Source of the DNA: Marispirochaeta aestuarii
Lineage (GTDB): Bacteria; Spirochaetota; Spirochaetia; JC444; Marispirochaetaceae
Reading direction: 5' to 3'
NCBI RefSeq assembly: GCF_002087085.1
Contig: NZ_MWQY01000008.1
Location: 62,001-126,000 of the forward strand
Length of the DNA: 64,000 bases
Below, piece after piece: positions 1-64,000 of the stretch (position 1 is its first letter; every line of letters starts with the position of its first letter). A program made the position numbers and the translations under genes. Under the pieces are notes generated by a model, which saw only the letters and a list, made by a program, of their open reading frames with translations, was not told where the DNA came from and searched no databases.

Positions 1-1065
1 CACGTGGCGGCAATCTCCGTCAGCGATCCCTATGACTGGGTCACGTCCCGGGACTATAGCAGCCGGGAGAGGGAACAGTTGTCCGGGGAGCTGGAGATAG
101 ACATGGACCCCGCAGCGGAGGAACGCTTCCGGTCCTACCTCGAGCCTGTCCTGGCCGAAGCGGAGGGACCGGGGGAGAAGATCCTGGCTATTCTGAAGAG
201 TTTTGAGGAGCTCCAGTACGAAATCGGTTTTGACGAGGATGTCTCCGTGGCGGCCATGGAGCATTTTCTCTTTACCAGCAAGAGCGGCGACTGTACCGAG
301 TTCTCCAATACCGCCGCCATTCTGGGACGCCTCGCGGGAATCCCCTCCCGCGTGGTTACCGGCTACCTGGCTTCGGAGGGGCTGCAGACCATGTCACACC
401 TTCAGGGACTCATGCTGCTGCGGGAGAGCATTCCCAGCCTGAAGGATCATCCGCTGGAAGAGCTCTACCTGGTCACCACCGCCCACCGTCACTCCTGGCC
501 CCAGTTCTATCTGCCTGACTACGGATGGATCGACTTCGAGTCGACCCAGTATGCCATACCACCGCTTCCCGGGGGAGACCCGAACTCCCAGGACGTTGTG
601 ATTCCCCTTATCGAAAACCGGACTGTCGCCGGAAGAGATTTTCAGATCCCCTGGAATCTCCTCCGACAAGTGATGCTGAGCCTGTTTATTCTGCTCTTCG
701 CGGCACTGTATGCCTACCGCTACGGACGGGAGATTCTTCTCAGGCACCTGGCATCCCGGCCGGGACGAAAGGGACTCCTTTCCGCGGAAAAACTGCTGCT
801 GTCGCTGCTTGCCAACGAGGGCCTGCGCCTCAAGAAGAGATCCGAGACTCCCCGGGAATATGCAGAGGTGGTCCCTGAGCTGGGCCCCTTTGTCGGGATA
901 TACGAAAAACTCCGTTTCAAGCCGGGTATCAGCACGGAGGAGGAAAAGAAACTCCGAAAGGAGCTCCTGGATGAACTGCACAAAGCAGTCTCCTTACGAC
1001 GGCGCCGTGGATTGAAGGGGGCTCTCTACAGGCTGCTGAATCTGAAAGGAGTCGTCTTCCCATGA
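1..1065 (+). CDS. Transglutaminase-like membrane protein, 5' end cut by window
   Basis: The reading frame is open to the left edge, so the gene probably starts upstream; the GTG at base 4 is likely internal. The visible part has a transglutaminase core: a Cys in SGDCTEFSN (about residue 97 from that GTG), a His in HRHSWPQFYLP (about 163) and an Asp in GWIDFEST, in the order Cys-His-Asp. A single membrane segment follows (about 217-238), then a charged cytoplasmic tail like the C-terminal domain of TgpA-type proteins. Members of this family are membrane proteins with an extracytoplasmic transglutaminase or protease domain; the substrate is unknown. Its stop overlaps the start of the next gene by 4 bases (ATGA), so they are cotranscribed. 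Confidence 0.8.
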   Translation, partial: HVAAISVSDPYDWVTSRDYSSREREQLSGELEIDMDPAAEERFRSYLEPVLAEAEGPGEKILAILKSFEELQYEIGFDEDVSVAAMEHFLFTSKSGDCTEFSNTAAILGRLAGIPSRVVTGYLASEGLQTMSHLQGLMLLRESIPSLKDHPLEELYLVTTAHRHSWPQFYLPDYGWIDFESTQYAIPPLPGGDPNSQDVVIPLIENRTVAGRDFQIPWNLLRQVMLSLFILLFAALYAYRYGREILLRHLASRPGRKGLLSAEKLLLSLLANEGLRLKKRSETPREYAEVVPELGPFVGIYEKLRFKPGISTEEEKKLRKELLDELHKAVSLRRRRGLKGALYRLLNLKGVVFP

Positions 1066-2312
1066 GAAAGCTTGCACGTGCGGTATTCTGCCTGCTTCTT
1101 GCCATGTCGTCCATGATATCCTGCAGCAGGGAAGCCCACTGGGTAATGTTCCGGGGAGAACAGAGCAAGGGATATACATCCGAAAAGGTCTACCCTCCCC
1201 TGGCGGTAAAATGGAAGCTGAAGCTACAGGAAAGTCCCGGAGAGAAGCGCAGCTTCAATCCCCCCATTGTGGTGGACGATACCATTTATTTCGGATCCAA
1301 CGACGGAAACTTCTACGCCCTGGATGTGGAATCCGGCTACATGCGCTGGGTTTTCAAGACCCTGAGCCCCATCAACTCCCTGCCCTACGCGGATGATGAG
1401 AAGGTCTACTTCGGCTCCTCCGACGGCTACCTCTACGCCGTGGACAGGGAAAGCGGAGAAAAGGTCTGGGACTTCAATACACGCTCACCGGTAAACTCCA
1501 CGGTTATCGGCTACGAAGACGGAATCGTCTTCACCTCCGATGTGGGGGCCAGCTACTTTTTCAGCGCCGAGGGGGAACTGCAGCACCAGATCCCGAATCC
1601 CGTATGGCTCTCCCACAGCTTCCAGATCCAGGACCACATCATGTACTTCGCGCCGGGACCGGAAACAAACCCGCACAGCTTCGGAGCCTACGACATCCGG
1701 GCCAGGGACTACCTCTGGTTCATCGACACCTGGGACGATGCTCCCACCTGGTACTCCTTTCCGGCTAAAAAAGGGAAGATCCTCCACTACGCCACCAGCA
1801 GGCTCTACGTTGACGGCTGGCTCCTCTCCTATTACGGGATTAACGCCCGAAACGGAGAGATAGAGTGGCTCCGGGAAGAGCCCGCGGTGCTGCCGGTCTG
1901 GCAGGACATCGATCACTACACCCTCTTTGAAGACTCCCTGGAACTCCTGGATTATCTTGCCCCGGCCCTCTGGAGAGACCTGGTTATCTATTCCTCCGGC
2001 GACAATGTACTACGTGCTTTCAAGGGAAAAACGGGGACCAGCGCCTGGCGGCGGGAGTTTCTTCAGCCCGCCTCCTCATCTCCCATCGTCGCCGGCGACC
2101 GGGTGTATGTGGGCCTCCGGGGCTCCCTGGACGAGGAGACCCTGGAAAAGCCCTACCCGTCCCTGCTGGTCTGCCTCTCCGCAAGAACCGGCAAGGTGCT
2201 GTGGGAGTTCGAAACCGACGGGGATATCCTGTCGGCCCCGGTAATCGCCGGGGGCTGGATTATCTTCGGGACCGACAACAGCTATTTTTACGTACTGGAA
2301 GAGGTATTCTAG
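1062..2312 (+). CDS. PQQ-like beta-propeller lipoprotein
   Basis: A 416-residue protein with a lipoprotein signal peptide (hydrophobic segment ending MISC, lipidated Cys near residue 21). The body is made of repeated blades with the PQQ-repeat pattern, for example IYFGSNDGNFYALDVESG, then VYFGSSDGYLYAVDRESG, with later copies near the C terminus. Such propellers resemble BamB and PQQ-repeat proteins, but the tryptophan-docking and cofactor residues of PQQ dehydrogenases are not evident, so a structural or binding role outside the inner membrane is more likely than catalysis. It overlaps the upstream transglutaminase-like gene by 4 bases, and its last 4 bases overlap the convergent gene on the other strand. 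Confidence 0.8.
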   Translation: MRKLARAVFCLLLAMSSMISCSREAHWVMFRGEQSKGYTSEKVYPPLAVKWKLKLQESPGEKRSFNPPIVVDDTIYFGSNDGNFYALDVESGYMRWVFKTLSPINSLPYADDEKVYFGSSDGYLYAVDRESGEKVWDFNTRSPVNSTVIGYEDGIVFTSDVGASYFFSAEGELQHQIPNPVWLSHSFQIQDHIMYFAPGPETNPHSFGAYDIRARDYLWFIDTWDDAPTWYSFPAKKGKILHYATSRLYVDGWLLSYYGINARNGEIEWLREEPAVLPVWQDIDHYTLFEDSLELLDYLAPALWRDLVIYSSGDNVLRAFKGKTGTSAWRREFLQPASSSPIVAGDRVYVGLRGSLDEETLEKPYPSLLVCLSARTGKVLWEFETDGDILSAPVIAGGWIIFGTDNSYFYVLEEVF

Positions 2313-2818
2313 GGACGGCCGGTGTCGAAGGAGAACTGGATGCCCGTCCGGATCCTTGTGGAGGTATTGATCCAGTCCGGCGGTCCGATCAGGAGGTCCT
2401 GCTGGGCTTCGATTATCCACTGCATGAACTCATGGGTCCTGATCCGTATGCCGCCCTTGATAAAGGGCCCCACGTAGGTCCGGTTTTCGTCGGCAAAGAG
2501 AAACTGGGGTGTTACGCCGGCCCCCAGAAGATAGGAGACCTTTTCGTTCCCGGGAAAGAGAAAGTTGAGCCCCAGGTCCAGGGGAATATAGAACCTGGCG
2601 TCGTTCGAACCGGAACCCTCCTCGGGCCACAATCCGAAACCGGCCCCCAGACTGAGTTCGAGATCGCTGTGCAGCGGGACAATGTAGGCACCGCCGATAT
2701 CGAGAAAGCCATCCTCATAGTTGAAGAAATCGCCCCCAAGGGTGGCAACAAAGGACGGGGCCGCCCAGGCCGACGCTGCCAGCAGCATCAGGATCAAGGC
2801 AAGATGTACACGCTTCAT
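2309..2818 (-). CDS. Small outer-membrane beta-barrel-like protein
   Basis: A 169-residue protein with a clear Sec signal peptide (MKRVHLALILMLLAASAWA, cleavage after AWA). The mature part alternates hydrophobic and polar residues in short strands rich in Gly and aromatic residues (LELSLGAGFGLW, VSYLLGAGVTPQFLF, RIRTGIQFSF), as expected for an 8-strand outer-membrane barrel. The last strand ends in IQFSF close to the C terminus, like a barrel-assembly signal. A Shine-Dalgarno sequence GGAGGA precedes the ATG. I do not recognise a specific family. It is convergent with the PQQ-like lipoprotein gene. Confidence 0.6.
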   Translation of the reverse strand: MKRVHLALILMLLAASAWAAPSFVATLGGDFFNYEDGFLDIGGAYIVPLHSDLELSLGAGFGLWPEEGSGSNDARFYIPLDLGLNFLFPGNEKVSYLLGAGVTPQFLFADENRTYVGPFIKGGIRIRTHEFMQWIIEAQQDLLIGPPDWINTSTRIRTGIQFSFDTGRP

Positions 2819-2930
2819 GAGTTGTCCTCCGAATGCATTTAAAATTGTGTTCTGACCTAGTTTCGGTCAGTTTTTCCGCAGCATATAGCTTCATTCCATA
2901 AAAATATCGCATGAGAGGCGGGAATACAGC

Positions 2931-2955
2931 AAAAGCGGCACCGAAGCGATGCCGC
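2931..2955 (-). terminator. Intrinsic terminator after the 2980-3552 gene
   Basis: Read on the minus strand, the hairpin GCGGCA / TGCCGC (9-base loop) is followed directly by TTTTGCTGT, about 25 bases after the stop codon of the barrel-like gene at 2980-3552. Confidence 0.6.
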
Positions 2956-2979
2956 GTTCCTTCATTTCCTGGTTTTATA

Positions 2980-3552
2980 TCAGAACCCGTAGGCAGCGCC
3001 GAAACTCAGATACATTATCGGAGCCCAGGTTATGTCTGCGTAATCATTGCCCCCTGTGGGCTGGCTCAGGAAACCGATATCGAGAAAGGGGATGACGGGG
3101 CTGTTCGCAAGGTGATACTGCCCCTCGATACTCAGGTTGACCGCAAGACCGTCAACATCATCCCCGTAATCACTGTCCGACGAGAGTGAACGGTATCCGA
3201 TGTTCAGTCCCGGCTTGATGGATATCTCGGGACTTATAAAGAACCGCGGTTTTATGCCCATCCCGATTTCGGCGAAACTCCCGTCTACACCTTCAACTTC
3301 AGCCGGGCCATAATTTACATACGCCCCTACGGCGAATTTCGGTGTGACATACATGTCCGCAAAGGCCCGCAGCAGAAAGCTGCCGTCTTTGTCAAGGTCC
3401 GCTCCATCAGCATCAATAGTTCCCGATAGCCAGAAACCCGCCGACGCACCGACTTCGTAATTTGCGTCTTGAGGAGCTGCGGTTACGACTGAAGCGATTA
3501 ATCCAAGGAGAAGAGCAACGAGAACACCTGTTGGAAATTTACATCTACTCAT
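2980..3552 (-). CDS. OmpW-like outer-membrane beta-barrel protein
   Basis: A 190-residue protein with a signal peptide (positively charged start, LVALLLGLIASVVTAA) and a mature region of amphipathic strands (EVGASAGFWLSG, FLLRAFADMYVTPKFAVGAYVNYG, ISIKPGLNIGYRSL, IMYLSFGAAYGF). The C terminus ends in aromatic Phe, the usual barrel-assembly signal. Size and layout fit small 8-strand barrels such as OmpW or OmpX families; no specific function can be assigned. It has its own promoter (3592-3620), a strong AGGAGG ribosome site and a terminator, so it is a single-gene unit. Confidence 0.65.
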   Translation of the reverse strand: MSRCKFPTGVLVALLLGLIASVVTAAPQDANYEVGASAGFWLSGTIDADGADLDKDGSFLLRAFADMYVTPKFAVGAYVNYGPAEVEGVDGSFAEIGMGIKPRFFISPEISIKPGLNIGYRSLSSDSDYGDDVDGLAVNLSIEGQYHLANSPVIPFLDIGFLSQPTGGNDYADITWAPIMYLSFGAAYGF

Positions 3553-3591
3553 CCAAGTGCCTCCTAAGGACAGCGTTCCTGCCCTGTATTC

Positions 3592-3620
3592 AGTATAGCC
3601 GAGTTTCAGGGGACATGCAA
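3592..3620 (-). promoter_or_regulatory. Promoter of the OmpW-like gene
   Basis: On the minus strand TTGCAT and TATACT are separated by 17 bases; the -10 box lies about 40 bases upstream of the ATG, leaving room for the AGGAGG ribosome site. Confidence 0.6.
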
Positions 3621-3666
3621 TTTTTTAGAAGTACCTGTGGTTCAGTTCTTTCCCGGGGTCTCCCCC

Positions 3667-3695
3667 TTGACCCGGCAACCGGGGGTGGCTACTCT
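3667..3695 (+). promoter_or_regulatory. Promoter of sppA
   Basis: TTGACC and TACTCT are separated by exactly 17 bases. The spacer contains a GC-rich inverted repeat (CCCGG CAA CCGGG). Transcription would start near 3702 and leave a leader of roughly 80 bases before the ATG at 3780. Confidence 0.5.
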
Positions 3696-3779
3696 GAATT
3701 AAACGCCCGGGCCTGTCAGACGCACCAGCGGCGAAGTATTCAGGGTCCCGCCCGTTATTCCAGTCGAGGAAGCGCCGAT

Positions 3780-6113
3780 ATGAAAAAAAGATTCCTTTCA
3801 ATCCTGATTCTGATTTCTCTTTCCCCTTTTCTGTTTTCCCTGGATTATCCCGGTACGGCTATGGGGGATGATTTCCTGAGTCTCCGGGTCAACCCCGCTG
3901 CCATGGCCTTCGGCAACGCCGGCGGAATAGCCCTGATTCACCCTTTCCTTATCGATGAAGACGAAGGGGAGCGGCCGGACCTTTTTAACGAGTACTCCCT
4001 GCAGCTGGCCTTCACAAACCTGGGATATTACTTTGACAGGCAGGATACCGATTACACCCATAACCTGCTGGCTGCGTTTCCGCTGCTTCCCAATTTCTAC
4101 CTTGGATGGCGGGGAGACTGGCAGAATGCGGACCTGGACGGTATGGACAGCACCCTGGGTGTTCTGGCGCGTCCGTCGGACTACCTCTCCCTGGCGGCAA
4201 CGGGGGAGAAGCTTTTTACCGGAGAGGCCTCCGGTACTGTGGGATTCGGCCTGCGCCCCCTCTTTCTGACCGGTGACAATCCCTCCCTGCTGACTGTGGG
4301 ACTCGATATTCCCTGGGACCGGGAGCTCCGGCGTCCGGTACTTCAGGCAAGCAGCGAACCCATCGATGCGCTGCCGGGCTTTGCCTTCAACCTGGCGTAC
4401 AACATGGAGGACAAGCGTCTGACCGCAGGGCTCTCCTACAGCCTGGGGACCCTGCGGAGCGGGTTCCTGATGGACGACCGGACCAGGGGAGCCGCTTACG
4501 TGCATCTTGGAGTGCGGAAATACTCCTCCCCGGCCGTTCCCATGACGGATCCCTACGTGCGCTTTAATCCCGGTCCGGTTATCGCCGAGGAGTCGACCCC
4601 GGGATTCTTCTTTTTCGATCCCCCGGCCCCCAGTCTGTTCGAAGTTCTAGAAGCGCTTAAGGATCTTCAGGAGGACCCTGCTGTCAGTGGAATCGTGATC
4701 GAAAATCAGAACTTCCAGACCAGCTGGGCGGGATACCTCGAACTGATCAGCGCCCTGAACCGATTCAGGGAGGCCGGAAAAAAGGTGGTGTATTACTACG
4801 AGAACATAAGCCTCTGGAACTACATCCTGGCTTCCTCCACGGGGGACGCCATTTACCTGAATCGACTGGGGCGGGTCGATCTTACCGGGCTTGGAGGAAC
4901 CCGGCTCTACTTTGGAGGACTTCTGAACTCCTTCGGTATCCGGGTGCATAATATCCGGTCCCACCCCTACAAGAACGGGGCGAATTTTGTTTCAGAACCG
5001 GGAATAACCCCGGAGGAACGGGAAATGCTCGAGGTATTCTACCGGGACATACTTGATGAAGTTATCAAACTGGTCCGTTCCGGACGGGGCGAAATACTCT
5101 CCGGAGACCTGGAAGAACTCATAGCCGCAGGCCCCTACCTTATCAGCGACGAGGCTCTGGAAGCAGGCCTCGTGGACGGGCTTATCTATCAGGATGAGCT
5201 TACTGACAAACTGAAGGAGTTCCATCAGCACCCGGTTATCAGCAACGGAGATTTCCGTGAACCCTTCCGCCGGGACTGGAGTGATCCCTTCGCGAACCAG
5301 ATAGCCCTGATCTACGCCGTGGGAAACATAACTTCCGGAAAAGGGGTGCCGGGCTCAAGCATAGGCGCGGAAAGCCTGGGTGCCTCGATCCGTGCAGCCA
5401 GGGAGAACCCCTTCGTAAAGGCCATTCTCCTGCGCGTCGATTCCGGGGGAGGATCCTCCCTTGCATCCGACGTGATCGCCAGGGAAGTCCAGCTCTGCAG
5501 GGAGGCGAAAAAACCCTTTATTGTCTCCATGGGCGGGGCGGCCGCTTCGGGGGGCTACTATATTTCGGCTTACGCCGACAGAATTGTGGCTTCCCCTTTG
5601 AGTATTACCGGATCCATCGGGGTATTCATCGCAATGCCGGAGTTCGCCGGGCTTCTGGAAAAGTACGATGTAGGCAGCGCGGAGCTTGGGACATCGGAGA
5701 ACGCCAGTTTCGGGAATCCCTTCAGGCGGCTCGACGCCGGGGAGCGGGAAAAACTCTCCGGGCTGGTTTCCCATACCTACGGACTTTTTATCGATACCGT
5801 GGCCCGGGGACGAGACATGGAAAAAGAGGCTGTTGATGCGGTTGCCCAGGGGCGGGTATGGACCGGACGCCAGGCTCTGGAACATGGACTGGTGGACAAG
5901 CTGGGAGGTTTTCAGGATGCCATAGATGCGGCGGCGGAAGCTGCGGGTATTCGGGGACAGTACATGCTGGTGGATTATTCCAACCGGGACATTCCCCTAT
6001 CACTGCGCATGGCGGAGAGCTTCAAGTCTCCCCTGGAAGGACTGTTTCTGCCGGAACTGCTGCTGAAGGAGAAGGGGCCCCTTTATATGATGCCCTTCAA
6101 TCCGGCGGACTGA
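3780..6113 (+). CDS. sppA: Signal peptide peptidase SppA (67K type) with N-terminal beta-barrel-like domain
   Basis: The likely start is the ATG at 3780, since it opens with a signal-like segment MKKRFLSILILISLSPFLFS; the frame is open further upstream but without features. The 777-residue product has two parts. Residues about 20-260 are Gly- and aromatic-rich strands (FALNLAYNMEDKRLTAGLSYSLG-like), resembling PorV/UPF0164-type barrels. Residues about 275-777 are a tandem SppA protease: the general base Lys398 in PYKNGANF in the first repeat and the nucleophile Ser590 in GGAAASGGYY in the second, 192 residues apart versus 200 in E. coli SppA (Lys209/Ser409). SppA degrades cleaved signal peptides in the membrane. 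The N-terminal domain is unusual; E. coli SppA has only a membrane anchor there. Confidence 0.88.
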   Translation: MKKRFLSILILISLSPFLFSLDYPGTAMGDDFLSLRVNPAAMAFGNAGGIALIHPFLIDEDEGERPDLFNEYSLQLAFTNLGYYFDRQDTDYTHNLLAAFPLLPNFYLGWRGDWQNADLDGMDSTLGVLARPSDYLSLAATGEKLFTGEASGTVGFGLRPLFLTGDNPSLLTVGLDIPWDRELRRPVLQASSEPIDALPGFAFNLAYNMEDKRLTAGLSYSLGTLRSGFLMDDRTRGAAYVHLGVRKYSSPAVPMTDPYVRFNPGPVIAEESTPGFFFFDPPAPSLFEVLEALKDLQEDPAVSGIVIENQNFQTSWAGYLELISALNRFREAGKKVVYYYENISLWNYILASSTGDAIYLNRLGRVDLTGLGGTRLYFGGLLNSFGIRVHNIRSHPYKNGANFVSEPGITPEEREMLEVFYRDILDEVIKLVRSGRGEILSGDLEELIAAGPYLISDEALEAGLVDGLIYQDELTDKLKEFHQHPVISNGDFREPFRRDWSDPFANQIALIYAVGNITSGKGVPGSSIGAESLGASIRAARENPFVKAILLRVDSGGGSSLASDVIAREVQLCREAKKPFIVSMGGAAASGGYYISAYADRIVASPLSITGSIGVFIAMPEFAGLLEKYDVGSAELGTSENASFGNPFRRLDAGEREKLSGLVSHTYGLFIDTVARGRDMEKEAVDAVAQGRVWTGRQALEHGLVDKLGGFQDAIDAAAEAAGIRGQYMLVDYSNRDIPLSLRMAESFKSPLEGLFLPELLLKEKGPLYMMPFNPAD

Positions 6114-6814
6114 TCCCGGAGCGGCGGATCTTCCCGGCGGTAGATCTCCAGTACGAGATTCAGGTGCCTTCGCATACGGGTGGAGGCCTCTTCAGGCTTT
6201 CCCGTGACGATGGCATCGTAGATTTCCTTGTGCTGCTGGTACAGTTCCGCCGGGTTCTCCGCCCGTTCCAGCACCAGGCGGCGGCGGCCCTTGATGGAAA
6301 CTTCAAGAAAGGTGGTTACAAACTCGGCGCTTTTCTGCAGAACAAAATGGTCGGCTATCTCGAAGATTCGCTCGTGAAACTCCATATCCGCCTTGGCGCT
6401 TAAAGCCGGATTCTCCTCCGATACGGCCCGCTTCATCCGCTCAATGGGCTCCATAAGATAAGAGGCTTTTACGGGGGTCATCTTGATGGCCGCCAGTTCA
6501 GCGGCCTTGAGTTCAAGAAGAAAGCGAAGGTCCAGGAGTTCAAAGGTAAGTCCCTGACGCTCCACGAAAAGGGGAGCCAGGGTAGAGAGAAAGGGAATAA
6601 TATTCAGCCCCGTTATATAGGACCCCCCGCCCCGCCGGGTTTCGATCAGACCGAGAATCTCCATGACCCGCAGGGCCTCCCGCACCGAAGCCCGGGAAAC
6701 ACCGAACTTTTCAGCAAAGTCCCGTTCAGGAGGCAGCCGGTCTCCAGGGGCCAGATCCTGGTCGCGGACGGAGTTGATAATATCCGAAATAATCTCTTTA
6801 TAAACCTTTTTCAC
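6083..6814 (-). CDS. GntR-family (FadR/FCD) transcriptional regulator
   Basis: The start is taken as GTG 6814 because the product then opens with MKKVYKEIISDII, the usual beginning of the winged helix; an upstream GTG at 6886 in frame would add 24 residues. The 243-residue protein has an N-terminal winged HTH (LPPERDFAEKFGVSRASVREALRVMEILGLI, residues about 28-62) and a C-terminal helical FCD effector domain with metal-ligand-type residues (ADMEFHERIFEIA, HKEIYDAI, MRRHL). FCD regulators respond to small organic acids. The gene is convergent with sppA, overlapping it by 31 bases, and divergent from the thioesterase gene, which it may or may not control. Confidence 0.85.
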   Translation of the reverse strand: MKKVYKEIISDIINSVRDQDLAPGDRLPPERDFAEKFGVSRASVREALRVMEILGLIETRRGGGSYITGLNIIPFLSTLAPLFVERQGLTFELLDLRFLLELKAAELAAIKMTPVKASYLMEPIERMKRAVSEENPALSAKADMEFHERIFEIADHFVLQKSAEFVTTFLEVSIKGRRRLVLERAENPAELYQQHKEIYDAIVTGKPEEASTRMRRHLNLVLEIYRREDPPLRDQSAGLKGII

Positions 6815-6937
6815 ACCTTTACGTCTACCTTGGATGGGTCTGTTTGAATATACGGAAAGATACGGCCTACCCAGAGTATTTTTCACAAAATCCCGCTGCG
6901 TTTCAAGCGCTATTTTCTGGTGCGGAAAAAACCGTAA

Positions 6938-6966
6938 TTGCCATTAACCCCCGGTCCCGGTATAGT
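6938..6966 (+). promoter_or_regulatory. Promoter of thioesterase gene, leaderless geometry
   Basis: TTGCCA (6938-6943), 17-base spacer, TATAGT (6961-6966), then only 6 bases (TAATTC) before the ATG at 6973. Transcription from this promoter would start at or next to the A of the ATG. No Shine-Dalgarno sequence is present. Confidence 0.65.
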
Positions 6967-6972
6967 TAATTC

Positions 6973-7362
6973 ATGAACACCTACACCATCGTACGTATGG
7001 AGCATCTGAACCACCATGGAAATCTCTTCGGCGGCCAGATGCTTAAATGGGTCGACGAAAATGCCTGGCTTGTGGCAGCCAAGGAGTATCCCGGCTGCAT
7101 GCTGGTGACCCGGGCCATGGACGATATCTCCTTCAGGCATCCGGTTCCCGTGGGGTCTATCCTGCGCTTCGATGCCCGGGAAACCCATCATGGACAGACA
7201 TCCCTGAGCTACAGCGTGGATGTATGGTCAGACGAACCGGGGGCTACAGAGGAAAAACTGGTTTTCTCCACCTCCGTGACCTTCGCCTGCGTCGACTGCG
7301 AAGGGAAGAAGGCTCCCATTCCTCCCAGGGGGGGTACAAAACCCGGAGCCTGCGGGGATTAA
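6973..7362 (+). CDS. Acyl-CoA thioesterase (hotdog fold, YciA-like)
   Basis: A 129-residue hotdog-fold protein. It has the conserved start of the acyl-CoA hydrolase family (HLNHHGNLFGGQMLKWVDENAW, with the helix residues GG-x-x-LKW-x-DE), followed by the beta-strand segment ISFRHPVPVGSILRFDARE and a second strand pair ending in FACVD. YciA/Acot-type enzymes hydrolyse acyl-CoA to free acid and CoA in the cytoplasm; substrate chain length cannot be told here. The C-terminal tail is short and proline-rich. It is a single-gene unit with a leaderless-type promoter; its 3' end overlaps the convergent iron-sulfur gene by 4 bases. Confidence 0.85.
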   Translation: MNTYTIVRMEHLNHHGNLFGGQMLKWVDENAWLVAAKEYPGCMLVTRAMDDISFRHPVPVGSILRFDARETHHGQTSLSYSVDVWSDEPGATEEKLVFSTSVTFACVDCEGKKAPIPPRGGTKPGACGD

Positions 7363-8624
7363 GTTCCGATACTGCCCCGCTGATCGTCCAGGGCGATCAT
7401 CTCTTCCGTCAGCTTTCGTATTTTGGATCGCAGAACAAAGACGCAGTCCGTCTCCTTTCCCCTTCCCTGAACAATGTCTTCCGCCAGGGCCCTGCAGTTG
7501 GGGGCCCCGCAGGAGCCGCAGTCCAGGGCAGGGAGGTCCTCCGTGAGGGCTTCCAGGCGTTCGAGCTTTTCCAGGGCCCGGGCAGGATCGGCATCCAGGG
7601 CCATCACCCTGTTTTCCCTGGTCATGACCCTGGTCTCCAGCAAAAATTCCCGCTTTTCCGTCCGGGAGGCTTCACTGCTTTCCCTGCCCGCCTGTTCCGC
7701 CCTTGCCGCCAGCCGGGACCTGGCCATGAAGGGATTTTCCACCTGAAGTGCCCCGCCCACACAGCCTCCGGGACAGGCCATGGCCTCGATAAAGCTGATT
7801 CCTTCGCTGTTTCCCGAATCGATCTTCTCCAGCAGAAGAGAGACATTCCGTATTCCATCCACGGCGATCCCCTCCCCCGGAGCAACCGAGCGGCTTTCTC
7901 CGCCGCTTCGTCCCCAGAGGATCCCCGTCTTTCCCGCAGTGGAATCGACACGCCCCCTGCCCACGGCCTTTACAACAGCCGCGAAGAGATCCCGCACCGG
8001 CACGGCTGCAGCGACACTCGAGGCTGAGGCGAAGAGAGGATGTCTGGAATCGGTGATCTTGGCGGGACAGGGGGTTATGAACACCGGAGAAGCCGATTCA
8101 CCGTAATGCCTCTTTATCAGCCGGGCGGCAACCTCCATGGGTGAGGGCAGAGGGACCAGACTGGACAGAAGCGCAGGAAAACGAACCTCCACCAGGCGCA
8201 CCACGGCCGGACAGGACGAGGAGATTAGAGGACGGGGAGCATCTTCACCTTCCAGGATTCGGGCTGTAGCTTCCGTCACTATCTCCGCCCCCAGGGCCAC
8301 CTCTTCCACACCGGCAAAGCCCAGGGACTTGAGGGCCCCCAGCAGGTCCTCCACGGGAATGGCGGATTTAAACTGTCCGTAAAAACTGGGGGCCACCATG
8401 GCCACAGGAGTCTCCAGGGCAAGGGCCGCCTCCAGGGCATCGGAGCGAACGCTCTTGGCATGATGGGGACACACCCGGATACATTCGCCGCAGTCGATAC
8501 AACGCTCGGTTATGATAAAGGCCTTACCGCCCCTGACCCGGATAGCCTCGGTGGGACAGCGGGTAACACAGAGTGTACAGCCCTTGCAGCGCTCCTCCAG
8601 GAGCATCACTGAATGCCGTGTCAT
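7359..8624 (-). CDS. [FeFe]-hydrogenase-like iron-sulfur protein, probable redox sensor (HsfB-like)
   Basis: A 421-residue protein in three parts. Residues 10-55 hold two [4Fe-4S] ferredoxin motifs (Cys13/16/19/23 and Cys42/45/48/52). Residues about 70-295 match the [FeFe]-hydrogenase large-subunit core with all three H-cluster loops: SSSCPA (Cys138), TPCPAK (Cys186, Lys189) and EAMACPGGCVGG (Cys284, Cys288). Residues 365-395 form an Fe4S domain (Cys369/372/377/394). In catalytic enzymes the residue before the first-loop ligand is a proton-transferring Cys (TSCCP); here it is Ser137, as in the sensory or group D hydrogenases. It is preceded by an anti-sigma-type ATPase gene whose stop overlaps this ATG by 4 bases, so a sensing role is more likely than bulk hydrogen metabolism. 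Confidence 0.8.
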   Translation of the reverse strand: MTRHSVMLLEERCKGCTLCVTRCPTEAIRVRGGKAFIITERCIDCGECIRVCPHHAKSVRSDALEAALALETPVAMVAPSFYGQFKSAIPVEDLLGALKSLGFAGVEEVALGAEIVTEATARILEGEDAPRPLISSSCPAVVRLVEVRFPALLSSLVPLPSPMEVAARLIKRHYGESASPVFITPCPAKITDSRHPLFASASSVAAAVPVRDLFAAVVKAVGRGRVDSTAGKTGILWGRSGGESRSVAPGEGIAVDGIRNVSLLLEKIDSGNSEGISFIEAMACPGGCVGGALQVENPFMARSRLAARAEQAGRESSEASRTEKREFLLETRVMTRENRVMALDADPARALEKLERLEALTEDLPALDCGSCGAPNCRALAEDIVQGRGKETDCVFVLRSKIRKLTEEMIALDDQRGSIGT

Positions 8625-9049
8625 TGCGGTGCATCTCCGTTCAGAAAGACGGTAAAGGAGACGGTCGTTCCGGAACCCGGGGAGGATTCCAGGGTAAAGA
8701 TGTCGGCGGAACGCTTCATGTTGGGAAGCCCCATACCGGCGCCGAAACCGAGCTCCCGGATATACTCATTGGCGGTGGAGTATCCCTCCTGCATGGCAAG
8801 ATCCACATCCGCAATCCCCGGTCCCTGGTCCTTCAGGACCGCGCTGATTCTCTTCGGGCTTATATCGATCTCCGCAGTCCCGCCCCCGGCGTGTACCGCC
8901 ATGTTGATCTCTCCCTCGTAGAGAGCCACGGAAAATCGACGTATCGCTTTCTGGGAGACCCCGAGCTGCAGCAGAAGCCGTTTCACCTTGGTAGAGACCT
9001 CTCCCGCGGCATGGAGAATATCGGGAGTAACAGTATAGAGCTTTTTCAT
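8621..9049 (-). CDS. Anti-sigma/serine-kinase-type ATP-binding protein (HATPase_c)
   Basis: The chosen start is ATG 9049 (MKKLYTVTPDILHAAGEVS); the frame is open upstream but that part is not protein-like. The 142-residue product is a lone GHKL ATPase domain: N-box FSVALYEGEINMAVHAGGG, G1 box KDQGPGIADVD and G2 box GFGAGMGLPNMKRSAD, ending with the strand GTTVSFTVFL. This is the size and layout of RsbW/SpoIIAB-type anti-sigma kinases, which bind or phosphorylate partner proteins. It lies directly upstream of the hydrogenase-like protein with a 4-base overlap, so the two are translated together. The likely job is to pass a redox signal on to a regulator encoded elsewhere; that is inference. 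Confidence 0.8.
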   Translation of the reverse strand: MKKLYTVTPDILHAAGEVSTKVKRLLLQLGVSQKAIRRFSVALYEGEINMAVHAGGGTAEIDISPKRISAVLKDQGPGIADVDLAMQEGYSTANEYIRELGFGAGMGLPNMKRSADIFTLESSPGSGTTVSFTVFLNGDAPQ

Positions 9050-9155
9050 TGCTTGAATCCACCGGGGTTTTTCACGCCGGAAGTATATCACGGGGTCGGG
9101 ACAATTGAAACAAATATCACTTTTCTGCGAGTATTGCGGATAAGGAGGCCAGACG

Positions 9156-9980
9156 ATGATTTCCGCCAGGGATGTTCTTTCTTTGCGAACAGGTATATTT
9201 GCCCATCGAGGCAATTCCGCCGCCTACCCCGAGAATACCCTGCCGGCCTTCCGCAGCGCCTTTCAGCTGGGCTGCCCCATGGTGGAGACGGACCTTCACC
9301 TGACGGCGGACGGAGAACTCGTCCTGTGGCATGATGAACGGACAGGAAGAAACACCGACCGGGACCTCGTTATCGAGGAATCGAGCCTGGCGGAGCTGCG
9401 GAGCCTTGATGCCGGCTTTACCCGTCCCGCCTTCAGGGGGATGGGAATCTACATGATGACCTTGAACGAACTCCTGGAGGAGTTTCCCGAGGGGGTCTTC
9501 AACATCGACCTGAAAAGCCCGGATCCCATGATCGCGGTCCGCTATGCCCAGGTTCTGGCGGCTCACCGTGCCTGGGAACGGGTTGTAACCGGGAGCTTTC
9601 ACGGTAATGTTCTGCGCCGCTTCCGTCGTCTGGCTCCTGCCTGCCTGACCTCCATGAGCCCGGGGGAAGTCCGGGCGGCGGTAATCATCAACCGGCGGGG
9701 ACTCAGGTGGCTGCGGCCCCTGGCGGCGATTCTTATCAAAGGCCGGATCTTCCAGGTACCCGAGGTTCACGGGAATATACGGGTGGTAAACAGGGGCCTG
9801 ATTTCCTCCTGGGCAAAGTCCGGAGTCCCGGTACAGGTCTGGACCGTCAACGAACCGGAGGAGGCAAAACGTCTGTTCCGGTCAGGGGTCCGGGGAGTCT
9901 TTACGGACGCCCCGGAGACGATGCTTCAGGCCCTCAGGGGCTTTGACCCCGACGGGGAAAGTCCCCCGTATCGAGACTAG
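9156..9980 (+). CDS. ugpQ: Glycerophosphodiester phosphodiesterase
   Basis: A 274-residue GDPD-family TIM-barrel enzyme. The catalytic signature is complete: [13 protein letters not shown] (general acid/base His and the Arg-Gly pair, residues about 16-28), [18 protein letters not shown] (metal-binding Glu and Asp, second catalytic His about residues 44-61), then INIDLK and later [14 protein letters not shown] and GVFTDAPE near the C terminus. It hydrolyses deacylated phospholipids such as glycerophosphocholine to glycerol-3-phosphate and an alcohol. There is no signal peptide, so it is cytoplasmic. A strong ribosome site (AAGGAGG) precedes the ATG. It is divergent from the anti-sigma-type gene and convergent with argF (4-base overlap). 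Confidence 0.9.
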
Positions 9981-10972
9981 AGATTCCCGATGCTGGCGGC
10001 CATGACCGCTTTGATGGTGTGCATCCTGTTTTCCGCCTGATCAAAAACCACGGAATTCCGGCCTTCAAAGACCTCGTCGCTGACCTCCATGGCATCCAGG
10101 CCGAACTCCTGGTGAACGGCTCTTCCGGTTTCGGTGTTCAGGTCGTGAAACGAGGGCAGGCAGTGAAGAAAGAGCACATCCGGGTTGCCCGTCATTTCCA
10201 GCATCTCGGAGGTTACCTGGTAGTCCTTTAAGAGGGCGATACGCCGGGCAAACTGCTCCTCCTCACCCATGGAGACCCAGACATCGGTATAAATAGCATC
10301 CGCTCCGGCAACACCCCTGGGAATGTCTTCACTGAGCTCGATGACAGCGCCGCTTTGGGCAGCCACCTCCTGCATCTCCTCAAGCAGAGCTGGATCAGGG
10401 AAAAGCTCCCTGGGAGCAACGGCGGTAAAATCGATCCCCATCTTGGCGCAGCCGATGAGCAGGGAGTTTCCCATGTTGTTGCGGGCGTCCCCCACATAGG
10501 CGAGCTTCATATGGGAAAGGGGTTTCGGGACCATCTCCTCCAGGGTCATCAGGTCAGCCAGTACCTGGGTCGGGTGGTAGAGGTCGGTCAATCCGTTCCA
10601 GACGGGAACCCCGGCATGGGCAGCCAGTTCCTCCACGGTTTCCTGATGAAAACCCCGGAACTCAATGCCGTCGTACATCCTTCCCAGCACCCGGGCGGTA
10701 TCTTTAATGGACTCTTTTTTACCCATCTGGCTGTTGGTCAGAAAGGTTACCCTGGCACCCTCGTCGAAGGCGGCGACCTCGAAGGCACAGCGGGTACGGG
10801 TGGAGGTCTTTTCAAAAAGAAGGACGATATTCCGCCCCTCCAGCAGGTTTCCCCGGATACCGGCGCGTTTTTTCCGCTTGAGGTCCAGAGAAAGATCAAG
10901 AAGATAGCGGATCTCCGCTGGGGAAAAATCCTTTAAGGTGATCAGACTGCGACCCTTTAGATTTACCGGCAT
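9977..10972 (-). CDS. argF: Ornithine carbamoyltransferase
   Basis: The start is ATG 10972, which follows a good ribosome site (GGAGG) and gives 331 residues, close to the usual 330-335; an upstream in-frame start at 11044 lacks one. Carbamoyl-phosphate binding motif STRTR is at residues 57-61, the second domain has [11 protein letters not shown] and the ornithine-loop Cys lies in HCLP. The enzyme joins carbamoyl phosphate and ornithine to give citrulline in arginine synthesis; a catabolic role (ArcB) cannot be excluded, but argA for arginine synthesis is also in this window. A promoter (TTGCCC, 18 bases, TATACT) is visible about 40-70 bases upstream. It stands alone, downstream of but not overlapping the XylR-type gene. 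Confidence 0.93.
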
Positions 10973-11062
10973 ACAGACCTCCGTCAATTCAGATTTCGAA
11001 AAAAGGAAAAAACCAGTATAATCAGAGAGCAACACCCAGGGCAAGAGTTTTTCTCTCCCAGG

Positions 11063-12205
11063 TCACGCCCTGAATCCTCCGCCTTTCCTGCGGAACTGCG
11101 CCGGCGTCATTCCGGTCTGTTCACGGAAACGGAAAAAAAACCGCTGCACCGACCCAAAGCCGGACTCCCCGGCAACGGCCTCCATTGTCTTGTCGGTACT
11201 TCGCAGGATTCGGCCGGCAACCCGAATCTTCTGGACAGTCAGTGCCTGATGCAGGGTCTGTCCGGTTTCCCGTTTAAAACGGGTTTCCAGACTCCTTCTT
11301 CCCGAGGCAAGTTCATCAACCAGATCGGCGACCTTCTTACGGTGCCCATCACTGCCGCGGATAATGCGAAGGGCGGAGACCACCAGGGGATCGCTGCTGG
11401 CATACGAGGAGGTGGATTCCCTTTCAATGATATCCCCGGGCGGGACCTCAACTGTATTCACCCCCGGGTCTGCCCTCTCCCCGGAATCCATGAGCTGATC
11501 AAGCTGTGCAGCAGCCAGGGCACCAATTCTTTCCAGGTTCAACGCTATGGAGGAGAGGGAGGGATTTGCCAGTTCACAGGGGATGTCCTCGTTATCGACA
11601 CCCAGAATGGCTATCTGCCCAGGTACATCGAATCCTTCAGCGGCGCATACGCTGCTTACCCTGAGTCCGACCTTGTCGTTACAGGCAAAGAGTCCCACCG
11701 GGCCGGGAAGCCCTTCCAGAAAGGAAGCGAGCTCTTTACTGAAGTTTTCCAGGAGCCACCAGCGAAGGGGCCGCAAAAAAACCGGCAGATCCGGCTGCCC
11801 GGTCTCATGCATGAAACCCGACAGACGCTGCCGTGACCACTCTCCCGGCGAGGTTCCGCAGTAGGCAAAACTGGAAAAACCCTTCTCCATAAAATGCCGC
11901 CCCGCCAGCCTGCCGGTCTGATAGTCATCGTTGGAAACCCTGCGGACCCGGGGCATCACGAAGGCATTGGCAACATCCACCACCGGGCATGTGAGTCCCG
12001 ACAGGCCGGATACCTGTTCCGCAAATTCCAGGCGGGTAATAACACCGTCGCCGTCCCATGCAGGAAGATCCTCCAGGGGAGAGAACATCCAGCCCTGCCC
12101 GTAGAGCCGCCAATCCGGTTTATTCCTGGCATATTTTACAATGCCCCGGGCAACGCCGTGATCATAATAGTCGGAAAGCCCCATCCCCAGGGCGATGCGT
12201 TTCAT
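11063..12205 (-). CDS. XylR-type AraC-family regulator with sugar-binding N-terminal domain
   Basis: A 380-residue regulator with the XylR layout: an N-terminal LacI-like periplasmic-binding-protein fold (MKRIALGMGLSDYYDHGVARGIVKYA, then VSNDDYQTGRLAGRHFMEKGF and ILGVDNEDIPCELANPSLSSI; residues 1-270) fused to a C-terminal AraC double HTH (LETRFKRETGQTLHQALTVQKIRVA and SGFGSVQRFFFRFREQTGMTPAQFRRK; residues about 275-380). In E. coli XylR binds xylose and activates xyl genes at direct repeats. Here it is divergent from the aldo/keto reductase and lactonase genes, so an L-fucose-like sugar is the likely ligand. Its own -10 box (TATACT) ends 6 bases before the ATG, so its mRNA is probably leaderless. 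Confidence 0.9.
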   Translation of the reverse strand: MKRIALGMGLSDYYDHGVARGIVKYARNKPDWRLYGQGWMFSPLEDLPAWDGDGVITRLEFAEQVSGLSGLTCPVVDVANAFVMPRVRRVSNDDYQTGRLAGRHFMEKGFSSFAYCGTSPGEWSRQRLSGFMHETGQPDLPVFLRPLRWWLLENFSKELASFLEGLPGPVGLFACNDKVGLRVSSVCAAEGFDVPGQIAILGVDNEDIPCELANPSLSSIALNLERIGALAAAQLDQLMDSGERADPGVNTVEVPPGDIIERESTSSYASSDPLVVSALRIIRGSDGHRKKVADLVDELASGRRSLETRFKRETGQTLHQALTVQKIRVAGRILRSTDKTMEAVAGESGFGSVQRFFFRFREQTGMTPAQFRRKGGGFRA

Positions 12206-12211
12206 TTCATG

Positions 12212-12240
12212 AGTATAACAGGAAATCCGGTTTCTTGCGT
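12212..12240 (-). promoter_or_regulatory. Promoter of XylR-type gene, leaderless geometry
   Basis: On the minus strand TATACT (12212-12217) ends 6 bases before the ATG at 12205. The hexamer 17 bases upstream is ACGCAA (12235-12240), a poor -35 box, so an activator may be needed. Confidence 0.5.
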
Positions 12241-12255
12241 TATTCGGTATGAGCT

Positions 12256-12273
12256 ATGCGCATTTTGCGCATT
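12256..12273. promoter_or_regulatory. Probable operator between XylR-type gene and fucose oxidation genes
   Basis: The site can be read as a perfect inverted repeat ATGCGCA TTT TGCGCAT, or as two direct copies of TGCGCATT 9 bases apart. AraC-family proteins usually bind direct repeats. It abuts the -35 box of the downstream promoter (12272), the right place for activation by the divergent XylR-type regulator. Confidence 0.55.
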
Positions 12274-12300
12274 GCCGGGAGGAGCCGGGGGATTCATAAT
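12272..12300 (+). promoter_or_regulatory. Promoter of aldo/keto reductase gene, leaderless geometry
   Basis: TTGCCG (12272-12277), 17-base spacer, CATAAT (12295-12300), 6 bases, then ATG at 12307. No ribosome site lies between the -10 box and the ATG. Confidence 0.6.
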
Positions 12301-12306
12301 TGCAGA

Positions 12307-13356
12307 ATGAATACCAGAAAGCTGCACCACAGCCTTGGAAAAACCGGGATCCGCGTACCCGAACTGATCTTCGGTACCAGCGCCCTGGGAAACCTCTATC
12401 GTGAACTCGACGGCGAGTCCAAAGAGCAGATCGTTGAAGGCTGGTTCAAGGCGATCCCCTCCCCGGTCTGCATCGACAGCGCCGGAAAATACGGCGCCGG
12501 TCTGGCCCTGGAAGAGATCGGCAAAGCTCTCCGACGCCTGGGAAAACAGGCCCGGGATATCGTCATAAGCAACAAGCTCGGCTGGAAGCGGATTCCCCTC
12601 CGGGAGACGGAACCGACCTTTGAGCCCGGGGTCTGGAAGAACCTGCACCATGACGCGGTGCAATCCATCGGCTACGAAGGAATCCTGGAGTGCTGGGAGC
12701 AGGGGAACACCCTGCTGGGAGAGGGCTGCAGGGCAGAGCTGCTTTCGGTCCATGACCCTGACGAGTACCTGGCGGCCGCAGCATCAGAGACGGACAGGGC
12801 AGAACGATTTCGGGATATCCGGGAAGCCTACCGTGCCCTGGAAGATCTTAAACGCTCCGGTGATGCCGCCGCCATCGGAATCGGATCCAAGGACTGGAGG
12901 GTAATCCGGGAGGTCCTGGAAAAGGTTGAGGTCGACTGGATCATGCTGGCCGACAGTCTGACGATATATACCCATCCCGGGGAGCTTCTCAGCTTTATTG
13001 CGGAACTGGATAAGAACGGGGTCTATGTAATCAACTCCGCCCTCTTTAATTCCGGCTTTCTGGTGGGGGGAGCCTACTTTGACTACAGACCGGTTGATCC
13101 ATCGGGATCTCCGGAGCTGTTTCGGTGGCGGGAGAAATTCAACCGGGTGTGCCGGCAGTATGCGGTAAGCCCCGCGGAGGCCTGCATCGAGTTCGGGCTG
13201 GCTCCAAAGGCGGTCAGGTCAGTCGCTCTGAATACGACACGACCTGAACGTATTGCAGAGAATGTGGCCAGCCTGGAGAGTCGGGCACCCCGGGAGTTCT
13301 GGGATACCCTTCTTGAACAGGGCCTGATCTCCGTAACGCCGGAGCAGCTCAGATGA
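12307..13356 (+). CDS. Aldo/keto reductase, probable L-fucose (D-threo-aldose) 1-dehydrogenase
   Basis: Start ATG 12307 (MNTRKLHHSLGKTGIRVPELIFGTSALGNLY); an in-frame ATG upstream falls inside the operator and is unlikely. The 349-residue protein has the AKR TIM-barrel motifs: GTSALGNLY, catalytic Asp/Tyr in DSAGKYGAG, Lys in ISNKLGW and His in LSVHDPDEYL. The C-terminal NAD(P)-binding loop is VALNTTRPERIAENVA. It resembles D-threo-aldose or L-fucose dehydrogenases, which oxidise L-fucose to L-fuconolactone with NAD(P). The next gene, a fuconolactonase-type hydrolase, overlaps it by 4 bases and supports this. Other aldose substrates (L-galactose, D-arabinose) are possible. Confidence 0.82.
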   Translation: MNTRKLHHSLGKTGIRVPELIFGTSALGNLYRELDGESKEQIVEGWFKAIPSPVCIDSAGKYGAGLALEEIGKALRRLGKQARDIVISNKLGWKRIPLRETEPTFEPGVWKNLHHDAVQSIGYEGILECWEQGNTLLGEGCRAELLSVHDPDEYLAAAASETDRAERFRDIREAYRALEDLKRSGDAAAIGIGSKDWRVIREVLEKVEVDWIMLADSLTIYTHPGELLSFIAELDKNGVYVINSALFNSGFLVGGAYFDYRPVDPSGSPELFRWREKFNRVCRQYAVSPAEACIEFGLAPKAVRSVALNTTRPERIAENVASLESRAPREFWDTLLEQGLISVTPEQLR

Positions 13357-14204
13357 GCAGGGTCATCGATTCCCACCACCATCTCTGGAACTTTTCCGAA
13401 GCGGAGTATGACTGGATACGCCGGGACATGAGCGTACTGAGACAGGATTTTACCCCCGAAATGCTCTATTCGGAGCTTGCCGCCTCGGGTATCGACGGAT
13501 GCGTGGCGGTGCAGGCCCGGCAGAGCCTGGAAGAGACCGACCGGCTGCTGGCCCTGGCGAAGGACTCCCCCTTCATAAAGGGCGTTATCGGCTGGTTCCC
13601 CTTACAGAACGACAGCGTGGAAAAGGAGATAGCATCCAGAGTCGAAGGCGGACCCGACAGACACCTGGTGGGTGTTCGACACGTGGTAGAGGATGAGCCG
13701 GACCCCCGCTTCATCCTGGGGGAGAGTTTCAACCGCGGTGTAGGTCTTTTGGAGAATTACGGGCTGGTGTACGATATCCTCGTAAACGAGGGGCAGCTTC
13801 CGGAGGTCCTTGAGTTCGTGGACCGCCATCCCCGGCAAATCTTCGTTCTGGACCACCTTGCCAAACCGCGCATCGCCGCGGGAGAGCTCCACCCCTGGAA
13901 AAAAAACCTGAAGGCCCTTGCCGGGAGGGAGAACGTGTATTGTAAAATCTCCGGGCTGGTCACCGAGGCCGACTGGCACAGCTGGACCCCCGATGACCTC
14001 AAGCCCTACCTGGATACAGCCTTTGAAGCCTTTGGTGCCCGACGGCTCATGTTCGGCAGCGACTGGCCGGTCTGCCTGCTGGCCTCCAGCTACCGGAAAT
14101 GGTACCGGACACTGGCCGTTTACTGCGCCGGGCTGAGTTCCGACGAGAAGGAAGCTGTATTCTCCGGGAACGCGGAGAAAATATACAGACTGGGGCTTTC
14201 ATGA
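13353..14204 (+). CDS. Amidohydrolase-family sugar lactonase, probable L-fucono-1,5-lactonase
   Basis: A 283-residue protein of the metal-dependent amidohydrolase family 2 (COG3618). Motifs: metal-binding IDSHHHLWN at the N terminus (residues 5-13), VGVRHVVEDEP (His about 110), FVLDHLAKP (His about 169) and MFGSDWPVC (catalytic Asp about 236). COG3618 contains L-fucono-1,5-lactonase and L-rhamnono-lactonase, which open the lactone made by the sugar dehydrogenase. The start overlaps the aldo/keto reductase stop (ATGA), so the two enzymes are made together and form steps 1 and 2 of oxidative fucose breakdown. No fuconate dehydratase is present in the window. Confidence 0.83.
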   Translation: MSRVIDSHHHLWNFSEAEYDWIRRDMSVLRQDFTPEMLYSELAASGIDGCVAVQARQSLEETDRLLALAKDSPFIKGVIGWFPLQNDSVEKEIASRVEGGPDRHLVGVRHVVEDEPDPRFILGESFNRGVGLLENYGLVYDILVNEGQLPEVLEFVDRHPRQIFVLDHLAKPRIAAGELHPWKKNLKALAGRENVYCKISGLVTEADWHSWTPDDLKPYLDTAFEAFGARRLMFGSDWPVCLLASSYRKWYRTLAVYCAGLSSDEKEAVFSGNAEKIYRLGLS

Positions 14205-14261
14205 GAAGCATCCGGAATGCAGAAAGCCCGGGGACCGCAGCGGGCCCGGGGCGTATTTTTC

Positions 14262-14290
14262 TTGAGGCCACAGAAAAGCCGGGATATACT
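14262..14290 (+). promoter_or_regulatory. Promoter of response regulator operon, leaderless geometry
   Basis: TTGAGG (14262-14267), 17-base spacer, TATACT (14285-14290), 7 bases, then ATG at 14298. The frame is open further upstream, but the promoter position argues for the ATG at 14298. Confidence 0.65.
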
Positions 14291-14297
14291 GCTTTCG

Positions 14298-15863
14298 ATG
14301 TATAGACTGATTCTTGTGGATGACGAGGCAATAATTCGCGACGGCATCTCCTCCTGCCTGCCCTGGGAAACGAACGGTTTTATACTGGCGGGGATGTTCG
14401 AACACGGTGTTCAGGCCCTGGATTACCTGAAAAACAACCATGTGGACGTGGTAATCTCGGATATAAACATGCCGCGAATGGACGGTCTGGAGCTGAGCGG
14501 CCACATCTCCCGAACCTTTCCCGAAACCGAGGTGATTATACTTACCGGTTTCGATGATTTCGAATACGCCCAGGAAGCGGTAAAATACCATGTCCGGGAC
14601 TTTCTGCTGAAGCCGATAACCGCCGCAGAGCTGGGAACGGCCCTGGAAAAGGTAAAAAAGGAGCTGGACGAAAAAAAAGCCGCCAGAGCTCTGCAGGAAC
14701 AGATGAAGGAGAAACTCGAGCAGAGCTTTCCCCTGCTGCGGGAGCGTTTTCTCTACCGTCTTGCCTCGGGAAAGCTCGAAACGGAGATCATACAGAGGAG
14801 GAAGGAGTACTTCCAGTGGGAGGATCTTGGCTGCTTTTATCAGGTTCTGATGCTGGAGATCCCCGTATTCTGGAGTGAACTGGAGCGGATCGCCCTCTCC
14901 GAATCCGTCAGATCGGATATAGCCGAATATGATGAAGTTTTTACCGACCAGGAGGAGAACCTCGTCCTGCTTCTTCAGGAAAAGGATGAAGAAGCCATGA
15001 CCTTCAAGACCCGAGAAATTGCCCAGGGTGCGTACAGGGAGGTATCACGGCTTCGGAAGGACCAGATCGCCGCAGGATGCGGTCGTATTGTCAGCTCCCT
15101 AGCGGATCTTCCGGGGGCCTTCGAAGGCGCCCGGAACGCCCTGGATTACTCCAGGGTACTCGGTCTTTCCCAGATAGTATTCATTGACGAGGTACGGAAC
15201 AGAAAAACCATCTCCCCCGAAGGCTTCACCCTGTATTCCGGCAGAATCCTCGATCAGCTCAAGGCCGGGTGCGAGCGGCAGACACGGGAAGCGATGGATG
15301 AACTCTTCCACTATCTGGAAAACCACTATCTGACCATGAACGAGGCGGCATACTATTTTATCCGGCTCCACTCCATTCTGCTCTATTTTCTGCAGGAGAT
15401 GGATCTTTCCCCGGAGGATCAGTCCCTCCTCTCCTATCAGCCGGACTGCTTCCATTCCCTGCGGGATGCCCAGGGCTTCTTCAATCGCATGATCGAGGAG
15501 ATAGAACGCTGTATCCGAAAGCGGCGTCACGAGATGATGCTTTCCCGGGTGGAGAAGGCGAAGAAGATAATCGCCGAGGAGTATACCGATCCGGCTTTTT
15601 CCCTGAGCAGGATGTGTGATCAGCTCTACCTTTCCACCAGCCAGTTCAGCGTGCTCTTCAAGGAGGGGACGGGACAGACCTTTGTGGAATACCTGACCTC
15701 CTTCAGGATCAATGCCGCCAAACAGCTTCTCAAAACCACCGACCTGAAAAGTTACGAGATCGCCGAGCGAACAGGATATACCGACCCCCGGTATTTTTCC
15801 CTCCTGTTCAAGAAAAACACGAACATGACCCCCATGGAATACCGGAAGAGTCTTGAACAATGA
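14298..15863 (+). CDS. YesN-type response regulator with AraC output domain
   Basis: A 521-residue response regulator. The receiver domain (1-120) begins MYRLILVDDEAIIRDGI with acidic Asp8/Asp9, phospho-acceptor Asp55 in VVISDINMPRMDGLEL and Lys in DFLLKPI. A long helical linker (about 120-415) follows, and the C terminus (about 420-521) is an AraC-type double HTH (YLSTSQFSVLFKEGTGQTFVEYLTSFRINAA; YTDPRYFSLLFKKNTNMTPMEYRK). It is the output partner of the sensor kinase that follows with a 4-base overlap. By position it should activate the ABC importer genes downstream (18733-22638), as LytS/YesN pairs do for sugar uptake. Confidence 0.92.
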   Translation: MYRLILVDDEAIIRDGISSCLPWETNGFILAGMFEHGVQALDYLKNNHVDVVISDINMPRMDGLELSGHISRTFPETEVIILTGFDDFEYAQEAVKYHVRDFLLKPITAAELGTALEKVKKELDEKKAARALQEQMKEKLEQSFPLLRERFLYRLASGKLETEIIQRRKEYFQWEDLGCFYQVLMLEIPVFWSELERIALSESVRSDIAEYDEVFTDQEENLVLLLQEKDEEAMTFKTREIAQGAYREVSRLRKDQIAAGCGRIVSSLADLPGAFEGARNALDYSRVLGLSQIVFIDEVRNRKTISPEGFTLYSGRILDQLKAGCERQTREAMDELFHYLENHYLTMNEAAYYFIRLHSILLYFLQEMDLSPEDQSLLSYQPDCFHSLRDAQGFFNRMIEEIERCIRKRRHEMMLSRVEKAKKIIAEEYTDPAFSLSRMCDQLYLSTSQFSVLFKEGTGQTFVEYLTSFRINAAKQLLKTTDLKSYEIAERTGYTDPRYFSLLFKKNTNMTPMEYRKSLEQ

Positions 15864-17644
15864 GACGATTTATCAGCTTCGGTACCCTGGGTTCCCGCAT
15901 ATATATCACCTTTACGGTAATGATCTTCGCCACCATCTTTATCATGCAGCTGGTTGCCTTCCGCTTTACCCTGACCACAGTTCGTAACTCGACCCTGGAA
16001 ACAAATCAGGCCATGCTGGGGCAGCTCACCCGGCAGATAGACTCTTACATCCAGGGGATGGAAAAGATCGCTTCGGCGGTTCTGGAGAATCCTGAACTTC
16101 AGCGTCTGCTGGAGGGAGATGGGATCGAAGGAGACCGCAGCGCAGTGGAGACAATGCTGGCTCATTATATACAGGCCCGGGACGACATCTCTGAAATACT
16201 CATTTTTCCCCCCGGGGGTTCCGTTATATCCAGCGATCCGGATATGGAGATAAACCCCTGGACTGACTATACCCTCCGCCCCTGGTATGTAAAGGCCCTT
16301 GCCGCCGAAGGAAAAACCGTTGTATCCGGTTCCTACGTCCAGAATCTGGTCAGGGGACAGTACTCCTGGGTGGTTTCCCTGAGCCGGCAGATCAATACCA
16401 GACACAGGGCAAGCACCCCCGGAATACTCCTTGTAGACCTCAAGTTCAACAGGATACAGGAGCTGTGCCAGTCCATGGTTATCGGCAAGAAAGGATACAA
16501 CTTCGTTATAGACGAGCAGGGAAATTACGTCTTCCACCCGACCCAGCAGCTGGTCTACAGCGACCTGAAAAACGAACCCATCGACCGGATAATAAACCTG
16601 GTCGAAGACAGTGAACGCATAACCTACAGTGACGGGGAACGCTACTTCATGGTGGACACATCTCCCCTTACCGGCTGGCACATGGTGAGCGTCCTCAGAT
16701 CCGACGACATCATCACCGAATGGCGGAACGTTCAGGCCGGTTACGCCATAATAGGACTTGTACTCTTTCTTATCGTAGGAATCGCCACCAACACCGTCAC
16801 CCTGGGAATTACCAAGCCTATCAGGCAGCTGCAGGAAACCATGAAGAGCGTCGATACAGGAGATTTTCAGCTGGTCGGCCGTATCAGGGCAACGGATGAA
16901 ATCCAGGAGCTTGCCCGGGAGTACGACATAATGGTAACAAGAATCCGGGAACTGATGCAGGAGAACATTCAGGAGCAGGAGCTCAAACGGAAGAGCGACC
17001 TGAAGGCCCTGCAGGCCCAGATAAATCCCCACTTTCTCTACAATACCCTGGATTCAATCATCTGGATGGGAGAAATGCAGCAGAATTCAGCGGTGGTTCT
17101 CATGACCTCCGCCCTGGCACGACTCTTCCGCATCAGCATCAGCAAGGGACGGGAGCTGATCTCCATAAAGGACGAAATAGACCATGTACAATCCTATCTG
17201 ACCATCGAGGAGATGCGCTATCGGAACAAATTCGACTACGTGATCGATGTGGACCCCGGCCTCTACGAGTTCGAGATACTGAAGATAACCCTTCAGCCCC
17301 TGGTGGAAAACGCCATATACCACGGCATCAAGGAGATTGATGAAAAGGGCCGCATAAGCATCCGGGGCAGAAAGGAGGACGAGACAATCGTGTTTACCGT
17401 CCAGGATAACGGCAGAGGTATGGCACCGGAGCAGCTCCGGCTTCTGAACTCGGCCCTGCAGCACCCCTTCATGGAGCAGGGGCGTCATGCCCGGGGCGGC
17501 ATGGGGGTGGGAATCCGGAATGTACACGCCCGGCTCAGGCTCTACTTCGGTGAGGATTTCGGTATCTCCTGCAGAAGCCGCCGCGGAGAGGGAACCACGA
17601 TAACAATTGTTTTCCCGGCGAGAAAAGGAGAGTCCACGGTATGA
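15860..17644 (+). CDS. YesM/LytS-type sensor histidine kinase
   Basis: A 594-residue membrane kinase: TM1 (about 13-35), extracytoplasmic double-Cache-like sensor (about 36-290, with DYTLRPWYVKALAAEGKTVVSGSYV and GWHMVSVL), TM2 (about 294-314), HAMP (ITKPIRQLQETMKSVDTGDFQL), coiled coil, then a His_kinase/HATPase module. The phospho-acceptor His is in LQAQINPHFLYNTLDSIIWM; the ATPase boxes are QPLVENAIYHGI and VQDNGRGMAPEQ plus GMGVGIRNVHARL. It should phosphorylate the response regulator upstream. The membrane-anchored sugar-binding protein downstream overlaps it by 4 bases and probably presents the ligand to its sensor domain. Confidence 0.92.
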   Translation: MRRFISFGTLGSRIYITFTVMIFATIFIMQLVAFRFTLTTVRNSTLETNQAMLGQLTRQIDSYIQGMEKIASAVLENPELQRLLEGDGIEGDRSAVETMLAHYIQARDDISEILIFPPGGSVISSDPDMEINPWTDYTLRPWYVKALAAEGKTVVSGSYVQNLVRGQYSWVVSLSRQINTRHRASTPGILLVDLKFNRIQELCQSMVIGKKGYNFVIDEQGNYVFHPTQQLVYSDLKNEPIDRIINLVEDSERITYSDGERYFMVDTSPLTGWHMVSVLRSDDIITEWRNVQAGYAIIGLVLFLIVGIATNTVTLGITKPIRQLQETMKSVDTGDFQLVGRIRATDEIQELAREYDIMVTRIRELMQENIQEQELKRKSDLKALQAQINPHFLYNTLDSIIWMGEMQQNSAVVLMTSALARLFRISISKGRELISIKDEIDHVQSYLTIEEMRYRNKFDYVIDVDPGLYEFEILKITLQPLVENAIYHGIKEIDEKGRISIRGRKEDETIVFTVQDNGRGMAPEQLRLLNSALQHPFMEQGRHARGGMGVGIRNVHARLRLYFGEDFGISCRSRRGEGTTITIVFPARKGESTV

Positions 17645-18639
17645 AAAAATGGTTCGTTCCCCTCCTCAGCCTGATGGCGGCGCTTGTTCTGTTCATGACC
17701 TTTTCCCTCTTCTTCGACCAGAACATCCCGGAATTGCCGAAACTGGAAAAGCCCGTTCAGATAATCATGAAATCCCGGGAACGGAAACCCATGGACTTCT
17801 GGGAGGTCGCCACCCGGGGAATAGTCGAAGCCGCCCGGGAGTACGGCCTGGAATACGAAATAAGCGGACCCCACTTCGAAAAGGAGATAGACCTCCAGAT
17901 CGAGATCGTCAATAAAATCATCGAACAGCGCCCTCCGCTTATCCTGCTGGCAGCCACTGATTACAAGCGCCTGGTCCCCTCCGTTGAGCGGGCCAGCGAG
18001 CTCGGTATACCCGTAATCACCTTCGACTCCGCTGTGGATTCCACCATCCCCGTCTCCTTTGTCGCCACCGACAACATCGAAGCGGGGGAAAAGGCCGGCA
18101 GGGAGATGAAAAGACTCATAGCTCCGCGGACCAGAAAGGAGATCGCCATCGTCAGCCATATCAAGGAGACCGCTACGGCCATTGACCGGGAAGCGGGGGT
18201 AAGAAATGCCCTGGAGGGGGAAACCATAATCGGAACCTGGTTTATCGATGTGGAGCAGGAAAAAGCCTACAGGACAACCCTGGAACTTCTGAAAAACAGC
18301 AAGCTGGGAGGCATCGTCGCCCTGAACGAAGCCGCGGCTCTGGGCGTCGGGGATGCGATCGCGGAGAAGGGAGCGCAGGACGAGGTACTGGTGGTGGGCT
18401 TTGACAATGCCACGCAGGAGCTTGCCTATCTTGAAGCGGGAGTCATTGACGCCCTGGTGGTCCAGAGACCCTACAATATGGGCTACATGTCGGTAAAAAG
18501 CGCGGCGGAATTCCTTCTTGGAAATCCGATTCCTTCCTTTATAGATACCGGATCCATCCTGATAACCAGGGAAAACATGTTCAGCAGGGAATACCAGGAG
18601 CTCCTCTTTCCCGTTCAGAACGCGGGGCATCCGGAATAA
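17641..18639 (+). CDS. Membrane-anchored sugar-binding sensor protein (XylFII-like)
   Basis: A 332-residue type I periplasmic-binding protein of the ribose/xylose class. The N terminus (WFVPLLSLMAALVLFMTFSLFF, residues 4-25) is a membrane segment without a clear cleavage site or lipobox, so the protein probably stays anchored. The binding domain has IMKSRERKPMDFWEVATRGI, PVITFDSAVDSTIPVSFVATDNIEAG and EVLVVGFDNATQELAYLEAGVIDALVVQRPYNMGYMSV. It is translated with the kinase (4-base overlap), not with the ABC genes. The arrangement matches the Clostridium XylFII-LytS-YesN three-component system, where the binding protein activates the kinase on sugar binding. Confidence 0.82.
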   Translation: MKKWFVPLLSLMAALVLFMTFSLFFDQNIPELPKLEKPVQIIMKSRERKPMDFWEVATRGIVEAAREYGLEYEISGPHFEKEIDLQIEIVNKIIEQRPPLILLAATDYKRLVPSVERASELGIPVITFDSAVDSTIPVSFVATDNIEAGEKAGREMKRLIAPRTRKEIAIVSHIKETATAIDREAGVRNALEGETIIGTWFIDVEQEKAYRTTLELLKNSKLGGIVALNEAAALGVGDAIAEKGAQDEVLVVGFDNATQELAYLEAGVIDALVVQRPYNMGYMSVKSAAEFLLGNPIPSFIDTGSILITRENMFSREYQELLFPVQNAGHPE

Positions 18640-18697
18640 CCGGAATATATTCAACATAGTCCGTAAAATTCTCGATTTCGCGATCCCGGAAACGCTG

Positions 18698-18709
18698 TGA
18701 CAATTGTCA
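18698..18709. promoter_or_regulatory. Palindrome upstream of ABC importer operon
   Basis: A perfect 12-base palindrome, TGACAATTGTCA, sits about 25 bases before the first gene of the ABC operon. It could be an operator or part of a promoter (TTGTCA); I found no convincing -10 box paired with it. Confidence 0.35.
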
Positions 18710-18732
18710 TACGATTCCAAGGAGCGCGAGTT

Positions 18733-20235
18733 TTGAAAAAAGAACCAATCCTGTCAATGAAAAATATCGACAAGCGATTTGCAGGAGTCCATGCCCTCAA
18801 GGGGGTGGATTTTGACCTCTACGCGGGAGAGGTACACGCTCTTGTGGGTGAAAACGGAGCCGGAAAATCCACCATGATGAAGGTGCTTACGGGTATTCAT
18901 CCGAAGGATTCCGGTGAGATTTTCTACATGGGGCAGCTCTTCAATCCTTCCGACCCGAAACACGCCCTGGAAATGGGAATCGGGATAATCCATCAGGAAC
19001 TGAACATGATGGACCATCTTACGGTTGCCCAGAACATCTTTATAGGACGGGAATCCACAAAGGGCCGGGGATTGTTCCTGAGCGAGAAAGACCAGAACCG
19101 GCGCACCGAGGAGCTCTTCCGGCACCTGAACATGAAGATTGACCCCACCGAACGCCTGGGAAACCTGACCGTAGGCAAGCAGCAGATGGTGGAAATCGTC
19201 AGGGCAGTATCCCACGACCTGAAGGTCCTGATTCTCGACGAACCGACAGCGGCCCTCACCAACGCGGAAATCGACGAGCTCTTCAGCATTATGCGGGATC
19301 TGGCCTCCCGGGGGGTGGGAATGATCTACATTTCCCACCGCATGGACGAAATCGCCCGCATAACCGACCGGGTAACAGTACTCCGGGACGGTGAATACGT
19401 GGGCACCCGAAATACCACGGAGACCAGCAAGGAAGAGATCATCAACATGATGGTCGGACGGGTCATCTACGAGGAGCCGAAGCAGAAGAGCAACGTGCCG
19501 CAGGATGCCGAGGTTGTGCTCAGGGTACGGGACCTGAACTCCGGCAGGATGGTCAGGAACGTCAGCTTTGAGCTGCGCAGGGGAGAGATCCTCGGTTTCG
19601 CCGGACTCATGGGAGCAGGCAGGACTGAAACAGCCCGGGCCATCTTCGGTGCAGACAGCATCGACAGCGGTATTATCGAAGTCAAGGGGCGGCCGGTAAC
19701 AATACGCTCCCCCATGGACGCGGTCTCCCACGGCATAGGCTACCTTTCGGAGGATCGTAAACGTTACGGCCTCGCCCTAGGTTTGAGCGTGAGCGAAAAC
19801 GCCATACTCCCCACCTATGAATCCTTTGTCAAGAACCTTTTCGTACAGAGCGGCCGGATAGACAGAGTGGTTGGAGAGTACGTGGACAAATTGAACATAA
19901 AAACCCCCTCGTTGGAACAGCTGCTCAAGAACCTCTCCGGAGGGAATCAGCAGAAGGTGGTCATCGCGAAATGGCTTATACGAAACAGCGATATCCTCAT
20001 CTTCGACGAACCGACCCGGGGTATCGATGTCGGGGCCAAGAGCGAAATCTACACCCTTATGAACGAACTGGTTAAGAGCGGGAAGTCCATCATCATGATC
20101 TCTTCGGAACTCCCGGAGATTCTGCGCATGAGCGACCGCATCCTGATCATGTGCGAAGGAAGAAAAACCGGCGAGCTCGATATAAGCGAAGCGAACCAGG
20201 AAGAGATTATGAAATACGCAACCATGCGTAACTGA
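18733..20235 (+). CDS. Sugar ABC importer ATP-binding protein (RbsA/MglA type, two ATPase domains)
   Basis: The start is the TTG at 18733, which has an AAGGAG site 8 bases upstream; an ATG 12 codons earlier overlaps the palindrome and has no ribosome site. The 500-residue protein carries two ABC domains. Domain 1: Walker A GENGAGKST, Walker B LILDEPTAAL. Domain 2: a degenerate Walker A (GLMGAGRTE), signature LSGGNQQKV and Walker B LIFDEPTRGIDVG. This asymmetric tandem layout is that of RbsA/MglA/XylG. It drives uptake of a monosaccharide from the periplasm with the permease and binding protein that follow. The substrate is probably L-fucose or a related deoxy sugar, from context only. Confidence 0.93.
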   Translation: MKKEPILSMKNIDKRFAGVHALKGVDFDLYAGEVHALVGENGAGKSTMMKVLTGIHPKDSGEIFYMGQLFNPSDPKHALEMGIGIIHQELNMMDHLTVAQNIFIGRESTKGRGLFLSEKDQNRRTEELFRHLNMKIDPTERLGNLTVGKQQMVEIVRAVSHDLKVLILDEPTAALTNAEIDELFSIMRDLASRGVGMIYISHRMDEIARITDRVTVLRDGEYVGTRNTTETSKEEIINMMVGRVIYEEPKQKSNVPQDAEVVLRVRDLNSGRMVRNVSFELRRGEILGFAGLMGAGRTETARAIFGADSIDSGIIEVKGRPVTIRSPMDAVSHGIGYLSEDRKRYGLALGLSVSENAILPTYESFVKNLFVQSGRIDRVVGEYVDKLNIKTPSLEQLLKNLSGGNQQKVVIAKWLIRNSDILIFDEPTRGIDVGAKSEIYTLMNELVKSGKSIIMISSELPEILRMSDRILIMCEGRKTGELDISEANQEEIMKYATMRN

Positions 20236-20252
20236 AACAGGAGTCTTGTGCA

Positions 20253-21485
20253 ATGAAAAAACTAGTCAGTGAAAAGAGTCTGCAAAAACTTATGGCCCCT
20301 GCAGCGCTGGTAATCCTTTATCTGTTTTTCGGATTCTTCGGGCGGAACTTCTTCTCCTATGCCACATTGGTAAATATCTTCGATGCCTCCTATTATATCG
20401 GGTTCATAGCCATAGGAGTAACCTTCGTAATAATAACAGGCGGCATAGACCTCTCCGTGGGAACCGTGATGATGTGCGCATCCATCATCGGCGGTACCGC
20501 CTACGTCACATGGGGCTGGCCCATGTGGGCTTCCCTTCTGCTGATCCTGCTGATCGGAACCCTCTTCGGCGTTTTCAACGGTATTATGGTCTCCCGGCTG
20601 AAGCTTCCCCCCTTTATTGCAACCCTCGGGACAATGATGATCTCCATGGGTATCGGTTCCATCGTATCCAACGTCAGAAGCGCGACCTTTCCTACCCGTG
20701 CCGGCGAAGACGGCTGGTTCAAGAACATATTCAAGATAATTACCGAGGACTATCAGTCGATTCCCACCGGAGCCGGGGTCCTTCTGCTCGTCGCATTGAT
20801 TGCCTACATCATCCTGACAAAAACCAGAATGGGCCGCTACATCTTCGCCATCGGCAGCAACAAGGAAGCCGCCCGGCTTTCCGGGATAAACGTAAAGAAA
20901 TGGGAGATGATGGCCTATGTTACCAGCGGGGTCTGTGCAGGCATAGGAGGGATCGCCTTCCCTGCGGTCTATACCACCGTCATGCCCGCCCAGGGCCAGG
21001 GATTCGAGCTCTACGCCATCGCCGCTGCGGTAATCGGCGGCACCTCCCTCTCCGGCGGGATCGGGTCGATCTTCGGAACCCTTATCGGTGTGTACATCAT
21101 AAGCGTGCTCCGTTCCGGACTTCCGTCAATGGACCTGCAGGCCCATTACCAGACCTTCTTTACCGGGGTCGTTGTAATCGGCGCCGTTCTGCTGGATATC
21201 TACCGCAATAAAAAGGCCTCGGAAATCCGCATCCTCTCCGCAGCGGACAGGTATCGGGCAGACATGAACGAAAAAATAAAAGCCCTGAAGCAGCGTCTTT
21301 CCGCAGTCGCCGGGGACGAAGCGGAGGGAATCAAAAAAGAGATTTCCCGGCTGAAACATGAACGGAACCATGAATTCAGAAAAATGAAACGTGAACAGAA
21401 ACATACCCAGACGCAGATAAAACGGGAAGAGCGTCTGGCTGAGGAAGAACTGAAGCGCCGGCTGGAAGAAGAGGCCGGAGAATAA
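20253..21485 (+). CDS. Sugar ABC importer permease (RbsC type) with charged C-terminal tail
   Basis: The first ~314 residues are a typical RbsC/MglC permease: about eight to ten membrane segments, with the conserved VTFVIITGGIDLSVG and GSNKEAARLSGINV loops (coupling to the ATPase) and GGTSLSGGIGSIFG. The protein is 410 residues, longer than the usual 320-350: from residue 315 on, a hydrophilic, Lys/Glu/Arg-rich tail of about 95 residues (IKALKQRLSAVAG..., ISRLKHERNHEFRKMKREQ..., EERLAEEELKRRLEEE) is predicted by eye to form a cytoplasmic helical coiled coil. Frame and codon use continue smoothly, so it is not a sequencing frameshift. It lies 17 bases after the ATPase gene with a GGAG site. 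Confidence 0.92.
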   Translation: MKKLVSEKSLQKLMAPAALVILYLFFGFFGRNFFSYATLVNIFDASYYIGFIAIGVTFVIITGGIDLSVGTVMMCASIIGGTAYVTWGWPMWASLLLILLIGTLFGVFNGIMVSRLKLPPFIATLGTMMISMGIGSIVSNVRSATFPTRAGEDGWFKNIFKIITEDYQSIPTGAGVLLLVALIAYIILTKTRMGRYIFAIGSNKEAARLSGINVKKWEMMAYVTSGVCAGIGGIAFPAVYTTVMPAQGQGFELYAIAAAVIGGTSLSGGIGSIFGTLIGVYIISVLRSGLPSMDLQAHYQTFFTGVVVIGAVLLDIYRNKKASEIRILSAADRYRADMNEKIKALKQRLSAVAGDEAEGIKKEISRLKHERNHEFRKMKREQKHTQTQIKREERLAEEELKRRLEEEAGE

Positions 21486-21534
21486 GGTTGATACCCTGAA
21501 CGTGTATTCAGGAAAAAATAACAGGAGGAATTTC

Positions 21535-22638
21535 ATGAATCTATCCAAGAGAGCATGTATCGCAATCCTTGCACTGATCATGCTGACAGTCTTTTCCCTG
21601 GGCTCATTTGCCGCAGGACAGAAAGACAGCGGAACCCCCTACATCGCCGTTGTATCCAAGGGTGAACAGCACGACTTCTGGCAGCAGGTAAAGCTTGGAG
21701 CCACCGCCGCTGCTGCAGAATTGGGAGTAAGCATGACCTTTGAAGGTCCCGCTTCGGAAAGCGACGTGCAGGACCAGGTGGAGATGCTCAATGTCGCCCT
21801 GGCCAAGGCCCCCGCGGCCATAGCCCTGGCGGCCCTCGATACCAACTCGGTAATCGACCAGCTCATCGAGGCCAGAAACCGGAAGATTCCGGTAATCGGT
21901 TTCGACTCCGGCGTTCCCGAAGCCCCGGAAGGATCGATCTACGCCAACGCCTCAACCGACAACTACAATGCCGCCGGTGTGGCTGCGGAAAAGATGTTCG
22001 AGGTGATCGGTGACAAAATCAAAGGGGCAAGCGCCGCCAATCCCGTTAAAATTGTAGTCATGAACCAGGATGCCTCCGGCGAATCCCTGCTGAGCCGCGG
22101 ACGCGGATTCCGGGACCGGATGGTGGAACTCGTTGTGTCCAAGGCCGGAATGGCAAAAAGCGATATCAAGGTTATGGGAAACCCCGCCTACATCGCCTCT
22201 GACAGCCCCACCTCGGGCAACAAGGTCATGATCGAGATGGTCGTGCCCGCATCCGCCTCGGCCAGCGACTCAATGGCCGCCTCCACCGCTGTTCTGAACA
22301 AGGTGAAGGAGCAGAACATTCTCGGAATCTTCTGTTCCAACGAAGCGACCGTTAAGGGCCTTCTGGCAGCCACCAACGACGGTTCCGCCCTTCCCCAGCA
22401 GTATCCGAACCTGGCGGTTGTGGGATACGACGCCGGCGCTGGACAGAAAAACGCCGTACGGAACGGCTACTTCCTCGGTTCCATAACCCAGGATCCCTAC
22501 CAGATCGGGTATAAGGCAGTGGAACTGGCCGTCAAAGCATACAAGGGCGAGCCCGTATCCGATGTTGATACCGGCGCAAAATTCTACAATGCCGACAACA
22601 TGGATGATGCCGACATCAAGGGTCTCCTGTACGATTGA
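21535..22638 (+). CDS. Sugar ABC importer periplasmic binding protein
   Basis: The start ATG 21535 follows a strong AGGAGG; an upstream in-frame ATG is less likely. The 367-residue protein has a signal peptide (ACIAILALIMLTVFSLGSFAA) followed by GQKDSG. The mature part is a type I periplasmic-binding protein (ribose/galactose class): YIAVVSKGEQHDFWQQVKLGATAAAAELGV, KIPVIGFDSGVPEAPEGSIYANASTDNYNAAG, VVGYDAGAGQKNAVRNGYFLGSITQDPYQIGYKAVELAV. It delivers sugar to the importer encoded just upstream. It is the third gene of the ABC operon; an intrinsic terminator lies 44 bases after its stop. Confidence 0.93.
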   Translation: MNLSKRACIAILALIMLTVFSLGSFAAGQKDSGTPYIAVVSKGEQHDFWQQVKLGATAAAAELGVSMTFEGPASESDVQDQVEMLNVALAKAPAAIALAALDTNSVIDQLIEARNRKIPVIGFDSGVPEAPEGSIYANASTDNYNAAGVAAEKMFEVIGDKIKGASAANPVKIVVMNQDASGESLLSRGRGFRDRMVELVVSKAGMAKSDIKVMGNPAYIASDSPTSGNKVMIEMVVPASASASDSMAASTAVLNKVKEQNILGIFCSNEATVKGLLAATNDGSALPQQYPNLAVVGYDAGAGQKNAVRNGYFLGSITQDPYQIGYKAVELAVKAYKGEPVSDVDTGAKFYNADNMDDADIKGLLYD

Positions 22639-22682
22639 TCCGAAAGTACACGTGTAAAATGTTCATAAGCTAAAGATACAAG

Positions 22683-22714
22683 CAGGTTGCCGGATAATCC
22701 GGCAGCCTGTTTTT
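22683..22714 (+). terminator. Intrinsic terminator between binding-protein gene and rhaM
   Basis: Stem CAGGTTGCCGGA / TCCGGCAGCCTG (12 bp with one G-T wobble) around a 3-base loop, followed by TTTTT. The ribosome site of rhaM begins only 6 bases after the T run, so rhaM has no room for its own promoter after the hairpin and must be reached by read-through. Confidence 0.85.
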
Positions 22715-22732
22715 AGTATACGGAGGAAGAAA

Positions 22733-23056
22733 ATGCAGCGTCATGGTCAGATTATTAAACTGAAGCCCGGCGTTCTGGAAAGTTATGCCAAGTATCACAG
22801 TGAAGTCTGGCCCGGAGTTCTCGCGACAATCCGGGAGTGCAATATACGCAACTACTCCATCTTTCACAAGGATGGTTTCCTGTTCGCCTATTTTGAATAC
22901 GTGGGAAACGACTTTGATAAGGACATGCAGAAGATGGCGGATGATCCGCTGACCCGGGAGTGGTGGAAGATCATGGGGCCCATGCAGGAGCCCCTGAAGA
23001 CCAGGAAAGAAGGAGAATGGTGGGCCGAGATGGACGAGGTCTTCCACCTCGAATAG
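22733..23056 (+). CDS. rhaM: L-rhamnose mutarotase family protein
   Basis: A 107-residue protein of the RhaM family (COG3254). Recognisable segments are the N-terminal strand GQIIKLKPGVLESYAKYHSEVWPGVLATI (catalytic-type His22 in YHSEVWP), IRNYSIFHKDGFLFAYFEY (Tyr18-type position replaced by conserved aromatic), DPLTREWWKIMGPMQEPL with the WW pair, and the end EMDEVFHLE. RhaM interconverts alpha and beta anomers of L-rhamnose; homologues in fucose loci probably act on L-fucose, which shares stereochemistry at the anomeric side. Strong ribosome site CGGAGGA. It sits downstream of a terminator and next to the convergent kinase gene. Confidence 0.88.
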   Translation: MQRHGQIIKLKPGVLESYAKYHSEVWPGVLATIRECNIRNYSIFHKDGFLFAYFEYVGNDFDKDMQKMADDPLTREWWKIMGPMQEPLKTRKEGEWWAEMDEVFHLE

Positions 23057-23077
23057 GGTCCCCCGGGCAGGACTGTT

Positions 23078-24559
23078 CTATTCGGGGTAGAGCCTGCAGA
23101 AGCGGCGGAAATCATCGTCCCACCCGGTCCGTGTCCCGGGCTCGTAGCGTTCCGGTTTGACCGCCGAAGCCACCAGACGGCGTCCTGCGGCCAGATCGGA
23201 AATCAGGCCCTGCCCCGCTGCCTGAAGGATGATATTCCCCAGGGCGGTGGCCTCCGCAGGGCCTGCTACAACCGGACGTCCTGTCGCCTGGGCAGCCATA
23301 CGGCAGAGAAGGCGATTCCTGACTCCCCCGCCGACAATGTGTATCACCGGATACTTCTTCCCCGTGAGTCCTTCGATTCCTTCCATGGTCCTGCGATACA
23401 CCAGGGCAAGACTTTTGAAGATGCAGCAGGCTATCTGGCCCTCCTTCCGGGGAACCTCCTGCCGGGTCTCCGCCGCGGCAGCGCGTATTTCCTCCGGCAT
23501 GTTTTCAGGCGCGGTAAAGCGCTGATCCATGGGATTTATCAGCGTCCCGAAGGACAATTCCGACTCCGCCATCTCGACCAGCCGGCTGTAATCGAAGACC
23601 CTCCCCTCCCGGTCCCAGATACGCTTGCATTCCTGGATGAGCCAGAGCCCCATAATATTGCTCAGGAGGCTGATTTTCCCTCCGGCACCGATCTCATTGG
23701 TAATCCTGAGTTCCGCCGCCCGGGTACTGAGGACCGGTTCATCGGTCTCGACCCCCATAAGACTCCAGGTACCCGAGGAGAGGTAGATAAAATCCTCTTT
23801 TTCCGCGGGAACAGCGGCTATCGCCGACTGGGTGTCGTGGGAGCACGTCGCGAATACCCTGGTACCCGACAGACCGGTAAAGGCCTCCACGTCGGCGCTG
23901 ACGGGCCCCAGCTCTTCCCCGGGCTTAATTATGGGAGTAAAAAGTCCCTCCGGGTACCCGAGTTTCCTGATCAAGGGCCGGTTCCAGTCACGTTTCCGGG
24001 GATCCACCAGGGCGCTGGTGGAAGCGATGGAGAGTTCGCTCCGCAGTTTACCCGTCAGAAAATAATTCAGCAGATCCGGAGTCATGGCAAGCGCCCGGGC
24101 GGATTCGAAGAGTTCCCGGTTCTCCTCCCGCTCCGCAAAGAGCTGAAAAACCGTATTGATGCTCATCATCTGGATCCCCCCGGCGGCGTAGAGCTCGTTT
24201 TCCGGAACGAGGGCAAAGAGCTTTTCCGGTATCCCCTCGGTTCGGACGTCCCTGTAGTGACGGGGGTTCGACAGGAGCCTGCCGTCTTTCCCGATAAGCC
24301 CGTAGTCCACTCCCCAGGTATCCACTGCAAGGGAGAGAATTCCCCCGCCGAAATCCCGCCGGTGGATTATAAGAGCCTCCAGGATCTCCCGGTAGAGGGC
24401 CAGGATGTCCCAGTGGAACCGTCCGTTCAGCCTGACCGGACGGTTCTCGAAACGGTGAAGGGTTTCGACCTCCAGGGAATCCCCCTCCAGACGTCCTGCA
24501 ATGCAACGTCCGGAGGAGGCTCCGAAGTCGAAGGCGAGAATGTCGCCTTTCGGTCTCAT
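23078..24559 (-). CDS. FGGY carbohydrate kinase (rhamnulokinase/fuculokinase type)
   Basis: A 493-residue kinase most like RhaB: ILAFDFGASSGRCIAGRLEG at the N terminus (phosphate loop), LAVDTWGVDYGLIGKDG, VFATCSHDTQSAIAAVPAEKEDFIYLSSGTWSLMGVET (catalytic Asp in SHDT), SNIMGLWLIQECKRIW and the ATP-site VIHIVGGGVRNRLLCRMAAQATGRPV. Rhamnulokinases phosphorylate L-rhamnulose at C1. Here the gene follows fucI with only 2 bases between stop and start, so the natural substrate is more likely L-fuculose. No fuculose-1-phosphate aldolase gene is visible in the window; it must be elsewhere. The kinase is convergent with rhaM. Confidence 0.88.
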   Translation of the reverse strand: MRPKGDILAFDFGASSGRCIAGRLEGDSLEVETLHRFENRPVRLNGRFHWDILALYREILEALIIHRRDFGGGILSLAVDTWGVDYGLIGKDGRLLSNPRHYRDVRTEGIPEKLFALVPENELYAAGGIQMMSINTVFQLFAEREENRELFESARALAMTPDLLNYFLTGKLRSELSIASTSALVDPRKRDWNRPLIRKLGYPEGLFTPIIKPGEELGPVSADVEAFTGLSGTRVFATCSHDTQSAIAAVPAEKEDFIYLSSGTWSLMGVETDEPVLSTRAAELRITNEIGAGGKISLLSNIMGLWLIQECKRIWDREGRVFDYSRLVEMAESELSFGTLINPMDQRFTAPENMPEEIRAAAAETRQEVPRKEGQIACCIFKSLALVYRRTMEGIEGLTGKKYPVIHIVGGGVRNRLLCRMAAQATGRPVVAGPAEATALGNIILQAAGQGLISDLAAGRRLVASAVKPERYEPGTRTGWDDDFRRFCRLYPE

Positions 24560-24561
24560 AA

Positions 24562-26346
24562 TCAGACTCCATAGAGGGATCCGAAGTTGCCGCAGGCCCG
24601 ATAGTCGGCGCCTTCCTTTTCCATACCGAAGGCGTTCCAGGAGCTCGGCCGGAATATCCTCTCTTCGTCCACATTATGCATGCAGACCGGAATCCGCAGC
24701 ATGGATGCCAGGGTAATCAGATCGGCCCCGATATGGCCGTAGCTGATGGCTCCGTGGTTGGCGCCCCAGTTGGCCATTACCTGATAGACATCCCGGAAGG
24801 CACCCTGCCCGGTAAGACGGGGGGCAAACCAGGTGGTGGGCCAGGTCGGATTGGTGCGGTCGTCCAGGGTCCGGTGGACATCATCGCTCAAGCGTACGGT
24901 CTCGCCTTCGGCAATCTGGAGTACCGGGCCCAGCCCCTTGACGATGTTGATTCTGAACATGGTTACCGGCATCCCCCCCCGGGTAAGGAAGTCGGTGGAA
25001 TATCCGCCTCCCCGGAAATACCCGGCATCGGCGGGACAGAACTCCGTGGCCGCAAGACAGGCCTGAACCTCATCTTCATCTATCTCCCAGAAGGGTTTGA
25101 TCGCCGGCTTGCCGTCCTTCAGCTGCTCCCCCGTTCCGTCAAGGCAGGTTGAGCCGGAGTTTATCAGGTGGATAAGACCGCCGGCGGCGGCGCCGCTCAT
25201 CTTCTGTCCGGTAACCCGCTCAATTGCCTCGGGACTCCAGTAGGTACGCACGTCGGAAAAGATCTGTGCCGTATTTGTCAGCAGATGCCCAAAGAGCATG
25301 GCTGCACCGTTGAGGCTGTCGTTCTCGGTGGCGACAATATAGGGCTGACGGGGACCGTTCCAGTCGAAGGAGGTGTTCAGTATCGTCTCCATGAAGTCAC
25401 CGTTGGGAAAGTGATCGGTCCACTGGCGCTGTCCCTGGAAGCCGGCCACCAGCGCGTTATGACCCATGGCTTCCTCGCCGAAACCGAGTTCCGCCAGCCT
25501 GGGATTTCCGTTCATCAGGTCCTTTGCAATCAGGCACATCTTGACGACAAACTCCCAGTCCTGCTCCTTCTGCTCAGGGCTGCGCTGCTGGTCCGCAGGA
25601 TTTGGATCCTGCCCTGTTTTGCAGAACTTCTTGGTCCAGGCCAGGGCCTTTTCGAACTCTTCCTTGTCGTAAATCTCCTCGTCGATCCGCCGGATAAACT
25701 CTGACATGTCGATGTATTCGTTTCGCATTCCCAGGTAGTCCTGGAAGAAACTGTCATTCACGATGGAACCGGCGATACCCATGGATACCGATCCCATGGA
25801 GAGGTAGCTTGTGCCGCGCATCATCGACACAGCAAGTCCTGCCCTGGCAAAGCTGAGGATCTTTGCCCGGACATCCGAAGGAACGGAGGTATCGTCAGCA
25901 TCCTGAACCTCCCGACCGTAGATACCGAAAGCAGGCAGACCCTTCTGGGAATAGCCTGCCAGTACCGCCGCAAGATACACCGCCCCCGGACGCTCAGTCC
26001 CGTTGAAGCCCCAGACAGCCTTGGGAATAAAGGGGTCCATATCCATGGTCTCCGTGCCATAGCACCAGCAGGGGGTCACCGTCAGCGAGACGCCTACCCC
26101 CTGGTCGGCGAACTTCCGGGCGCACATGGCCGATTCGGCCACCCCGCCGATGGTCCTGTCGGCGATAACGCATTCCACGGGATCGCCGTTGGGATAACGC
26201 AGGTTTTCACTGATCAGTCTGGCCGCTGATTTGGCCATGTTCATGGTCTGCTCTTCCAGGGATTCCCGGACACCCCGCTGCCTGCCGTCTATGGTGGGCC
26301 TGATTCCTACTTTGGGAAATGCGTTAAATAGTCGTTTTTCTGCCAT
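24562..26346 (-). CDS. fucI: L-fucose isomerase
   Basis: A 594-residue protein that matches E. coli FucI (591 residues) almost throughout: [78 protein letters not shown] and ATENDSLNG (Mn-binding Glu and Asp), [34 protein letters not shown] (third metal ligand His). It converts L-fucose to L-fuculose in the cytoplasm, using Mn2+. Ribosome site AAGGAG is 6 bases upstream. The gene is preceded by a promoter and a perfect LacI-type operator placed at the transcription start, and followed at 2 bases by the sugar kinase, so the two form one operon. Confidence 0.97.
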
Positions 26347-26386
26347 TTTTATCTCCTTGCTTCCTTCGGATTGATAGCTTTTATGG

Positions 26387-26406
26387 GCATGTAATCGATT
26401 ACATGC
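26387..26406. promoter_or_regulatory. LacI-family operator upstream of fucI
   Basis: GCATGTAATCGATTACATGC is a perfect 20-base palindrome with a central CG, the hallmark of LacI-family operators. It lies directly after the -10 box of the fucI promoter, covering the expected transcription start, so binding would repress fucI and the kinase. The cognate repressor is most likely the neighbouring LacI protein. Confidence 0.88.
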
Positions 26407-26412
26407 ATAAAT

Positions 26413-26441
26413 AGTATGACAGAGCTTTCCCGATAACGCAA
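26413..26441 (-). promoter_or_regulatory. Promoter of fucI-kinase operon
   Basis: On the minus strand TTGCGT (26436-26441) and CATACT (26413-26418) are separated by 17 bases. The predicted start falls in the operator at 26387-26406. Confidence 0.65.
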
Positions 26442-26448
26442 CTACAAA

Positions 26449-27450
26449 TTACGGGGAGATGCTTTGATGGGTAATAATGCCCGTTGGAAGACGCCGGATA
26501 CGGGGGGGACCCTCGTATTGCCGGCGAATACGTCTGAGAAGGAGCTCCGCGGCGGTCTGCCCCATCTCCCGCATGGGCTGAGACAGGGTAAAGGCGGAAA
26601 AACCCAGCAGGGGCACAAGATCCATGCTGTCAAAACCGGCGGTCTGGATTCCCCGCACCGTACCTGTACCGCTCTGCAGAAGATAGCGGGTTGCCCCGAC
26701 GTGCATGAAGTAGTTGGCAATAAAGAGATGCCTGGGAGGATCGGACAGGGCCATCATTCTTCCGGCCAGCTCGTAACCGGAATCAACGTGGAAATCGCCG
26801 AAACAGACCAGCTCCGGATCAATTTTAATATGATGGTCCTCATGAGCCCTCCGGAACCCCTCCCAGCGCTCCTGGGCGGTGGTCAGATCCTGGCGTCCCC
26901 CGATAAAGCCAATACGCCTCACCCCGGCCTCGAAAAAGCGCAGAGCTGCAGAATAACTGCCGCCGATGTTATCCACCAGCACCGCATCGCAGTCGAAGCC
27001 GCCGACCATCCGGTCAACGACTACTGCGGGAATGTCCCGTTCGCTCAGTGCGGCATAGTGTGCTCCGGTGTTGCCCGCGGGGATTATGATAACCCCGTCG
27101 ACCCGCTGATCGCTTAAGAGGTCTATCCGCTTCTCCTCGATCTCCGCCTTTTCCGCGGTATTGCAGATGATCAGGCTATAGCCCTCCGCCTGCAGTCTCT
27201 CTTCCACCCCTTCGGCTATGTACATGAAAAAATCGTTGGCAATCTCCGGAGTCAGAAATCCCACAGCATGGCTGCGACTGGTTTTCAGGGACCGGGCAAT
27301 TGTGTTGCGGCGGTACCCGGATGCGGCGATTACCTCGCTTACGGACTTGAAGGTCTCCGGCGCAATCCGGCGGTCATGGTTGAGAACGCGGGAAACGGTA
27401 GCGGTGGAGACCCCGGCAAGACGGGCAACATCCTTGATGGTAACTGCCAT
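26449..27450 (-). CDS. LacI-family repressor of the fucose isomerase operon
   Basis: The start is ATG 27450 because the product then opens with the family HTH MAVTIKDVARLAGVSTATVSRVLN; the frame is open well upstream but that part runs through the divergent gene. The 333-residue protein has the hinge helix (NTIARSLKTSRSHAVGFL) and a sugar-binding core (IANDFFMYIAEGVEERLQAEGYSLIICNT, DGVIIIPAGN, FIGGRQDLTTAQERWEGFRRA, TAGFDSMDLVPLLGFSAFTLSQPMREMGQTAAELLL). It should bind the 20-base palindrome upstream of fucI and a related site 13 bases before its own start (autoregulation). The effector is probably L-fucose, L-fuculose or the phosphate. Confidence 0.92.
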   Translation of the reverse strand: MAVTIKDVARLAGVSTATVSRVLNHDRRIAPETFKSVSEVIAASGYRRNTIARSLKTSRSHAVGFLTPEIANDFFMYIAEGVEERLQAEGYSLIICNTAEKAEIEEKRIDLLSDQRVDGVIIIPAGNTGAHYAALSERDIPAVVVDRMVGGFDCDAVLVDNIGGSYSAALRFFEAGVRRIGFIGGRQDLTTAQERWEGFRRAHEDHHIKIDPELVCFGDFHVDSGYELAGRMMALSDPPRHLFIANYFMHVGATRYLLQSGTGTVRGIQTAGFDSMDLVPLLGFSAFTLSQPMREMGQTAAELLLRRIRRQYEGPPRIRRLPTGIITHQSISP

Positions 27451-27462
27451 GGAAATATTCTG

Positions 27463-27478
27463 CTGTAAACGATTGCAT
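27463..27478. promoter_or_regulatory. Second LacI-type operator, upstream of lacI gene
   Basis: CTGTAAACGATTGCAT matches the core of the fucI operator (ATGTAATCGATTACAT) at 13 of 16 positions including the central CG. Placed 13-28 bases before the repressor start codon, it fits autorepression, and it may also affect the divergent phosphoribosyltransferase promoter. Confidence 0.6.
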
Positions 27479-27503
27479 TTGTCCAGTAAGACGCCAGCCT
27501 GCC

Positions 27504-27533
27504 TTGCATCCCCGGCCCCACCCCGGGTATGCT
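27504..27533 (+). promoter_or_regulatory. Promoter of phosphoribosyltransferase gene
   Basis: TTGCAT (27504-27509), 18-base spacer, TATGCT (27528-27533). The -10 box ends 10 bases before the ATG at 27544, giving a leader of only a few bases; no ribosome site is visible. Confidence 0.5.
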
Positions 27534-27543
27534 GACGATAAAT

Positions 27544-28062
27544 ATGGACACCGAAGAAAAACTCTACTTTACCTATCAGCACATACATCATACCGTAGCC
27601 GGCCTTGCGGACCAGGTCCGTGCTTCGGGATTCAAACCTGACCTGATTGTCGCCATCGGTACCGGGGGTTTTATACCCGCCCGTATCCTGAAGACCTATA
27701 TGGACCTGCCCATCCTGACGGTAGGGTTGCGGCTCTACGGCCCGGACAACAAGCCGGCGGAGAGCCCCCAGAAGATCCAGTGGATCGACGAGGTTGAAAA
27801 AAAGCTCACCGGGCGCAATATCCTCCTCGTGGACGAGATCGACGATTCCCGGGTCACCCTGGAATACTGTCTTAAGGAACTGCTTTCCCACGATCCACAG
27901 GAGATAGCCGTGGCGGTACTTCACAACAAGCTCAAGGAAAAACGGGGAGAGTATCCGGCGGAGGTCACAAAGATCTTCTTCGGCGAGGAACTCGAGGACC
28001 TCTGGGTGGTGTACCCCTGGGACGCCGAAGATATAGACGCCCACGACCGGGCGGCCAAATAA
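27544..28062 (+). CDS. Purine-type phosphoribosyltransferase family protein
   Basis: The start at ATG 27544 is preferred; an in-frame ATG at 27529 lies in the -10 box. The 172-residue protein has a type I PRTase fold: PDLIVAIGTGGFIPARIL near the N terminus, the PRPP loop ILLVDEIDDSRVTLEYCLKEL (about residues 92-112) and the C-terminal LEDLWVVYPWDAEDID, where the aromatic/WVVFPWE-type end is typical of xanthine-guanine or hypoxanthine phosphoribosyltransferases of the yeast/archaeal type. It would make purine nucleotides from free bases and PRPP. The PRPP loop has Ser-Arg where many have Thr-Gly. It is followed 10 bases later by the FAH-family gene. Confidence 0.78.
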   Translation: MDTEEKLYFTYQHIHHTVAGLADQVRASGFKPDLIVAIGTGGFIPARILKTYMDLPILTVGLRLYGPDNKPAESPQKIQWIDEVEKKLTGRNILLVDEIDDSRVTLEYCLKELLSHDPQEIAVAVLHNKLKEKRGEYPAEVTKIFFGEELEDLWVVYPWDAEDIDAHDRAAK

Positions 28063-28072
28063 AGGAGGTTTT

Positions 28073-28777
28073 ATGCCGATTGTATTGCCCATTGCAGACA
28101 GCAGGGAGACGTACACTATTAATCCGGGAAAAATCATTGCTGTTGGACTCAACTATGTGGACCACGTAAAAGAGAGCAACATCTACGACACAAAGGAGCT
28201 GGACATTCCCAAGGAACCGGTCATCTTCGCAAAAACCCCGAACGTACTCATCGGACCGGGAGAGGAGATTGTAATCCCCGCTTTCCTGAAGGAGTACAAC
28301 TTCCCTGAACTCAGGGTCGATTATGAAGCCGAACTGGCGGTGATAATCGGGAAGGGGGGTAAAAACATTCCCGAAGAGTCCGCCCTGGACCACGTTTTCG
28401 GCTTCTGCTGCTTCAACGACGTCTCCGCCAGGAACATCCAGAAAACCGACACCTCCGGCTGGTTCCGGGGAAAATCCCTGGACACCTTCGGCCCCATTGG
28501 CCCGGTGGTCGTGCCGCGGGAAAAGATCGCGGACATACAGAACCTCACTGTACAGTGCCGCCTGAACGGCAGGGTCGTACAGAAGGCATCGACTTCGCAG
28601 ATGATCTTTCCCGTGGCCCGCCTGATACACTACATCAGCCGTAACATGAGCCTCAATGCGGGAGACATTATCGCCACGGGTACCCCCTCCGGCGTGGGAC
28701 CCATCAGGCAGGGAGATACGGTGGAGATCGACATAGAAGGTATCGGCATCCTGAAAAATCCGGTTGTGGAGGAATAG
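28073..28777 (+). CDS. Fumarylacetoacetate hydrolase (FAH) family protein
   Basis: A 234-residue FAH-family enzyme. Motifs: IIAVGLNYVDHVKES (start of the catalytic domain, His in the active-site lid), EPVIFAKTPNVLIGPGEEIVIP, metal ligands in VDYEAELAVIIGK (Glu-x-Glu), FGFCCFNDVSARNIQ (Asp), WFRGKSLDTFGPIGPVVV (Lys) and IIATGTPSGVG. Enzymes of this size are acylpyruvases or oxaloacetate decarboxylases that cleave C-C bonds of oxo-acids. In oxidative L-fucose breakdown the last step is done by an FAH-family hydrolase, so this gene could belong to that pathway, but its partner gene is a phosphoribosyltransferase and the link is a guess. Ribosome site AAAGGAGG. Confidence 0.87.
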   Translation: MPIVLPIADSRETYTINPGKIIAVGLNYVDHVKESNIYDTKELDIPKEPVIFAKTPNVLIGPGEEIVIPAFLKEYNFPELRVDYEAELAVIIGKGGKNIPEESALDHVFGFCCFNDVSARNIQKTDTSGWFRGKSLDTFGPIGPVVVPREKIADIQNLTVQCRLNGRVVQKASTSQMIFPVARLIHYISRNMSLNAGDIIATGTPSGVGPIRQGDTVEIDIEGIGILKNPVVEE

Positions 28778-28793
28778 TCCTCCCCCGCCAGGC

Positions 28794-28823
28794 TTGATCA
28801 AAGAGGCCCCGCCCTGTTAGACT
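28794..28823 (+). promoter_or_regulatory. Promoter of small transcription unit
   Basis: TTGATC (28794-28799), 18-base spacer, TAGACT (28818-28823). The same TAGACT -10 box is used at 31964 and 38900. Transcription would start near 28831. Confidence 0.6.
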
Positions 28824-28857
28824 GAATCAAGAAACTTGTTGGATAAGGAGGTGTTCC

Positions 28858-28902
28858 ATGAAGAGGAACCGTTTCCGCCCCAACACAGCTAAGGCCGGCT
28901 GA
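28858..28902 (+). CDS. 14-residue basic peptide in a stand-alone short transcript
   Basis: A 14-codon ORF (MKRNRFRPNTAKAG) with one of the strongest ribosome sites in the window (TAAGGAGGTG, 6 bases before the ATG). It lies between a promoter (28794-28823) and an intrinsic terminator (28924-28961), so the whole unit is about 130 bases. The stop codon falls in the loop of a hairpin (GCCGGC TGAGT GCCGGC, 28894-28910), and that stem can also pair with the terminator arms (GCCGGT and ACCGGC), a layout like a translation-controlled attenuator. No gene follows on this strand. It could be a leader-peptide remnant, a peptide gene or a small regulatory RNA. I do not recognise a family. Confidence 0.45.
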   Translation: MKRNRFRPNTAKAG

Positions 28903-28923
28903 GTGCCGGCATAAATATATAAC

Positions 28924-28961
28924 GCCGGTGGCCTGCAAAGCGGGGGACCGGCATTTTTTTT
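28924..28961 (+). terminator. Intrinsic terminator of the small transcript
   Basis: Stem GCCGGT / ACCGGC, 2x2 internal GG/GG loop, inner stem CCTGC AAA GCGGG (one wobble pair), then A and eight Ts. A strong rho-independent terminator on the plus strand, 22 bases after the stop of the 14-codon ORF. Confidence 0.85.
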
Positions 28962-28971
28962 ATGGTCACCC

Positions 28972-29451
28972 TCAGGTATAGTCCCCTGTCCTGGTGTCCC
29001 TGTCGACGGCGTACTTTTTCGGGGCGTACAAAAAGCTGAAGGAGACCGCTCCCTCCCTGGTTGCCGTGGAATGGTGGGTCCGGTGGGCATTGATTATCCG
29101 CTTCATATAGGAGTTCTTCGGCCGGTACCGCAGCCGCTTGATTCGCCGATGGAACATGATGTCATGAAACAATACATATCCCGCACCGTACAGAGCGACA
29201 CCGAATCCCGAAGCCGCCATAAGGTAGATCCCCTGCTTTAAACCATTATAGATCAGCAGAAACGAAATAAAGGCAAAAACCAGAGCATAAACGTCATTCT
29301 TCTGCAGCCTGTGCCGTGGGCGGTGGTGATCCTCATGGAGAAACCAGCCGAATCCATGCATAACGTATTTGTGCATGAACCAGGCCACGAATTCGAAAAA
29401 TATCGCGGACGCAAGAAAAACCACGGCGTAGCCGAGCCATCGCAGTATCAC
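28972..29451 (-). CDS. crtZ: Beta-carotene hydroxylase-like protein (CrtZ type)
   Basis: A 159-residue membrane protein of the fatty-acid hydroxylase/carotenoid hydroxylase superfamily. The di-iron histidine motifs of CrtZ are in order: HKYVMHG (His27, His32), HEDHHRPRH (His39, His42, His43), VLFHDIMFHRR and NAHRTHHSTATREGAVSFSFLYAP; three to four membrane segments separate them. CrtZ adds hydroxyl groups to the beta-ionone rings of carotenoids (zeaxanthin synthesis). No other carotenoid gene is in the window. It lies 12 bases after the LysR gene on the same strand, so the pair is probably cotranscribed. Confidence 0.88.
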   Translation of the reverse strand: MILRWLGYAVVFLASAIFFEFVAWFMHKYVMHGFGWFLHEDHHRPRHRLQKNDVYALVFAFISFLLIYNGLKQGIYLMAASGFGVALYGAGYVLFHDIMFHRRIKRLRYRPKNSYMKRIINAHRTHHSTATREGAVSFSFLYAPKKYAVDRDTRTGDYT

Positions 29452-29463
29452 AACATTACCTCC

Positions 29464-30342
29464 TTAATCCCCCGTCCCGCCGAGCCCCCAGAAGGCACTC
29501 AGGGTGGGAGACTGTATCGCAGCCTTTCTGACGCACATTCCGACGGAATAGGGCTTCAGGGGCGGTCGTACCTTCAGAATCCTGATCTTCCGCGCCACGG
29601 GGCTCTTCTCCACCACCAGACGGGGAACCACTCCGACCCCGCAGTTGAGAGATACCAGGGCCAGGATGGCCTCGTTTCCCGCCACCTCGGCGTAAACCTT
29701 CGGGGATTCCCCCCTCTCCCGAAACCAGCGGAGGACCCGCTTCCGCATGAGTCCCCGTTCGGGAAGAATCATGGGAATCTCCGACCAGGGTATGAACTCC
29801 TTCTCCAGGGTTTCAGTATACTGCCACTCCTGCCGGGGGGCGACAAAAACCAGGGGCGTAGTGGTCAGTTCCTGAAACAAAAGTCCCGGCATGGGGGTAT
29901 CCGGTCTGGCTATAACCGCCAGATCCACATCCCCGGAACTGACGGTCTCCACAGCATCGGAGGCCGCCCCGGTATGCAGCTTGATGCTTATTCCCGGATA
30001 GGCCTCCCTGAAGCGGGACAGGATTGAGGGAAGAACGGAGTAACAGGCGGTAACGGAACAGTAAAGACGGATCTCCCCCGTCAGTTCCGCGGAATGAATG
30101 CTCCTCTTGAGCTCTTCCAGGCCTTCGATCGATCCCCTGGCATATTCGCGAAAGCGGCGGCCGGCATCCGTCAGCCGTACTCCTTTGCGATCCCTGACAA
30201 AGAGGGCCTCGCCGATCTCCTCTTCTATGCGCTGAATCCCCCTGCTCAAGGCCGAGGGGCTTATGTTGCATACCTGGCTGGCCCGGCCAAAGTGGAGGGT
30301 ATCGGCGGCGGCCAGAAAAAAGCGCATCTCATATATATCCAT
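29464..30342 (-). CDS. LysR-family regulator, IlvY-like
   Basis: A 292-residue LysR protein: winged HTH MDIYEMRFFLAAADTLHFGRASQVCNISPSALSRGIQRIEEEIG (residues 1-58) and a two-subdomain effector domain. The segments EIRLYCSVTACYSVLPSILSRFREAYPGISIKLHTGAASDAVE and GLMRKRVLRWFRERG closely follow E. coli IlvY, the acetolactate-responsive activator of ilvC. No ilvC is near; the gene instead precedes crtZ by 12 bases, so its target may be different. Ribosome site AAGGA 8 bases upstream. It is divergent from the ATPase-HDOD gene. Confidence 0.85.
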   Translation of the reverse strand: MDIYEMRFFLAAADTLHFGRASQVCNISPSALSRGIQRIEEEIGEALFVRDRKGVRLTDAGRRFREYARGSIEGLEELKRSIHSAELTGEIRLYCSVTACYSVLPSILSRFREAYPGISIKLHTGAASDAVETVSSGDVDLAVIARPDTPMPGLLFQELTTTPLVFVAPRQEWQYTETLEKEFIPWSEIPMILPERGLMRKRVLRWFRERGESPKVYAEVAGNEAILALVSLNCGVGVVPRLVVEKSPVARKIRILKVRPPLKPYSVGMCVRKAAIQSPTLSAFWGLGGTGD

Positions 30343-30448
30343 AGTGAAAATCCTTATAACAAAATACCACGAGTTCAGGAGTCCCTTAAAAAAAGTTTTT
30401 TCCTTTACCTGCTTTTCTCCTGTGATATACTCTTATCCGGTAAGCACA

Positions 30449-31930
30449 ATGGCTCTGGATATACGAAGAGTAATCGATTCTATCGAAAGATACGAACCCG
30501 TAGACCTGACCGCCTACAAGGTTCCAGCCTCATCCATTGCGGGAATCGGCAAGATCCTCGAATTATACCTGCGAAAGATCAAGCTGCAGAACTATTACTT
30601 TCAGTTCTTCTACGCCCTTCGGGAACTCATAGAAAACGCGAAGAAAGCAAACCTCAAAAGGGTGTATTTCAAACAGAACAATCTGGATCTGAACAATCCC
30701 GAACATTATGAGCAGGGAATGCAGAGCTTCAAGGGGGAAGTCTATTCCAGAATCGGTGAATACGAGAATCTCCTGAAGGAATCTGGACTCTATGTCCGGA
30801 CTACCTTTGCAGTGGACGATACCCACTTTTACATTACCATAACCAACAACGTGCATATATCCCCGGCGGAGGAGGAGCGGATAAACGAACGACTTAACCG
30901 TTCCCAGGGCTTTTCCAGCGTCGAGGAGGCCTTCCAGACGGTCCTGGATTCCAGCGAAGGGGCAGGCCTAGGTATTGTCATGCTGGTGCTGATGCTGCGC
31001 AAAATCGGGCTTGACCGGAATGCCTTTTCAATTCAGGGTTTCAACGGCGCAACCGTGGCCAGGGTCAGTATTCCCCGGCACGACCTGGTGGTCCGGCATC
31101 TTTCCGATCTTACCGGGCGTATTCGTGAAGAGCTTCAGCAGATTCCCCAGTTTCCCGAACATATTCTTACCCTGCAGCGCCTTATTGAAGATCCTGAGGT
31201 AGCTTTCAACAGGATTGAACATACCATCAGTATGGACCCTGGCCTTGCGGCAGAACTTTTGCGAATGGTCAACTCCGCGGCCTTCGGTATTCATCGGAGG
31301 GTCAAAACCATATCGGAAGCAATTTCCCTGATGGGACTGAAGGGAATCCGCGACCTTATTACCGCTTACGGAACGGTAAAGATCATGGTGGAACGCTATG
31401 GCGAAATGGAAGAACTCTGGAACCACTGCTACAGGGTTGCAGTCTACGCCTCATCCATTGCACGCCGGTATTCCCTCCGGAAAATCTACGAGATAGTCTA
31501 CTCATCAAGCCTGCTCCACGACCTGGGCAGGGTACTTGTGGATTTCCTGAGTCCCGAGTTCTTCAACAAACTGAGGAGATTCAGCACGGAGAAGAAAATA
31601 CCCCCTGAAGAGTTCGAACGCTTTGCCATCGGTACCCATCATGCAGAGGTCGGCGCCCTGATGGCTGAAGGCTGGGAGTACCCCGAAGCAATCACCGAGA
31701 CCATCCGGCACCATCATACTCCCGATGCATGCCCAAAAAAATACACGGATCTGGTTCAGACGGTTTATCTGGCGAACTTTCTCGACGATCTGGACCGGGG
31801 AAGGGCCTCCGCGGACCAGCTGTCTCCGGAGGTTATGAATCGATTCTCCCTGCACAGTACGGATTCACAGCAGGAACTGCTGCAGAAACTCAAGGAGGAG
31901 TTCGAAGGGCTGTCAAAAGTGCAGGACTGA
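30449..31930 (+). CDS. GHKL ATPase-like and HDOD fusion signalling protein
   Basis: The start is ATG 30449, placed just after a TATACT box (30426-30431) with a roughly 10-base leader; upstream in-frame ATGs overlap the divergent LysR gene. The 493-residue protein has an N-terminal part with histidine-kinase-type ATPase boxes: N-box YALRELIENAKKANLKRVYF (Glu59, Asn63) and a G-box DSSEGAGLGIVMLVLML (about 170-185), but no phospho-acceptor His domain. The second half (about 225-450) is an HDOD domain (IPQFPEHILTLQRLI, SMDPGLAAELLRMVNSAAFG, SSLLHDLGRVLVDFL, GTHHAEVGALMAEGWEYPEAI). HDOD proteins act in signalling networks, often with c-di-GMP or chemotaxis. The combination suggests ATP-dependent switching. 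Confidence 0.8.
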   Translation: MALDIRRVIDSIERYEPVDLTAYKVPASSIAGIGKILELYLRKIKLQNYYFQFFYALRELIENAKKANLKRVYFKQNNLDLNNPEHYEQGMQSFKGEVYSRIGEYENLLKESGLYVRTTFAVDDTHFYITITNNVHISPAEEERINERLNRSQGFSSVEEAFQTVLDSSEGAGLGIVMLVLMLRKIGLDRNAFSIQGFNGATVARVSIPRHDLVVRHLSDLTGRIREELQQIPQFPEHILTLQRLIEDPEVAFNRIEHTISMDPGLAAELLRMVNSAAFGIHRRVKTISEAISLMGLKGIRDLITAYGTVKIMVERYGEMEELWNHCYRVAVYASSIARRYSLRKIYEIVYSSSLLHDLGRVLVDFLSPEFFNKLRRFSTEKKIPPEEFERFAIGTHHAEVGALMAEGWEYPEAITETIRHHHTPDACPKKYTDLVQTVYLANFLDDLDRGRASADQLSPEVMNRFSLHSTDSQQELLQKLKEEFEGLSKVQD

Positions 31931-31940
31931 TCATACAGCA

Positions 31941-31972
31941 TTGTCAGTCTGCCCTCTTACGGGTAGACTGAC
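31941..31972 (+). promoter_or_regulatory. Palindromic promoter of small Cys protein gene, leaderless geometry
   Basis: TTGTCA (31941-31946), 17-base spacer, TAGACT (31964-31969), 6 bases, then ATG at 31976. Both boxes lie in the arms of an inverted repeat: GTCAGTCT (31943-31950) and AGACTGAC (31965-31972), with an inner CCC/GGG. The repeat may be an operator, and may also help end transcription of the HDOD gene 12 bases upstream. Confidence 0.6.
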
Positions 31973-31975
31973 CTC

Positions 31976-32293
31976 ATGGTACGTCTGGAGCTTGATCCCG
32001 GTATATGCGGTTTGAAAACACGAATAGAGGCTTCTTCTGAAGACGGACGCCTGGTACGCCTGGGCATAGAGTCCCAATGCCCGAGTATCCAGGCTCTGGG
32101 AGAATCCCTGGGAGAAGTCGACGCGTATCAGGTCTGTTTCGCCGGTTTTCGGGAATCCCCCGTCTACAGAGCCGCAGGAGAACACTTCAAACACGCAGCC
32201 TGCCCGGTTCCTTCGGCAATCATCAAAGCCGTGGAGGCAGCGGCGGGCCTGGCCCTGCCGAAGGACGTGCGTTTTACATTCGAGCACAACTGA
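31976..32293 (+). CDS. Conserved small cysteine-containing protein (DUF6951-like)
   Basis: A 105-residue cytoplasmic protein of a family I recognise only by pattern: GICGLKTRIEASSEDGRLVRLGIESQCPSIQALGESLGEVDAY at the start, then HAACPVPSAIIKAVEAAAGLALPKDVRFTFE at the end. Conserved Cys residues (11, 35, 75 in this protein, plus Cys54) and a His could bind metal or act in redox chemistry. I believe the family is listed as DUF6951 in anaerobes, but I am not sure of the number. The gene starts directly at a promoter with no ribosome site (leaderless) and is followed at about 40 bases by a TauE/SafE permease, probably in one transcript. Confidence 0.7.
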   Translation: MVRLELDPGICGLKTRIEASSEDGRLVRLGIESQCPSIQALGESLGEVDAYQVCFAGFRESPVYRAAGEHFKHAACPVPSAIIKAVEAAAGLALPKDVRFTFEHN

Positions 32294-32331
32294 AGCGAAC
32301 AAACAGTCAGGCATTATGCCGGGTGGAACAG

Positions 32332-33093
32332 GTGGAATACGTAACAACTTTTCAGGTACTGCTTCTGGTTACCGGCGCATTCTTCGCCGGCTTTGTGGAT
32401 TCCATCGCCGGGGGCGGCGGCATCATTACCCTGCCCCTCTTTCTTTCTGTCGGGATACCTCCCCACCTTGCTCTGGGAACCAACAAGCTCCAGGCCAGCT
32501 TCGGCAGCCTTACCGCCTCGCTCCGCTACCGTCACAGCGGCCTGATCTCCTTCCGCAAACTGAAGACGGGCATTGTCTTTACCCTTGCAGGTGCCGCCGC
32601 GGGAACGGCCGCCATACAGAGTATTCCGGCAGACTTTCTGAACATGGTTCTGCCGGTCCTGCTGCTGGGGGTTTTCCTCTATACCCTGTTCAGCCCCCGG
32701 ATGGGGGAGCTGGATGTGGAAGCCCGAATACCTGTCTTCAGGTTTTACCTGCTCTTCGGCCTGGCCATCGGATTCTACGACGGCTTCTTTGGTCCCGGCA
32801 CCGGGTCCTTCTGGACCATAGCCCTGGCCACCCTGCTGGGTATGAACCTGAAGCGGGCCACCGCGACCACCAAGGTAATGAATTTTACCAGCAATATCGT
32901 GAGCCTCACGGTCTTTATCCTGGGGGGCAAGGTGTTGTTCCTGCTGGGTATCCTGATGGGCATTGGACAGCTGAGCGGGGCATGGCTGGGCACCCACCTG
33001 GTGGTTAAGAACGGCACCCGTTTTGTCAGGACCATCTTTCTTATCGTTGTCGCCGCGACTATCGCTAACCTCGTGGTACGGCGCTTCCTTTAA
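32332..33093 (+). CDS. TauE/SafE-family anion permease (TSUP)
   Basis: The start is uncertain: GTG 32332 (giving MEYVTTFQVLLLVTGAFFAGFVDSIAGGGG, 253 residues) or GTG 32323, 3 codons earlier. The protein has eight or so membrane segments in the two-repeat TSUP layout: repeat 1 with GFVDSIAGGGGIITLPLFLSVGIPPHLALGTNKLQASFGSLTASLRY, repeat 2 with AIGFYDGFFGPGTGSFWTIALATLLGMNLKRATATTKVMNFTSN. TSUP proteins export or import sulfite, sulfoacetate, thiosulfate and similar anions; the substrate here is unknown. It follows the small Cys protein gene on the same strand. The 3' end overlaps the convergent YpdA-like gene by 4 bases. Confidence 0.88.
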   Translation: MEYVTTFQVLLLVTGAFFAGFVDSIAGGGGIITLPLFLSVGIPPHLALGTNKLQASFGSLTASLRYRHSGLISFRKLKTGIVFTLAGAAAGTAAIQSIPADFLNMVLPVLLLGVFLYTLFSPRMGELDVEARIPVFRFYLLFGLAIGFYDGFFGPGTGSFWTIALATLLGMNLKRATATTKVMNFTSNIVSLTVFILGGKVLFLLGILMGIGQLSGAWLGTHLVVKNGTRFVRTIFLIVVAATIANLVVRRFL

Positions 33094-34157
33094 TCCGCTT
33101 CGATGTCCTCAGTGGAGAAGCTGTAGCGCCGGGAGGCTATAGTCCCCACAGGAATATCTCCGCCTCCCAGGTCCCGCACAATTCCTGCGGCGTGGTAATG
33201 ACTGGTCCCGATAAAATCCTTGTAGCGCTGCCGTGCACCGGAAACCGCGGTGCCCGCAAGGTAGACCCCGGGAACCGCACTCTCCATGGTCTGAGGGTCA
33301 TAGAGAGGGACCCCCTCCTCGTCCAGAGGAATTTCAAGATCTGTAAAAAGAGACAGATCCGCATGGTAGCCCGTGGCAAGAAGCACAAAGTCGGCGGGAA
33401 CAAACAGGGTGCTGCCGTCGCTTCTGGAGAGTTCGACCCCCTCTTCAGTTATACGGGAAGGGAGGGTTTCCGGGTAGAAGGGAATTACCCCCTTCGCGGT
33501 CAGAATGGAAAGTTCGAGATACAGGCGCGAGTTTACCCGTTTTCTGTCAAAGCCGCTGCGGCGGTAACTCAAGGATACCGAGACCCCCGAGCGGAAACAG
33601 CGGAGGGCGGCCTCGAGGGCGGAGTTTTTGCCTCCCACAACAAGGAGCCGGTTACCGAAGTAGAGATGGGGATCCTCCAGCACGTGGGATACGTGGGGCA
33701 GGTCCTCCCCGGGGATTCCCAGTCGGTTGAACTCTCCCATATCTCCCGTTGCAAGGATCACATTTTCACAGTTTACCTTCAGTGAGTCCCGCAGAGTCTC
33801 GGCTCGAAGGGTAAAACTGCCCTTTTTTCCCCTGATTTCCGTTACCCTGTGGTAACTGAGGATCTTCAGGTCCAGGGTCTCCACTACGCCGCGGAGGTAG
33901 GCCAGATAGTCTTCCCGGGCAGGCTGCTCCTGGTGGGGCGAACTGAAGGGGATCCCCGCAATGGCCACCCTCTCGGGGGAACTGAAAAACCGGGCATGCC
34001 GCGGCCAGCGGTAGATAGTCGAGGCTATCGGGCCTTTTTCCAGCTGCAGATAATCGATACCCGCCCGTTTCAGACCCGCGGCCACCTCAATGCCCACAGG
34101 CCCGGCGCCGACCAGAACAACCCTGGTGGAAAGTTCTCTGCTTTTATTCTGATTCAT
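33090..34157 (-). CDS. ypdA: YpdA-like FAD/NADPH-dependent disulfide reductase
   Basis: Start ATG 34157 (MNQNKSRELSTRVVLVGAGPVG), preceded closely by GGAG; alternatives at 34166 and 34205 are in frame. The 355-residue flavoprotein has two Rossmann motifs, VVLVGAGPVGIEVAAGLKRAG (FAD) and LLVVGGKNSALEAALRC (NADPH), and the YpdA signature SIYRWPRHARFFSSPERVAIAGIPF-like segment and YHADLSLF. It aligns by eye along the whole length with Bacillus YpdA (Bdr), the NADPH-dependent bacillithiol disulfide reductase. A bacillithiol-like thiol in this organism would be needed for the same role. The start overlaps the chemotaxis receptor gene by 14 bases, so it belongs to the argA-receptor-ypdA transcript. 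Confidence 0.75.
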   Translation of the reverse strand: MNQNKSRELSTRVVLVGAGPVGIEVAAGLKRAGIDYLQLEKGPIASTIYRWPRHARFFSSPERVAIAGIPFSSPHQEQPAREDYLAYLRGVVETLDLKILSYHRVTEIRGKKGSFTLRAETLRDSLKVNCENVILATGDMGEFNRLGIPGEDLPHVSHVLEDPHLYFGNRLLVVGGKNSALEAALRCFRSGVSVSLSYRRSGFDRKRVNSRLYLELSILTAKGVIPFYPETLPSRITEEGVELSRSDGSTLFVPADFVLLATGYHADLSLFTDLEIPLDEEGVPLYDPQTMESAVPGVYLAGTAVSGARQRYKDFIGTSHYHAAGIVRDLGGGDIPVGTIASRRYSFSTEDIEAD

Positions 34158-36048
34158 TTTCTCCATCCAGTCTGAAACGTCGTACCTGATGTGTAATCCC
34201 TTCAATATGCCGGATATTTTCCCCGCTCACCGCATCCATTCCGCGGATGGCCTCCTCCATCTGCTCCGTTCCGTCGCCGACTTCGGTAAGTGCATCGTGG
34301 AGGGCCCGGCTGATCTCCGCAAGGGCTTCCATGTGCTTCTTTACCGTACCCGCATCATCAGCTATTTCTCCGGCGGAGCTGCTGACCGAAGAGGTTATCT
34401 GGTTGATCTCCGTCAGGGTCGCGACAATCTCGTCACCTCCGATGCGCTGCTGCTCCAGGGAAGAGAGCATCTCCCGCTCCAGGGAATGAAGCCGCTCAAC
34501 CAGCTCCTGAACGCTGGTGAAGGCCGATTTGGTCTCTTCGACGGCGGAGACAACCGATTGGATGGTCGCCACGGTTGTCTTCAGCTGCCCTTGGATCTCC
34601 CGGGAATGGTTGGCCGAGTTCTCCGCCAGGCTGCGAATCTCCGCCGCGACCACGGCGAAACCGGCCCCATGCTCCCCGGCGTGGGCGGCTTCAATGGCGG
34701 CATTCATGGCCAGAAGATTGGTCTGTTCCGCAATGGACGAGATGAGGGTATTCGCCTCGTTCAGCTTCTCAGCCTGCTGTACCACCTTCCCGACCTGGGC
34801 GACCGCGATCTCGATCTTCTCCCTGCCTCCGGCGGCGAATCCGACCAGGGAAGAAAAATCTGCTTCCAGCTCCTCGAAACTCCGGTTTATCTCCACTATT
34901 GTTCCGATCATCTGACGTACGGCCGCTGAGGACTCCTCGACTCCGGCGGCCTGTTCCTGTATGGACCCGTCCAGATGCCTGATATTATCCAGAATATGAA
35001 GGACAGAGTCCGTGGCTTCCTTGAGGGTATCGGCATGAACGATGGTCCTCTCATTCAGGGAGCTCACGAGTCCCCGGACATTCTCCATGATTCGGGAACT
35101 TTCTCCCGCAGCTACCGAAAGCTCTCCCCCGGAGGAGGAGAGTTCCTGAACCAGCTGCCTGATTTTTCCGATCATGCTGTTCAGTTTATGGATAAAGGCG
35201 TTTGTTCCGGCGGAAATCCTGCCCACATCGTCAAAATTCACCAGGGGGATCAGGCGGGTAAGGTCGCCCTCGGCGGCATTCAACTCCTCCAGACGTTCCC
35301 GGATCCTCCTCAGCTGAAAACGGTCGACCCGGCGGGAAAGGGAAAACATACGCAGGGCTATTCCGGTAAAAAGCAGGCTCATCCCGCAGAAGCTGAGTAC
35401 CGGGGATGGAAAAGCAGCGGGAATCTGATCCGCAGTCCGGTAAAACTCGGAGACGATAAACAGAAAAGCCCCAAGGGCAAAGGCGGAGGAGACGAGGATC
35501 AGGTAATCCTTCATTACAAGAAAGCGGTCAATCTCGCCCTGGGCTATCTCGGTCATCCTGAGCCGCTCTTTTGCGGGAAACAGCACATTGTTCACCGTCA
35601 GGGCAGTCCAGATTCCCGTGACAAGCCCCATGGAAACCGCGCTGAACAGCGCAACAGGATAGGGATAGCCGCCGGGAGACTGCCATTTGAAAACGAAAGC
35701 GTACATCAAGGTAACACCGACCAGCCAGAAAACAGCATGAATGCTGATCAGGAACCAGTTGATCCTGAGGGCTGCATGGCGGGCCGCGGGAGTCTGCACC
35801 CCGGTCTCCAGAAAACGCAGCAGCGGCTGCAGCATACGGCTTATTACCCCCGCCGCAATGATGCCGAATCCAAGCACCATAAGATAGGTCGTGGGACGAA
35901 TCCCCAGAAGCAGCCTTCCCTGCAGATCGAGTACCTTGTAGGGGTTATAAAGCGCGACCAGCAATTCCCTGAGTATTCCACCGAGCAGCAGGGGAATAAT
36001 CAGGTTATAGAAGAAAACTTTCGTCAAAATGGAGGACTTTTCTTTCAT
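34144..36048 (-). CDS. Methyl-accepting chemotaxis protein with multi-pass membrane sensor
   Basis: A 634-residue receptor without a periplasmic ligand domain. The N-terminal ~245 residues carry about six membrane segments (VFFYNLIIPLLLGGILREL, TTYLMVLGFGIIAAGVI, WFLISIHAVFWLVGVTLMYAFVF, ALFSAVSMGLVTGIWTAL, YLILVSSAFALGAFLFIV, VLSFCGMSLLFTGIAL), followed by a HAMP-like linker and a long methylation/signalling coiled coil with the hairpin tip SSIAEQTNLLAMNAAIEAAHAGEHGAGFAVVAAEIRSLAENS. It should signal through CheA/CheW encoded elsewhere. The gene starts inside the last codons of argA (4-base overlap) and ends in ypdA, an unusual operon for a receptor. Confidence 0.9.
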   Translation of the reverse strand: MKEKSSILTKVFFYNLIIPLLLGGILRELLVALYNPYKVLDLQGRLLLGIRPTTYLMVLGFGIIAAGVISRMLQPLLRFLETGVQTPAARHAALRINWFLISIHAVFWLVGVTLMYAFVFKWQSPGGYPYPVALFSAVSMGLVTGIWTALTVNNVLFPAKERLRMTEIAQGEIDRFLVMKDYLILVSSAFALGAFLFIVSEFYRTADQIPAAFPSPVLSFCGMSLLFTGIALRMFSLSRRVDRFQLRRIRERLEELNAAEGDLTRLIPLVNFDDVGRISAGTNAFIHKLNSMIGKIRQLVQELSSSGGELSVAAGESSRIMENVRGLVSSLNERTIVHADTLKEATDSVLHILDNIRHLDGSIQEQAAGVEESSAAVRQMIGTIVEINRSFEELEADFSSLVGFAAGGREKIEIAVAQVGKVVQQAEKLNEANTLISSIAEQTNLLAMNAAIEAAHAGEHGAGFAVVAAEIRSLAENSANHSREIQGQLKTTVATIQSVVSAVEETKSAFTSVQELVERLHSLEREMLSSLEQQRIGGDEIVATLTEINQITSSVSSSAGEIADDAGTVKKHMEALAEISRALHDALTEVGDGTEQMEEAIRGMDAVSGENIRHIEGITHQVRRFRLDGENESE

Positions 36049-37370
36049 TCAAGTATCCTTTGATAAATCCGGGAGTTTCTCCGGCGGTCGTAGCGCTCCC
36101 GCCGCTCCGGAGGGATCTGATCCAGATCGGCGTCCACAAAACCCAGGCGCTGGAACCAGTCGGAGGTCTGGGTGGTCAGCACAAAAACCCGTTTGAGGCC
36201 TTCCCTGCGGGCCACCTCGACCAGGTAGGATACGATCTTGAATCCGATACCCAGGCGGTCGTAACGGGTATCCACGGCGATGCCGGCGATCTCCCCGGAT
36301 CCGTCGGAGTAACGGTGCAGGGCGCCGCAGCCGTGGATGGAATCGTCCATCTCGTAGACGACGTAATCCCCGGCGGCGCGTTCCAGGTCCGCCCCGGTGC
36401 GGCGGATCAGGATCTCCCGTTCAACGAAGGGTTCCATAATGCGCAGCACATCGGTAATGTCCTCCTCCCGCATGGGCCGGAGGGAATCGTAATCGTTACC
36501 GTGAACCATGGTCCCGACACCAAGGTTGGAGAAGATCTCCTTCAGAATGACCCCCTCCACCCTGCCGTCCACAATATGGACACGGGGCACACCCCTCCGG
36601 CAGGTTTCACAGGCCAGCTTTACGTACTGCAGGCGGGGATCGCTGCTCGAAGCGTTGATATCGAGAAAGGCTTCGGCGGTATGGATATCCAGCCGCGAGA
36701 TGCGCCCTTCCGGATTGAAGGTGATGCCCTCGGGAAAGGTAAAATCCCCCGCGTCCAGGCGCTCTTCCGGAAGCAGGAGAAAGAGTTTTTCCGCCTGCAG
36801 CTGGGAGGAAACGACCCTGGCCAGCTCGTTGGAAGAGATGTTGTAGGGGGTTCCCACGGCATTCCAGCCGATGCAGGGCAGAATGGGGATAAGCCCTTCG
36901 TCGAGGATCTTGTTCACCAGTTCAGTGTCGATACGCTCGACTACCCCGGTTGATCCGTAATCGACTCCTTTTATTACCCCCATGCTGCGGGCCCTGACCC
37001 AGTTTCCCACCACCGCGTTGGCTCCGTGGGCGGCCAGCAGGGTCATGACCTGGTTTGAGACGTCAAAGGCAGCCATTTTAATGAAGGGTATCGCCTCGGG
37101 GGAGGAAATCCTCACGCCCCCCACCGATTCGGTGGCGATACCGTAGCGCTGAAGCACCTCGTTGATGCGTCCTGTGGCACCTGGAATAATCACCGTCCGG
37201 ATTCCCATCCCGTGCAGGAGGGCAAGGTCCTTGACCAGCACCGGGAAAAGCGGATGCTCGGCAACCTCGTATTCAACCTTGAAGACAAAGGTTGCACCTG
37301 CAAAGCGGTGGACATAGCTGAAAACCTCACGGATCAACTCAACATGTTCCTTGATATCGTTGTTTCTCAT
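36045..37370 (-). CDS. argA: N-acetylglutamate synthase (amino-acid N-acetyltransferase)
   Basis: Start ATG 37370 (MRNNDIKEHVELIREVFSYVHRFAGATFVFKVEYEV) gives 441 residues, close to E. coli ArgA (443). It has an N-terminal amino-acid-kinase domain (about 20-285; VLVKDLALLHGMGIRTVIIPGA, SSNELARVVSSQLQAEKLFLL) and a C-terminal GNAT domain (about 295-441; IAGIAVDTRYDRLGIGFKIVSYLVEVARREGLKRVFVLTTQTSDWFQRLGF). It makes N-acetylglutamate from glutamate and acetyl-CoA, the first step of arginine synthesis, and the kinase domain is the arginine-feedback site in this class. It heads an operon with the chemotaxis receptor and YpdA-like genes. Confidence 0.93.
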   Translation of the reverse strand: MRNNDIKEHVELIREVFSYVHRFAGATFVFKVEYEVAEHPLFPVLVKDLALLHGMGIRTVIIPGATGRINEVLQRYGIATESVGGVRISSPEAIPFIKMAAFDVSNQVMTLLAAHGANAVVGNWVRARSMGVIKGVDYGSTGVVERIDTELVNKILDEGLIPILPCIGWNAVGTPYNISSNELARVVSSQLQAEKLFLLLPEERLDAGDFTFPEGITFNPEGRISRLDIHTAEAFLDINASSSDPRLQYVKLACETCRRGVPRVHIVDGRVEGVILKEIFSNLGVGTMVHGNDYDSLRPMREEDITDVLRIMEPFVEREILIRRTGADLERAAGDYVVYEMDDSIHGCGALHRYSDGSGEIAGIAVDTRYDRLGIGFKIVSYLVEVARREGLKRVFVLTTQTSDWFQRLGFVDADLDQIPPERRERYDRRRNSRIYQRILE

Positions 37371-37485
37371 AGTCTTTTCGTTATGGCATTGTACCATACT
37401 CCCCATTGTTTGCGTATCAGCACTCCGGAGCCGGATATTTCCCTGTTCGTACCTTTCGGTACCTTTATTGCATTTCTCCTACCCT

Positions 37486-37521
37486 CCTGTAGGATACGGA
37501 GAAAGTATCCTGAAGTACAGG
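37486..37521. repeat. Inverted repeat between argA and EAL gene
   Basis: CCTGTA GGATAC, 7-base loop, GTATCC, 5 extra bases, TACAGG. Two nested arms with a bulge on one side. It is in the 254-base gap between the divergent argA and EAL genes and could be an operator or an RNA hairpin; no T run follows. The rest of this gap shows an A/T-rich stretch before the EAL gene but no promoter I trust. Confidence 0.4.
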
Positions 37522-37624
37522 AAAACCAGTGATTCCCCGCTAACTGATTATCGGTACAATAATTACCACGCTGTATCACGATTTGATCAGGATAGGCACG
37601 GATATTGCTTGATAAGTGGACATC

Positions 37625-38866
37625 ATGAATATTGCACTCTCCATAAAGGACAACCTGACAACCAGCGTCCGGGTTTTCACCCGTTTTCACCCCATCTATT
37701 CGGTGCGGGAACACTGCGTTATCGGTATAGAAGCCCTCTCACGGGGATATGCCGGAATTTCAGCGGAAGAGGTTCAGCCGGAGGAGCTCTTCCGACGGGC
37801 CAGGGATAACGGCCGCTTTACCCAGCTGGACCGCCACGCCCTCTGCACAGCGGTTCAGAGCTACGCCTCGCTGCCTGAAGGAAGCTCCGCGGCTCCCCTG
37901 CTGTTCCTGAATATTTCCACTGAAATGATCGAAAGGGGGCTCGATGACATCCGTCTTCTGAATGAGTCGATACTCAAAGCTGGGGTATCCCCCGACCAGG
38001 TTGTCCTGGAGATCATTGAATCCCGGGTCGAGAATATCGACGCTCTCTCGTACTTCGTTCACCATCACCGGGATAGAGGATTTCTGATTGCCCTGGATGA
38101 TGTGGGGGCCGGACATTCCAATCTGGAACGGATATCCCTTCTGAAGCCGGACATCATCAAGATCGACCGCTCCCTGGTCAGCGGTATCTACCGGGGCTAT
38201 CACAAGCAGGAGGTCTGCAAGGCGCTGATCCTGCTGTCCCACCGTATCGGTGCACTGACCATCGCCGAAGGTATCGAAGAGAAGGAGGAAGCCCTTACCT
38301 GTCTGGAGCTGGGTGTTGACATGCTGCAGGGATTCTATTTTTGCCGCCCCCTGAGCCTTGCAGAATACCAGGACTCTGAACACCTGGAAATAAAGGACCT
38401 TGCCGAAACCTACGCCCAGCGTTCCATTGAACGCAAGGAGCAGGAACGTCTGCTGGCGGAAACCCACCGGGCATTGGCGGGCCGCCTGACCGAACGACTT
38501 ATGGCTGCGGACAGGCCTGATTTCACCAGGATTCTGAAAAGTTCTCTCAGGTCCACCCGCTTTGCCCGCTGCGCCTATCTTCTCGATTCCAGGGGACATC
38601 AGATAACCGGAACCATCGTACAGAAGGGATTCACCAAAAAAGAGCACCGGCTTTTCGCCCCGGCACCGGAAGGAACCGACCACTCCCTGAAGAGCTACGT
38701 ACTGCGTCGGGGAGAACTTGATACCTGTTACATAACCGAACCCTACATATCCAAGGCCACGGGGGAGCTCTGTATTACCGCATCCCAGGGCTTCCGCGGT
38801 AAATCGGGGGAGGAGTTCATTCTCTGTATCGACATTGATTACGGCGGCAGCCGGGACCCGAGATAG
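37625..38866 (+). CDS. EAL-domain cyclic-di-GMP phosphodiesterase with C-terminal sensor domain
   Basis: Start ATG 37625 or the in-frame GTG at 37616; neither has a good ribosome site. The EAL domain (about 15-255) keeps the catalytic set: EAL at 36-38, NISTEM (Asn), EIIESRVEN (Glu), ALDDVGAGHSN (Asp-Asp), PDIIKIDRSLV (Lys), IAEGIEE (Glu) and LQGFYFCRPL (Gln). It should therefore hydrolyse c-di-GMP. The C-terminal part (about 290-413; FARCAYLLDSRGHQITGTIV, ELDTCYITEPYISKATGELCITAS, FILCIDIDY) looks like a PAS/Cache-like cytoplasmic sensor as in YkuI. There is no membrane segment. Stand-alone gene. Confidence 0.88.
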   Translation: MNIALSIKDNLTTSVRVFTRFHPIYSVREHCVIGIEALSRGYAGISAEEVQPEELFRRARDNGRFTQLDRHALCTAVQSYASLPEGSSAAPLLFLNISTEMIERGLDDIRLLNESILKAGVSPDQVVLEIIESRVENIDALSYFVHHHRDRGFLIALDDVGAGHSNLERISLLKPDIIKIDRSLVSGIYRGYHKQEVCKALILLSHRIGALTIAEGIEEKEEALTCLELGVDMLQGFYFCRPLSLAEYQDSEHLEIKDLAETYAQRSIERKEQERLLAETHRALAGRLTERLMAADRPDFTRILKSSLRSTRFARCAYLLDSRGHQITGTIVQKGFTKKEHRLFAPAPEGTDHSLKSYVLRRGELDTCYITEPYISKATGELCITASQGFRGKSGEEFILCIDIDYGGSRDPR

Positions 38867-38875
38867 ACAGGAGAG

Positions 38876-38905
38876 TTGAGTCGTCCCGCCATTTTCCTGT
38901 AGACT
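38876..38905 (+). promoter_or_regulatory. Promoter of ferritin-VIT gene
   Basis: TTGAGT (38876-38881), 18-base spacer, TAGACT (38900-38905). It begins 9 bases after the stop of the EAL gene and leaves a leader of about 25 bases with an AGGCAGGAG ribosome site. Confidence 0.6.
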
Positions 38906-38937
38906 GACGGTATTCATACAAGGCAGGAGATCAAAAC

Positions 38938-39804
38938 ATGGACCGGGAAATACAAAGCCGAATTCTGGCGATGCAGAAAAACGAGATAACCGAATACCAT
39001 ATCTATACCAGACTGGCGAAGATGCTGGAAAAAACCGAAAACGGACCGATTCTCAGGACCATAGGCGAGGAAGAGAAGAAGCACCATGACTTTCTGAGCA
39101 AATTCACCGGAAAAAGTGCCCGGCCGAAGGGTTTCAAGGTAGTTTTTTTTGTTCTGATCGCCCGCATTCTGGGGATTACCTTCGCCCTGAAACTGATGGA
39201 ACGGGGAGAAGAGGAGGCCCAGGAGATCTACGACGCCATGAGCCGCCAGGTTCCCGAGGCAAAGCAGATCATTGAAGATGAAGACGCCCACGAGGAGAAA
39301 CTCCTGCAGATGCTCAAGGAGGAGCGTCTCGAATATGTGGGCTCCATCGTGCTGGGACTCAACGATGCCCTGGTCGAGTTGACCGGAGCCCTGGCGGGAC
39401 TCTCCTTTGCTCTGCAGAATACCCGGCTCATCGCCGTGGCCGGACTTATTACCGGAATCGCCGCCTCTTTTTCCATGGCAGCTTCGGAATACCTTTCCAA
39501 CCGCACCGAAGGAAACAGCGAGGGAGCAGTAAAATCCGCTGTCTATACGGGAATTGCCTACATTCTGACGGTGGGGCTCCTGATTCTCCCCTATCTGCTC
39601 TTCAGCCACTACATGGTCTGCCTTGCCGCAACCCTGGGTATCGCGATTTTTATTATCTTCTTTTTCAACTACTATGTCGCCGTTGCAAAGGACCTGAAAT
39701 TCTGGCCCCGTTTTACCGAGATGGCCCTCCTGAGTCTCGGAGTCGCGGCGATCTCCTTCGGAATCGGCGTTCTTGTGCGAAGTACCATCGGAATCGATAT
39801 TTAA
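38938..39804 (+). CDS. Ferritin-like/VIT1 fusion membrane transporter (MbfA-like iron/manganese exporter)
   Basis: A 288-residue fusion. Residues 1-130 form a ferritin/rubrerythrin-like helical domain with carboxylate and His ligands (NEITEYHIYTRLAKMLEKTENGPILRTIGEEEKKHHDFL; later IIEDEDAHEEKLLQML). Residues 135-288 are a VIT1/CCC1-type membrane domain with GSIVLGLNDALVELTGALAGLSFALQN, GLITGIAASFSMAASEYLSNRTEG and two more hydrophobic segments. In rhizobial MbfA the same fusion exports iron using the ferritin domain as sensor. Here it most likely exports Fe2+ or Mn2+ from the cytoplasm. Own promoter; followed 20 bases later by the HAD phosphatase gene. Confidence 0.88.
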   Translation: MDREIQSRILAMQKNEITEYHIYTRLAKMLEKTENGPILRTIGEEEKKHHDFLSKFTGKSARPKGFKVVFFVLIARILGITFALKLMERGEEEAQEIYDAMSRQVPEAKQIIEDEDAHEEKLLQMLKEERLEYVGSIVLGLNDALVELTGALAGLSFALQNTRLIAVAGLITGIAASFSMAASEYLSNRTEGNSEGAVKSAVYTGIAYILTVGLLILPYLLFSHYMVCLAATLGIAIFIIFFFNYYVAVAKDLKFWPRFTEMALLSLGVAAISFGIGVLVRSTIGIDI

Positions 39805-39824
39805 ACGGAAGGCTGTGAAGATAT

Positions 39825-40475
39825 ATGGGACACCTTGAAGCTGTACTCTTTGATATGGACGGCGTACTGACCGACTCGGAGGAGCTGATCGCCGAGGCCG
39901 GGGTGCGTATGTTCGCGCAAAAAGGTTACGCAGTCACCCATGACGACTTTTACCCCTTCCGGGGTTACGGTGAAAACCGCTTCCTCGGCGGGGTGGCACA
40001 GAAGTACGGAATTCCCTTCGATCAGGAGCAGGACAAGGCCCGTACCTACGATATCTACTGCTCCCTCGTCAAGGGCAATCTGGCTCCCCTGCCCGGAAGC
40101 ATAGACTTTGTCCACCGATGCCGCAGCCTGGGGTTCAAAACTGCCCTGGTTACCAGCACCGATTACATCAAGATGAAGGCCAATATCGACGAGATCGGTC
40201 TGGCCGACGGATCCTTCGACGTAATGATAAACGGCCTGGACGTTACACGGCGTAAACCCTATCCGGATATGTACCTGCTCGCGGCACGCCGTCTGGGGGT
40301 TCCGCCGGAGAACTGCCTTGTGGTCGAAGACGCAATAGCAGGAGTCGAGGCTGCCGTGGCGGCAGGCTGCCGCTGCCTTGCCCTTACAAGCAGCTTCAGC
40401 AGGGATGAACTCTCGGCGGCGGACTGGATTATAGGAAGCCTGGAAGAAGTTCCGGAGGAAGTTCTGCAGTGGTAG
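39825..40475 (+). CDS. HAD-family sugar-phosphatase / beta-phosphoglucomutase-like protein
   Basis: A 216-residue HAD hydrolase, subfamily IA. Catalytic motif I LFDMDGVLTDSEEL (Asp10 nucleophile, Asp12 acid/base), motif II TALVTSTDYIKMKANI (Ser/Thr), motif III Lys in TRRKPYPDMYLLAA and motif IV CLVVEDAIAGVEAAVAAG. The helical cap (about 16-85) is of the phosphoglycolate phosphatase/beta-phosphoglucomutase type. It should hydrolyse or isomerise a small phosphorylated metabolite; the substrate cannot be told. The next gene starts within its last codons. Confidence 0.88.
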   Translation: MGHLEAVLFDMDGVLTDSEELIAEAGVRMFAQKGYAVTHDDFYPFRGYGENRFLGGVAQKYGIPFDQEQDKARTYDIYCSLVKGNLAPLPGSIDFVHRCRSLGFKTALVTSTDYIKMKANIDEIGLADGSFDVMINGLDVTRRKPYPDMYLLAARRLGVPPENCLVVEDAIAGVEAAVAAGCRCLALTSSFSRDELSAADWIIGSLEEVPEEVLQW

Positions 40476-40678
40476 AGTGGGAGGACATGACTCCGGAAGA
40501 ACGGGACCGTTTTATCTACCTCTCCCTGAGCGAAAACGCCCTCAAGGCGATCGTCATGATCATGCAGCGCAAGCATGGTCCCGATGTTTCGACGGAGACG
40601 ATTATGCGATATGCCTTTAAAATAGCCCGGGACCGCATGACGCCGAAGCATCTGAAGAAGAAATCCGGAAAAGCTTAA
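40469..40678 (+). CDS. Small hypothetical protein, translationally coupled to HAD gene
   Basis: A 69-residue basic, helical protein of unknown family. The start is GTG 40469: the GGAGGA at 40454-40459 lies 9 bases upstream, whereas the alternative ATG 40487 has its site too close. The sequence MTPEERDRFIYLSLSENALKAIVMIMQRKHGPDVSTETIMRYAFKIARD suggests a small helical DNA- or protein-binding fold; I cannot name it. It overlaps the HAD stop by 7 bases, so both are made together. It overlaps the convergent methyltransferase gene by 4 bases. Confidence 0.65.
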   Translation: MVEWEDMTPEERDRFIYLSLSENALKAIVMIMQRKHGPDVSTETIMRYAFKIARDRMTPKHLKKKSGKA

Positions 40679-41784
40679 GCACCGGCAAACGGAGGCTGTA
40701 ATTCCCTGTCCCGCCAGGGACGGTGACGCAGGCTCAGACTGTCATCCTCACCACCGGTCTCTTCCAGCCCCGCAATCTCCGGGAGAATAAGGTCGGTCTC
40801 CTGAGCGGTGATTACCGGAAGGTCATAACAGGTGTTCCGGTGTTTTAGCTCACCCTTTCTTGTTCTGTATTCTTCAACAAAGCCGAGGTGTTCCTTCATG
40901 CGCCGCCGGTTGATGCTGTGGGCGATTTTCCCGGGGGAACACTGTTCGCGGAGGGAAGTAGCAGCCGATTCCGCGAGAACGGGATCTATCTCCGTACCAA
41001 TAGAAGAGCGGCCCGCGGCAGCGGCGGCCAGGGCCGTGGTCCCCGTCCCCAGGAAGGGGTCGGCCACCAGGTCCCCCTGCACCGAATACATGCAGATCAG
41101 GCGGTATGCCAGTTCGAAGGGATAGGCCCCGCTCCTCTCCCGGGCAGCCCTCCCCTTCAGGAGCTGACGTTCCCCGGCAAGGTCCCAGAGATCGGAAAAC
41201 CAGCGGTTCCGCTCCTCCCAGAAGTAGGCACTGCGCCGGCGAAGGGCCTTCTGATCCCCCGTAAATACCCGTTTTCCCCCTTTACGGAAGATAAGGATGT
41301 GCTCATGCTCCAGGGTCACATAGGCTCCCGCCGGAAGCATTCCGGAACCCATGAACTTGTTCGGTGCGTTGGTACTCTTGCGCCAGATAATACGGGGCAG
41401 TACGGAAAATCCCAGATTCGAGAAAGCCGTCACTATACGCTCGGCGTTCGGGTAGAGCATAAAGGTTCCGTCCACAGTCCTGAGGGCGTCTCCCACATTG
41501 ATGCAGACAATCCCCCCGGGCATTACCAGAGGCGCCATGATCGCCCAGACCCGGTCAAGCACATCATGCATGGCACGAAAGGCCTTCCAGCCCTGATTCC
41601 CGGAGAGAAGCTCCCTGATACGTCCGTCCTGGAGGGAAAAGGTCTCATCCCACATGGAGATCATCGGGTAAGGCGGAGAGCTGAGCACGAGGGCAAGGCT
41701 GTCGGGATTCAGGGAACTCAGGACAGAAGCATCCTTCGGCAGAATCCTGTGCCGGGTAGTAAATTCCAGGGGAGCATCTTCCAC
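40675..41784 (-). CDS. DNA methyltransferase (N4-cytosine or N6-adenine, PF01555 type)
   Basis: Start GTG 41784, supported by a -10 box (TACAAT) that ends 6 bases upstream. The 369-residue protein has motif IV SPPY at residues 36-39 (LVLSSPPYPMISMW), target-region segments in the middle (LPRIIWRKSTNAPNKFMGSGML), and the SAM-binding motif I DPFLGTGTTALAAAAAGRSSIGTEID towards the C-terminal half, the beta-class order (motif IV before motif I). SPPY is usual for N4-cytosine enzymes, though some adenine enzymes have it. No restriction endonuclease is adjacent, so it is an orphan methyltransferase, possibly for regulation or DNA marking. Confidence 0.82.
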   Translation of the reverse strand: MEDAPLEFTTRHRILPKDASVLSSLNPDSLALVLSSPPYPMISMWDETFSLQDGRIRELLSGNQGWKAFRAMHDVLDRVWAIMAPLVMPGGIVCINVGDALRTVDGTFMLYPNAERIVTAFSNLGFSVLPRIIWRKSTNAPNKFMGSGMLPAGAYVTLEHEHILIFRKGGKRVFTGDQKALRRRSAYFWEERNRWFSDLWDLAGERQLLKGRAARERSGAYPFELAYRLICMYSVQGDLVADPFLGTGTTALAAAAAGRSSIGTEIDPVLAESAATSLREQCSPGKIAHSINRRRMKEHLGFVEEYRTRKGELKHRNTCYDLPVITAQETDLILPEIAGLEETGGEDDSLSLRHRPWRDRELQPPFAGA

Positions 41785-41790
41785 AAGCGG

Positions 41791-41796
41791 ATTGTA
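41791..41796 (-). promoter_or_regulatory. -10 box of methyltransferase gene, leaderless geometry
   Basis: TACAAT on the minus strand ends 6 bases before the GTG start at 41784. The hexamer 17 bases further upstream (CTGTTT) is a weak -35 box. Confidence 0.45.
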
Positions 41797-41830
41797 CCAT
41801 AGATTTTTTCAAGAAACAGCCTGTTTTTTC

Positions 41831-41859
41831 TTGTCCTTTATTGTCACGTATTGTACACT
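41831..41859 (+). promoter_or_regulatory. Promoter of HTH-EIIA gene, leaderless geometry
   Basis: TTGTCC (41831-41836), 17-base spacer, TACACT (41854-41859), 6 bases, then ATG at 41866. No ribosome site between. Confidence 0.65.
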
Positions 41860-41865
41860 ATTTAT

Positions 41866-42564
41866 ATGAAAAGGACAGAAGATTCCTTAATGACCCTCAG
41901 TGAAATGGCTGAGTATCTTCAGGTGGCGGAAAAAACGGTCATGCGCATGATCAACCGCAAAGAGATTCCCGCGATAAAAATCGGCAGCCAGTGGCGCTTT
42001 TCCCGATCCATGGTGGACGACTGGATTATCTCCAACATGCAGGTAGTCCCCCGCAATGATCTGGCAAAACTGATGGAGGACAGCCACGATCTGGTACCCC
42101 TCTCACGGCTGGTGGATACGGGATCCATTATCATGAACCTCAAACCTGGAACCAGGCGGGAGGTGCTGGCCCAGCTGATCCGCCCCCTCGAAGCGATGGA
42201 GAAGATCACCGATTCGGCGGCATACCTGGACATACTTCTGGCCAGGGAGGAGATGATGACCACCGCCATCGGTCCCATCGCTTTTCCCCATGCCAGGAAT
42301 CCCCGGGAAAACGAAGGAGCAGAACCCCAGGTCATTGTCGGAATCTGCCGGGAAGGAACGCAATTCGGTTCCCTGGACGGGAGCCCTACCTACCTGTTCA
42401 TGCTCCCCTTTACCGACAGCGAGATCATTCATCTGAGGCTGATGGCCAAGATGGCTGTCCTTTTCAAGGAAGAAAAGAACGTTCGCAGGGTGCTTGAAGC
42501 TAAAAGCGGCGAACACGTTGTGGGCGTACTGATCTCTCTGGAACAGCAGCACCGTAGTGAATAG
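41866..42564 (+). CDS. Excisionase-type HTH fused to PTS EIIA domain
   Basis: Start ATG 41866, set by the promoter; a later in-frame ATG at 41890 is possible. The 232-residue protein has an N-terminal MerR/excisionase-like HTH (MTLSEMAEYLQVAEKTVMRMINRKEIPAIKIGSQWRF, residues 9-45) and a C-terminal fructose/nitrogen-type PTS EIIA domain (about 80-228) with phospho-acceptor His142 in GPIAFPHARN. Such proteins couple the phosphorylation state of the PTS to gene regulation or to a partner protein. The next two genes encode another EIIA protein and a cation/proton antiporter, which suggests PTS-dependent control of ion transport, as PtsN does for potassium. Confidence 0.87.
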   Translation: MKRTEDSLMTLSEMAEYLQVAEKTVMRMINRKEIPAIKIGSQWRFSRSMVDDWIISNMQVVPRNDLAKLMEDSHDLVPLSRLVDTGSIIMNLKPGTRREVLAQLIRPLEAMEKITDSAAYLDILLAREEMMTTAIGPIAFPHARNPRENEGAEPQVIVGICREGTQFGSLDGSPTYLFMLPFTDSEIIHLRLMAKMAVLFKEEKNVRRVLEAKSGEHVVGVLISLEQQHRSE

Positions 42565-42584
42565 AAAATAAGGAGGCGTCCGAA

Positions 42585-43400
42585 ATGACCCTAAGCAGAC
42601 ACCTGAAGCCGGAATGCATATCGATTATCGACCCGCCGGAGAACAAGGATCAGTTACTCAGAAAAATAGCCGCCCTGAGCGGTAACACCGAAGAACTCTC
42701 CTCCATCGGGGAAGAGGAAATTTATCAGAAGCTTAAAAAACGTGAAGAACAGGGAAGCACAGCCTTCGGCTCCGGAATTGCGGTTCCCCACTGCAGTTTC
42801 AAGGGTCTCGAATCCTTCGTGCTGGGACTCCTGATTCTGAAAGGAAAAGGGACATCCTTCGATGCCCCGGATAAAAAACCGGTAAATCTCTGCTTTTTCA
42901 TAATCGGCCCCGAGGAAGCGCGGAACGAACACATCCAGATCCTCTCCGGAATCACCCGTCTGCTGAATACCACGGAAGCGGCAAAACAGCTGCGCCAGGC
43001 GCGCTGGCCCGATGATGCCTATTCCATTCTGGTTGGTTCGATTGAGCTCGGCAGGGCGGCAAGCGCGCAGGTTCCCGCCTCCCAGATAAGCGTTGCAGTT
43101 CAGGACGAATCAGCCTTCATCGATATCCTGGAACTCTTTACCGCGGAACCGGACTGTCACATCGCCGTTTTTGAAGGTACCAGTGCGGGCAGATACCTCC
43201 ATCACCTGCCCCTCTTTTCCTCGTTCTGGACGGATGAGCAGAATACCGAGGTAAAGCTGATTCAGGCAGTATTGAAGACCAGTGCCTGCAACAACATGAT
43301 TCGCCGGATCAACACCATCCGGGACACCTCCAAACCCGATTCGGGGGTACTGATCAGCGTTAACGAGCTCTCCTACTGGTGCGGCAGTCTCTCCTACTAG
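42585..43400 (+). CDS. PTS EIIA-domain protein with C-terminal P-II-like domain
   Basis: A 271-residue protein. Residues about 5-155 form an EIIA(fructose/Ntr) domain with phospho-acceptor His69 in GSGIAVPHCSF and the following strand VLGLLILKGKGTSFD. Residues about 170-271 (QISVAVQDESAFIDILELFTAEPDCHIAVFEG..., AVLKTSACNNMIRRINTI) look like a small ferredoxin-fold domain similar to P-II/CutA-type sensors; this is a by-eye impression. It starts 20 bases after the HTH-EIIA gene with an AGGAGG ribosome site and ends 10 bases before the antiporter gene, so it likely regulates the antiporter directly. Confidence 0.8.
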   Translation: MTLSRHLKPECISIIDPPENKDQLLRKIAALSGNTEELSSIGEEEIYQKLKKREEQGSTAFGSGIAVPHCSFKGLESFVLGLLILKGKGTSFDAPDKKPVNLCFFIIGPEEARNEHIQILSGITRLLNTTEAAKQLRQARWPDDAYSILVGSIELGRAASAQVPASQISVAVQDESAFIDILELFTAEPDCHIAVFEGTSAGRYLHHLPLFSSFWTDEQNTEVKLIQAVLKTSACNNMIRRINTIRDTSKPDSGVLISVNELSYWCGSLSY

Positions 43401-43410
43401 GCAGGTGCAT

Positions 43411-44655
43411 ATGGACAATCTACAACTACCCATCCTGGTCGTAGCCGGGATAATAGCATACCTTTCGCTGTACGCCGGAAAGCTCGCAAACAGGATAAAA
43501 CTCCCCTCTCTTATCGGTTTCATGTTCGTGGGCGTATTCCTTGGCCCCTCCCTGGCAGGACTCCTGAGCTCAGAAATACAGGACTCCATGCAGTTTATTA
43601 CCAAAATTGCCCTGGGTTTCGTGGCCCTCTCCATCGGAATGGAACTCCATATCAGGGAACTCAGGCGCCAGGGACCGGGAATCATGCTGGTTATTCTGAC
43701 CGAGTCCTTCGGAGCTTTTCTGGTGGTAGGCCTCGCGGTCTTTCTTTTGACCGGCGACCCTGCACTGGCTCTGATATTCGGCGGCATTGCTCCGGCTTCC
43801 GCACCGGCGGGAACCGTAGCCATTATACAGGAGTACCGCGCCCGCGGCCCTCTTACCAAAGCGCTCTACACAGTCGTCGGTTTTGATGACGGACTGGGAA
43901 TCATAATCTTCGGCTTTGCCTTTGCCGTAGCCAAGGCCATAATATCCAGCCGTACAGGACTTGAAACCATGACCCTCTCGGCGGCGGTAATCAGCCCCTT
44001 GAGGGAGATCGGCCTCAGCATACTGGTTGGTCTGGTAATGGTCCTGGTCTATACCCTTCTGTCCAGGCCCCTTGATTCAGCACGGGACCGGTTTATTCTG
44101 ACAATAGCCACGGTGCTGTTTACCACCGGGCTCTGCGAGTATTTTCACCTCTCCGAAATTCTTACCAACATGATTGTCGGTATGGCCTTTACCAATACCC
44201 AGCCCACAAAAACGACCCGGGAAATAGACGAAAGTCTCAGGGGCATCATGCCGCTGCTCTTTCTCTTTTTCTTCACCCTCGCCGGAGCAAATCTGCATGT
44301 AGGAGCCCTGCCCTCCCTGGGGCTGCTGGGTCTGGTTTACATAGCAGCACGCACCGCAGGGCTGATGGGAGGCGCCTGGTTCGGTACGACCATCGGAAGG
44401 ATGGAGGAAAACCTGCGGAAATATCTGGGGATGGGCATCCTTTCTCAGGCAGGGGTCGCCATCGGTCTGTCCCTGGTGGTCAAGCAGGACCTGTCCGAGA
44501 TGGGAGGCCCGGGAGTACAGCTGGGTGCCATGGTAATAACCTCGATTACCGCCACCTGTATTTTCTTCGAGATAATCGGCCCCATTTTGACCAAGATAGG
44601 CCTTACAAAGGCGGGGGAGATATCCCTGCCCGATTCCGGCGAACAGGTACCCTAA
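43411..44655 (+). CDS. Cation:proton antiporter (CPA2/Kef-type)
   Basis: Start ATG 43411 (an in-frame GTG lies two codons upstream). The 414-residue protein has about 12 membrane segments: LPILVVAGIIAYLSLYAGKLANRIKLPSLIGFMFVGVFLGP, GFVALSIGMEL, LIFGGIAPASAPAGTVAIIQEYR, TVVGFDDGLGIIIFGFAFAVA (the Asp pair in segment 5/6 that carries the cation) and AGVAIGLSLVVKQ. There is no C-terminal RCK/TrkA-N domain, which Kef proteins usually use for regulation; the adjacent EIIA-type proteins may take that role. It should exchange Na+ or K+ for H+. The gene ends 4 bases into the convergent U32 gene. Confidence 0.9.
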   Translation: MDNLQLPILVVAGIIAYLSLYAGKLANRIKLPSLIGFMFVGVFLGPSLAGLLSSEIQDSMQFITKIALGFVALSIGMELHIRELRRQGPGIMLVILTESFGAFLVVGLAVFLLTGDPALALIFGGIAPASAPAGTVAIIQEYRARGPLTKALYTVVGFDDGLGIIIFGFAFAVAKAIISSRTGLETMTLSAAVISPLREIGLSILVGLVMVLVYTLLSRPLDSARDRFILTIATVLFTTGLCEYFHLSEILTNMIVGMAFTNTQPTKTTREIDESLRGIMPLLFLFFFTLAGANLHVGALPSLGLLGLVYIAARTAGLMGGAWFGTTIGRMEENLRKYLGMGILSQAGVAIGLSLVVKQDLSEMGGPGVQLGAMVITSITATCIFFEIIGPILTKIGLTKAGEISLPDSGEQVP

Positions 44656-46889
44656 ACCAGCTCCCGGTCAAAGTTGAAGGTCGTGGTGGAGGATTCTCCG
44701 GGTTCGGCGTTCAGGTAGTCAAAGCAGTCCGCGGTTCCTGGTACCCCAGGCACCTCCATGGCCTGGGCAGGGTAAAGAACGGTGAGCCCGGCCTCATCGG
44801 CTTCGCTTACCCGGAACTGTCCCCCCCGGCTGTCGCTTATGGGACCGGAGACTGGAATCCGGGCGCGGGTAATCAGAAGGGGCGGGCGGCCGTAGCGGTA
44901 CACTTCTACAACAAGCGGAGAGGCATCCCGCAGGGCCTCAATGGCCGGCCTCTCCAGTTCAAGCCAGGCCTGAATCCTGCGGACACCCCGCTGGTAAAGT
45001 TCCTCCGCTGCCAGGGCGTTTGCCACCGGCAGGGGATACGCCGCCGTCAGGGTAAGACTTTCCGATGTCAGTTCCTCGAGCAGGGACAGCTGATAGAGGG
45101 AGCTAATCCGGAAACGGCGGCAGCCCGCTTCGAGGGCGGAACCAAGCTGCTGTTTCAGCATATCCAGGTCCTCCTCTGAACAGAAACCCGGCAGTACATA
45201 CTCATGTTCCGGAAACCAGGGGGCCCCGTTCAGCGGCCGAGCGACAACGGCGGCCCGGACTCCTGCGGTAACAGCCTTCCCGCCCTTCTTAATAATCACC
45301 GGCTGGAGTTCCTGCTCCGTAAAATTCCCCGTTTTTCCGGAGGACCGCCGGAAATATCCCGACGGACCGTCCTCTTCAGGTTCCGGGGACAGATCCCCTT
45401 CAAACCAGGACCAGAAATCCCGTCGCAGCTGTTTTAACCTGGCGGCGGGAACAAAGGGGTTTCCCTCAACAGAAACCCGGCAGAGGGCAGCACCGACAGC
45501 GGGATTGCGGCTCCGGCGGAACTCCTCCTCAACCTTCTCCCTGTCCAGGGGATGCCTCAGGGCTTCATCGAATTCTTCAGAGCTCTCCCAGGTCCGTCCG
45601 TCCGCGAAGACCCGGATGCCCCGCCTGGAAAGGTGAATCTCCAGATCAAAGCGCCTGACCGGCTGATAAAGGGGGAGGCCTGCACCGTCGAAATTCACCC
45701 CTTTTACGCTGGACCCGACACGGTAGACCCGCCCGGAGGCGGGGACCTCCCGGTCATAGGGAATAAAGACCTCCCTGCCTTCCGTTGCGGTGGAAACCGG
45801 GTGTTTGCCGTCCCGCATGGCGGTTACGGTAAAGGAGGGTCCCTCGTCGCCGGAGGCAGGCTGTATTCGCAGCCGGTCCCCCAGGCGCAGCCTTCGGGAA
45901 ACCTTCAGGGCAAAGCCGCCTTTTCCGGCACTTGCCACAGTCCCCACCAGCTGACCGGAAACCCCCAGGGAATCGTACTGGACCAGCTCCGCCATATCCT
46001 TCTCCGTGGCAAAACCGTGGGACCAGCGACGCCCATAGGATGACGAAAGAATCTTGCGGGCCTCTCCCAGGACCTGGCCGCGGGAGCCGGAAGGAGCGTC
46101 CAGCACCATTCTGTAGGCCTGCACAACCTTGAAGACATAGTCCGGCTGTTTTAAGCGCCCTTCAATCTTCAGGGATTTGACCCCCGCCTGCTGAAGATCA
46201 TCAATCATGTCCAGGGTGTAGAGGTCCTGGGTAGAGAAAAAGAAGCCGCTTTTGGGGCTGCCCTCTTCGGTGCCGTGAAAACGGCGGCGGCAGGGCTGTT
46301 TGCAGCGCCCCCGGTTGCCGCTCCAGCCTCCCATCCAGGAGGAGAAAAGGCAGTTTCCGGAGAGGGAACAGCAGAGGGCCCCGTGGATAAAGACCTCTAT
46401 ATCCAGAGGCGACGCCGGGACCATCCTCTTGAGTTCCCGGAGGGTAATCTGCCGTTCAAGGATTACCCGGGATATTCCCATCCTTGCCGCTTCGAGTATG
46501 CCCGGGGAGTTGTGAATTCCCATCTGGGTCGATGCGTGAAGCTCCAGCTGAGGATACCGGGTCCGGAGAAATCTGGCCACGCCGATATCCTGAAGGATAA
46601 CGGCATCGGGATCCAGCCTTGCAATCTTCTGCACGGTTTCGTCGAAGGCCTCCCACTCAGTCTCTTTGACCAGGGTGTTCAGGGTAAGGTAAAAACGTTT
46701 CCCCAGGGTCTTGGCCTTCTGCGAGAGGCGGGAAAGGTCGTCGTAGCTGAAGTTGGTGCCCATCTCACGGGCATTAAAGCGGCCGACGCCGCAGTAGACG
46801 GCATCAGCCCCGGCGGCATAGGCGGCGAGGGCCGTGCTCAGGGTACCCGCCGGGGCAAGCAGTTCAGGTAAGTTTGTGGAATTCTTCAT
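44652..46889 (-). CDS. rlhA: U32-family protein, RlhA-like (23S rRNA C2501 hydroxylation)
   Basis: A 745-residue U32 protein. The N-terminal TIM-barrel part has LLAPAGTLSTALAAYAAGADAVYCG, LHASTQMGIHNSPGILEAARMGISRVILERQITLREL, the Cys cluster HGALCCSLSGNCLFSSWMGGWSGNRGRCKQPCRR (four conserved Cys near residues 175-205) and SLKIEGRLKQPDYV. A long C-terminal DUF3656-like region follows (about 380-745). E. coli RlhA (667 residues) has this layout and acts with prephenate-derived chemistry to hydroxylate C2501 of 23S rRNA; annotation as a peptidase is traditional but unproven. The C terminus is somewhat longer than in E. coli. Monocistronic. Confidence 0.82.
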   Translation of the reverse strand: MKNSTNLPELLAPAGTLSTALAAYAAGADAVYCGVGRFNAREMGTNFSYDDLSRLSQKAKTLGKRFYLTLNTLVKETEWEAFDETVQKIARLDPDAVILQDIGVARFLRTRYPQLELHASTQMGIHNSPGILEAARMGISRVILERQITLRELKRMVPASPLDIEVFIHGALCCSLSGNCLFSSWMGGWSGNRGRCKQPCRRRFHGTEEGSPKSGFFFSTQDLYTLDMIDDLQQAGVKSLKIEGRLKQPDYVFKVVQAYRMVLDAPSGSRGQVLGEARKILSSSYGRRWSHGFATEKDMAELVQYDSLGVSGQLVGTVASAGKGGFALKVSRRLRLGDRLRIQPASGDEGPSFTVTAMRDGKHPVSTATEGREVFIPYDREVPASGRVYRVGSSVKGVNFDGAGLPLYQPVRRFDLEIHLSRRGIRVFADGRTWESSEEFDEALRHPLDREKVEEEFRRSRNPAVGAALCRVSVEGNPFVPAARLKQLRRDFWSWFEGDLSPEPEEDGPSGYFRRSSGKTGNFTEQELQPVIIKKGGKAVTAGVRAAVVARPLNGAPWFPEHEYVLPGFCSEEDLDMLKQQLGSALEAGCRRFRISSLYQLSLLEELTSESLTLTAAYPLPVANALAAEELYQRGVRRIQAWLELERPAIEALRDASPLVVEVYRYGRPPLLITRARIPVSGPISDSRGGQFRVSEADEAGLTVLYPAQAMEVPGVPGTADCFDYLNAEPGESSTTTFNFDRELV

Positions 46890-46907
46890 ACAGGATGAAG
46901 CATACTA

Positions 46908-47288
46908 TCAGACAGTGCGTCCTCCGACCACCCAGTAGATCCACGCAGCCACGGCAAAAAAAGCCCAGAGCACAATTACCAGAATACCCAGAGAGTTCAT
47001 CAGTCCGTTCAGGTATCCCATGAGGCTGACAATCAAGCCCAGCGTATCGGCTATCGCAAGGGCAAACATGGTATTGCGGACAGCCAGGGAGGATTCGCTG
47101 TTGCTTGAAAAGAGACAGATCAAGGCTATGCCTGCAAACAGGGCACCGGCCATCTGGACCATCAGACTCCCGTAACGGGAGACCTCGATCCCGAACCATG
47201 ATGGGGACAGGGTGGGCAGAAAAATCATGAGAACCGCGAAGACGGCGGAAACCAGGGCTTTAATCCAGAAAAAACCATAAACTTTCAT
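46908..47288 (-). CDS. Four-helix inner-membrane protein of unknown function
   Basis: Start ATG 47288, with AAGGAG 8 bases upstream. The 126-residue protein has four hydrophobic segments: FFWIKALVSAVFAVLMIFLPTLS, MVQMAGALFAGIALICLF, RNTMFALAIADTLGLIVSLMGYL and LGILVIVLWAFFAVAAWIYWVVGG. There is no charged or metal-binding motif in the membrane regions. Similar small four-helix proteins are annotated only as hypothetical. It lies upstream of the U32 gene on the same strand (18 bases between) and may be cotranscribed. Confidence 0.75.
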   Translation of the reverse strand: MKVYGFFWIKALVSAVFAVLMIFLPTLSPSWFGIEVSRYGSLMVQMAGALFAGIALICLFSSNSESSLAVRNTMFALAIADTLGLIVSLMGYLNGLMNSLGILVIVLWAFFAVAAWIYWVVGGRTV

Positions 47289-47397
47289 CGTATTTCTCCT
47301 TGTCCGTATCAGAATCTCAGGCAAATAGTGCCCTATAAATAATAGCACCTCCCGGGGGTGGATGTAAAAGGAAGTGGAGGAAATCTTTCATCTTTGC

Positions 47398-47426
47398 TTG
47401 AAATACGCTCCCCCAAATTCTATAAT
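47398..47426 (+). promoter_or_regulatory. Promoter of HD-GYP gene, leaderless geometry
   Basis: TTGAAA (47398-47403), 17-base spacer, perfect TATAAT (47421-47426), 7 bases, then ATG at 47434. This is the closest match to the sigma70 consensus in the window. Confidence 0.75.
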
Positions 47427-47433
47427 TCCTCCA

Positions 47434-49056
47434 ATGAGAGCCTTCCACAGGTATGTGCACCGTTTCCTTTTCACCATAACCTCCGCGGCAGTGATACTTT
47501 TTCTAGCCTTTGGCCTGTTTCTGTTCTACGACAGATCGACACGGATAAATTCCGACACCCTCCGGGACGAACTGGGCTTTATCAATGTCCTTATCCGAAG
47601 CGTTCATGATCATGCCAGACTGGGAAATCGGGAATCCCTGGAAGCGATGAACAAGGCGGCGGAAGAGGCGCGCCGGGCACTGCCGCCGCGGTTCTTTGAC
47701 AGCGGCACTGAGACCTTCCTCCACCAGCTTGCGGACTCCCCCAGCGAAGAGGAACTGCGGGCGGCGGTTACGGAACTCGGCGGTATTGCCCGCAGGATCA
47801 GCGCCTCCTACTACGAGAACCGCGAACAGAGCAGGCTAGTATTCATCGGCTTCGGCCTTTCCATGATGGTGCTTGTGGGAATACTCCTGGCCCTGGCCCT
47901 GCGCTTTCACCTGGAACACACCCGCTATGTAGGAAGAGGCGCGAAGCTTCTGGAATCCCTGGAGAGGATACTGAATTTTGAGTCCGAGAACATCGACTTC
48001 AGCCCCCGATGGCTGGAAGAAGAGGAACTCCTGAGACAGGTAGAGGGGATAGCCGCGGCCCACCGTTCCAACAGGGAGCTTGCCGAACACAGGGTCTACG
48101 GAACCCTGGAGGCTTTTATTCCCCGCATGCGGGAGATCCTCTCCCACAGCGTCCCCTGCGACCGCCTGGCCGTCGCCTTTGTGGACACCGCCGGACATGT
48201 CATCGCGGAATCCGCCTCCAGCGTACTGCCCGTAACCCATCTTGAGCCGGGCTTTATCGAAGAGCTGAAGGATACCAGCCTGGGATCGATTCTGACCAGC
48301 AGGAAAACCCGTATAATCAACGATCTTCCCCGGCACTACGAAGAGATACACCAGTCCGAATCTACTAAACTTATCCTGGAGGAAGGAATCAGGGCCAGCA
48401 TCACGGTACCTATCGAGATCCAGGAGATTATGGCCGAAACCACCCGGGCCTTTGTTTCTCTAATGGAGCGCAAGGACAACGAGACCTCCCTGCATATTAT
48501 CAGGATGTCCCGTTATTCCTACATCCTGGCCCGGGAGCTGGCGAAGAGCGATTCATCCATTACTCCCATGATGCTGCGGGAGATCCTCTGGTTCGCCCCC
48601 CTCCACGACATAGGCAAGATCGGGATACCCGACAGGGTCCTGCAGAAAAACGGTCCCCTCGACGGCAGAGAGAGGTCGCTTATCGAGGACCATGTCAATA
48701 TAGGCCTTTCGGTCATTCACAGCATGAACTCAGGGGTAAACAGGATCATAGACCTGGAACTCCTGAATACCGCGGAAAACATCATAGCCAGCCATCATGA
48801 ACGCTTCGACGGCACCGGGTATCCCAGGGGACTCGCAGGCAAGGATATTCCCGTCTCCGGACGTATCGTCGCCCTGGCGGACGTTTTTGATGCCCTCACC
48901 TCAAAACGGCCGTACAAGGAGGCCTTTTCCATCGATAAGTCCATGGGAATCATCGAGGCGGGCCTGGGCAGCCATTTCGATCCCGACGTATACGCGGCCT
49001 TCCTGAAGGCCCTGCCGGAAATCCGCCTTGTGTATGACAGATACAAGGAGATTTAA
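47434..49056 (+). CDS. Membrane-bound HD-GYP cyclic-di-GMP phosphodiesterase
   Basis: Start ATG 47434, set by the promoter and by the membrane segment that follows (about 11-32). The 540-residue protein: TM1, an extracytoplasmic helical sensor (about 33-130), TM2 (VFIGFGLSMMVLVGILLALAL, about 134-154), a GAF-like domain (about 215-330) and an HD-GYP domain (about 340-530) with HDIGKIGIPDRVLQKNG (His-Asp pair), EDHVNIGLSV, ASHHERFDGTGYPRGLAG (the GYP motif) and ADVFDALTSKRPYK. The metal-binding residues are all present, so c-di-GMP hydrolysis is expected. It overlaps the convergent multicopper oxidase gene by 4 bases. Confidence 0.92.
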   Translation: MRAFHRYVHRFLFTITSAAVILFLAFGLFLFYDRSTRINSDTLRDELGFINVLIRSVHDHARLGNRESLEAMNKAAEEARRALPPRFFDSGTETFLHQLADSPSEEELRAAVTELGGIARRISASYYENREQSRLVFIGFGLSMMVLVGILLALALRFHLEHTRYVGRGAKLLESLERILNFESENIDFSPRWLEEEELLRQVEGIAAAHRSNRELAEHRVYGTLEAFIPRMREILSHSVPCDRLAVAFVDTAGHVIAESASSVLPVTHLEPGFIEELKDTSLGSILTSRKTRIINDLPRHYEEIHQSESTKLILEEGIRASITVPIEIQEIMAETTRAFVSLMERKDNETSLHIIRMSRYSYILARELAKSDSSITPMMLREILWFAPLHDIGKIGIPDRVLQKNGPLDGRERSLIEDHVNIGLSVIHSMNSGVNRIIDLELLNTAENIIASHHERFDGTGYPRGLAGKDIPVSGRIVALADVFDALTSKRPYKEAFSIDKSMGIIEAGLGSHFDPDVYAAFLKALPEIRLVYDRYKEI

Positions 49057-50435
49057 TCCAGCACTTCGTACTGGCCCATCATTCCGGCATCTTCATGTTC
49101 CAGCAGATGACAATGGTACATGTAAATCCCCGGATATTCGCCGAACTCCATGAGAAGCCGGACCCGGTCCCCCGGCCAGAGCAGCACCGTATCCTTGAAT
49201 CCCGACAGTTCCGGAGGCGGCGGATCTCCGTTTATATCGATAATCCTGAACTGAAGCCCATGTACATGAAAATTGTGAGGGGTGTTCATCATCATTCCGG
49301 CGGTGCTGACCTCCCACACCTCGGTACTCATGGCGGCAACCCGTTCATCCACCCGGGCCATGTCCATTCTCCGGCCGTTTATTGTAAGGCTCCCACCGGG
49401 TCCCATGGTGGACATTACGAAGGAGCGCCTCCCCGCAGCCCGGGGAATCTCCGCCGCCGGCAGTGACGCGAGCCGGGAAGGAAGCTCTCCATTATTCCGC
49501 AGTTCATCGCCGGGATTCACAAGCAGGGCAGTATAAACTGCCCCAAAGGAGGACTCCGCCTGCAGGACTGTATTCCGCCCCTGCTGCTCCCTGAGGTCGA
49601 GGATCACTTCCGCCCGCTCTCCGGGAGAAAGAACCAGGGTTTTCAAGGGCACAGGTCTGGAAAGAAGCCCTCCGTCGGAAGCAATCTGGATGAACTCGGG
49701 ACCTTCGGGAAGACTCAGTCGCAGTATGGTGGAGTTGCTGCCGTTCAACAGCCTCAGGCGGAGCAGGCGGGTTTGGGCCCTGAAAACCGGTTCAATCCCT
49801 CCGTTTGTCAGCAGAACGTTGCCGCCGTACCCGTGTATTATATCCGGCATACGCGGTTCGTAGCGAAAGCCGCCGTCCCTGCTGAAACGCCGCTCCTGCA
49901 GTACCAGGGGGATATCATCGATCCCGTACTCATCCGGAAGACCTGCAGGGCCCGATGGATCAGTTACAATCATCATCCCCGCCAGTCCCCGGTAGACCTG
50001 TTCGGCCGTAGTCCCCATGCGATGAGGATGATACCAGAGGCTGGCCGCAGGCTGGTTTACGGTAAACTCGGCTATCCAGGTTTCCCCCGGTCCAATCGGC
50101 TGTCGGGGTCCGCCGTCCGCTTCAGCGGGAAGATAAGCACCGTGCCAGTGGACGGTGGTCGTTTCCCTCAGGCTGTTTCGTACGCGGATCGAAACCCTCT
50201 CCCCCTGTCTGAGATGAAGGGTGGGACCGAGATAATCGCCGTCATACCCCATGGTGGGAACAGGAATACCGGAGAAAAACTCCAGCTCCCCTTCAGATGC
50301 CGTAACAGTATATTCCCTGACTCCGTCGCTGCGAAGACGTCCCTCACGGAGGGGAGGAACAATCAGCGCCTCCCCCGGTTCAGCCTCCAGGGAAAAGAAG
50401 GTCAACAGGAACAGAATGAGCCATCGCCATTTCAC
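49053..50435 (-). CDS. Multicopper oxidase (CueO-like)
   Basis: A 460-residue exported oxidase: signal peptide (WLILFLLTFFSLEA), then three cupredoxin domains. All four copper motifs are complete: TTVHWHG (residues about 94-100), LWYHPHRMG, PHNFHVHGLQF and MYHCHLLEHEDAGMMGQY, including the type 1 Cys in HCH and the axial Met. It should oxidise Cu(I) or phenolic/metal substrates with oxygen in the periplasm and help copper tolerance. No Met-rich loop of CueO is evident. A strong AGGAGG site lies upstream, inside an imperfect hairpin (50440-50475). The neighbouring zinc importer operon runs in the same direction but with a ~100-base gap upstream. Confidence 0.9.
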   Translation of the reverse strand: MKWRWLILFLLTFFSLEAEPGEALIVPPLREGRLRSDGVREYTVTASEGELEFFSGIPVPTMGYDGDYLGPTLHLRQGERVSIRVRNSLRETTTVHWHGAYLPAEADGGPRQPIGPGETWIAEFTVNQPAASLWYHPHRMGTTAEQVYRGLAGMMIVTDPSGPAGLPDEYGIDDIPLVLQERRFSRDGGFRYEPRMPDIIHGYGGNVLLTNGGIEPVFRAQTRLLRLRLLNGSNSTILRLSLPEGPEFIQIASDGGLLSRPVPLKTLVLSPGERAEVILDLREQQGRNTVLQAESSFGAVYTALLVNPGDELRNNGELPSRLASLPAAEIPRAAGRRSFVMSTMGPGGSLTINGRRMDMARVDERVAAMSTEVWEVSTAGMMMNTPHNFHVHGLQFRIIDINGDPPPPELSGFKDTVLLWPGDRVRLLMEFGEYPGIYMYHCHLLEHEDAGMMGQYEVLD

Positions 50436-50532
50436 ACAAAACCTCCTGAAAGGCCTGAATCCGGTTCAGCCCCTTCAGGATAAATCTAATCACATTTGGC
50501 GTACCAGTCTAATATGAGGGCCCATGAATTGA

Positions 50533-51402
50533 TCAGGCGGATCTTCCCCTCTGCAGACGCAATCTCCGGAGAAGACTGCGGAGGCTCAGGGCCGCTACAT
50601 AGATTCCGCCGCTTACCAGGATGGTCATGGCACCGGTAGGGACATCCAGGGTGTAGCTGCTGTAGAGCCCTGCCGCATTGGAGACCGCGCAGATAATCCC
50701 TCCATACAGCATCATTCCCGACAGCCGCCGGGCAAAAAGACCCGCGGTGGCCGCAGGCAGGGTCAGCATGGCTATAACCATGACGATCCCCACGGTTGAT
50801 ACCATGAGCACCACAGTTACTGCGGTCAGGGTTACCAGAAGGATCATGAAGAACCCGGTGGGTACGTTTCTGGTTCTGGCATAGGGTTCGTCAAAACAGA
50901 CCGCCTGAAGCTGGGGGTAAAAGAGCAGAACCATGACTACCACCAGCAGATTGAGGACCATAATGAGCAGCAGGTCCCCCTTCCCTATCAGCAGTATGTT
51001 TCCGAACAGGTAACTCATGGGGTCCATGTACCCCGGGGTCTTTGCAATGAAGAGGAGACCGATGGCCATGCCCACCGCCCAGATGGCTCCAATTATGGTA
51101 TCCTCCCGCTCCGCTGCATAGAGGTTCACCAGGGCAATAATCCAGGCGGAGAGCAGGGCCGCCACGGTGGCCCCGAAAAGAGGAGAGACCCAGGAAATTT
51201 CATGAACCACCTTCAAATAGAGGGAGCCCCCCAGTCCGGCCAGGGCTGCATGGCTGACGGCGCCGGCGATATAACTGATTCTGCGGACAACTACAAAAGA
51301 GCCCACCATGCCGAAGGCCGCTGAGGAAAGGAGCCCTGCGATAAGGGCATAGCGGATAAAGGGCATGGAAGGATTGGTAAGGGCTTCAATAAATGCGCTC
51401 AC
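50533..51402 (-). CDS. znuB: Zinc/manganese ABC importer permease ZnuB
   Basis: A 289-residue permease of the metal ABC-3 family with eight or so membrane segments: FIRYALIAGLLSSAAFGMVGSFVVVRRISYIAGAVSHAALAGLGGSLYL (conserved His in the family GAVSHAALAG loop), FGNILLIG, FDEPYARTRNVPTGFFMILLVTLTAVTVVLMVSTVGIVMVIAMLTLPAATA and SNAAGLYSSYTLDVPTGAMTILVSGGIY. It forms the membrane channel with ZnuC and the binding protein ZnuA. It is the last gene of the operon; its start overlaps the end of znuC by 4 bases. Confidence 0.93.
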   Translation of the reverse strand: MSAFIEALTNPSMPFIRYALIAGLLSSAAFGMVGSFVVVRRISYIAGAVSHAALAGLGGSLYLKVVHEISWVSPLFGATVAALLSAWIIALVNLYAAEREDTIIGAIWAVGMAIGLLFIAKTPGYMDPMSYLFGNILLIGKGDLLLIMVLNLLVVVMVLLFYPQLQAVCFDEPYARTRNVPTGFFMILLVTLTAVTVVLMVSTVGIVMVIAMLTLPAATAGLFARRLSGMMLYGGIICAVSNAAGLYSSYTLDVPTGAMTILVSGGIYVAALSLRSLLRRLRLQRGRSA

Positions 51403-52166
51403 CGCTGTGCCTCCTCGCCGGGGTGGGGAAGTTTAATATCGTGACGGACAGCCCTTACGGACTGGCCGTAGGAGGCATGCACCAGATCGGCCCCGGCATC
51501 TTCGGCGGGATGCTCCTCAAGTCCCCGGTTCACACAGAAGACCCGGTCAGTAATCCCGGAAACATAGCCCGTATCGTGGGTCACCAGCAGCACGGTCCGC
51601 TCCTTTGCCAGCTCCGAAACCAGCTGAATAAAACGCTCGCTCATAAAGGCGTCCACGTTGGCGGTGGGTTCGTCAAGAAGCAGAATGCGGGGGTCCCCCA
51701 CAAGGGCCCGGGCGATCAGCACCCGCTGGCGCTGCCCCCCGGAGAGGGCGGAGAAGGAGTTTTTAGCCAGATCCTCCATGCCTACCCGTTCCATGGCCTC
51801 CCGGGCATGGCTGCGGTCTCCGGCGGAATAGAAGCCGAAGCGGGGCTTTATGCGCCCGCTTAAGACGACCTCCTCCACGGTTATGGGAAAACGCTCGTCG
51901 AAGCGGGCGTACTGGGGAACATACCCGATCAGGTGAAGGGCTTCCCTGGAGGGTTTTCCGAGGATTTCCAGGCTGCCGCTCCGGGGTTCAAGGATACCCA
52001 GGAGGATTTTCAGCAGGGTGCTTTTTCCCCCTCCGTTGGGACCCACAATGGTCACCATTTCGCCCGCCTGTACCTGGAAACTGACATCCTTGAGGACCGG
52101 CTTGTCATCGTAGGCAAAGGAGATGTTCCGGGCATGGATAACACAGCAGGGTTCGGGTTTGCTCAC
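51399..52166 (-). CDS. znuC: Zinc ABC importer ATP-binding protein ZnuC
   Basis: A 255-residue ATPase: Walker A GPNGGGKSTLLK, signature ALSGGQRQRVLIARALVG, Walker B LLLDEPTANVD, switch His in VTHD. The Q-loop segment YVPQYARFDERFPITVEEVVLSG is typical of metal ABC ATPases. It powers zinc (or manganese) import through ZnuB. It overlaps znuA and znuB by 4 bases on both sides, so the three are translated together. Confidence 0.93.
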   Translation of the reverse strand: MSKPEPCCVIHARNISFAYDDKPVLKDVSFQVQAGEMVTIVGPNGGGKSTLLKILLGILEPRSGSLEILGKPSREALHLIGYVPQYARFDERFPITVEEVVLSGRIKPRFGFYSAGDRSHAREAMERVGMEDLAKNSFSALSGGQRQRVLIARALVGDPRILLLDEPTANVDAFMSERFIQLVSELAKERTVLLVTHDTGYVSGITDRVFCVNRGLEEHPAEDAGADLVHASYGQSVRAVRHDIKLPHPGEEAQR

Positions 52167-53071
52167 CGGGAGACCCCCTGTGCTACTTCCCTGGCCAGGG
52201 ACCGCAGGGTTTCCATATAGTCCTCCGCCAGGGGAGCGACAGGTACGACAGCACCGTCAATGGCGTCGGCTACGGCCCGGGCGCTCTTTTCCGGAAATTC
52301 CGGCTGGACAAAGATCACCTTCACCTTCTCTTCCCGCGCCTCCATTACAACCTGTTCCAGAAGAGCGGGGCTCGGTTCCTTTCCTCCGGTTTCGATGGCT
52401 TCCTGGCGCAGTCCGTAACGGTCGGCAAAATAGCCGAAGGCAGGATGATAAACAAAGAGGAGGCTTCCCTTTGCGGGAGCGAGGATTTCCTCAAGCTCTT
52501 CGTGGAGACTGTCCAGATCGGCGGCGAACTTCCGGTACCCCTCACGATACGCGTCAGCTTTCCCGGGATCCAGTTCAATAAGCGCGTCCCTCATGACAGC
52601 CCCCTGCTCTTTGACAAGCAGCGGATCCATCCAGATATGGGGATCGGGTTCACCTTTCTCCTCCCCGTGTTCGTCCCCATGGTCATCATCATGGCCATGG
52701 GCCTCGAGGTAACGCTTGGTAATTCCCCGGTCGGTGGCCACTATCCGCAGGGACGTAAGGGTCGATGAGACCCTCTCCAGAAAGGCTTTCTCGAAGGAGA
52801 CACCTATAGTAAAAAAGAGGTCGGCCTTTCCCAGGGAGACCATCTGCCGGGGAGAAGGTTCGTAGGTTGCAGGGCTCTTTCCCGGGGGCACCATGACCGA
52901 GACATCCACATTTTCGCCGCCTATACTCTCTGCAAAATACTTTTGGGGCAGGATTGAGACAAAAACATTGATCCTCCCCCTCTCTGAAGAAGGAGCGTCC
53001 TTCTGGCCGCCGGCGGACAGAAGGGTCACTGAAGAAATTACAAGCACAAGAACTCTGAATAAACGGTTCAT
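52163..53071 (-). CDS. znuA: Zinc-binding periplasmic protein ZnuA
   Basis: A 302-residue cluster A-I solute-binding protein with a signal peptide (VLVLVISSVTLLSAGG) followed by QKD. It contains the usual metal-site pattern: VFVSILPQKYFAESIGGENVDVSVMVPPGKSPATYEPSPRQM, the acidic and His-rich loop HGHDDDHGDEHGEEKGEPDPHIWMDPLLV (zinc chaperone loop, then the metal-binding His in DPHIW), and LLFVYHPAFGYFADRYGL. The His-rich loop points to zinc rather than manganese. It is the first transport gene of the operon, 4 bases after the RHH regulator gene. Confidence 0.92.
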   Translation of the reverse strand: MNRLFRVLVLVISSVTLLSAGGQKDAPSSERGRINVFVSILPQKYFAESIGGENVDVSVMVPPGKSPATYEPSPRQMVSLGKADLFFTIGVSFEKAFLERVSSTLTSLRIVATDRGITKRYLEAHGHDDDHGDEHGEEKGEPDPHIWMDPLLVKEQGAVMRDALIELDPGKADAYREGYRKFAADLDSLHEELEEILAPAKGSLLFVYHPAFGYFADRYGLRQEAIETGGKEPSPALLEQVVMEAREEKVKVIFVQPEFPEKSARAVADAIDGAVVPVAPLAEDYMETLRSLAREVAQGVSR

Positions 53072-53074
53072 CTG

Positions 53075-53359
53075 TTACTCCTTGCCGTTTCCGGATTTTA
53101 GGGAAGCCTGATAGTCGCAAAAAAGAATTGATTCTCCGCAGCCGTCACCGCACTGTCCAACCCGATGGTGCCTGGAGAACTCCTTCCAGTGTTCCCGCTG
53201 GGAGGGACTCAGAATACCCGAACCCTGACAGAGGGGACAGGTGCTGTCCAGGGCTTCGAGCAGAGCCCTGCGGATAAACTCGGAACGGTTAGGCAATGCA
53301 TGCAGGAGTTCTGCAAGTCTCTCATCCGCCTTGAAGGTAACCACACTCTCTTTTTTCAT
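53075..53359 (-). CDS. Ribbon-helix-helix regulator with Cys/His-rich C terminus, candidate zinc sensor of znuABC
   Basis: A 94-residue protein. Residues 3-38 are a ribbon-helix-helix DNA-binding domain of the CopG/MetJ type (ESVVTFKADERLAELLHALPNRSEFIRRALLEAL). Residues 40-82 form a small zinc-ribbon-like region with many possible ligands: Cys41-x-x-Cys44, His57, His64, His65, Cys70, Cys74 and Cys81. The gene is the first of the znuABC operon (4 bases before znuA), where Zur or another zinc repressor would be expected. Two direct copies of GTATTAC lie just upstream, overlapping the promoter. A zinc-responsive RHH repressor is the simplest reading; this is inference. Confidence 0.72.
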   Translation of the reverse strand: MKKESVVTFKADERLAELLHALPNRSEFIRRALLEALDSTCPLCQGSGILSPSQREHWKEFSRHHRVGQCGDGCGESILFCDYQASLKSGNGKE

Positions 53360-53380
53360 TTCGTACCTCTCGGGACCCTC

Positions 53381-53397
53381 GTATTACTTTGTATTAC
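53381..53397. promoter_or_regulatory. Direct repeat upstream of RHH-znuABC operon, candidate operator
   Basis: Two copies of GTATTAC (53381-53387 and 53391-53397) exactly 10 bases apart, that is, on one face of the helix. On the minus strand they read GTAATAC, overlapping the likely -10 box (TAATAC). RHH proteins bind such short repeats as pairs of dimers. Confidence 0.5.
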
Positions 53398-53566
53398 ACT
53401 TCTTTAGATATACGTACATTGAGCATTACGGTCAAGAGGAAAAGGGGAAAATCTGTTTTATGACCATTTTTATAATGTTGCTGTTCCCTTTTTCCCCGGC
53501 TGGTTGTATTTTCTCAGTATGACTATGGGCAATGGACACGAAAACTTCTTCCGGAGCCGCTGAGCT

Positions 53567-54742
53567 ATGGCGGGAACCTATTTCGACTATGTAATCGTAG
53601 GCGCCTCCCGGGCAGGGGTAAGCTGCGCCGAAGGAATTCGCAGTCTTGACTCTTCCGGATCGGTTCTTCTGATCTCCCGGGAAAAGGTACTCCCCTACAA
53701 GCGTACCAAACTGAGCAAGGAGCTTCATAACAATTACGGGGACCAGGACTTTCTGCTCCATCCTCCCGGGTGGTACGAGGAACAGAGAATCACCGTCTAT
53801 CTGGGGGCCGAAGCGGTTGATCTGGCACCCCATATCTATACCCTCTTCCTGGCGGACGGGAGGAAGATCGCCTATGGCCGGCTGTGCATCGCCTCCGGAG
53901 CCTCACCCCTGGAAATTCCGGATCCTGCCCCTGTCCGGTACCTCAGGGAAAAAAGCGAAGGTCAGAGTATCTTCCGGGAGGCCCGGGACTGGCAACGGGT
54001 CTGTGTTGTGGGTAACGGTATTCAGGGCGTAGAACTCGCGGAGCAGTTCAAGCTCATGGGCAAGGAGGTCGACCTGACAGGACCGGATTCCCGACCCATG
54101 GCTTCCCGGGTCGACCCGGCCATGTCGAAGCTGATAGAGCAGGACCTCCTGGACCATGGCGTCCATGTCCGGAACCGCTATACCCTGAACGAGACCGGGG
54201 GCAGGTCCGAATGGGACGGTATCGTAGCCTCCGTGGGAATAAATCCCGCTGCCCTCTGGCTAAATGACTCAGGAATAGAGACATTGAGCGGGGTCGTGAT
54301 CGACACCCGTTGCAGAACATCCGAAGCTGAGATCTACGCCGCCGGAGACATCGCCGAGCCGGTATTTCCCTTTACCTCCGGTCTCTGGCACAGCGCTGAA
54401 TATCAGGGTTTTACCGCCGGTATCAACATGGCCGGGGGAGAAGCGGAACTCGAACAAAAACCCTTCCGATTGAAACTGGACCTTTTTGACCGGCACTTTT
54501 ACGCCCTCTGGTACAACCCTGCCCTGGAAGCAGATCCGGGAGTTGAATCAGTCAAACTCCAACAGGACCGGGATATGGAGTATTGTCGCATTTTTCACAG
54601 GGGAGATGATTTTGTCTCCGCACTCTACTGCGGCGACCCCTCCATAGGAAAAACAATCATCACGCCGCTGGTACGTCAGGGGGCAGCTTTCAGAGAGATT
54701 GTTGAGGGAATAGAAAAGCGACACGCAGTCCGGCCGGTTTAA
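53567..54742 (+). CDS. FAD-dependent NAD(P)H oxidoreductase (rubredoxin/nitrite reductase type)
   Basis: A 391-residue class I pyridine-nucleotide disulfide oxidoreductase-like protein: FAD motif YVIVGASRAGVSCAEGIRSLDSSGSVLLISREKVLPYKRTKLSK, second NAD(P) motif RVCVVGNGIQGVELAEQFKLMGKEV, and the flavin end EIYAAGDIAEP. No redox-active CxxC is present, so it belongs to the ferredoxin/rubredoxin reductase or NirB-N-terminal group rather than thioredoxin reductases. The C-terminal ~100 residues are a typical reductase dimer domain. The electron partner is unknown. Stand-alone, with a promoter I could not place. Confidence 0.82.
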   Translation: MAGTYFDYVIVGASRAGVSCAEGIRSLDSSGSVLLISREKVLPYKRTKLSKELHNNYGDQDFLLHPPGWYEEQRITVYLGAEAVDLAPHIYTLFLADGRKIAYGRLCIASGASPLEIPDPAPVRYLREKSEGQSIFREARDWQRVCVVGNGIQGVELAEQFKLMGKEVDLTGPDSRPMASRVDPAMSKLIEQDLLDHGVHVRNRYTLNETGGRSEWDGIVASVGINPAALWLNDSGIETLSGVVIDTRCRTSEAEIYAAGDIAEPVFPFTSGLWHSAEYQGFTAGINMAGGEAELEQKPFRLKLDLFDRHFYALWYNPALEADPGVESVKLQQDRDMEYCRIFHRGDDFVSALYCGDPSIGKTIITPLVRQGAAFREIVEGIEKRHAVRPV

Positions 54743-54780
54743 CAGACGCTGTATTTACCCGGCTTTCCACCTCTCCTCGA

Positions 54781-54809
54781 TTGACTTGTCAGACACATTA
54801 TCAGATACT
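54781..54809 (+). promoter_or_regulatory. Promoter of MFS gene, leaderless geometry
   Basis: TTGACT (54781-54786), 17-base spacer, GATACT (54804-54809), 5 bases, then ATG ATG at 54815/54818. Transcription would start at or inside the first ATG. Confidence 0.6.
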
Positions 54810-54814
54810 GAAAC

Positions 54815-55993
54815 ATGATGGACAACTACCGCTTTTCCGCCGATTTTCCCAGGGTATTCCGCTTTATCGTCATGATGTTTTTTGCAGTCTTTCCGAGACT
54901 GCTTCTTTCTCCCCTGCTCCTCCGCATATCCGCTGATCTTGGAATCAGCTACGACCAGGCTTCGAGCTTTTTTCTTACAAGTGCCGTCGGTTTTTCCCTG
55001 GGCCTCATAACTTCGGGATTCATCGCCTGCCGCCTGACCCATCATTACACCATATTAAGCGGTGCCCTGATGACGGGAATCAGCCTGTTTCTCCTGTCCA
55101 CGGTAACAAGCTTCCCGCTGTTTCACCTGTTCATGGGGCTACTGAGCTACTCCAACGGTCTGTACCACGGATCCGGTTTTGCGTCGGTTACCCGGATTGT
55201 TCCCGACAGATTCCGGACCAGGGCACTCTCCTTTCACGAGATGGGACCCAACGCGGCCTTCATTCTGGCCCCCATATTCTCCGCCCTCATGGCCCCCGTA
55301 CTCGGCTGGCGGGGAGTTCTCTGCGCTACCGGAATCGCGGCCTTCGGCGCCGCCCTGTTTTTTCTCCTGTCCGACAAGGGGCCGAACGACTGCGGAGCCC
55401 CGCCCAATTTTGCCAGCATCAGGCTTTTTGCCTCCGTACCGGAATACTGGATACTCCTGCTTCTGATAGCCATAAGCGTCTCCCTGGCTACCGGGGTTTT
55501 CTCTGTCCTTCCCACCTATCTGCAGGTGGAACACAATCTGCCGGAAAGAATGCTGAACACCCTGATCGGGTTTTCCAGGGTAACGGGATTCGCCTCCATC
55601 TACCTGGCAGGTCACCTGGCGGACAGGTTCGGATACAGGATAGTCCTGGCATCGATCCTGCTGTTTACCAGCGTACTTACCGTGCTCATCGGTTTTGTCT
55701 CCGGCCCGCTTTTGCTGGTGGTGGTTTTTCTGCAGCCCGCGGTAACCCAGTCCTTTTTTCCCGCCGCCCTCAGCGCCGTTACCAGGATAGCGAAACCGGA
55801 AGCCAGGAATCTTGCGGTATCCCTGGCCATTCCCCTGTCGAACATCCTGGGCGGAGGGCTTACCCCCATGGCCTTCGGGACTGCCGGAGCGGCGGGCTAT
55901 TTTTCCATCAGTTTCATCGTACTCGGGAGCCTGGGGATACTCAGCGTCCTTCTGCTGAGATCCCTTCCCGCGACCATACGGGAGCGCTGCTGA
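54815..55993 (+). CDS. Major facilitator superfamily transporter
   Basis: A 392-residue protein (or 391 from the second ATG) with twelve hydrophobic segments in two six-helix halves. MFS signatures are present in the loop between segments 2 and 3 (GFIACRLTHHYTILSGALMTG) and between 8 and 9 (GHLADRFGYRIVLASILLFTS, close to the GxLaDRxGRk motif). There are no obvious substrate-specific residues; families of this length export small molecules or take up organic acids. Its last bases lie just before the convergent mlaD gene. Confidence 0.88.
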   Translation: MMDNYRFSADFPRVFRFIVMMFFAVFPRLLLSPLLLRISADLGISYDQASSFFLTSAVGFSLGLITSGFIACRLTHHYTILSGALMTGISLFLLSTVTSFPLFHLFMGLLSYSNGLYHGSGFASVTRIVPDRFRTRALSFHEMGPNAAFILAPIFSALMAPVLGWRGVLCATGIAAFGAALFFLLSDKGPNDCGAPPNFASIRLFASVPEYWILLLLIAISVSLATGVFSVLPTYLQVEHNLPERMLNTLIGFSRVTGFASIYLAGHLADRFGYRIVLASILLFTSVLTVLIGFVSGPLLLVVVFLQPAVTQSFFPAALSAVTRIAKPEARNLAVSLAIPLSNILGGGLTPMAFGTAGAAGYFSISFIVLGSLGILSVLLLRSLPATIRERC

Positions 55994-55995
55994 GA

Positions 55996-57426
55996 TCAGG
56001 GAGATGGCGCATAGGGAAGAATTCCCTTCAGGTCGTTATCGGTAAAGCGCAGTCCAAGTCCCAGGAAATAGTCCCGGTCGGAGGTCAGGGCGTTGTCCAC
56101 TCCCCCGGCCAGGTAGAGCCAGTTCAGAGGGTTGTTACTCCGGGGATCGTAAATCGGGTAGAAAGTCCCGTAGCCCCTCAGGTAAGGACCGCCGTCCTGG
56201 CTGAAACTGAACACCTCGGAGGCAAGGTTCAGCTTTTCAATGGGAGAAAATTCAAGTCCCAGACCGACGCTGTTCTCGATAACGCCTCCGCGCAACGTGA
56301 GGGGACCGTATTCCCGGGCGAGCTGTGCGGAAATTTTCAGATCATCATCGTCATCGTCATCTGAGCCGGAATCGCTCATCCCGGCCATGGAACTGACCAG
56401 TCCCACGCTGTAGTATTTGCCCTTGTCCGCATATGCAAGCCGAACATCCGCATGGTTTTTCGTGCCCTGATCGATGGTCATGTACTCGGACCTGAATCCC
56501 ACCTGAACATCCATGCCCAGGGCCGAATCAATGAATTCATCCACCCCGGTAACCACTTTGTCTATCTTGACATAAAGGTCGTCTTCGTTGACCAGTTTTC
56601 CCAGATTGCCTTCGCCCCGTTCTATTTTTGAGGTTACGTTCTTTATATTCTCCAGACTCTCATTCAGATTCTCGATACTCGCCTGCAGAGATACCATGGT
56701 ATCTGCGATTCGTCCATCCTGCTGAGCAAGCAGACGGTCTACCCTTTCGGTAATTCCCGCGGTATGCCGCAGAATCGACGAAAGGTCCTGAAGGTCCGAG
56801 ACGCTGTTGCCTTCCAGTCTTTCAGTGACTACTGCGATATTCTCCAGGGACTCCTGCAGCAATGCCAGGTTGACCTCCACCATACGGCTGGTATTGGCCA
56901 CGGTATCCCGGGAAATGGTCAAAATATCCCCTATCGCCTCATACCCCCCCTTCTCGTCCATAAGGGAGTTGAGTTTCTCCATAAAGGACCTCATCTCTTT
57001 GGCCAGTTCATCTATCGAACCAAAGGCCTGTTCCATCCCGGAGCTGCTGACAACGTTCTGAATAACACCCCCGTGCGGTATGGGAACCGACTGGGGGGTA
57101 CCCGGATCCAGAGCCACTATGGCGTTTCCCAGCATGGACTGGGTCTGCTTGCGTATAACAGCGTCGCGGTACACCGGAACGATCGAGGAAAGCTCCATCA
57201 TCAGGCGGGCCTGCCCCTGTTCAAGATCGATTTCCCGTATCCGGCCCACATCGACACCCGCAACCCAGACCTGGGTGCCCGGCCGAAGCCCGGAGGCGTC
57301 TTTGATATAGGCCTGTACCTGATAGGTTGAAGGGGCATCAAGACTGTCGGCGGTCTGCACCACGTAGTAGATACTCCCCGCACCTGTAATCAGAACAAAA
57401 AGCCCGATTTTTACCAACCTATTCAT
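55996..57426 (-). CDS. mlaD: MCE-domain lipid transport protein MlaD with long coiled coil and beta-rich C terminus
   Basis: Start ATG 57426, overlapping mlaF by 8 bases. The 476-residue protein has an N-terminal membrane anchor (IGLFVLITGAGSIYYVVQ, residues 7-24), an MCE domain (about 34-110; YQVQAYIKDASGLRPGTQVWVAGVDVGRI, MLGNAIVALDPG), a long alpha-helical coiled coil (about 130-300) and a C-terminal region (about 305-465) of Gly/aromatic beta strands (VQVGFRSEYMTID, YYSVGLVSSM, LTLRGGVIENSVGLGLEFSP, DYFLGLGLRF) interrupted by seven Asp at 356-362. E. coli MlaD is 183 residues and ends after the helix. The tail looks like a barrel that could sit in the outer membrane. It forms the periplasmic lipid tunnel with MlaE/MlaF. 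Confidence 0.88.
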   Translation of the reverse strand: MNRLVKIGLFVLITGAGSIYYVVQTADSLDAPSTYQVQAYIKDASGLRPGTQVWVAGVDVGRIREIDLEQGQARLMMELSSIVPVYRDAVIRKQTQSMLGNAIVALDPGTPQSVPIPHGGVIQNVVSSSGMEQAFGSIDELAKEMRSFMEKLNSLMDEKGGYEAIGDILTISRDTVANTSRMVEVNLALLQESLENIAVVTERLEGNSVSDLQDLSSILRHTAGITERVDRLLAQQDGRIADTMVSLQASIENLNESLENIKNVTSKIERGEGNLGKLVNEDDLYVKIDKVVTGVDEFIDSALGMDVQVGFRSEYMTIDQGTKNHADVRLAYADKGKYYSVGLVSSMAGMSDSGSDDDDDDDLKISAQLAREYGPLTLRGGVIENSVGLGLEFSPIEKLNLASEVFSFSQDGGPYLRGYGTFYPIYDPRSNNPLNWLYLAGGVDNALTSDRDYFLGLGLRFTDNDLKGILPYAPSP

Positions 57427-58207
57427 TCTCTTCTCCCTTTGCAGCCTCCGAGTCCTCAGAGCCAAAGGAAAACTCGAAAAATCGCTGTAAGACCGGGTGG
57501 TCCACACAACGCATGGATTCCGGTTCCCCCTGGGCCAGTACCCTGCCTTCGTGTAAGAACGCGATCTTGTCGGCCATACCGAAACTCCCTGCAATATCGT
57601 GGGTAATTACTATGCACGTCATGCCAAGCTCGCGATTAACCCGCTCGATCAGTTTATGTACATTATCACTGAGTATCGGATCAAGACCGGTGGTCGGCTC
57701 GTCAAAGAGCATGATCTCCGGCTCCGAAGCCAGGGAACGCGCCAGGCCGACCCGCTTTCGCATACCTCCGGAAAGCTCACCGGGCATCTTTGATTCTATC
57801 CCCGGAAGCTGGACCCATTCAAGAAGCTCGCTGACACGCCTTCTTATCTTCAGCTTGTCCCTGATATTGAGTACCTCCACCAGGGGGAAAGCGATATTCT
57901 CGCCCACATTCATGGAATCGAAAAGGGCCGCATCCTGAAACAGGTATCCCAGACGACGACGGATTTTCCTCTTTTCGTCCGGGGACATGCCCACCACATC
58001 CTGACCGTCGATGAGGATTTCACCCTCATCCGGATCAAGAATCCCGATCAGGTTCTTCATCAGAACGCTTTTGCCGGTGCCGCTCTGTCCGAATATGGCG
58101 GTTATTCTTTTCCTGGGAAAGGTAACATCCACCCCGTCGAGAACGACCTGCCCCTTGAAGGCTTTTTTGAGACCCCGTACCTCCAGGATCGTATCTTCGT
58201 TTTTCAT
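57419..58207 (-). CDS. mlaF: Lipid ABC transporter ATP-binding protein MlaF
   Basis: A 262-residue ATPase: Walker A FGQSGTGKSVLMKN, signature ELSGGMRKRVGLARSLASE, Walker B IMLFDEPTTGLDP, switch His in VITHD. The MlaF-specific segment GYLFQDAALFDSMNVGENIAFPLVE is present. It drives movement of phospholipids between membranes through MlaE and MlaD, keeping the outer leaflet asymmetric. It is flanked by mlaE (4-base overlap) and mlaD (8-base overlap). Confidence 0.93.
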   Translation of the reverse strand: MKNEDTILEVRGLKKAFKGQVVLDGVDVTFPRKRITAIFGQSGTGKSVLMKNLIGILDPDEGEILIDGQDVVGMSPDEKRKIRRRLGYLFQDAALFDSMNVGENIAFPLVEVLNIRDKLKIRRRVSELLEWVQLPGIESKMPGELSGGMRKRVGLARSLASEPEIMLFDEPTTGLDPILSDNVHKLIERVNRELGMTCIVITHDIAGSFGMADKIAFLHEGRVLAQGEPESMRCVDHPVLQRFFEFSFGSEDSEAAKGEENE

Positions 58208-58980
58208 GGAAGCACCTGCAGCAGAATGGTTGCCATAAGGTAGTCGGCAAGCAGTATGCTCACCGAAGATACCACCACCGACCTGGTCGCGGTATCTCCC
58301 ACCGCTTTTGCCCCTCCGCTTACGTGGTAACCGAAAAAGCAGGAGATGATACTGACCATAAATCCCATGACCGTGGCCTTGATAAGTCCTGCAAGAATAT
58401 CCTGGGGGTCCACCAGTTCAAAGAGGTAGTGCTGAAAGGCGGCGCTGTCGACGCCCCGGAAAAATACGGAGACGATATAACTGCCCGCGACACCTACAAC
58501 ATTCGCCATGGCTGTCAGTATGGGAAAAGCCACCGTACAGGCCCACACCCGGGGGACGACCAGGTATTGTATCGGACTGACGGACATGGTTTCCATGGCA
58601 TCGATCTGTTCGCTTATGCGCATTGTCCCCAGTTCCGCGGTAATGGCGGAGCCGTTTTTGCCGATCAGCATCAGGGTCGTCATAATGGGAGCCAGTTCCC
58701 GGGCAAGGGTTATGCCGACTCCCGCACCGGCAAAGGCATCGGAGTTGTAGAATGCGAGTACGTTGATCATCTGAAGGGACATGATCATCCCCGTTGCCAT
58801 ACCGGAAAGCAGAATTATGGGTATTGAACCGACACCGATATGATCCAGATGATGTACAAACAGTCCGGGCCTCAAGGGCCGGCGAAAACTCCAGCGCAGC
58901 ACGTCAATCACGAACAGAGTGAAACGTCCGAGTTCTTCGAGAAGTTGTACTGTTTTTAACTCAGAAAACATTTTCTTCAT
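58204..58980 (-). CDS. mlaE: Lipid ABC transporter permease MlaE
   Basis: Start ATG 58980 (an upstream in-frame GTG at 58992 adds four residues). The protein of about 258 residues is a MlaE permease with five to six membrane segments: IGVGSIPIILLSGMATGMIMSLQM, ARELAPIMTTLMLIGKNGSAITAELGTMRISEQIDAMETMSVSPIQYLVVPRVWA (the conserved coupling loop Glu-x-Glu region), AMANVVGVAGSYIVSVFFRGVD and TVMGFMVSIISCFFGYHVSGGAKAVG. First gene of the mlaEFD operon; no separate mlaB or mlaC gene is in the window. Confidence 0.93.
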   Translation of the reverse strand: MKKMFSELKTVQLLEELGRFTLFVIDVLRWSFRRPLRPGLFVHHLDHIGVGSIPIILLSGMATGMIMSLQMINVLAFYNSDAFAGAGVGITLARELAPIMTTLMLIGKNGSAITAELGTMRISEQIDAMETMSVSPIQYLVVPRVWACTVAFPILTAMANVVGVAGSYIVSVFFRGVDSAAFQHYLFELVDPQDILAGLIKATVMGFMVSIISCFFGYHVSGGAKAVGDTATRSVVVSSVSILLADYLMATILLQVLP

Positions 58981-59156
58981 GGTGCGCACCAACAGCTATC
59001 CATCTTTTAACACGTTGCAATGAGAAAATCTATAATCCACGTATAAACTATAGATAAACAGACAGTTTTTGTGCAGCTCCAAAAACTGCTCTTTTTTCTT
59101 TGCAGAAGGACGGAGGATGTGCAATACTCTATCTGTACGTACAGAACGGGAGGCTT

Positions 59157-60008
59157 ATGTCAGCACGCCGGCACAGTATTGCGGATAATTTTGACCGCAA
59201 CACACGCAGACCCGGCTTTTCGGGAAAAAGAGCGGGACGCCTCAGCGAGCATCGCGCAGTATGGGCACCGGGGGTAAAAAACAGGACCCAGGCGGCCCTC
59301 TACATCAATAAGCGCATAGAGGAACACGCCCTGGCCCTTGACGCCGGAAAGGTCCTGGATCTGGGCTGCGGAACAGGCGCGACACTGATCGACCTGGCAA
59401 AGGCCCGGGATGCCCGCTACTCGGGTCTTACCCTCAGCAGGACCCGAAAACAGGCGGCGGACGAGCATATACTCAGGCAGGGACTCCAGGAAAAAATCCG
59501 TATATTCGAGGGCGACTTCCGGGATCCCAAGGTTTTTCGTCTTTTTCCTGACCATGACCTCATGTACGCAGTTGAGAGCACCTCCGGTCTCCCGGAAGAG
59601 GCGGACATCGCCCCGCTGGTCGCGGAAAGCCTTGTTCCCGGCAGAAGAATGATTCTCTGCGACTACATGCTGAAGGACGGGGAAAAGAGCCTCCCTCCAA
59701 AGGACAGGAGCCTCCTGAGGACGCTCAGGGAATACGGATACGCACCGGGGATCCGTTCCGCCCGGGACTGGATCGGCAGCTTTGAGGACGCGGGCCTCGA
59801 AACAATCGCTGCAGAGGATTTTACCGGATGGCTCAGGGTGTCACCCTTCTTATCCGTTACAGCCGGGGCGGTCTCACTGTTTGCCGGAAAAATCCGACTG
59901 TTCAGGGCGGAAACGCTGGCAGGTAAAACCGCTCTCTCTTCCATGCTCAGGCGCGGAAGCATGCAGTACCGTTTTCTCGTTTTCCAGAAAAGCAGAGAAT
60001 CCGCCTAG
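59157..60008 (+). CDS. Class I SAM-dependent methyltransferase
   Basis: Start ATG 59157, with GGGAGG 4 bases upstream; an earlier in-frame ATG at 59100 has none. The 283-residue enzyme has the SAM-binding motif VLDLGCGTGATLIDLAK (about residues 71-87), the acidic loop IRIFEGDFRDPK and a post-motif LVPGRRMILCDYML. An N-terminal extension (SARRHSIADNFDRNTRRPGFSG...) is typical of small-molecule methyltransferases of the UbiE/sterol type. The acceptor is unknown. Its end overlaps the convergent GntR gene by 4 bases. Confidence 0.82.
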   Translation: MSARRHSIADNFDRNTRRPGFSGKRAGRLSEHRAVWAPGVKNRTQAALYINKRIEEHALALDAGKVLDLGCGTGATLIDLAKARDARYSGLTLSRTRKQAADEHILRQGLQEKIRIFEGDFRDPKVFRLFPDHDLMYAVESTSGLPEEADIAPLVAESLVPGRRMILCDYMLKDGEKSLPPKDRSLLRTLREYGYAPGIRSARDWIGSFEDAGLETIAAEDFTGWLRVSPFLSVTAGAVSLFAGKIRLFRAETLAGKTALSSMLRRGSMQYRFLVFQKSRESA

Positions 60009-60721
60009 TCCGGCAGGGTCTGAAAAGTAGGCTCCTTCATGATATTCTCCCGGCTCTTCATCAGGTGGGAGTCTATTACATCCAGGGCCTCGGAAGAGTG
60101 GGCTTTCAGGTACTCCACAAGCCTGCGGTGTTCCTCGTAGGTCGCCGAAGCGCCGTGACAGACTCCGCAACCGTAACTGAAGCTCATGCTCAGATGGATA
60201 TTTACTATGGTATAGAACTGACGCACATAGTCATTGCGGGAAAGATTGCATAACTCCCTGTGAAACTCCCGGTCAAGATCAATGTACTCCTGAAGATGGT
60301 CCGCAGCTCCCCCGCTGATATCCTCGGCGGCAATGGATTCCATACGGGCGAGTAAGGAATCCAGAAGGCTGAGTTCGTTCAAACGGACATGGCGGTGAAC
60401 CAGCTCCACCGCAAAATGCTCAATCATGCGCCGGGCATCTATGGCATCAAGAACATCCTGCTTGGTGGGAGTCCTGATAAGGCAGGTACTCCGGGGATTT
60501 ACAACCACGACCCGGTCCTGTTCAAGACGCTTGATGGCATCCCGGATCGGCATGCTGCTGACCTGCAGACGCGACGCGATCTCCTTGATATTCAGACGGT
60601 CACCGAATTTCAGTTCTCCGGTGATAATTTTATTCGTTAAATACGCATATACCTGATCACTCAGGCTTGTACCGTTGGCAATGGAAAACCTGGGAGGATC
60701 TACAACCTGTTGCTCGCTCAT
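60005..60721 (-). CDS. GntR-family (FCD) repressor of the TRAP transporter operon
   Basis: A 238-residue FCD-type GntR regulator: winged HTH (LSDQVYAYLTNKIITGELKFGDRLNIKEIASRLQVSSMPIRDAIKRLEQDRVVVV, residues about 20-74) and a helical effector domain with metal-type ligands (DLDREFHREL, HRRLVEYLKAHSSEALDVIDSHLMKS). It is divergent from the TRAP transporter genes, and matching palindromes lie next to both start regions, so it most likely represses them and itself until an acid substrate is bound. Ribosome site GAGGAGAG precedes the ATG. Confidence 0.9.
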   Translation of the reverse strand: MSEQQVVDPPRFSIANGTSLSDQVYAYLTNKIITGELKFGDRLNIKEIASRLQVSSMPIRDAIKRLEQDRVVVVNPRSTCLIRTPTKQDVLDAIDARRMIEHFAVELVHRHVRLNELSLLDSLLARMESIAAEDISGGAADHLQEYIDLDREFHRELCNLSRNDYVRQFYTIVNIHLSMSFSYGCGVCHGASATYEEHRRLVEYLKAHSSEALDVIDSHLMKSRENIMKEPTFQTLPD

Positions 60722-60736
60722 ATATTTCTCTCCTCA

Positions 60737-60765
60737 AGCATATCAGAAAAAGGGTGTCTTTACAA
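60737..60765 (-). promoter_or_regulatory. Promoter of GntR (FCD) gene
   Basis: On the minus strand TTGTAA (60760-60765) and TATGCT (60737-60742) are separated by 17 bases. Confidence 0.55.
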
Positions 60766-60779
60766 GCAAGCAGCCTGAT

Positions 60780-60795
60780 ATCTGATATATTTGAT
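60780..60795. promoter_or_regulatory. GntR operator 1, upstream of the regulator gene
   Basis: ATCTGATATATTTGAT matches operator 2 at 14 of 16 positions. It is 15 bases upstream of the regulator's -35 box. Confidence 0.6.
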
Positions 60796-60903
60796 TAAAA
60801 ACGCTTAAAGCCTTTGCTGTTATATCACCGTAATTTTTATGCGTATCTACCCATAATATCATCTGAAAACAGGAATAGTTACAGTTTAACCCCGGATTTC
60901 TTA

Positions 60904-60932
60904 TTGACAGCTCCTGATATGGGGTGTAAGGT
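60904..60932 (+). promoter_or_regulatory. Promoter of TRAP transporter operon
   Basis: Perfect TTGACA (60904-60909), 17-base spacer, TAAGGT (60927-60932). The predicted start is near 60939, directly at operator 2. Confidence 0.7.
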
Positions 60933-60941
60933 TAACATATC

Positions 60942-60957
60942 ATCTGATATATCAGAT
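60942..60957. promoter_or_regulatory. GntR operator 2, at the TRAP transcription start
   Basis: ATCTGATATATCAGAT is a perfect 16-base palindrome placed just after the predicted transcription start and before the AGGAGG ribosome site, the right position for repression. Confidence 0.8.
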
Positions 60958-60968
60958 AGGAGGATATT

Positions 60969-61988
60969 ATGAAACACACTGCAAGAACAGTCGTATGTCT
61001 GCTGGCAGTACTGCTGCTGGTTTCGGCACTGCCTCTCTTTGCCGGAGGGGAAGGAGAAGAGGGAGGACAGAAGAAATATGTCCTGCGCTTCAACCATGTA
61101 CTCACCGAAAAAGACCCCTACCACCAGGCCTACCTGGAGTGGGCGGACGCCGTAGCCAAAAGAACCGACGGAAATCTGACCATCGAAGTATTCCACAGCT
61201 CCCAGCTGGGTGTGGAAGAGGACATCATCGAACAGATCCGTCAGGGAGCGAACGTGGGTCAGAACACCGACTCGGCACGCCTGGGTAACTACGTTCCCGA
61301 TATCGCCGTCATGAATGGCCCCTACTTTGCCGATACCCTGGAAGAGGTACAGACCCTCAACACCCTGGCCACCGTTGACGGATGGAAGAAGCAGCTGGAG
61401 GAGCAGTACGGAATCAAGGTTCTTTCCTTTTCATGGGTTCAGGGCTTCCGGAACATGCTCACCAACAAGCCGATCTATTCTCCCGCGGACATGAAGGGAC
61501 TTCTGATCCGTTCCCCCAATGCTCCCATCTGGATGGAGTCCATCCGCTCCCTGGGTGCAACTCCTGTTGCCCTTAACTACGGAGAGGTATACAGTGGTGT
61601 TCAGACCAAGGTAGTTGACGGTGCCGGCAACGTGTACCCCGCGACCTACAGCACCCGGATGTACGAGGTACTGGACTACCTGAGCGAAACCCAGCACATC
61701 ATGCTTATCAACTTCGCCATCTGCAGCGCCGACTGGTTCAACAATCTTCCCGCAGAGTACCAGACCATTCTGGAGGAAGAGTGCGAAAACGCCGGGCTCC
61801 GGGTTTCCAGACGCATCATGGGAGAACTTGCCGACGATGCCAAGGTTAAACTTCAGGAAGAGGGCATGACCATCATTCCCCATTCCGAGATCGACATCGC
61901 AGCCTTCAAGAAGAACTCCATCGCGGCCTACGAAGCCCTTGGCCTGCTGGATGTACGGAACCAGATCTTCAAGGAAATGGGAAAGTAA
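60969..61988 (+). CDS. TRAP transporter solute-binding protein (DctP family)
   Basis: A 339-residue binding protein with a signal peptide (VVCLLAVLLLVSALPLFA) followed by a GGEGEEGG linker. The DctP fold is clear: VLRFNHVLTEKDPYHQAYLEWADAVAKRTDGNLTIEVFHSSQLG, SFSWVQGFRNMLTNKPIYSPADMKGLLIRSPNAPIWMESIRSLGATPVALNYGEVYSGVQTKVVDGAGN (with the substrate-carboxylate Arg of the family in LLIRSPN). It captures an organic acid, such as a sugar acid, and hands it to the DctQ/DctM membrane pair that follows. It heads the operon controlled by the divergent GntR protein. Confidence 0.94.
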   Translation: MKHTARTVVCLLAVLLLVSALPLFAGGEGEEGGQKKYVLRFNHVLTEKDPYHQAYLEWADAVAKRTDGNLTIEVFHSSQLGVEEDIIEQIRQGANVGQNTDSARLGNYVPDIAVMNGPYFADTLEEVQTLNTLATVDGWKKQLEEQYGIKVLSFSWVQGFRNMLTNKPIYSPADMKGLLIRSPNAPIWMESIRSLGATPVALNYGEVYSGVQTKVVDGAGNVYPATYSTRMYEVLDYLSETQHIMLINFAICSADWFNNLPAEYQTILEEECENAGLRVSRRIMGELADDAKVKLQEEGMTIIPHSEIDIAAFKKNSIAAYEALGLLDVRNQIFKEMGK

Positions 61989-62011
61989 ACGTATCGTAAG
62001 GAGGTCCTACA

Positions 62012-62521
62012 ATGAGGCAGTCTTCATCCGACAACAACATGAATCGCTTAAAGTATCTATCCAAAAAGATCGAGGACGGAGAATCTGTGGTGGCGGGCGT
62101 CTGCCTCATTGCTTCGACCTCCCTTATCTTTCTGGCGGCGGTTGTACGGTCGTTCTCGCGGCCCATCAACTGGTCGCTGGATATATCCCTTTTTCTGTTT
62201 TCCTGGGCCGTATTTTTCAGTGCCGACGTGGCTTACCGGGACAACAAGCTGGTCAACCTTGATTTCTTTCAGGCCAGACTCTCTGACAACATGCGGCGCA
62301 TCCTGTCGCTGGTCATCCATCTGATCATCCTTGTATTCCTGCTGGCCCTGGTCTACTACGGAATCATCCTGGCCTATAAAACCCGGGAACGGGCGTTTCA
62401 GGGAATTCCCAACTTCAGCTACTCCTATATAACCATGAGTCTTCCCGTGGGGGCATTGCTTCTGCTTCGTTCCACGGTGGAGAAGATTATTACACTCTTT
62501 CGTAAAGACGGGGGTCAGTGA
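62012..62521 (+). CDS. TRAP transporter small permease (DctQ family)
   Basis: A 169-residue membrane protein with four hydrophobic segments: GVCLIASTSLIFLAAVVRSFS, WSLDISLFLFSWAVFFSADVAY (with the conserved Trp/Asp of DctQ), LSLVIHLIILVFLLALVYYGIIL and MSLPVGALLLL. It works with the large permease DctM and the binding protein. It starts 23 bases after the binding-protein gene with TAAGGAGG, and its stop overlaps the ATG of the large permease (TGATG). Confidence 0.92.
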   Translation: MRQSSSDNNMNRLKYLSKKIEDGESVVAGVCLIASTSLIFLAAVVRSFSRPINWSLDISLFLFSWAVFFSADVAYRDNKLVNLDFFQARLSDNMRRILSLVIHLIILVFLLALVYYGIILAYKTRERAFQGIPNFSYSYITMSLPVGALLLLRSTVEKIITLFRKDGGQ

Positions 62522-63804
62522 TGCTTGTAGTAGCCGTCGTATTTCTGTTTTTCCTGGCCATCGGCATGCCCGTGGCCTTTGCCATCGGCATTTCCGGGGT
62601 CATGTTCTTTCTGCAGCACCCGGAACTCCCCTTTACCATGATTGCCCAGCTCCCGGTATCCCAGACCCAGACCGTGCCCATGCTGGCAATCCCGCTTTTC
62701 ATATTTGCCGGGAACCTGATGAATGCCACCGGAATCACCTCCAGGCTCGTGAAACTCTCCACCCTGCTTACCGGACATATGAAGGGCGGCCTGGCCCAGG
62801 TGAGTGTCGTTTTGAGTACCCTGATGGGGGGAGTCTCCGGATCGGCCACTGCCGACGCGGCCATGGAAGCCCGTATACTCGGTCCAGGCATGCTCAAGCG
62901 GGGATACTCCAAGGGCTATACCGCCAGTGTAATCGGCTTTACATCTCTTATAACCGCGACCATTCCCCCGGGAATCGGCATAATCATATACGGTACCGTA
63001 GGAGAGGTATCCATCGGCCGCCTCTTTGCTGCGGGACTCATGGTGGGATTCCTGATGATGGTCGTAATGATGGGAACAGTCGCGGTAACAGCAAGAATCC
63101 GTAAATGGAAGCCCGAGAGGGAAAAAAAGGCAAGCATCAGGGAGATATTCGAGTCCCTGGCCGATACGATCTGGGCCCTCGTATTCCCTATCCTGCTCCT
63201 CGTGGGTATCCGCTTCGGACTTTTTACACCTTCGGAGGTCGGCGCCTTCGCCTGCGTATACGCGGTTCTGGTGGGAGTTTTCGTCTACAAGGAATTTACC
63301 TGGGAACGCCTCAAGGAGACCATGCATCACACCATTCGCGACATCGGTGCCATAATGTTTATCATCTCCCTGTCGGGGATCTTCGGCTACGGCATCCCCA
63401 TAGACCGGGTTCCGCAGATGCTGACCAGGTTCATCTCCGGCGTATCCCTGAACCCCTCGGTGGTACTCCTCATGATAATCGGTTTCCTGATTATCGTCGG
63501 AATGATAATGGAAGGCTCCGTGGCCATTCTGCTTTTGACGCCCATTCTTCTGCCCATGGTGGAGGAACTCGGTGTCGATCCGGTTCACTTCGGACTGATC
63601 ATGTGCTCGGTTATAACCATGGGACTTCTTACCCCGCCCATCGGTATATCCATGTACACGGTCTGCTCCATTCTGGAGTGCCCCACAAAGGAGTATCTGC
63701 GGGAGTTCATGGTCTTCCTGGTGGCCTTCGTAATCTACATTGTGATTCTCGTCTTTTTACCTGATGTGGTACTTTTTGTACCAAGGATACTGTATGGCAG
63801 CTGA
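62521..63804 (+). CDS. TRAP transporter large permease (DctM family)
   Basis: Start ATG 62521 (a GTG one codon earlier is in frame but less likely). The 428-residue protein has about 12-13 membrane segments and the DctM signature regions: GMPVAFAIGISGVMFFLQ, VPMLAIPLFIFAGNLMNATGI, MGGVSGSATADAAMEARILGPGMLKRGYSKGYTASVIGFTSLITATIPPGIGIIIYG and MEGSVAILLLTPILLPMVEELGVDPVHFGLIMCSVITMGLLTPPIGISMYTVC. It carries out Na+- or H+-driven uptake. The next gene starts 11 bases before its stop. Confidence 0.94.
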   Translation: MLVVAVVFLFFLAIGMPVAFAIGISGVMFFLQHPELPFTMIAQLPVSQTQTVPMLAIPLFIFAGNLMNATGITSRLVKLSTLLTGHMKGGLAQVSVVLSTLMGGVSGSATADAAMEARILGPGMLKRGYSKGYTASVIGFTSLITATIPPGIGIIIYGTVGEVSIGRLFAAGLMVGFLMMVVMMGTVAVTARIRKWKPEREKKASIREIFESLADTIWALVFPILLLVGIRFGLFTPSEVGAFACVYAVLVGVFVYKEFTWERLKETMHHTIRDIGAIMFIISLSGIFGYGIPIDRVPQMLTRFISGVSLNPSVVLLMIIGFLIIVGMIMEGSVAILLLTPILLPMVEELGVDPVHFGLIMCSVITMGLLTPPIGISMYTVCSILECPTKEYLREFMVFLVAFVIYIVILVFLPDVVLFVPRILYGS

Positions 63805-64000
63805 TACAATTGCCGAAGCAAAATTGCTGGCAGAAAAGATTACAATCGTTACCGGCGCGGCCCGCGGAATCGGGGCCGCCATTGCCAGACGCTTTGCCGC
63901 CGCCGGATCGCTGGTTATTGCAGTCGACCTGGAAGAGCCCTCTGAGCTTGTCTTTTCCATCGAAGCGGAAGGGGGACAGGCGGTTCCCGTGGCCCTGGAT
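63794..64000 (+). CDS. Short-chain dehydrogenase/reductase, 3' end cut by window
   Basis: A frame opens at ATG 63794, overlapping the DctM gene by 11 bases, and runs to the right edge. The visible ~69 residues begin an SDR: NAD(P)-binding TGAARGIG after KITIV (residues about 16-27), then the second strand LVIAVDLEEP (acidic Asp suggests NAD). The glycine motif is complete; the catalytic Tyr-Lys part lies beyond the edge. In TRAP-linked operons such enzymes oxidise or reduce the imported sugar acid. Confidence 0.85.
   Translation, partial: MAADTIAEAKLLAEKITIVTGAARGIGAAIARRFAAAGSLVIAVDLEEPSELVFSIEAEGGQAVPVALD

Follow-up and report, generated by a model that had tools for sequence, protein, structure and literature searches.

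What is the role of a compact unit with a promoter-like stretch, a strong ribosome site, a 14-codon open reading frame and a terminator, behind which no gene follows? The question is raised by positions 28794 to 28961 of the window, the 64,000-nucleotide stretch of DNA analyzed here. An earlier note had read this segment as an orphan mini-transcript with alternative hairpins, a reading supported by orthologues in both congeners and by the pairing available between the second hairpin arm and the third. Three species keep the unit in the same place, and on sequence comparison it is very probably a genuine but unannotated mini-gene, present in single copy and specific to its genus.

Anatomy and genomic setting of the unit

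The unit is flanked on its 5′ side by a FAA-hydrolase-family gene (28073–28777, plus strand), itself downstream of a phosphoribosyltransferase-domain gene, and on its 3′ side by a convergent fatty-acid-hydroxylase-family gene (28972–29451, minus strand). The nearest named relative of the FAA hydrolase belongs to a Spirochaetes MAG. On the plus strand, the next conserved gene begins near 30263. As had been claimed for the window, no sense-strand gene lies directly after the terminator, either in the window genome (G000) or in its congeners G001 and G002, and the convergent gene follows in all three. In G001 (C546, ∼21141–23328), two or three genes of the same strand as the unit lie past the convergent gene, the first resembling LemA as judged by eye; these genes are absent from that place in G000. 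Elsewhere in the window, an 11.5-kb block (11151–22642) has the opposite orientation in G002 with respect to the sequence on either side.

A direct sequence check located all of the anatomy claimed beforehand, namely the ORF, the ribosome site, the GCCGGC hairpin and the terminator. The putative promoter (28794–28823, plus strand) consists of TTGATC (28794–28799) and TAGACT (28818–28823) separated by an 18-nt spacer, with an extended −10 element (TGT, the TG at 28815–28816). Its sequence and position are as proposed, but it is the weakest element of the unit: it matches 8 of 12 consensus bases, a score below the threshold of a standard promoter scan, which left it unreported. The Shine-Dalgarno sequence AAGGAGGTG (28845–28853, plus strand) is the complement of the 16S 3′ end, GGCTGGATCACCTCCTT, which was found in G001 and G002; this 16S pattern had no match within the G000 assembly. 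Only seven sites in the 4.2-Mb G000 genome, the unit's included, place AAGGAGGTG closely 5′ of an ATG, in agreement with the very strong ribosome site described beforehand.

The ORF, MKRNRFRPNTAKAG (28858–28902, plus strand), spans 14 codons and ends in a TGA (28900–28902) that sits in the loop of hairpin P2 (GCCGGC-TGAGT-GCCGGC, 28894–28910, plus strand), whose arms (28894–28899 and 28905–28910) form 6 bp in predicted folds. A 13-base A/T-rich linker, ATAAATATATAAC (28911–28923, plus strand), unpaired in predicted folds, leads into the intrinsic terminator, P3 (28924–28961, plus strand), with GCCGGT (28924–28929) facing ACCGGC (28947–28952) and a T run from 28954. The same standard scan missed this terminator because its interrupted stem and long outer-arm distance fall outside the scan pattern. 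Beyond the anatomy given in the earlier note, a putative closing helix, P1 (28838–28884, plus strand), pairs GTTGG (28838–28842) with CCAAC (28880–28884) and encloses both the Shine-Dalgarno sequence and the start codon. The whole G000 RNA is predicted to be more stable than nearly all shuffles (folding z = −3.45).

Conservation within the genus

The earlier note had proposed conservation in relatives as a test, and the unit is indeed found at the same position in each of the two congeners. In all three species compared (G000, G001 and G002), it lies between the FAA-hydrolase gene and the convergent fatty-acid-hydroxylase-family gene. The G002 unit (ORF MKRNRTNPNTGKAGQLPA) is ∼79% identical to that of G000, and the G001 unit (ORF MKRIAYTNIGNAG) is far more diverged. 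Alignment of the three species reveals the invariant blocks GTTGG, GGAGGTGnTCnATGAA, CCAAC, GCCGG, CCGGCAT, ATATA, GCCGGT, ACCGGC and T6, between which the promoter region and the ORF core vary. The GGAGGTG of the Shine-Dalgarno sequence, the ATATA core of the linker and the GTTGG/CCAAC of P1 are thus invariant in all three. At the sequence level, the conserved features are the Shine-Dalgarno sequence, the ATG, the reading frame, P1, P2, the terminator and the locus.

The same overall RNA shape is predicted for the three species (folding z of −3.4, −3.9 and −2.2), with 5–6 bp of P2 kept in each and a predicted terminator of −16.2 to −23.0 kcal/mol. P1 is part of the minimum-free-energy fold in G000 and G001, and forms in G002 through a second copy of CCAAC; as it shows no compensatory change, the helix is not proven. 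More generally, the stem arms are nearly invariant and no covariation was seen, so conservation and fold support the RNA structure without proving it.

The promoter region differs between the species. G002 retains TTGATC-18-TACACT with TGC, and G001 a promoter-like pair, TTGAAT-17-GATAAT, that is unrelated to the G000 hexamers, matches 9 of 12 consensus bases and is spaced from the unit by a similar distance. For a putative promoter, the G001 pair is better evidence than are the G000 hexamers. In G002 alone, the −35 hexamer is overlapped by a perfect 16-bp palindrome, CTGCTTGATCAAGCAG, possibly a regulator site; as a conserved operator this palindrome was rejected, being kept in neither G000 nor G001.

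Could such a unit be a product of chance or a drifting leftover? The comparison rests on three species, the G000 promoter is weak, and the identity between G000 and G002 equals that of other intergenic stretches, so the G002 comparison says little. The conservation signal appears to lie in the pattern, mainly against G001, rather than in overall identity: the features named beforehand (Shine-Dalgarno sequence, ATG and hairpin arms) agree with G001 at 32 of 36 positions, compared with 63 of 133 among all remaining positions (Fisher p = 4e-6). A composite scan for a strong Shine-Dalgarno sequence, an ATG, 8–30 codons and a terminator, run on 335 kb from the three genomes, returned exactly one match per genome, each the unit or its orthologue; the G000 match is the only one in the 64-kb window. 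A looser scan over 1.2 Mb of loci, with other start codons allowed, yielded four other matches, three of them with TTG starts. Under simulated random drift, the composite anatomy survived in 1–2 of 5000 runs at 42–60% identity and in 38 of 5000 at 70%. Chance or a leftover is therefore disfavoured and very improbable, and the conservation likewise speaks against the regulatory remnant that had been suggested.

Beyond the genus, the unit was not recovered. Covariance models built from the three sequences retrieve those three at E values of 1e-25 or lower and found nothing convincing in ∼390 other genomes of the class; matches in eight of these (G025, G048, G075, G078, G080, G087, G129 and G316) covered only the terminator and A/T linker, lacked the Shine-Dalgarno–ATG segment and were rejected. 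Within the G000 genome, a BLASTN search for a second copy gave only short chance matches, and weak model matches at G000:C10 and G002:C4 were discarded as copies for want of a Shine-Dalgarno sequence, ATG and ORF. The unit is also absent after the FAA-hydrolase gene in another genus of the family (G003) and in another family (G012), and thus looks genus-specific. In both of these genomes an aminotransferase-like gene (judged by eye) immediately follows the FAA-hydrolase gene, a gene order absent from the genus of G000. No Rfam family matches the unit at gathering score. In a virus collection, six pattern matches were obtained, none convincing by model, and the Shine-Dalgarno–ATG pattern gave zero.

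Candidate products and mechanisms

Several observations favour translation of the mini-ORF. The frame from the ATG to the hairpin arm is kept in the orthologues, including across a 3-nt length difference in G001, and the arginine of MKR is retained despite a synonymous change of two bases (AGG to CGA); several further synonymous changes separate the G000 and G002 ORFs. Together with the very strong Shine-Dalgarno sequence, these features would suit a peptide product, a basic chain of 13–18 residues acting in trans. However, codons 4–8 vary freely between a constant start region and constant arms, such that the peptide core differs in every species (NRFRP, NRTNP and IAYT), and the conserved N and AG residues fall on CCAAC and GCCGG, which P1 and P2 require. 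The stop codon, described beforehand as lying in the GCCGGC/GCCGGC loop, does so in G000 and G001 but not in G002, where the frame continues to a TAA past the hairpin and the C-terminus is extended. With its middle variable and its stop position unkept, the peptide is a less apparent target of conservation than ribosome binding and RNA shape, and the variable core favours the RNA as the product. The ORF is also too short for a codon-rate test, and a trans-acting peptide appears improbable.

The geometry also invites comparison with a ribosome-dependent attenuator. The ORF ends on arm 1, as in Trp-type leaders, with the stop in the loop in G000 and G001, and pairing of arm 2 with arm 3 of the terminator is possible in all three species, as the earlier note had anticipated for these arms. 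This alternative pairing (computed at −7.7 to −9.1 kcal/mol) is weaker than P2 (−10.3 to −12.2 kcal/mol) and the terminator, and a ribosome-gated switch is physically possible on these energies. The specific form proposed, in which ribosome position decides termination, is not supported: judging from the normal footprint size, a ribosome with TGA in its A site would cover both P2 arms, and the G002 stop falls after the hairpin. Since no sense gene directly follows in any of the three species, the unit is not an ordinary leader attenuator. In an orphan version, a ribosome paused just ahead of arm 1 would free arm 2 for pairing with arm 3, causing the terminator to fail, and read-through would run antisense into the gene at 28972–29451, whose convergent arrangement is kept in 3/3 species. 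Such a free-standing attenuator, a full leader-peptide switch with no gene behind it, might deliver a ribosome-gated small RNA or, upon terminator failure, an antisense or extended RNA. Yet there is no repeated control codon, neither control codons nor an arrest motif are kept across the three species, in which the peptide core is variable, and the stop position is not kept in G002. The case for antisense control is further weakened by G002, whose convergent gene is damaged while the unit is intact. This gene (G002:C1, ∼1965530–1965890) lacks ∼39 codons relative to its window orthologue, with the HDIMFH-motif segment out of frame although the frame remains open, and has probably decayed. Overall, the orphan attenuator is unlikely.

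A further reading dispenses with a separate gene and takes the unit as the 3′ end of the FAA-hydrolase operon, with a terminator, a protective hairpin and a ribosome-retaining mini-ORF. In 3/3 species the unit begins ∼44–60 nt downstream of the stop codon of the FAA-hydrolase gene, no other terminator was seen between the two, and the P3 stem with its A/T linker could also terminate the convergent gene. This reading would leave unexplained the promoter-like stretch positioned alike in the three species, as well as the invariant Shine-Dalgarno–ATG segment and P1, and is doubtful.

Other mechanisms were considered and set aside. Sequestration of the Shine-Dalgarno sequence was rejected as a switch: the site is partly to largely paired in the three predicted folds, but its partners differ, and for G001 and G002 the stability of the isolated 5′ domain hardly exceeds that of shuffled sequences. 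No match to Hfq (PF17209) was found in the 97% complete genome, in which positive controls were detected, and an Hfq-dependent small RNA was rejected on this ground. CsrA is present, but the unit has few GGA motifs, versus the many expected of a CsrA sponge. In the linker and loops, no sequence stands out as a seed that could pair with ribosome sites.

The reading to which we give about an even chance is that of a small-RNA gene, present once and specific to the genus, whose mini-ORF engages a ribosome. Because selection retains ribosome loading and the stems while the centre of the peptide is not kept, the RNA itself is most likely the working product, and the unit most likely a regulator rather than the maker of a specific peptide. 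We infer transcription, translation and action of the RNA in trans along the following lines. RNA polymerase would start near 28830 and terminate near 28960, within the T run; the resulting RNA of ∼130 nt would have its end formed by the strong terminator. A 30S subunit would load on the near-perfect Shine-Dalgarno sequence held in a stem, with the AUG in the apical loop; the ribosome would then translate 13–18 codons and finish in or just after P2. The presence or absence of a ribosome on the RNA could thereby set its shape or lifetime.

Relation to known systems

Classical leader-peptide attenuators (trp, his, phe) end their ORF on arm 1 and alternate among 1:2, 2:3 and 3:4 pairings. The unit shares this ORF end and these potential pairings, but lacks a structural gene and a run of control codons. 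Type I toxin mRNAs likewise place a tiny ORF on a short structured RNA, as predicted here, and encode hydrophobic membrane peptides, whereas the peptides of the unit are basic and polar and no antisense partner was seen.

The anatomy resembles that of rnTrpL/peTrpL, the trp attenuator of Sinorhizobium meliloti, whose terminated RNA and peptide both act in trans (PMC7298713). There too, a 14-aa leader ORF is followed by alternative hairpins and a terminator; however, rnTrpL precedes trpE(G), starts directly at its ATG and senses Trp codons (PMC7298713), whereas the unit has a leader with a Shine-Dalgarno sequence, no following gene and no sensing codons. The unit would fit the broad kind of peptide-coding small RNAs, with an rnTrpL-like anatomy minus the gene behind. 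At least ∼10% of small RNAs are estimated to carry a coding ORF (Friedman et al. 2017, PMC5521070), and the unit likewise combines a short predicted RNA with an ORF in the range of 10–50 codons. As in that kind, the Shine-Dalgarno sequence and ORF are kept in relatives (3/3 species). The terminator of the unit is clear, and its putative promoter matches 8/12 in G000 and 9/12 in G001. Unlike the published examples (PMC5521070), the unit is known from sequence, its peptide core is unconserved and it occurs in one genus only.

Units of such small size are skipped by gene callers. Here, an exceptionally strong ribosome site coupled to a variable peptide is kept in place by the whole sampled genus, in a lineage apparently without Hfq. 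The unit would thus be a clean system in which to ask if a small RNA can be selected for the translation of its mini-ORF rather than for the encoded peptide.
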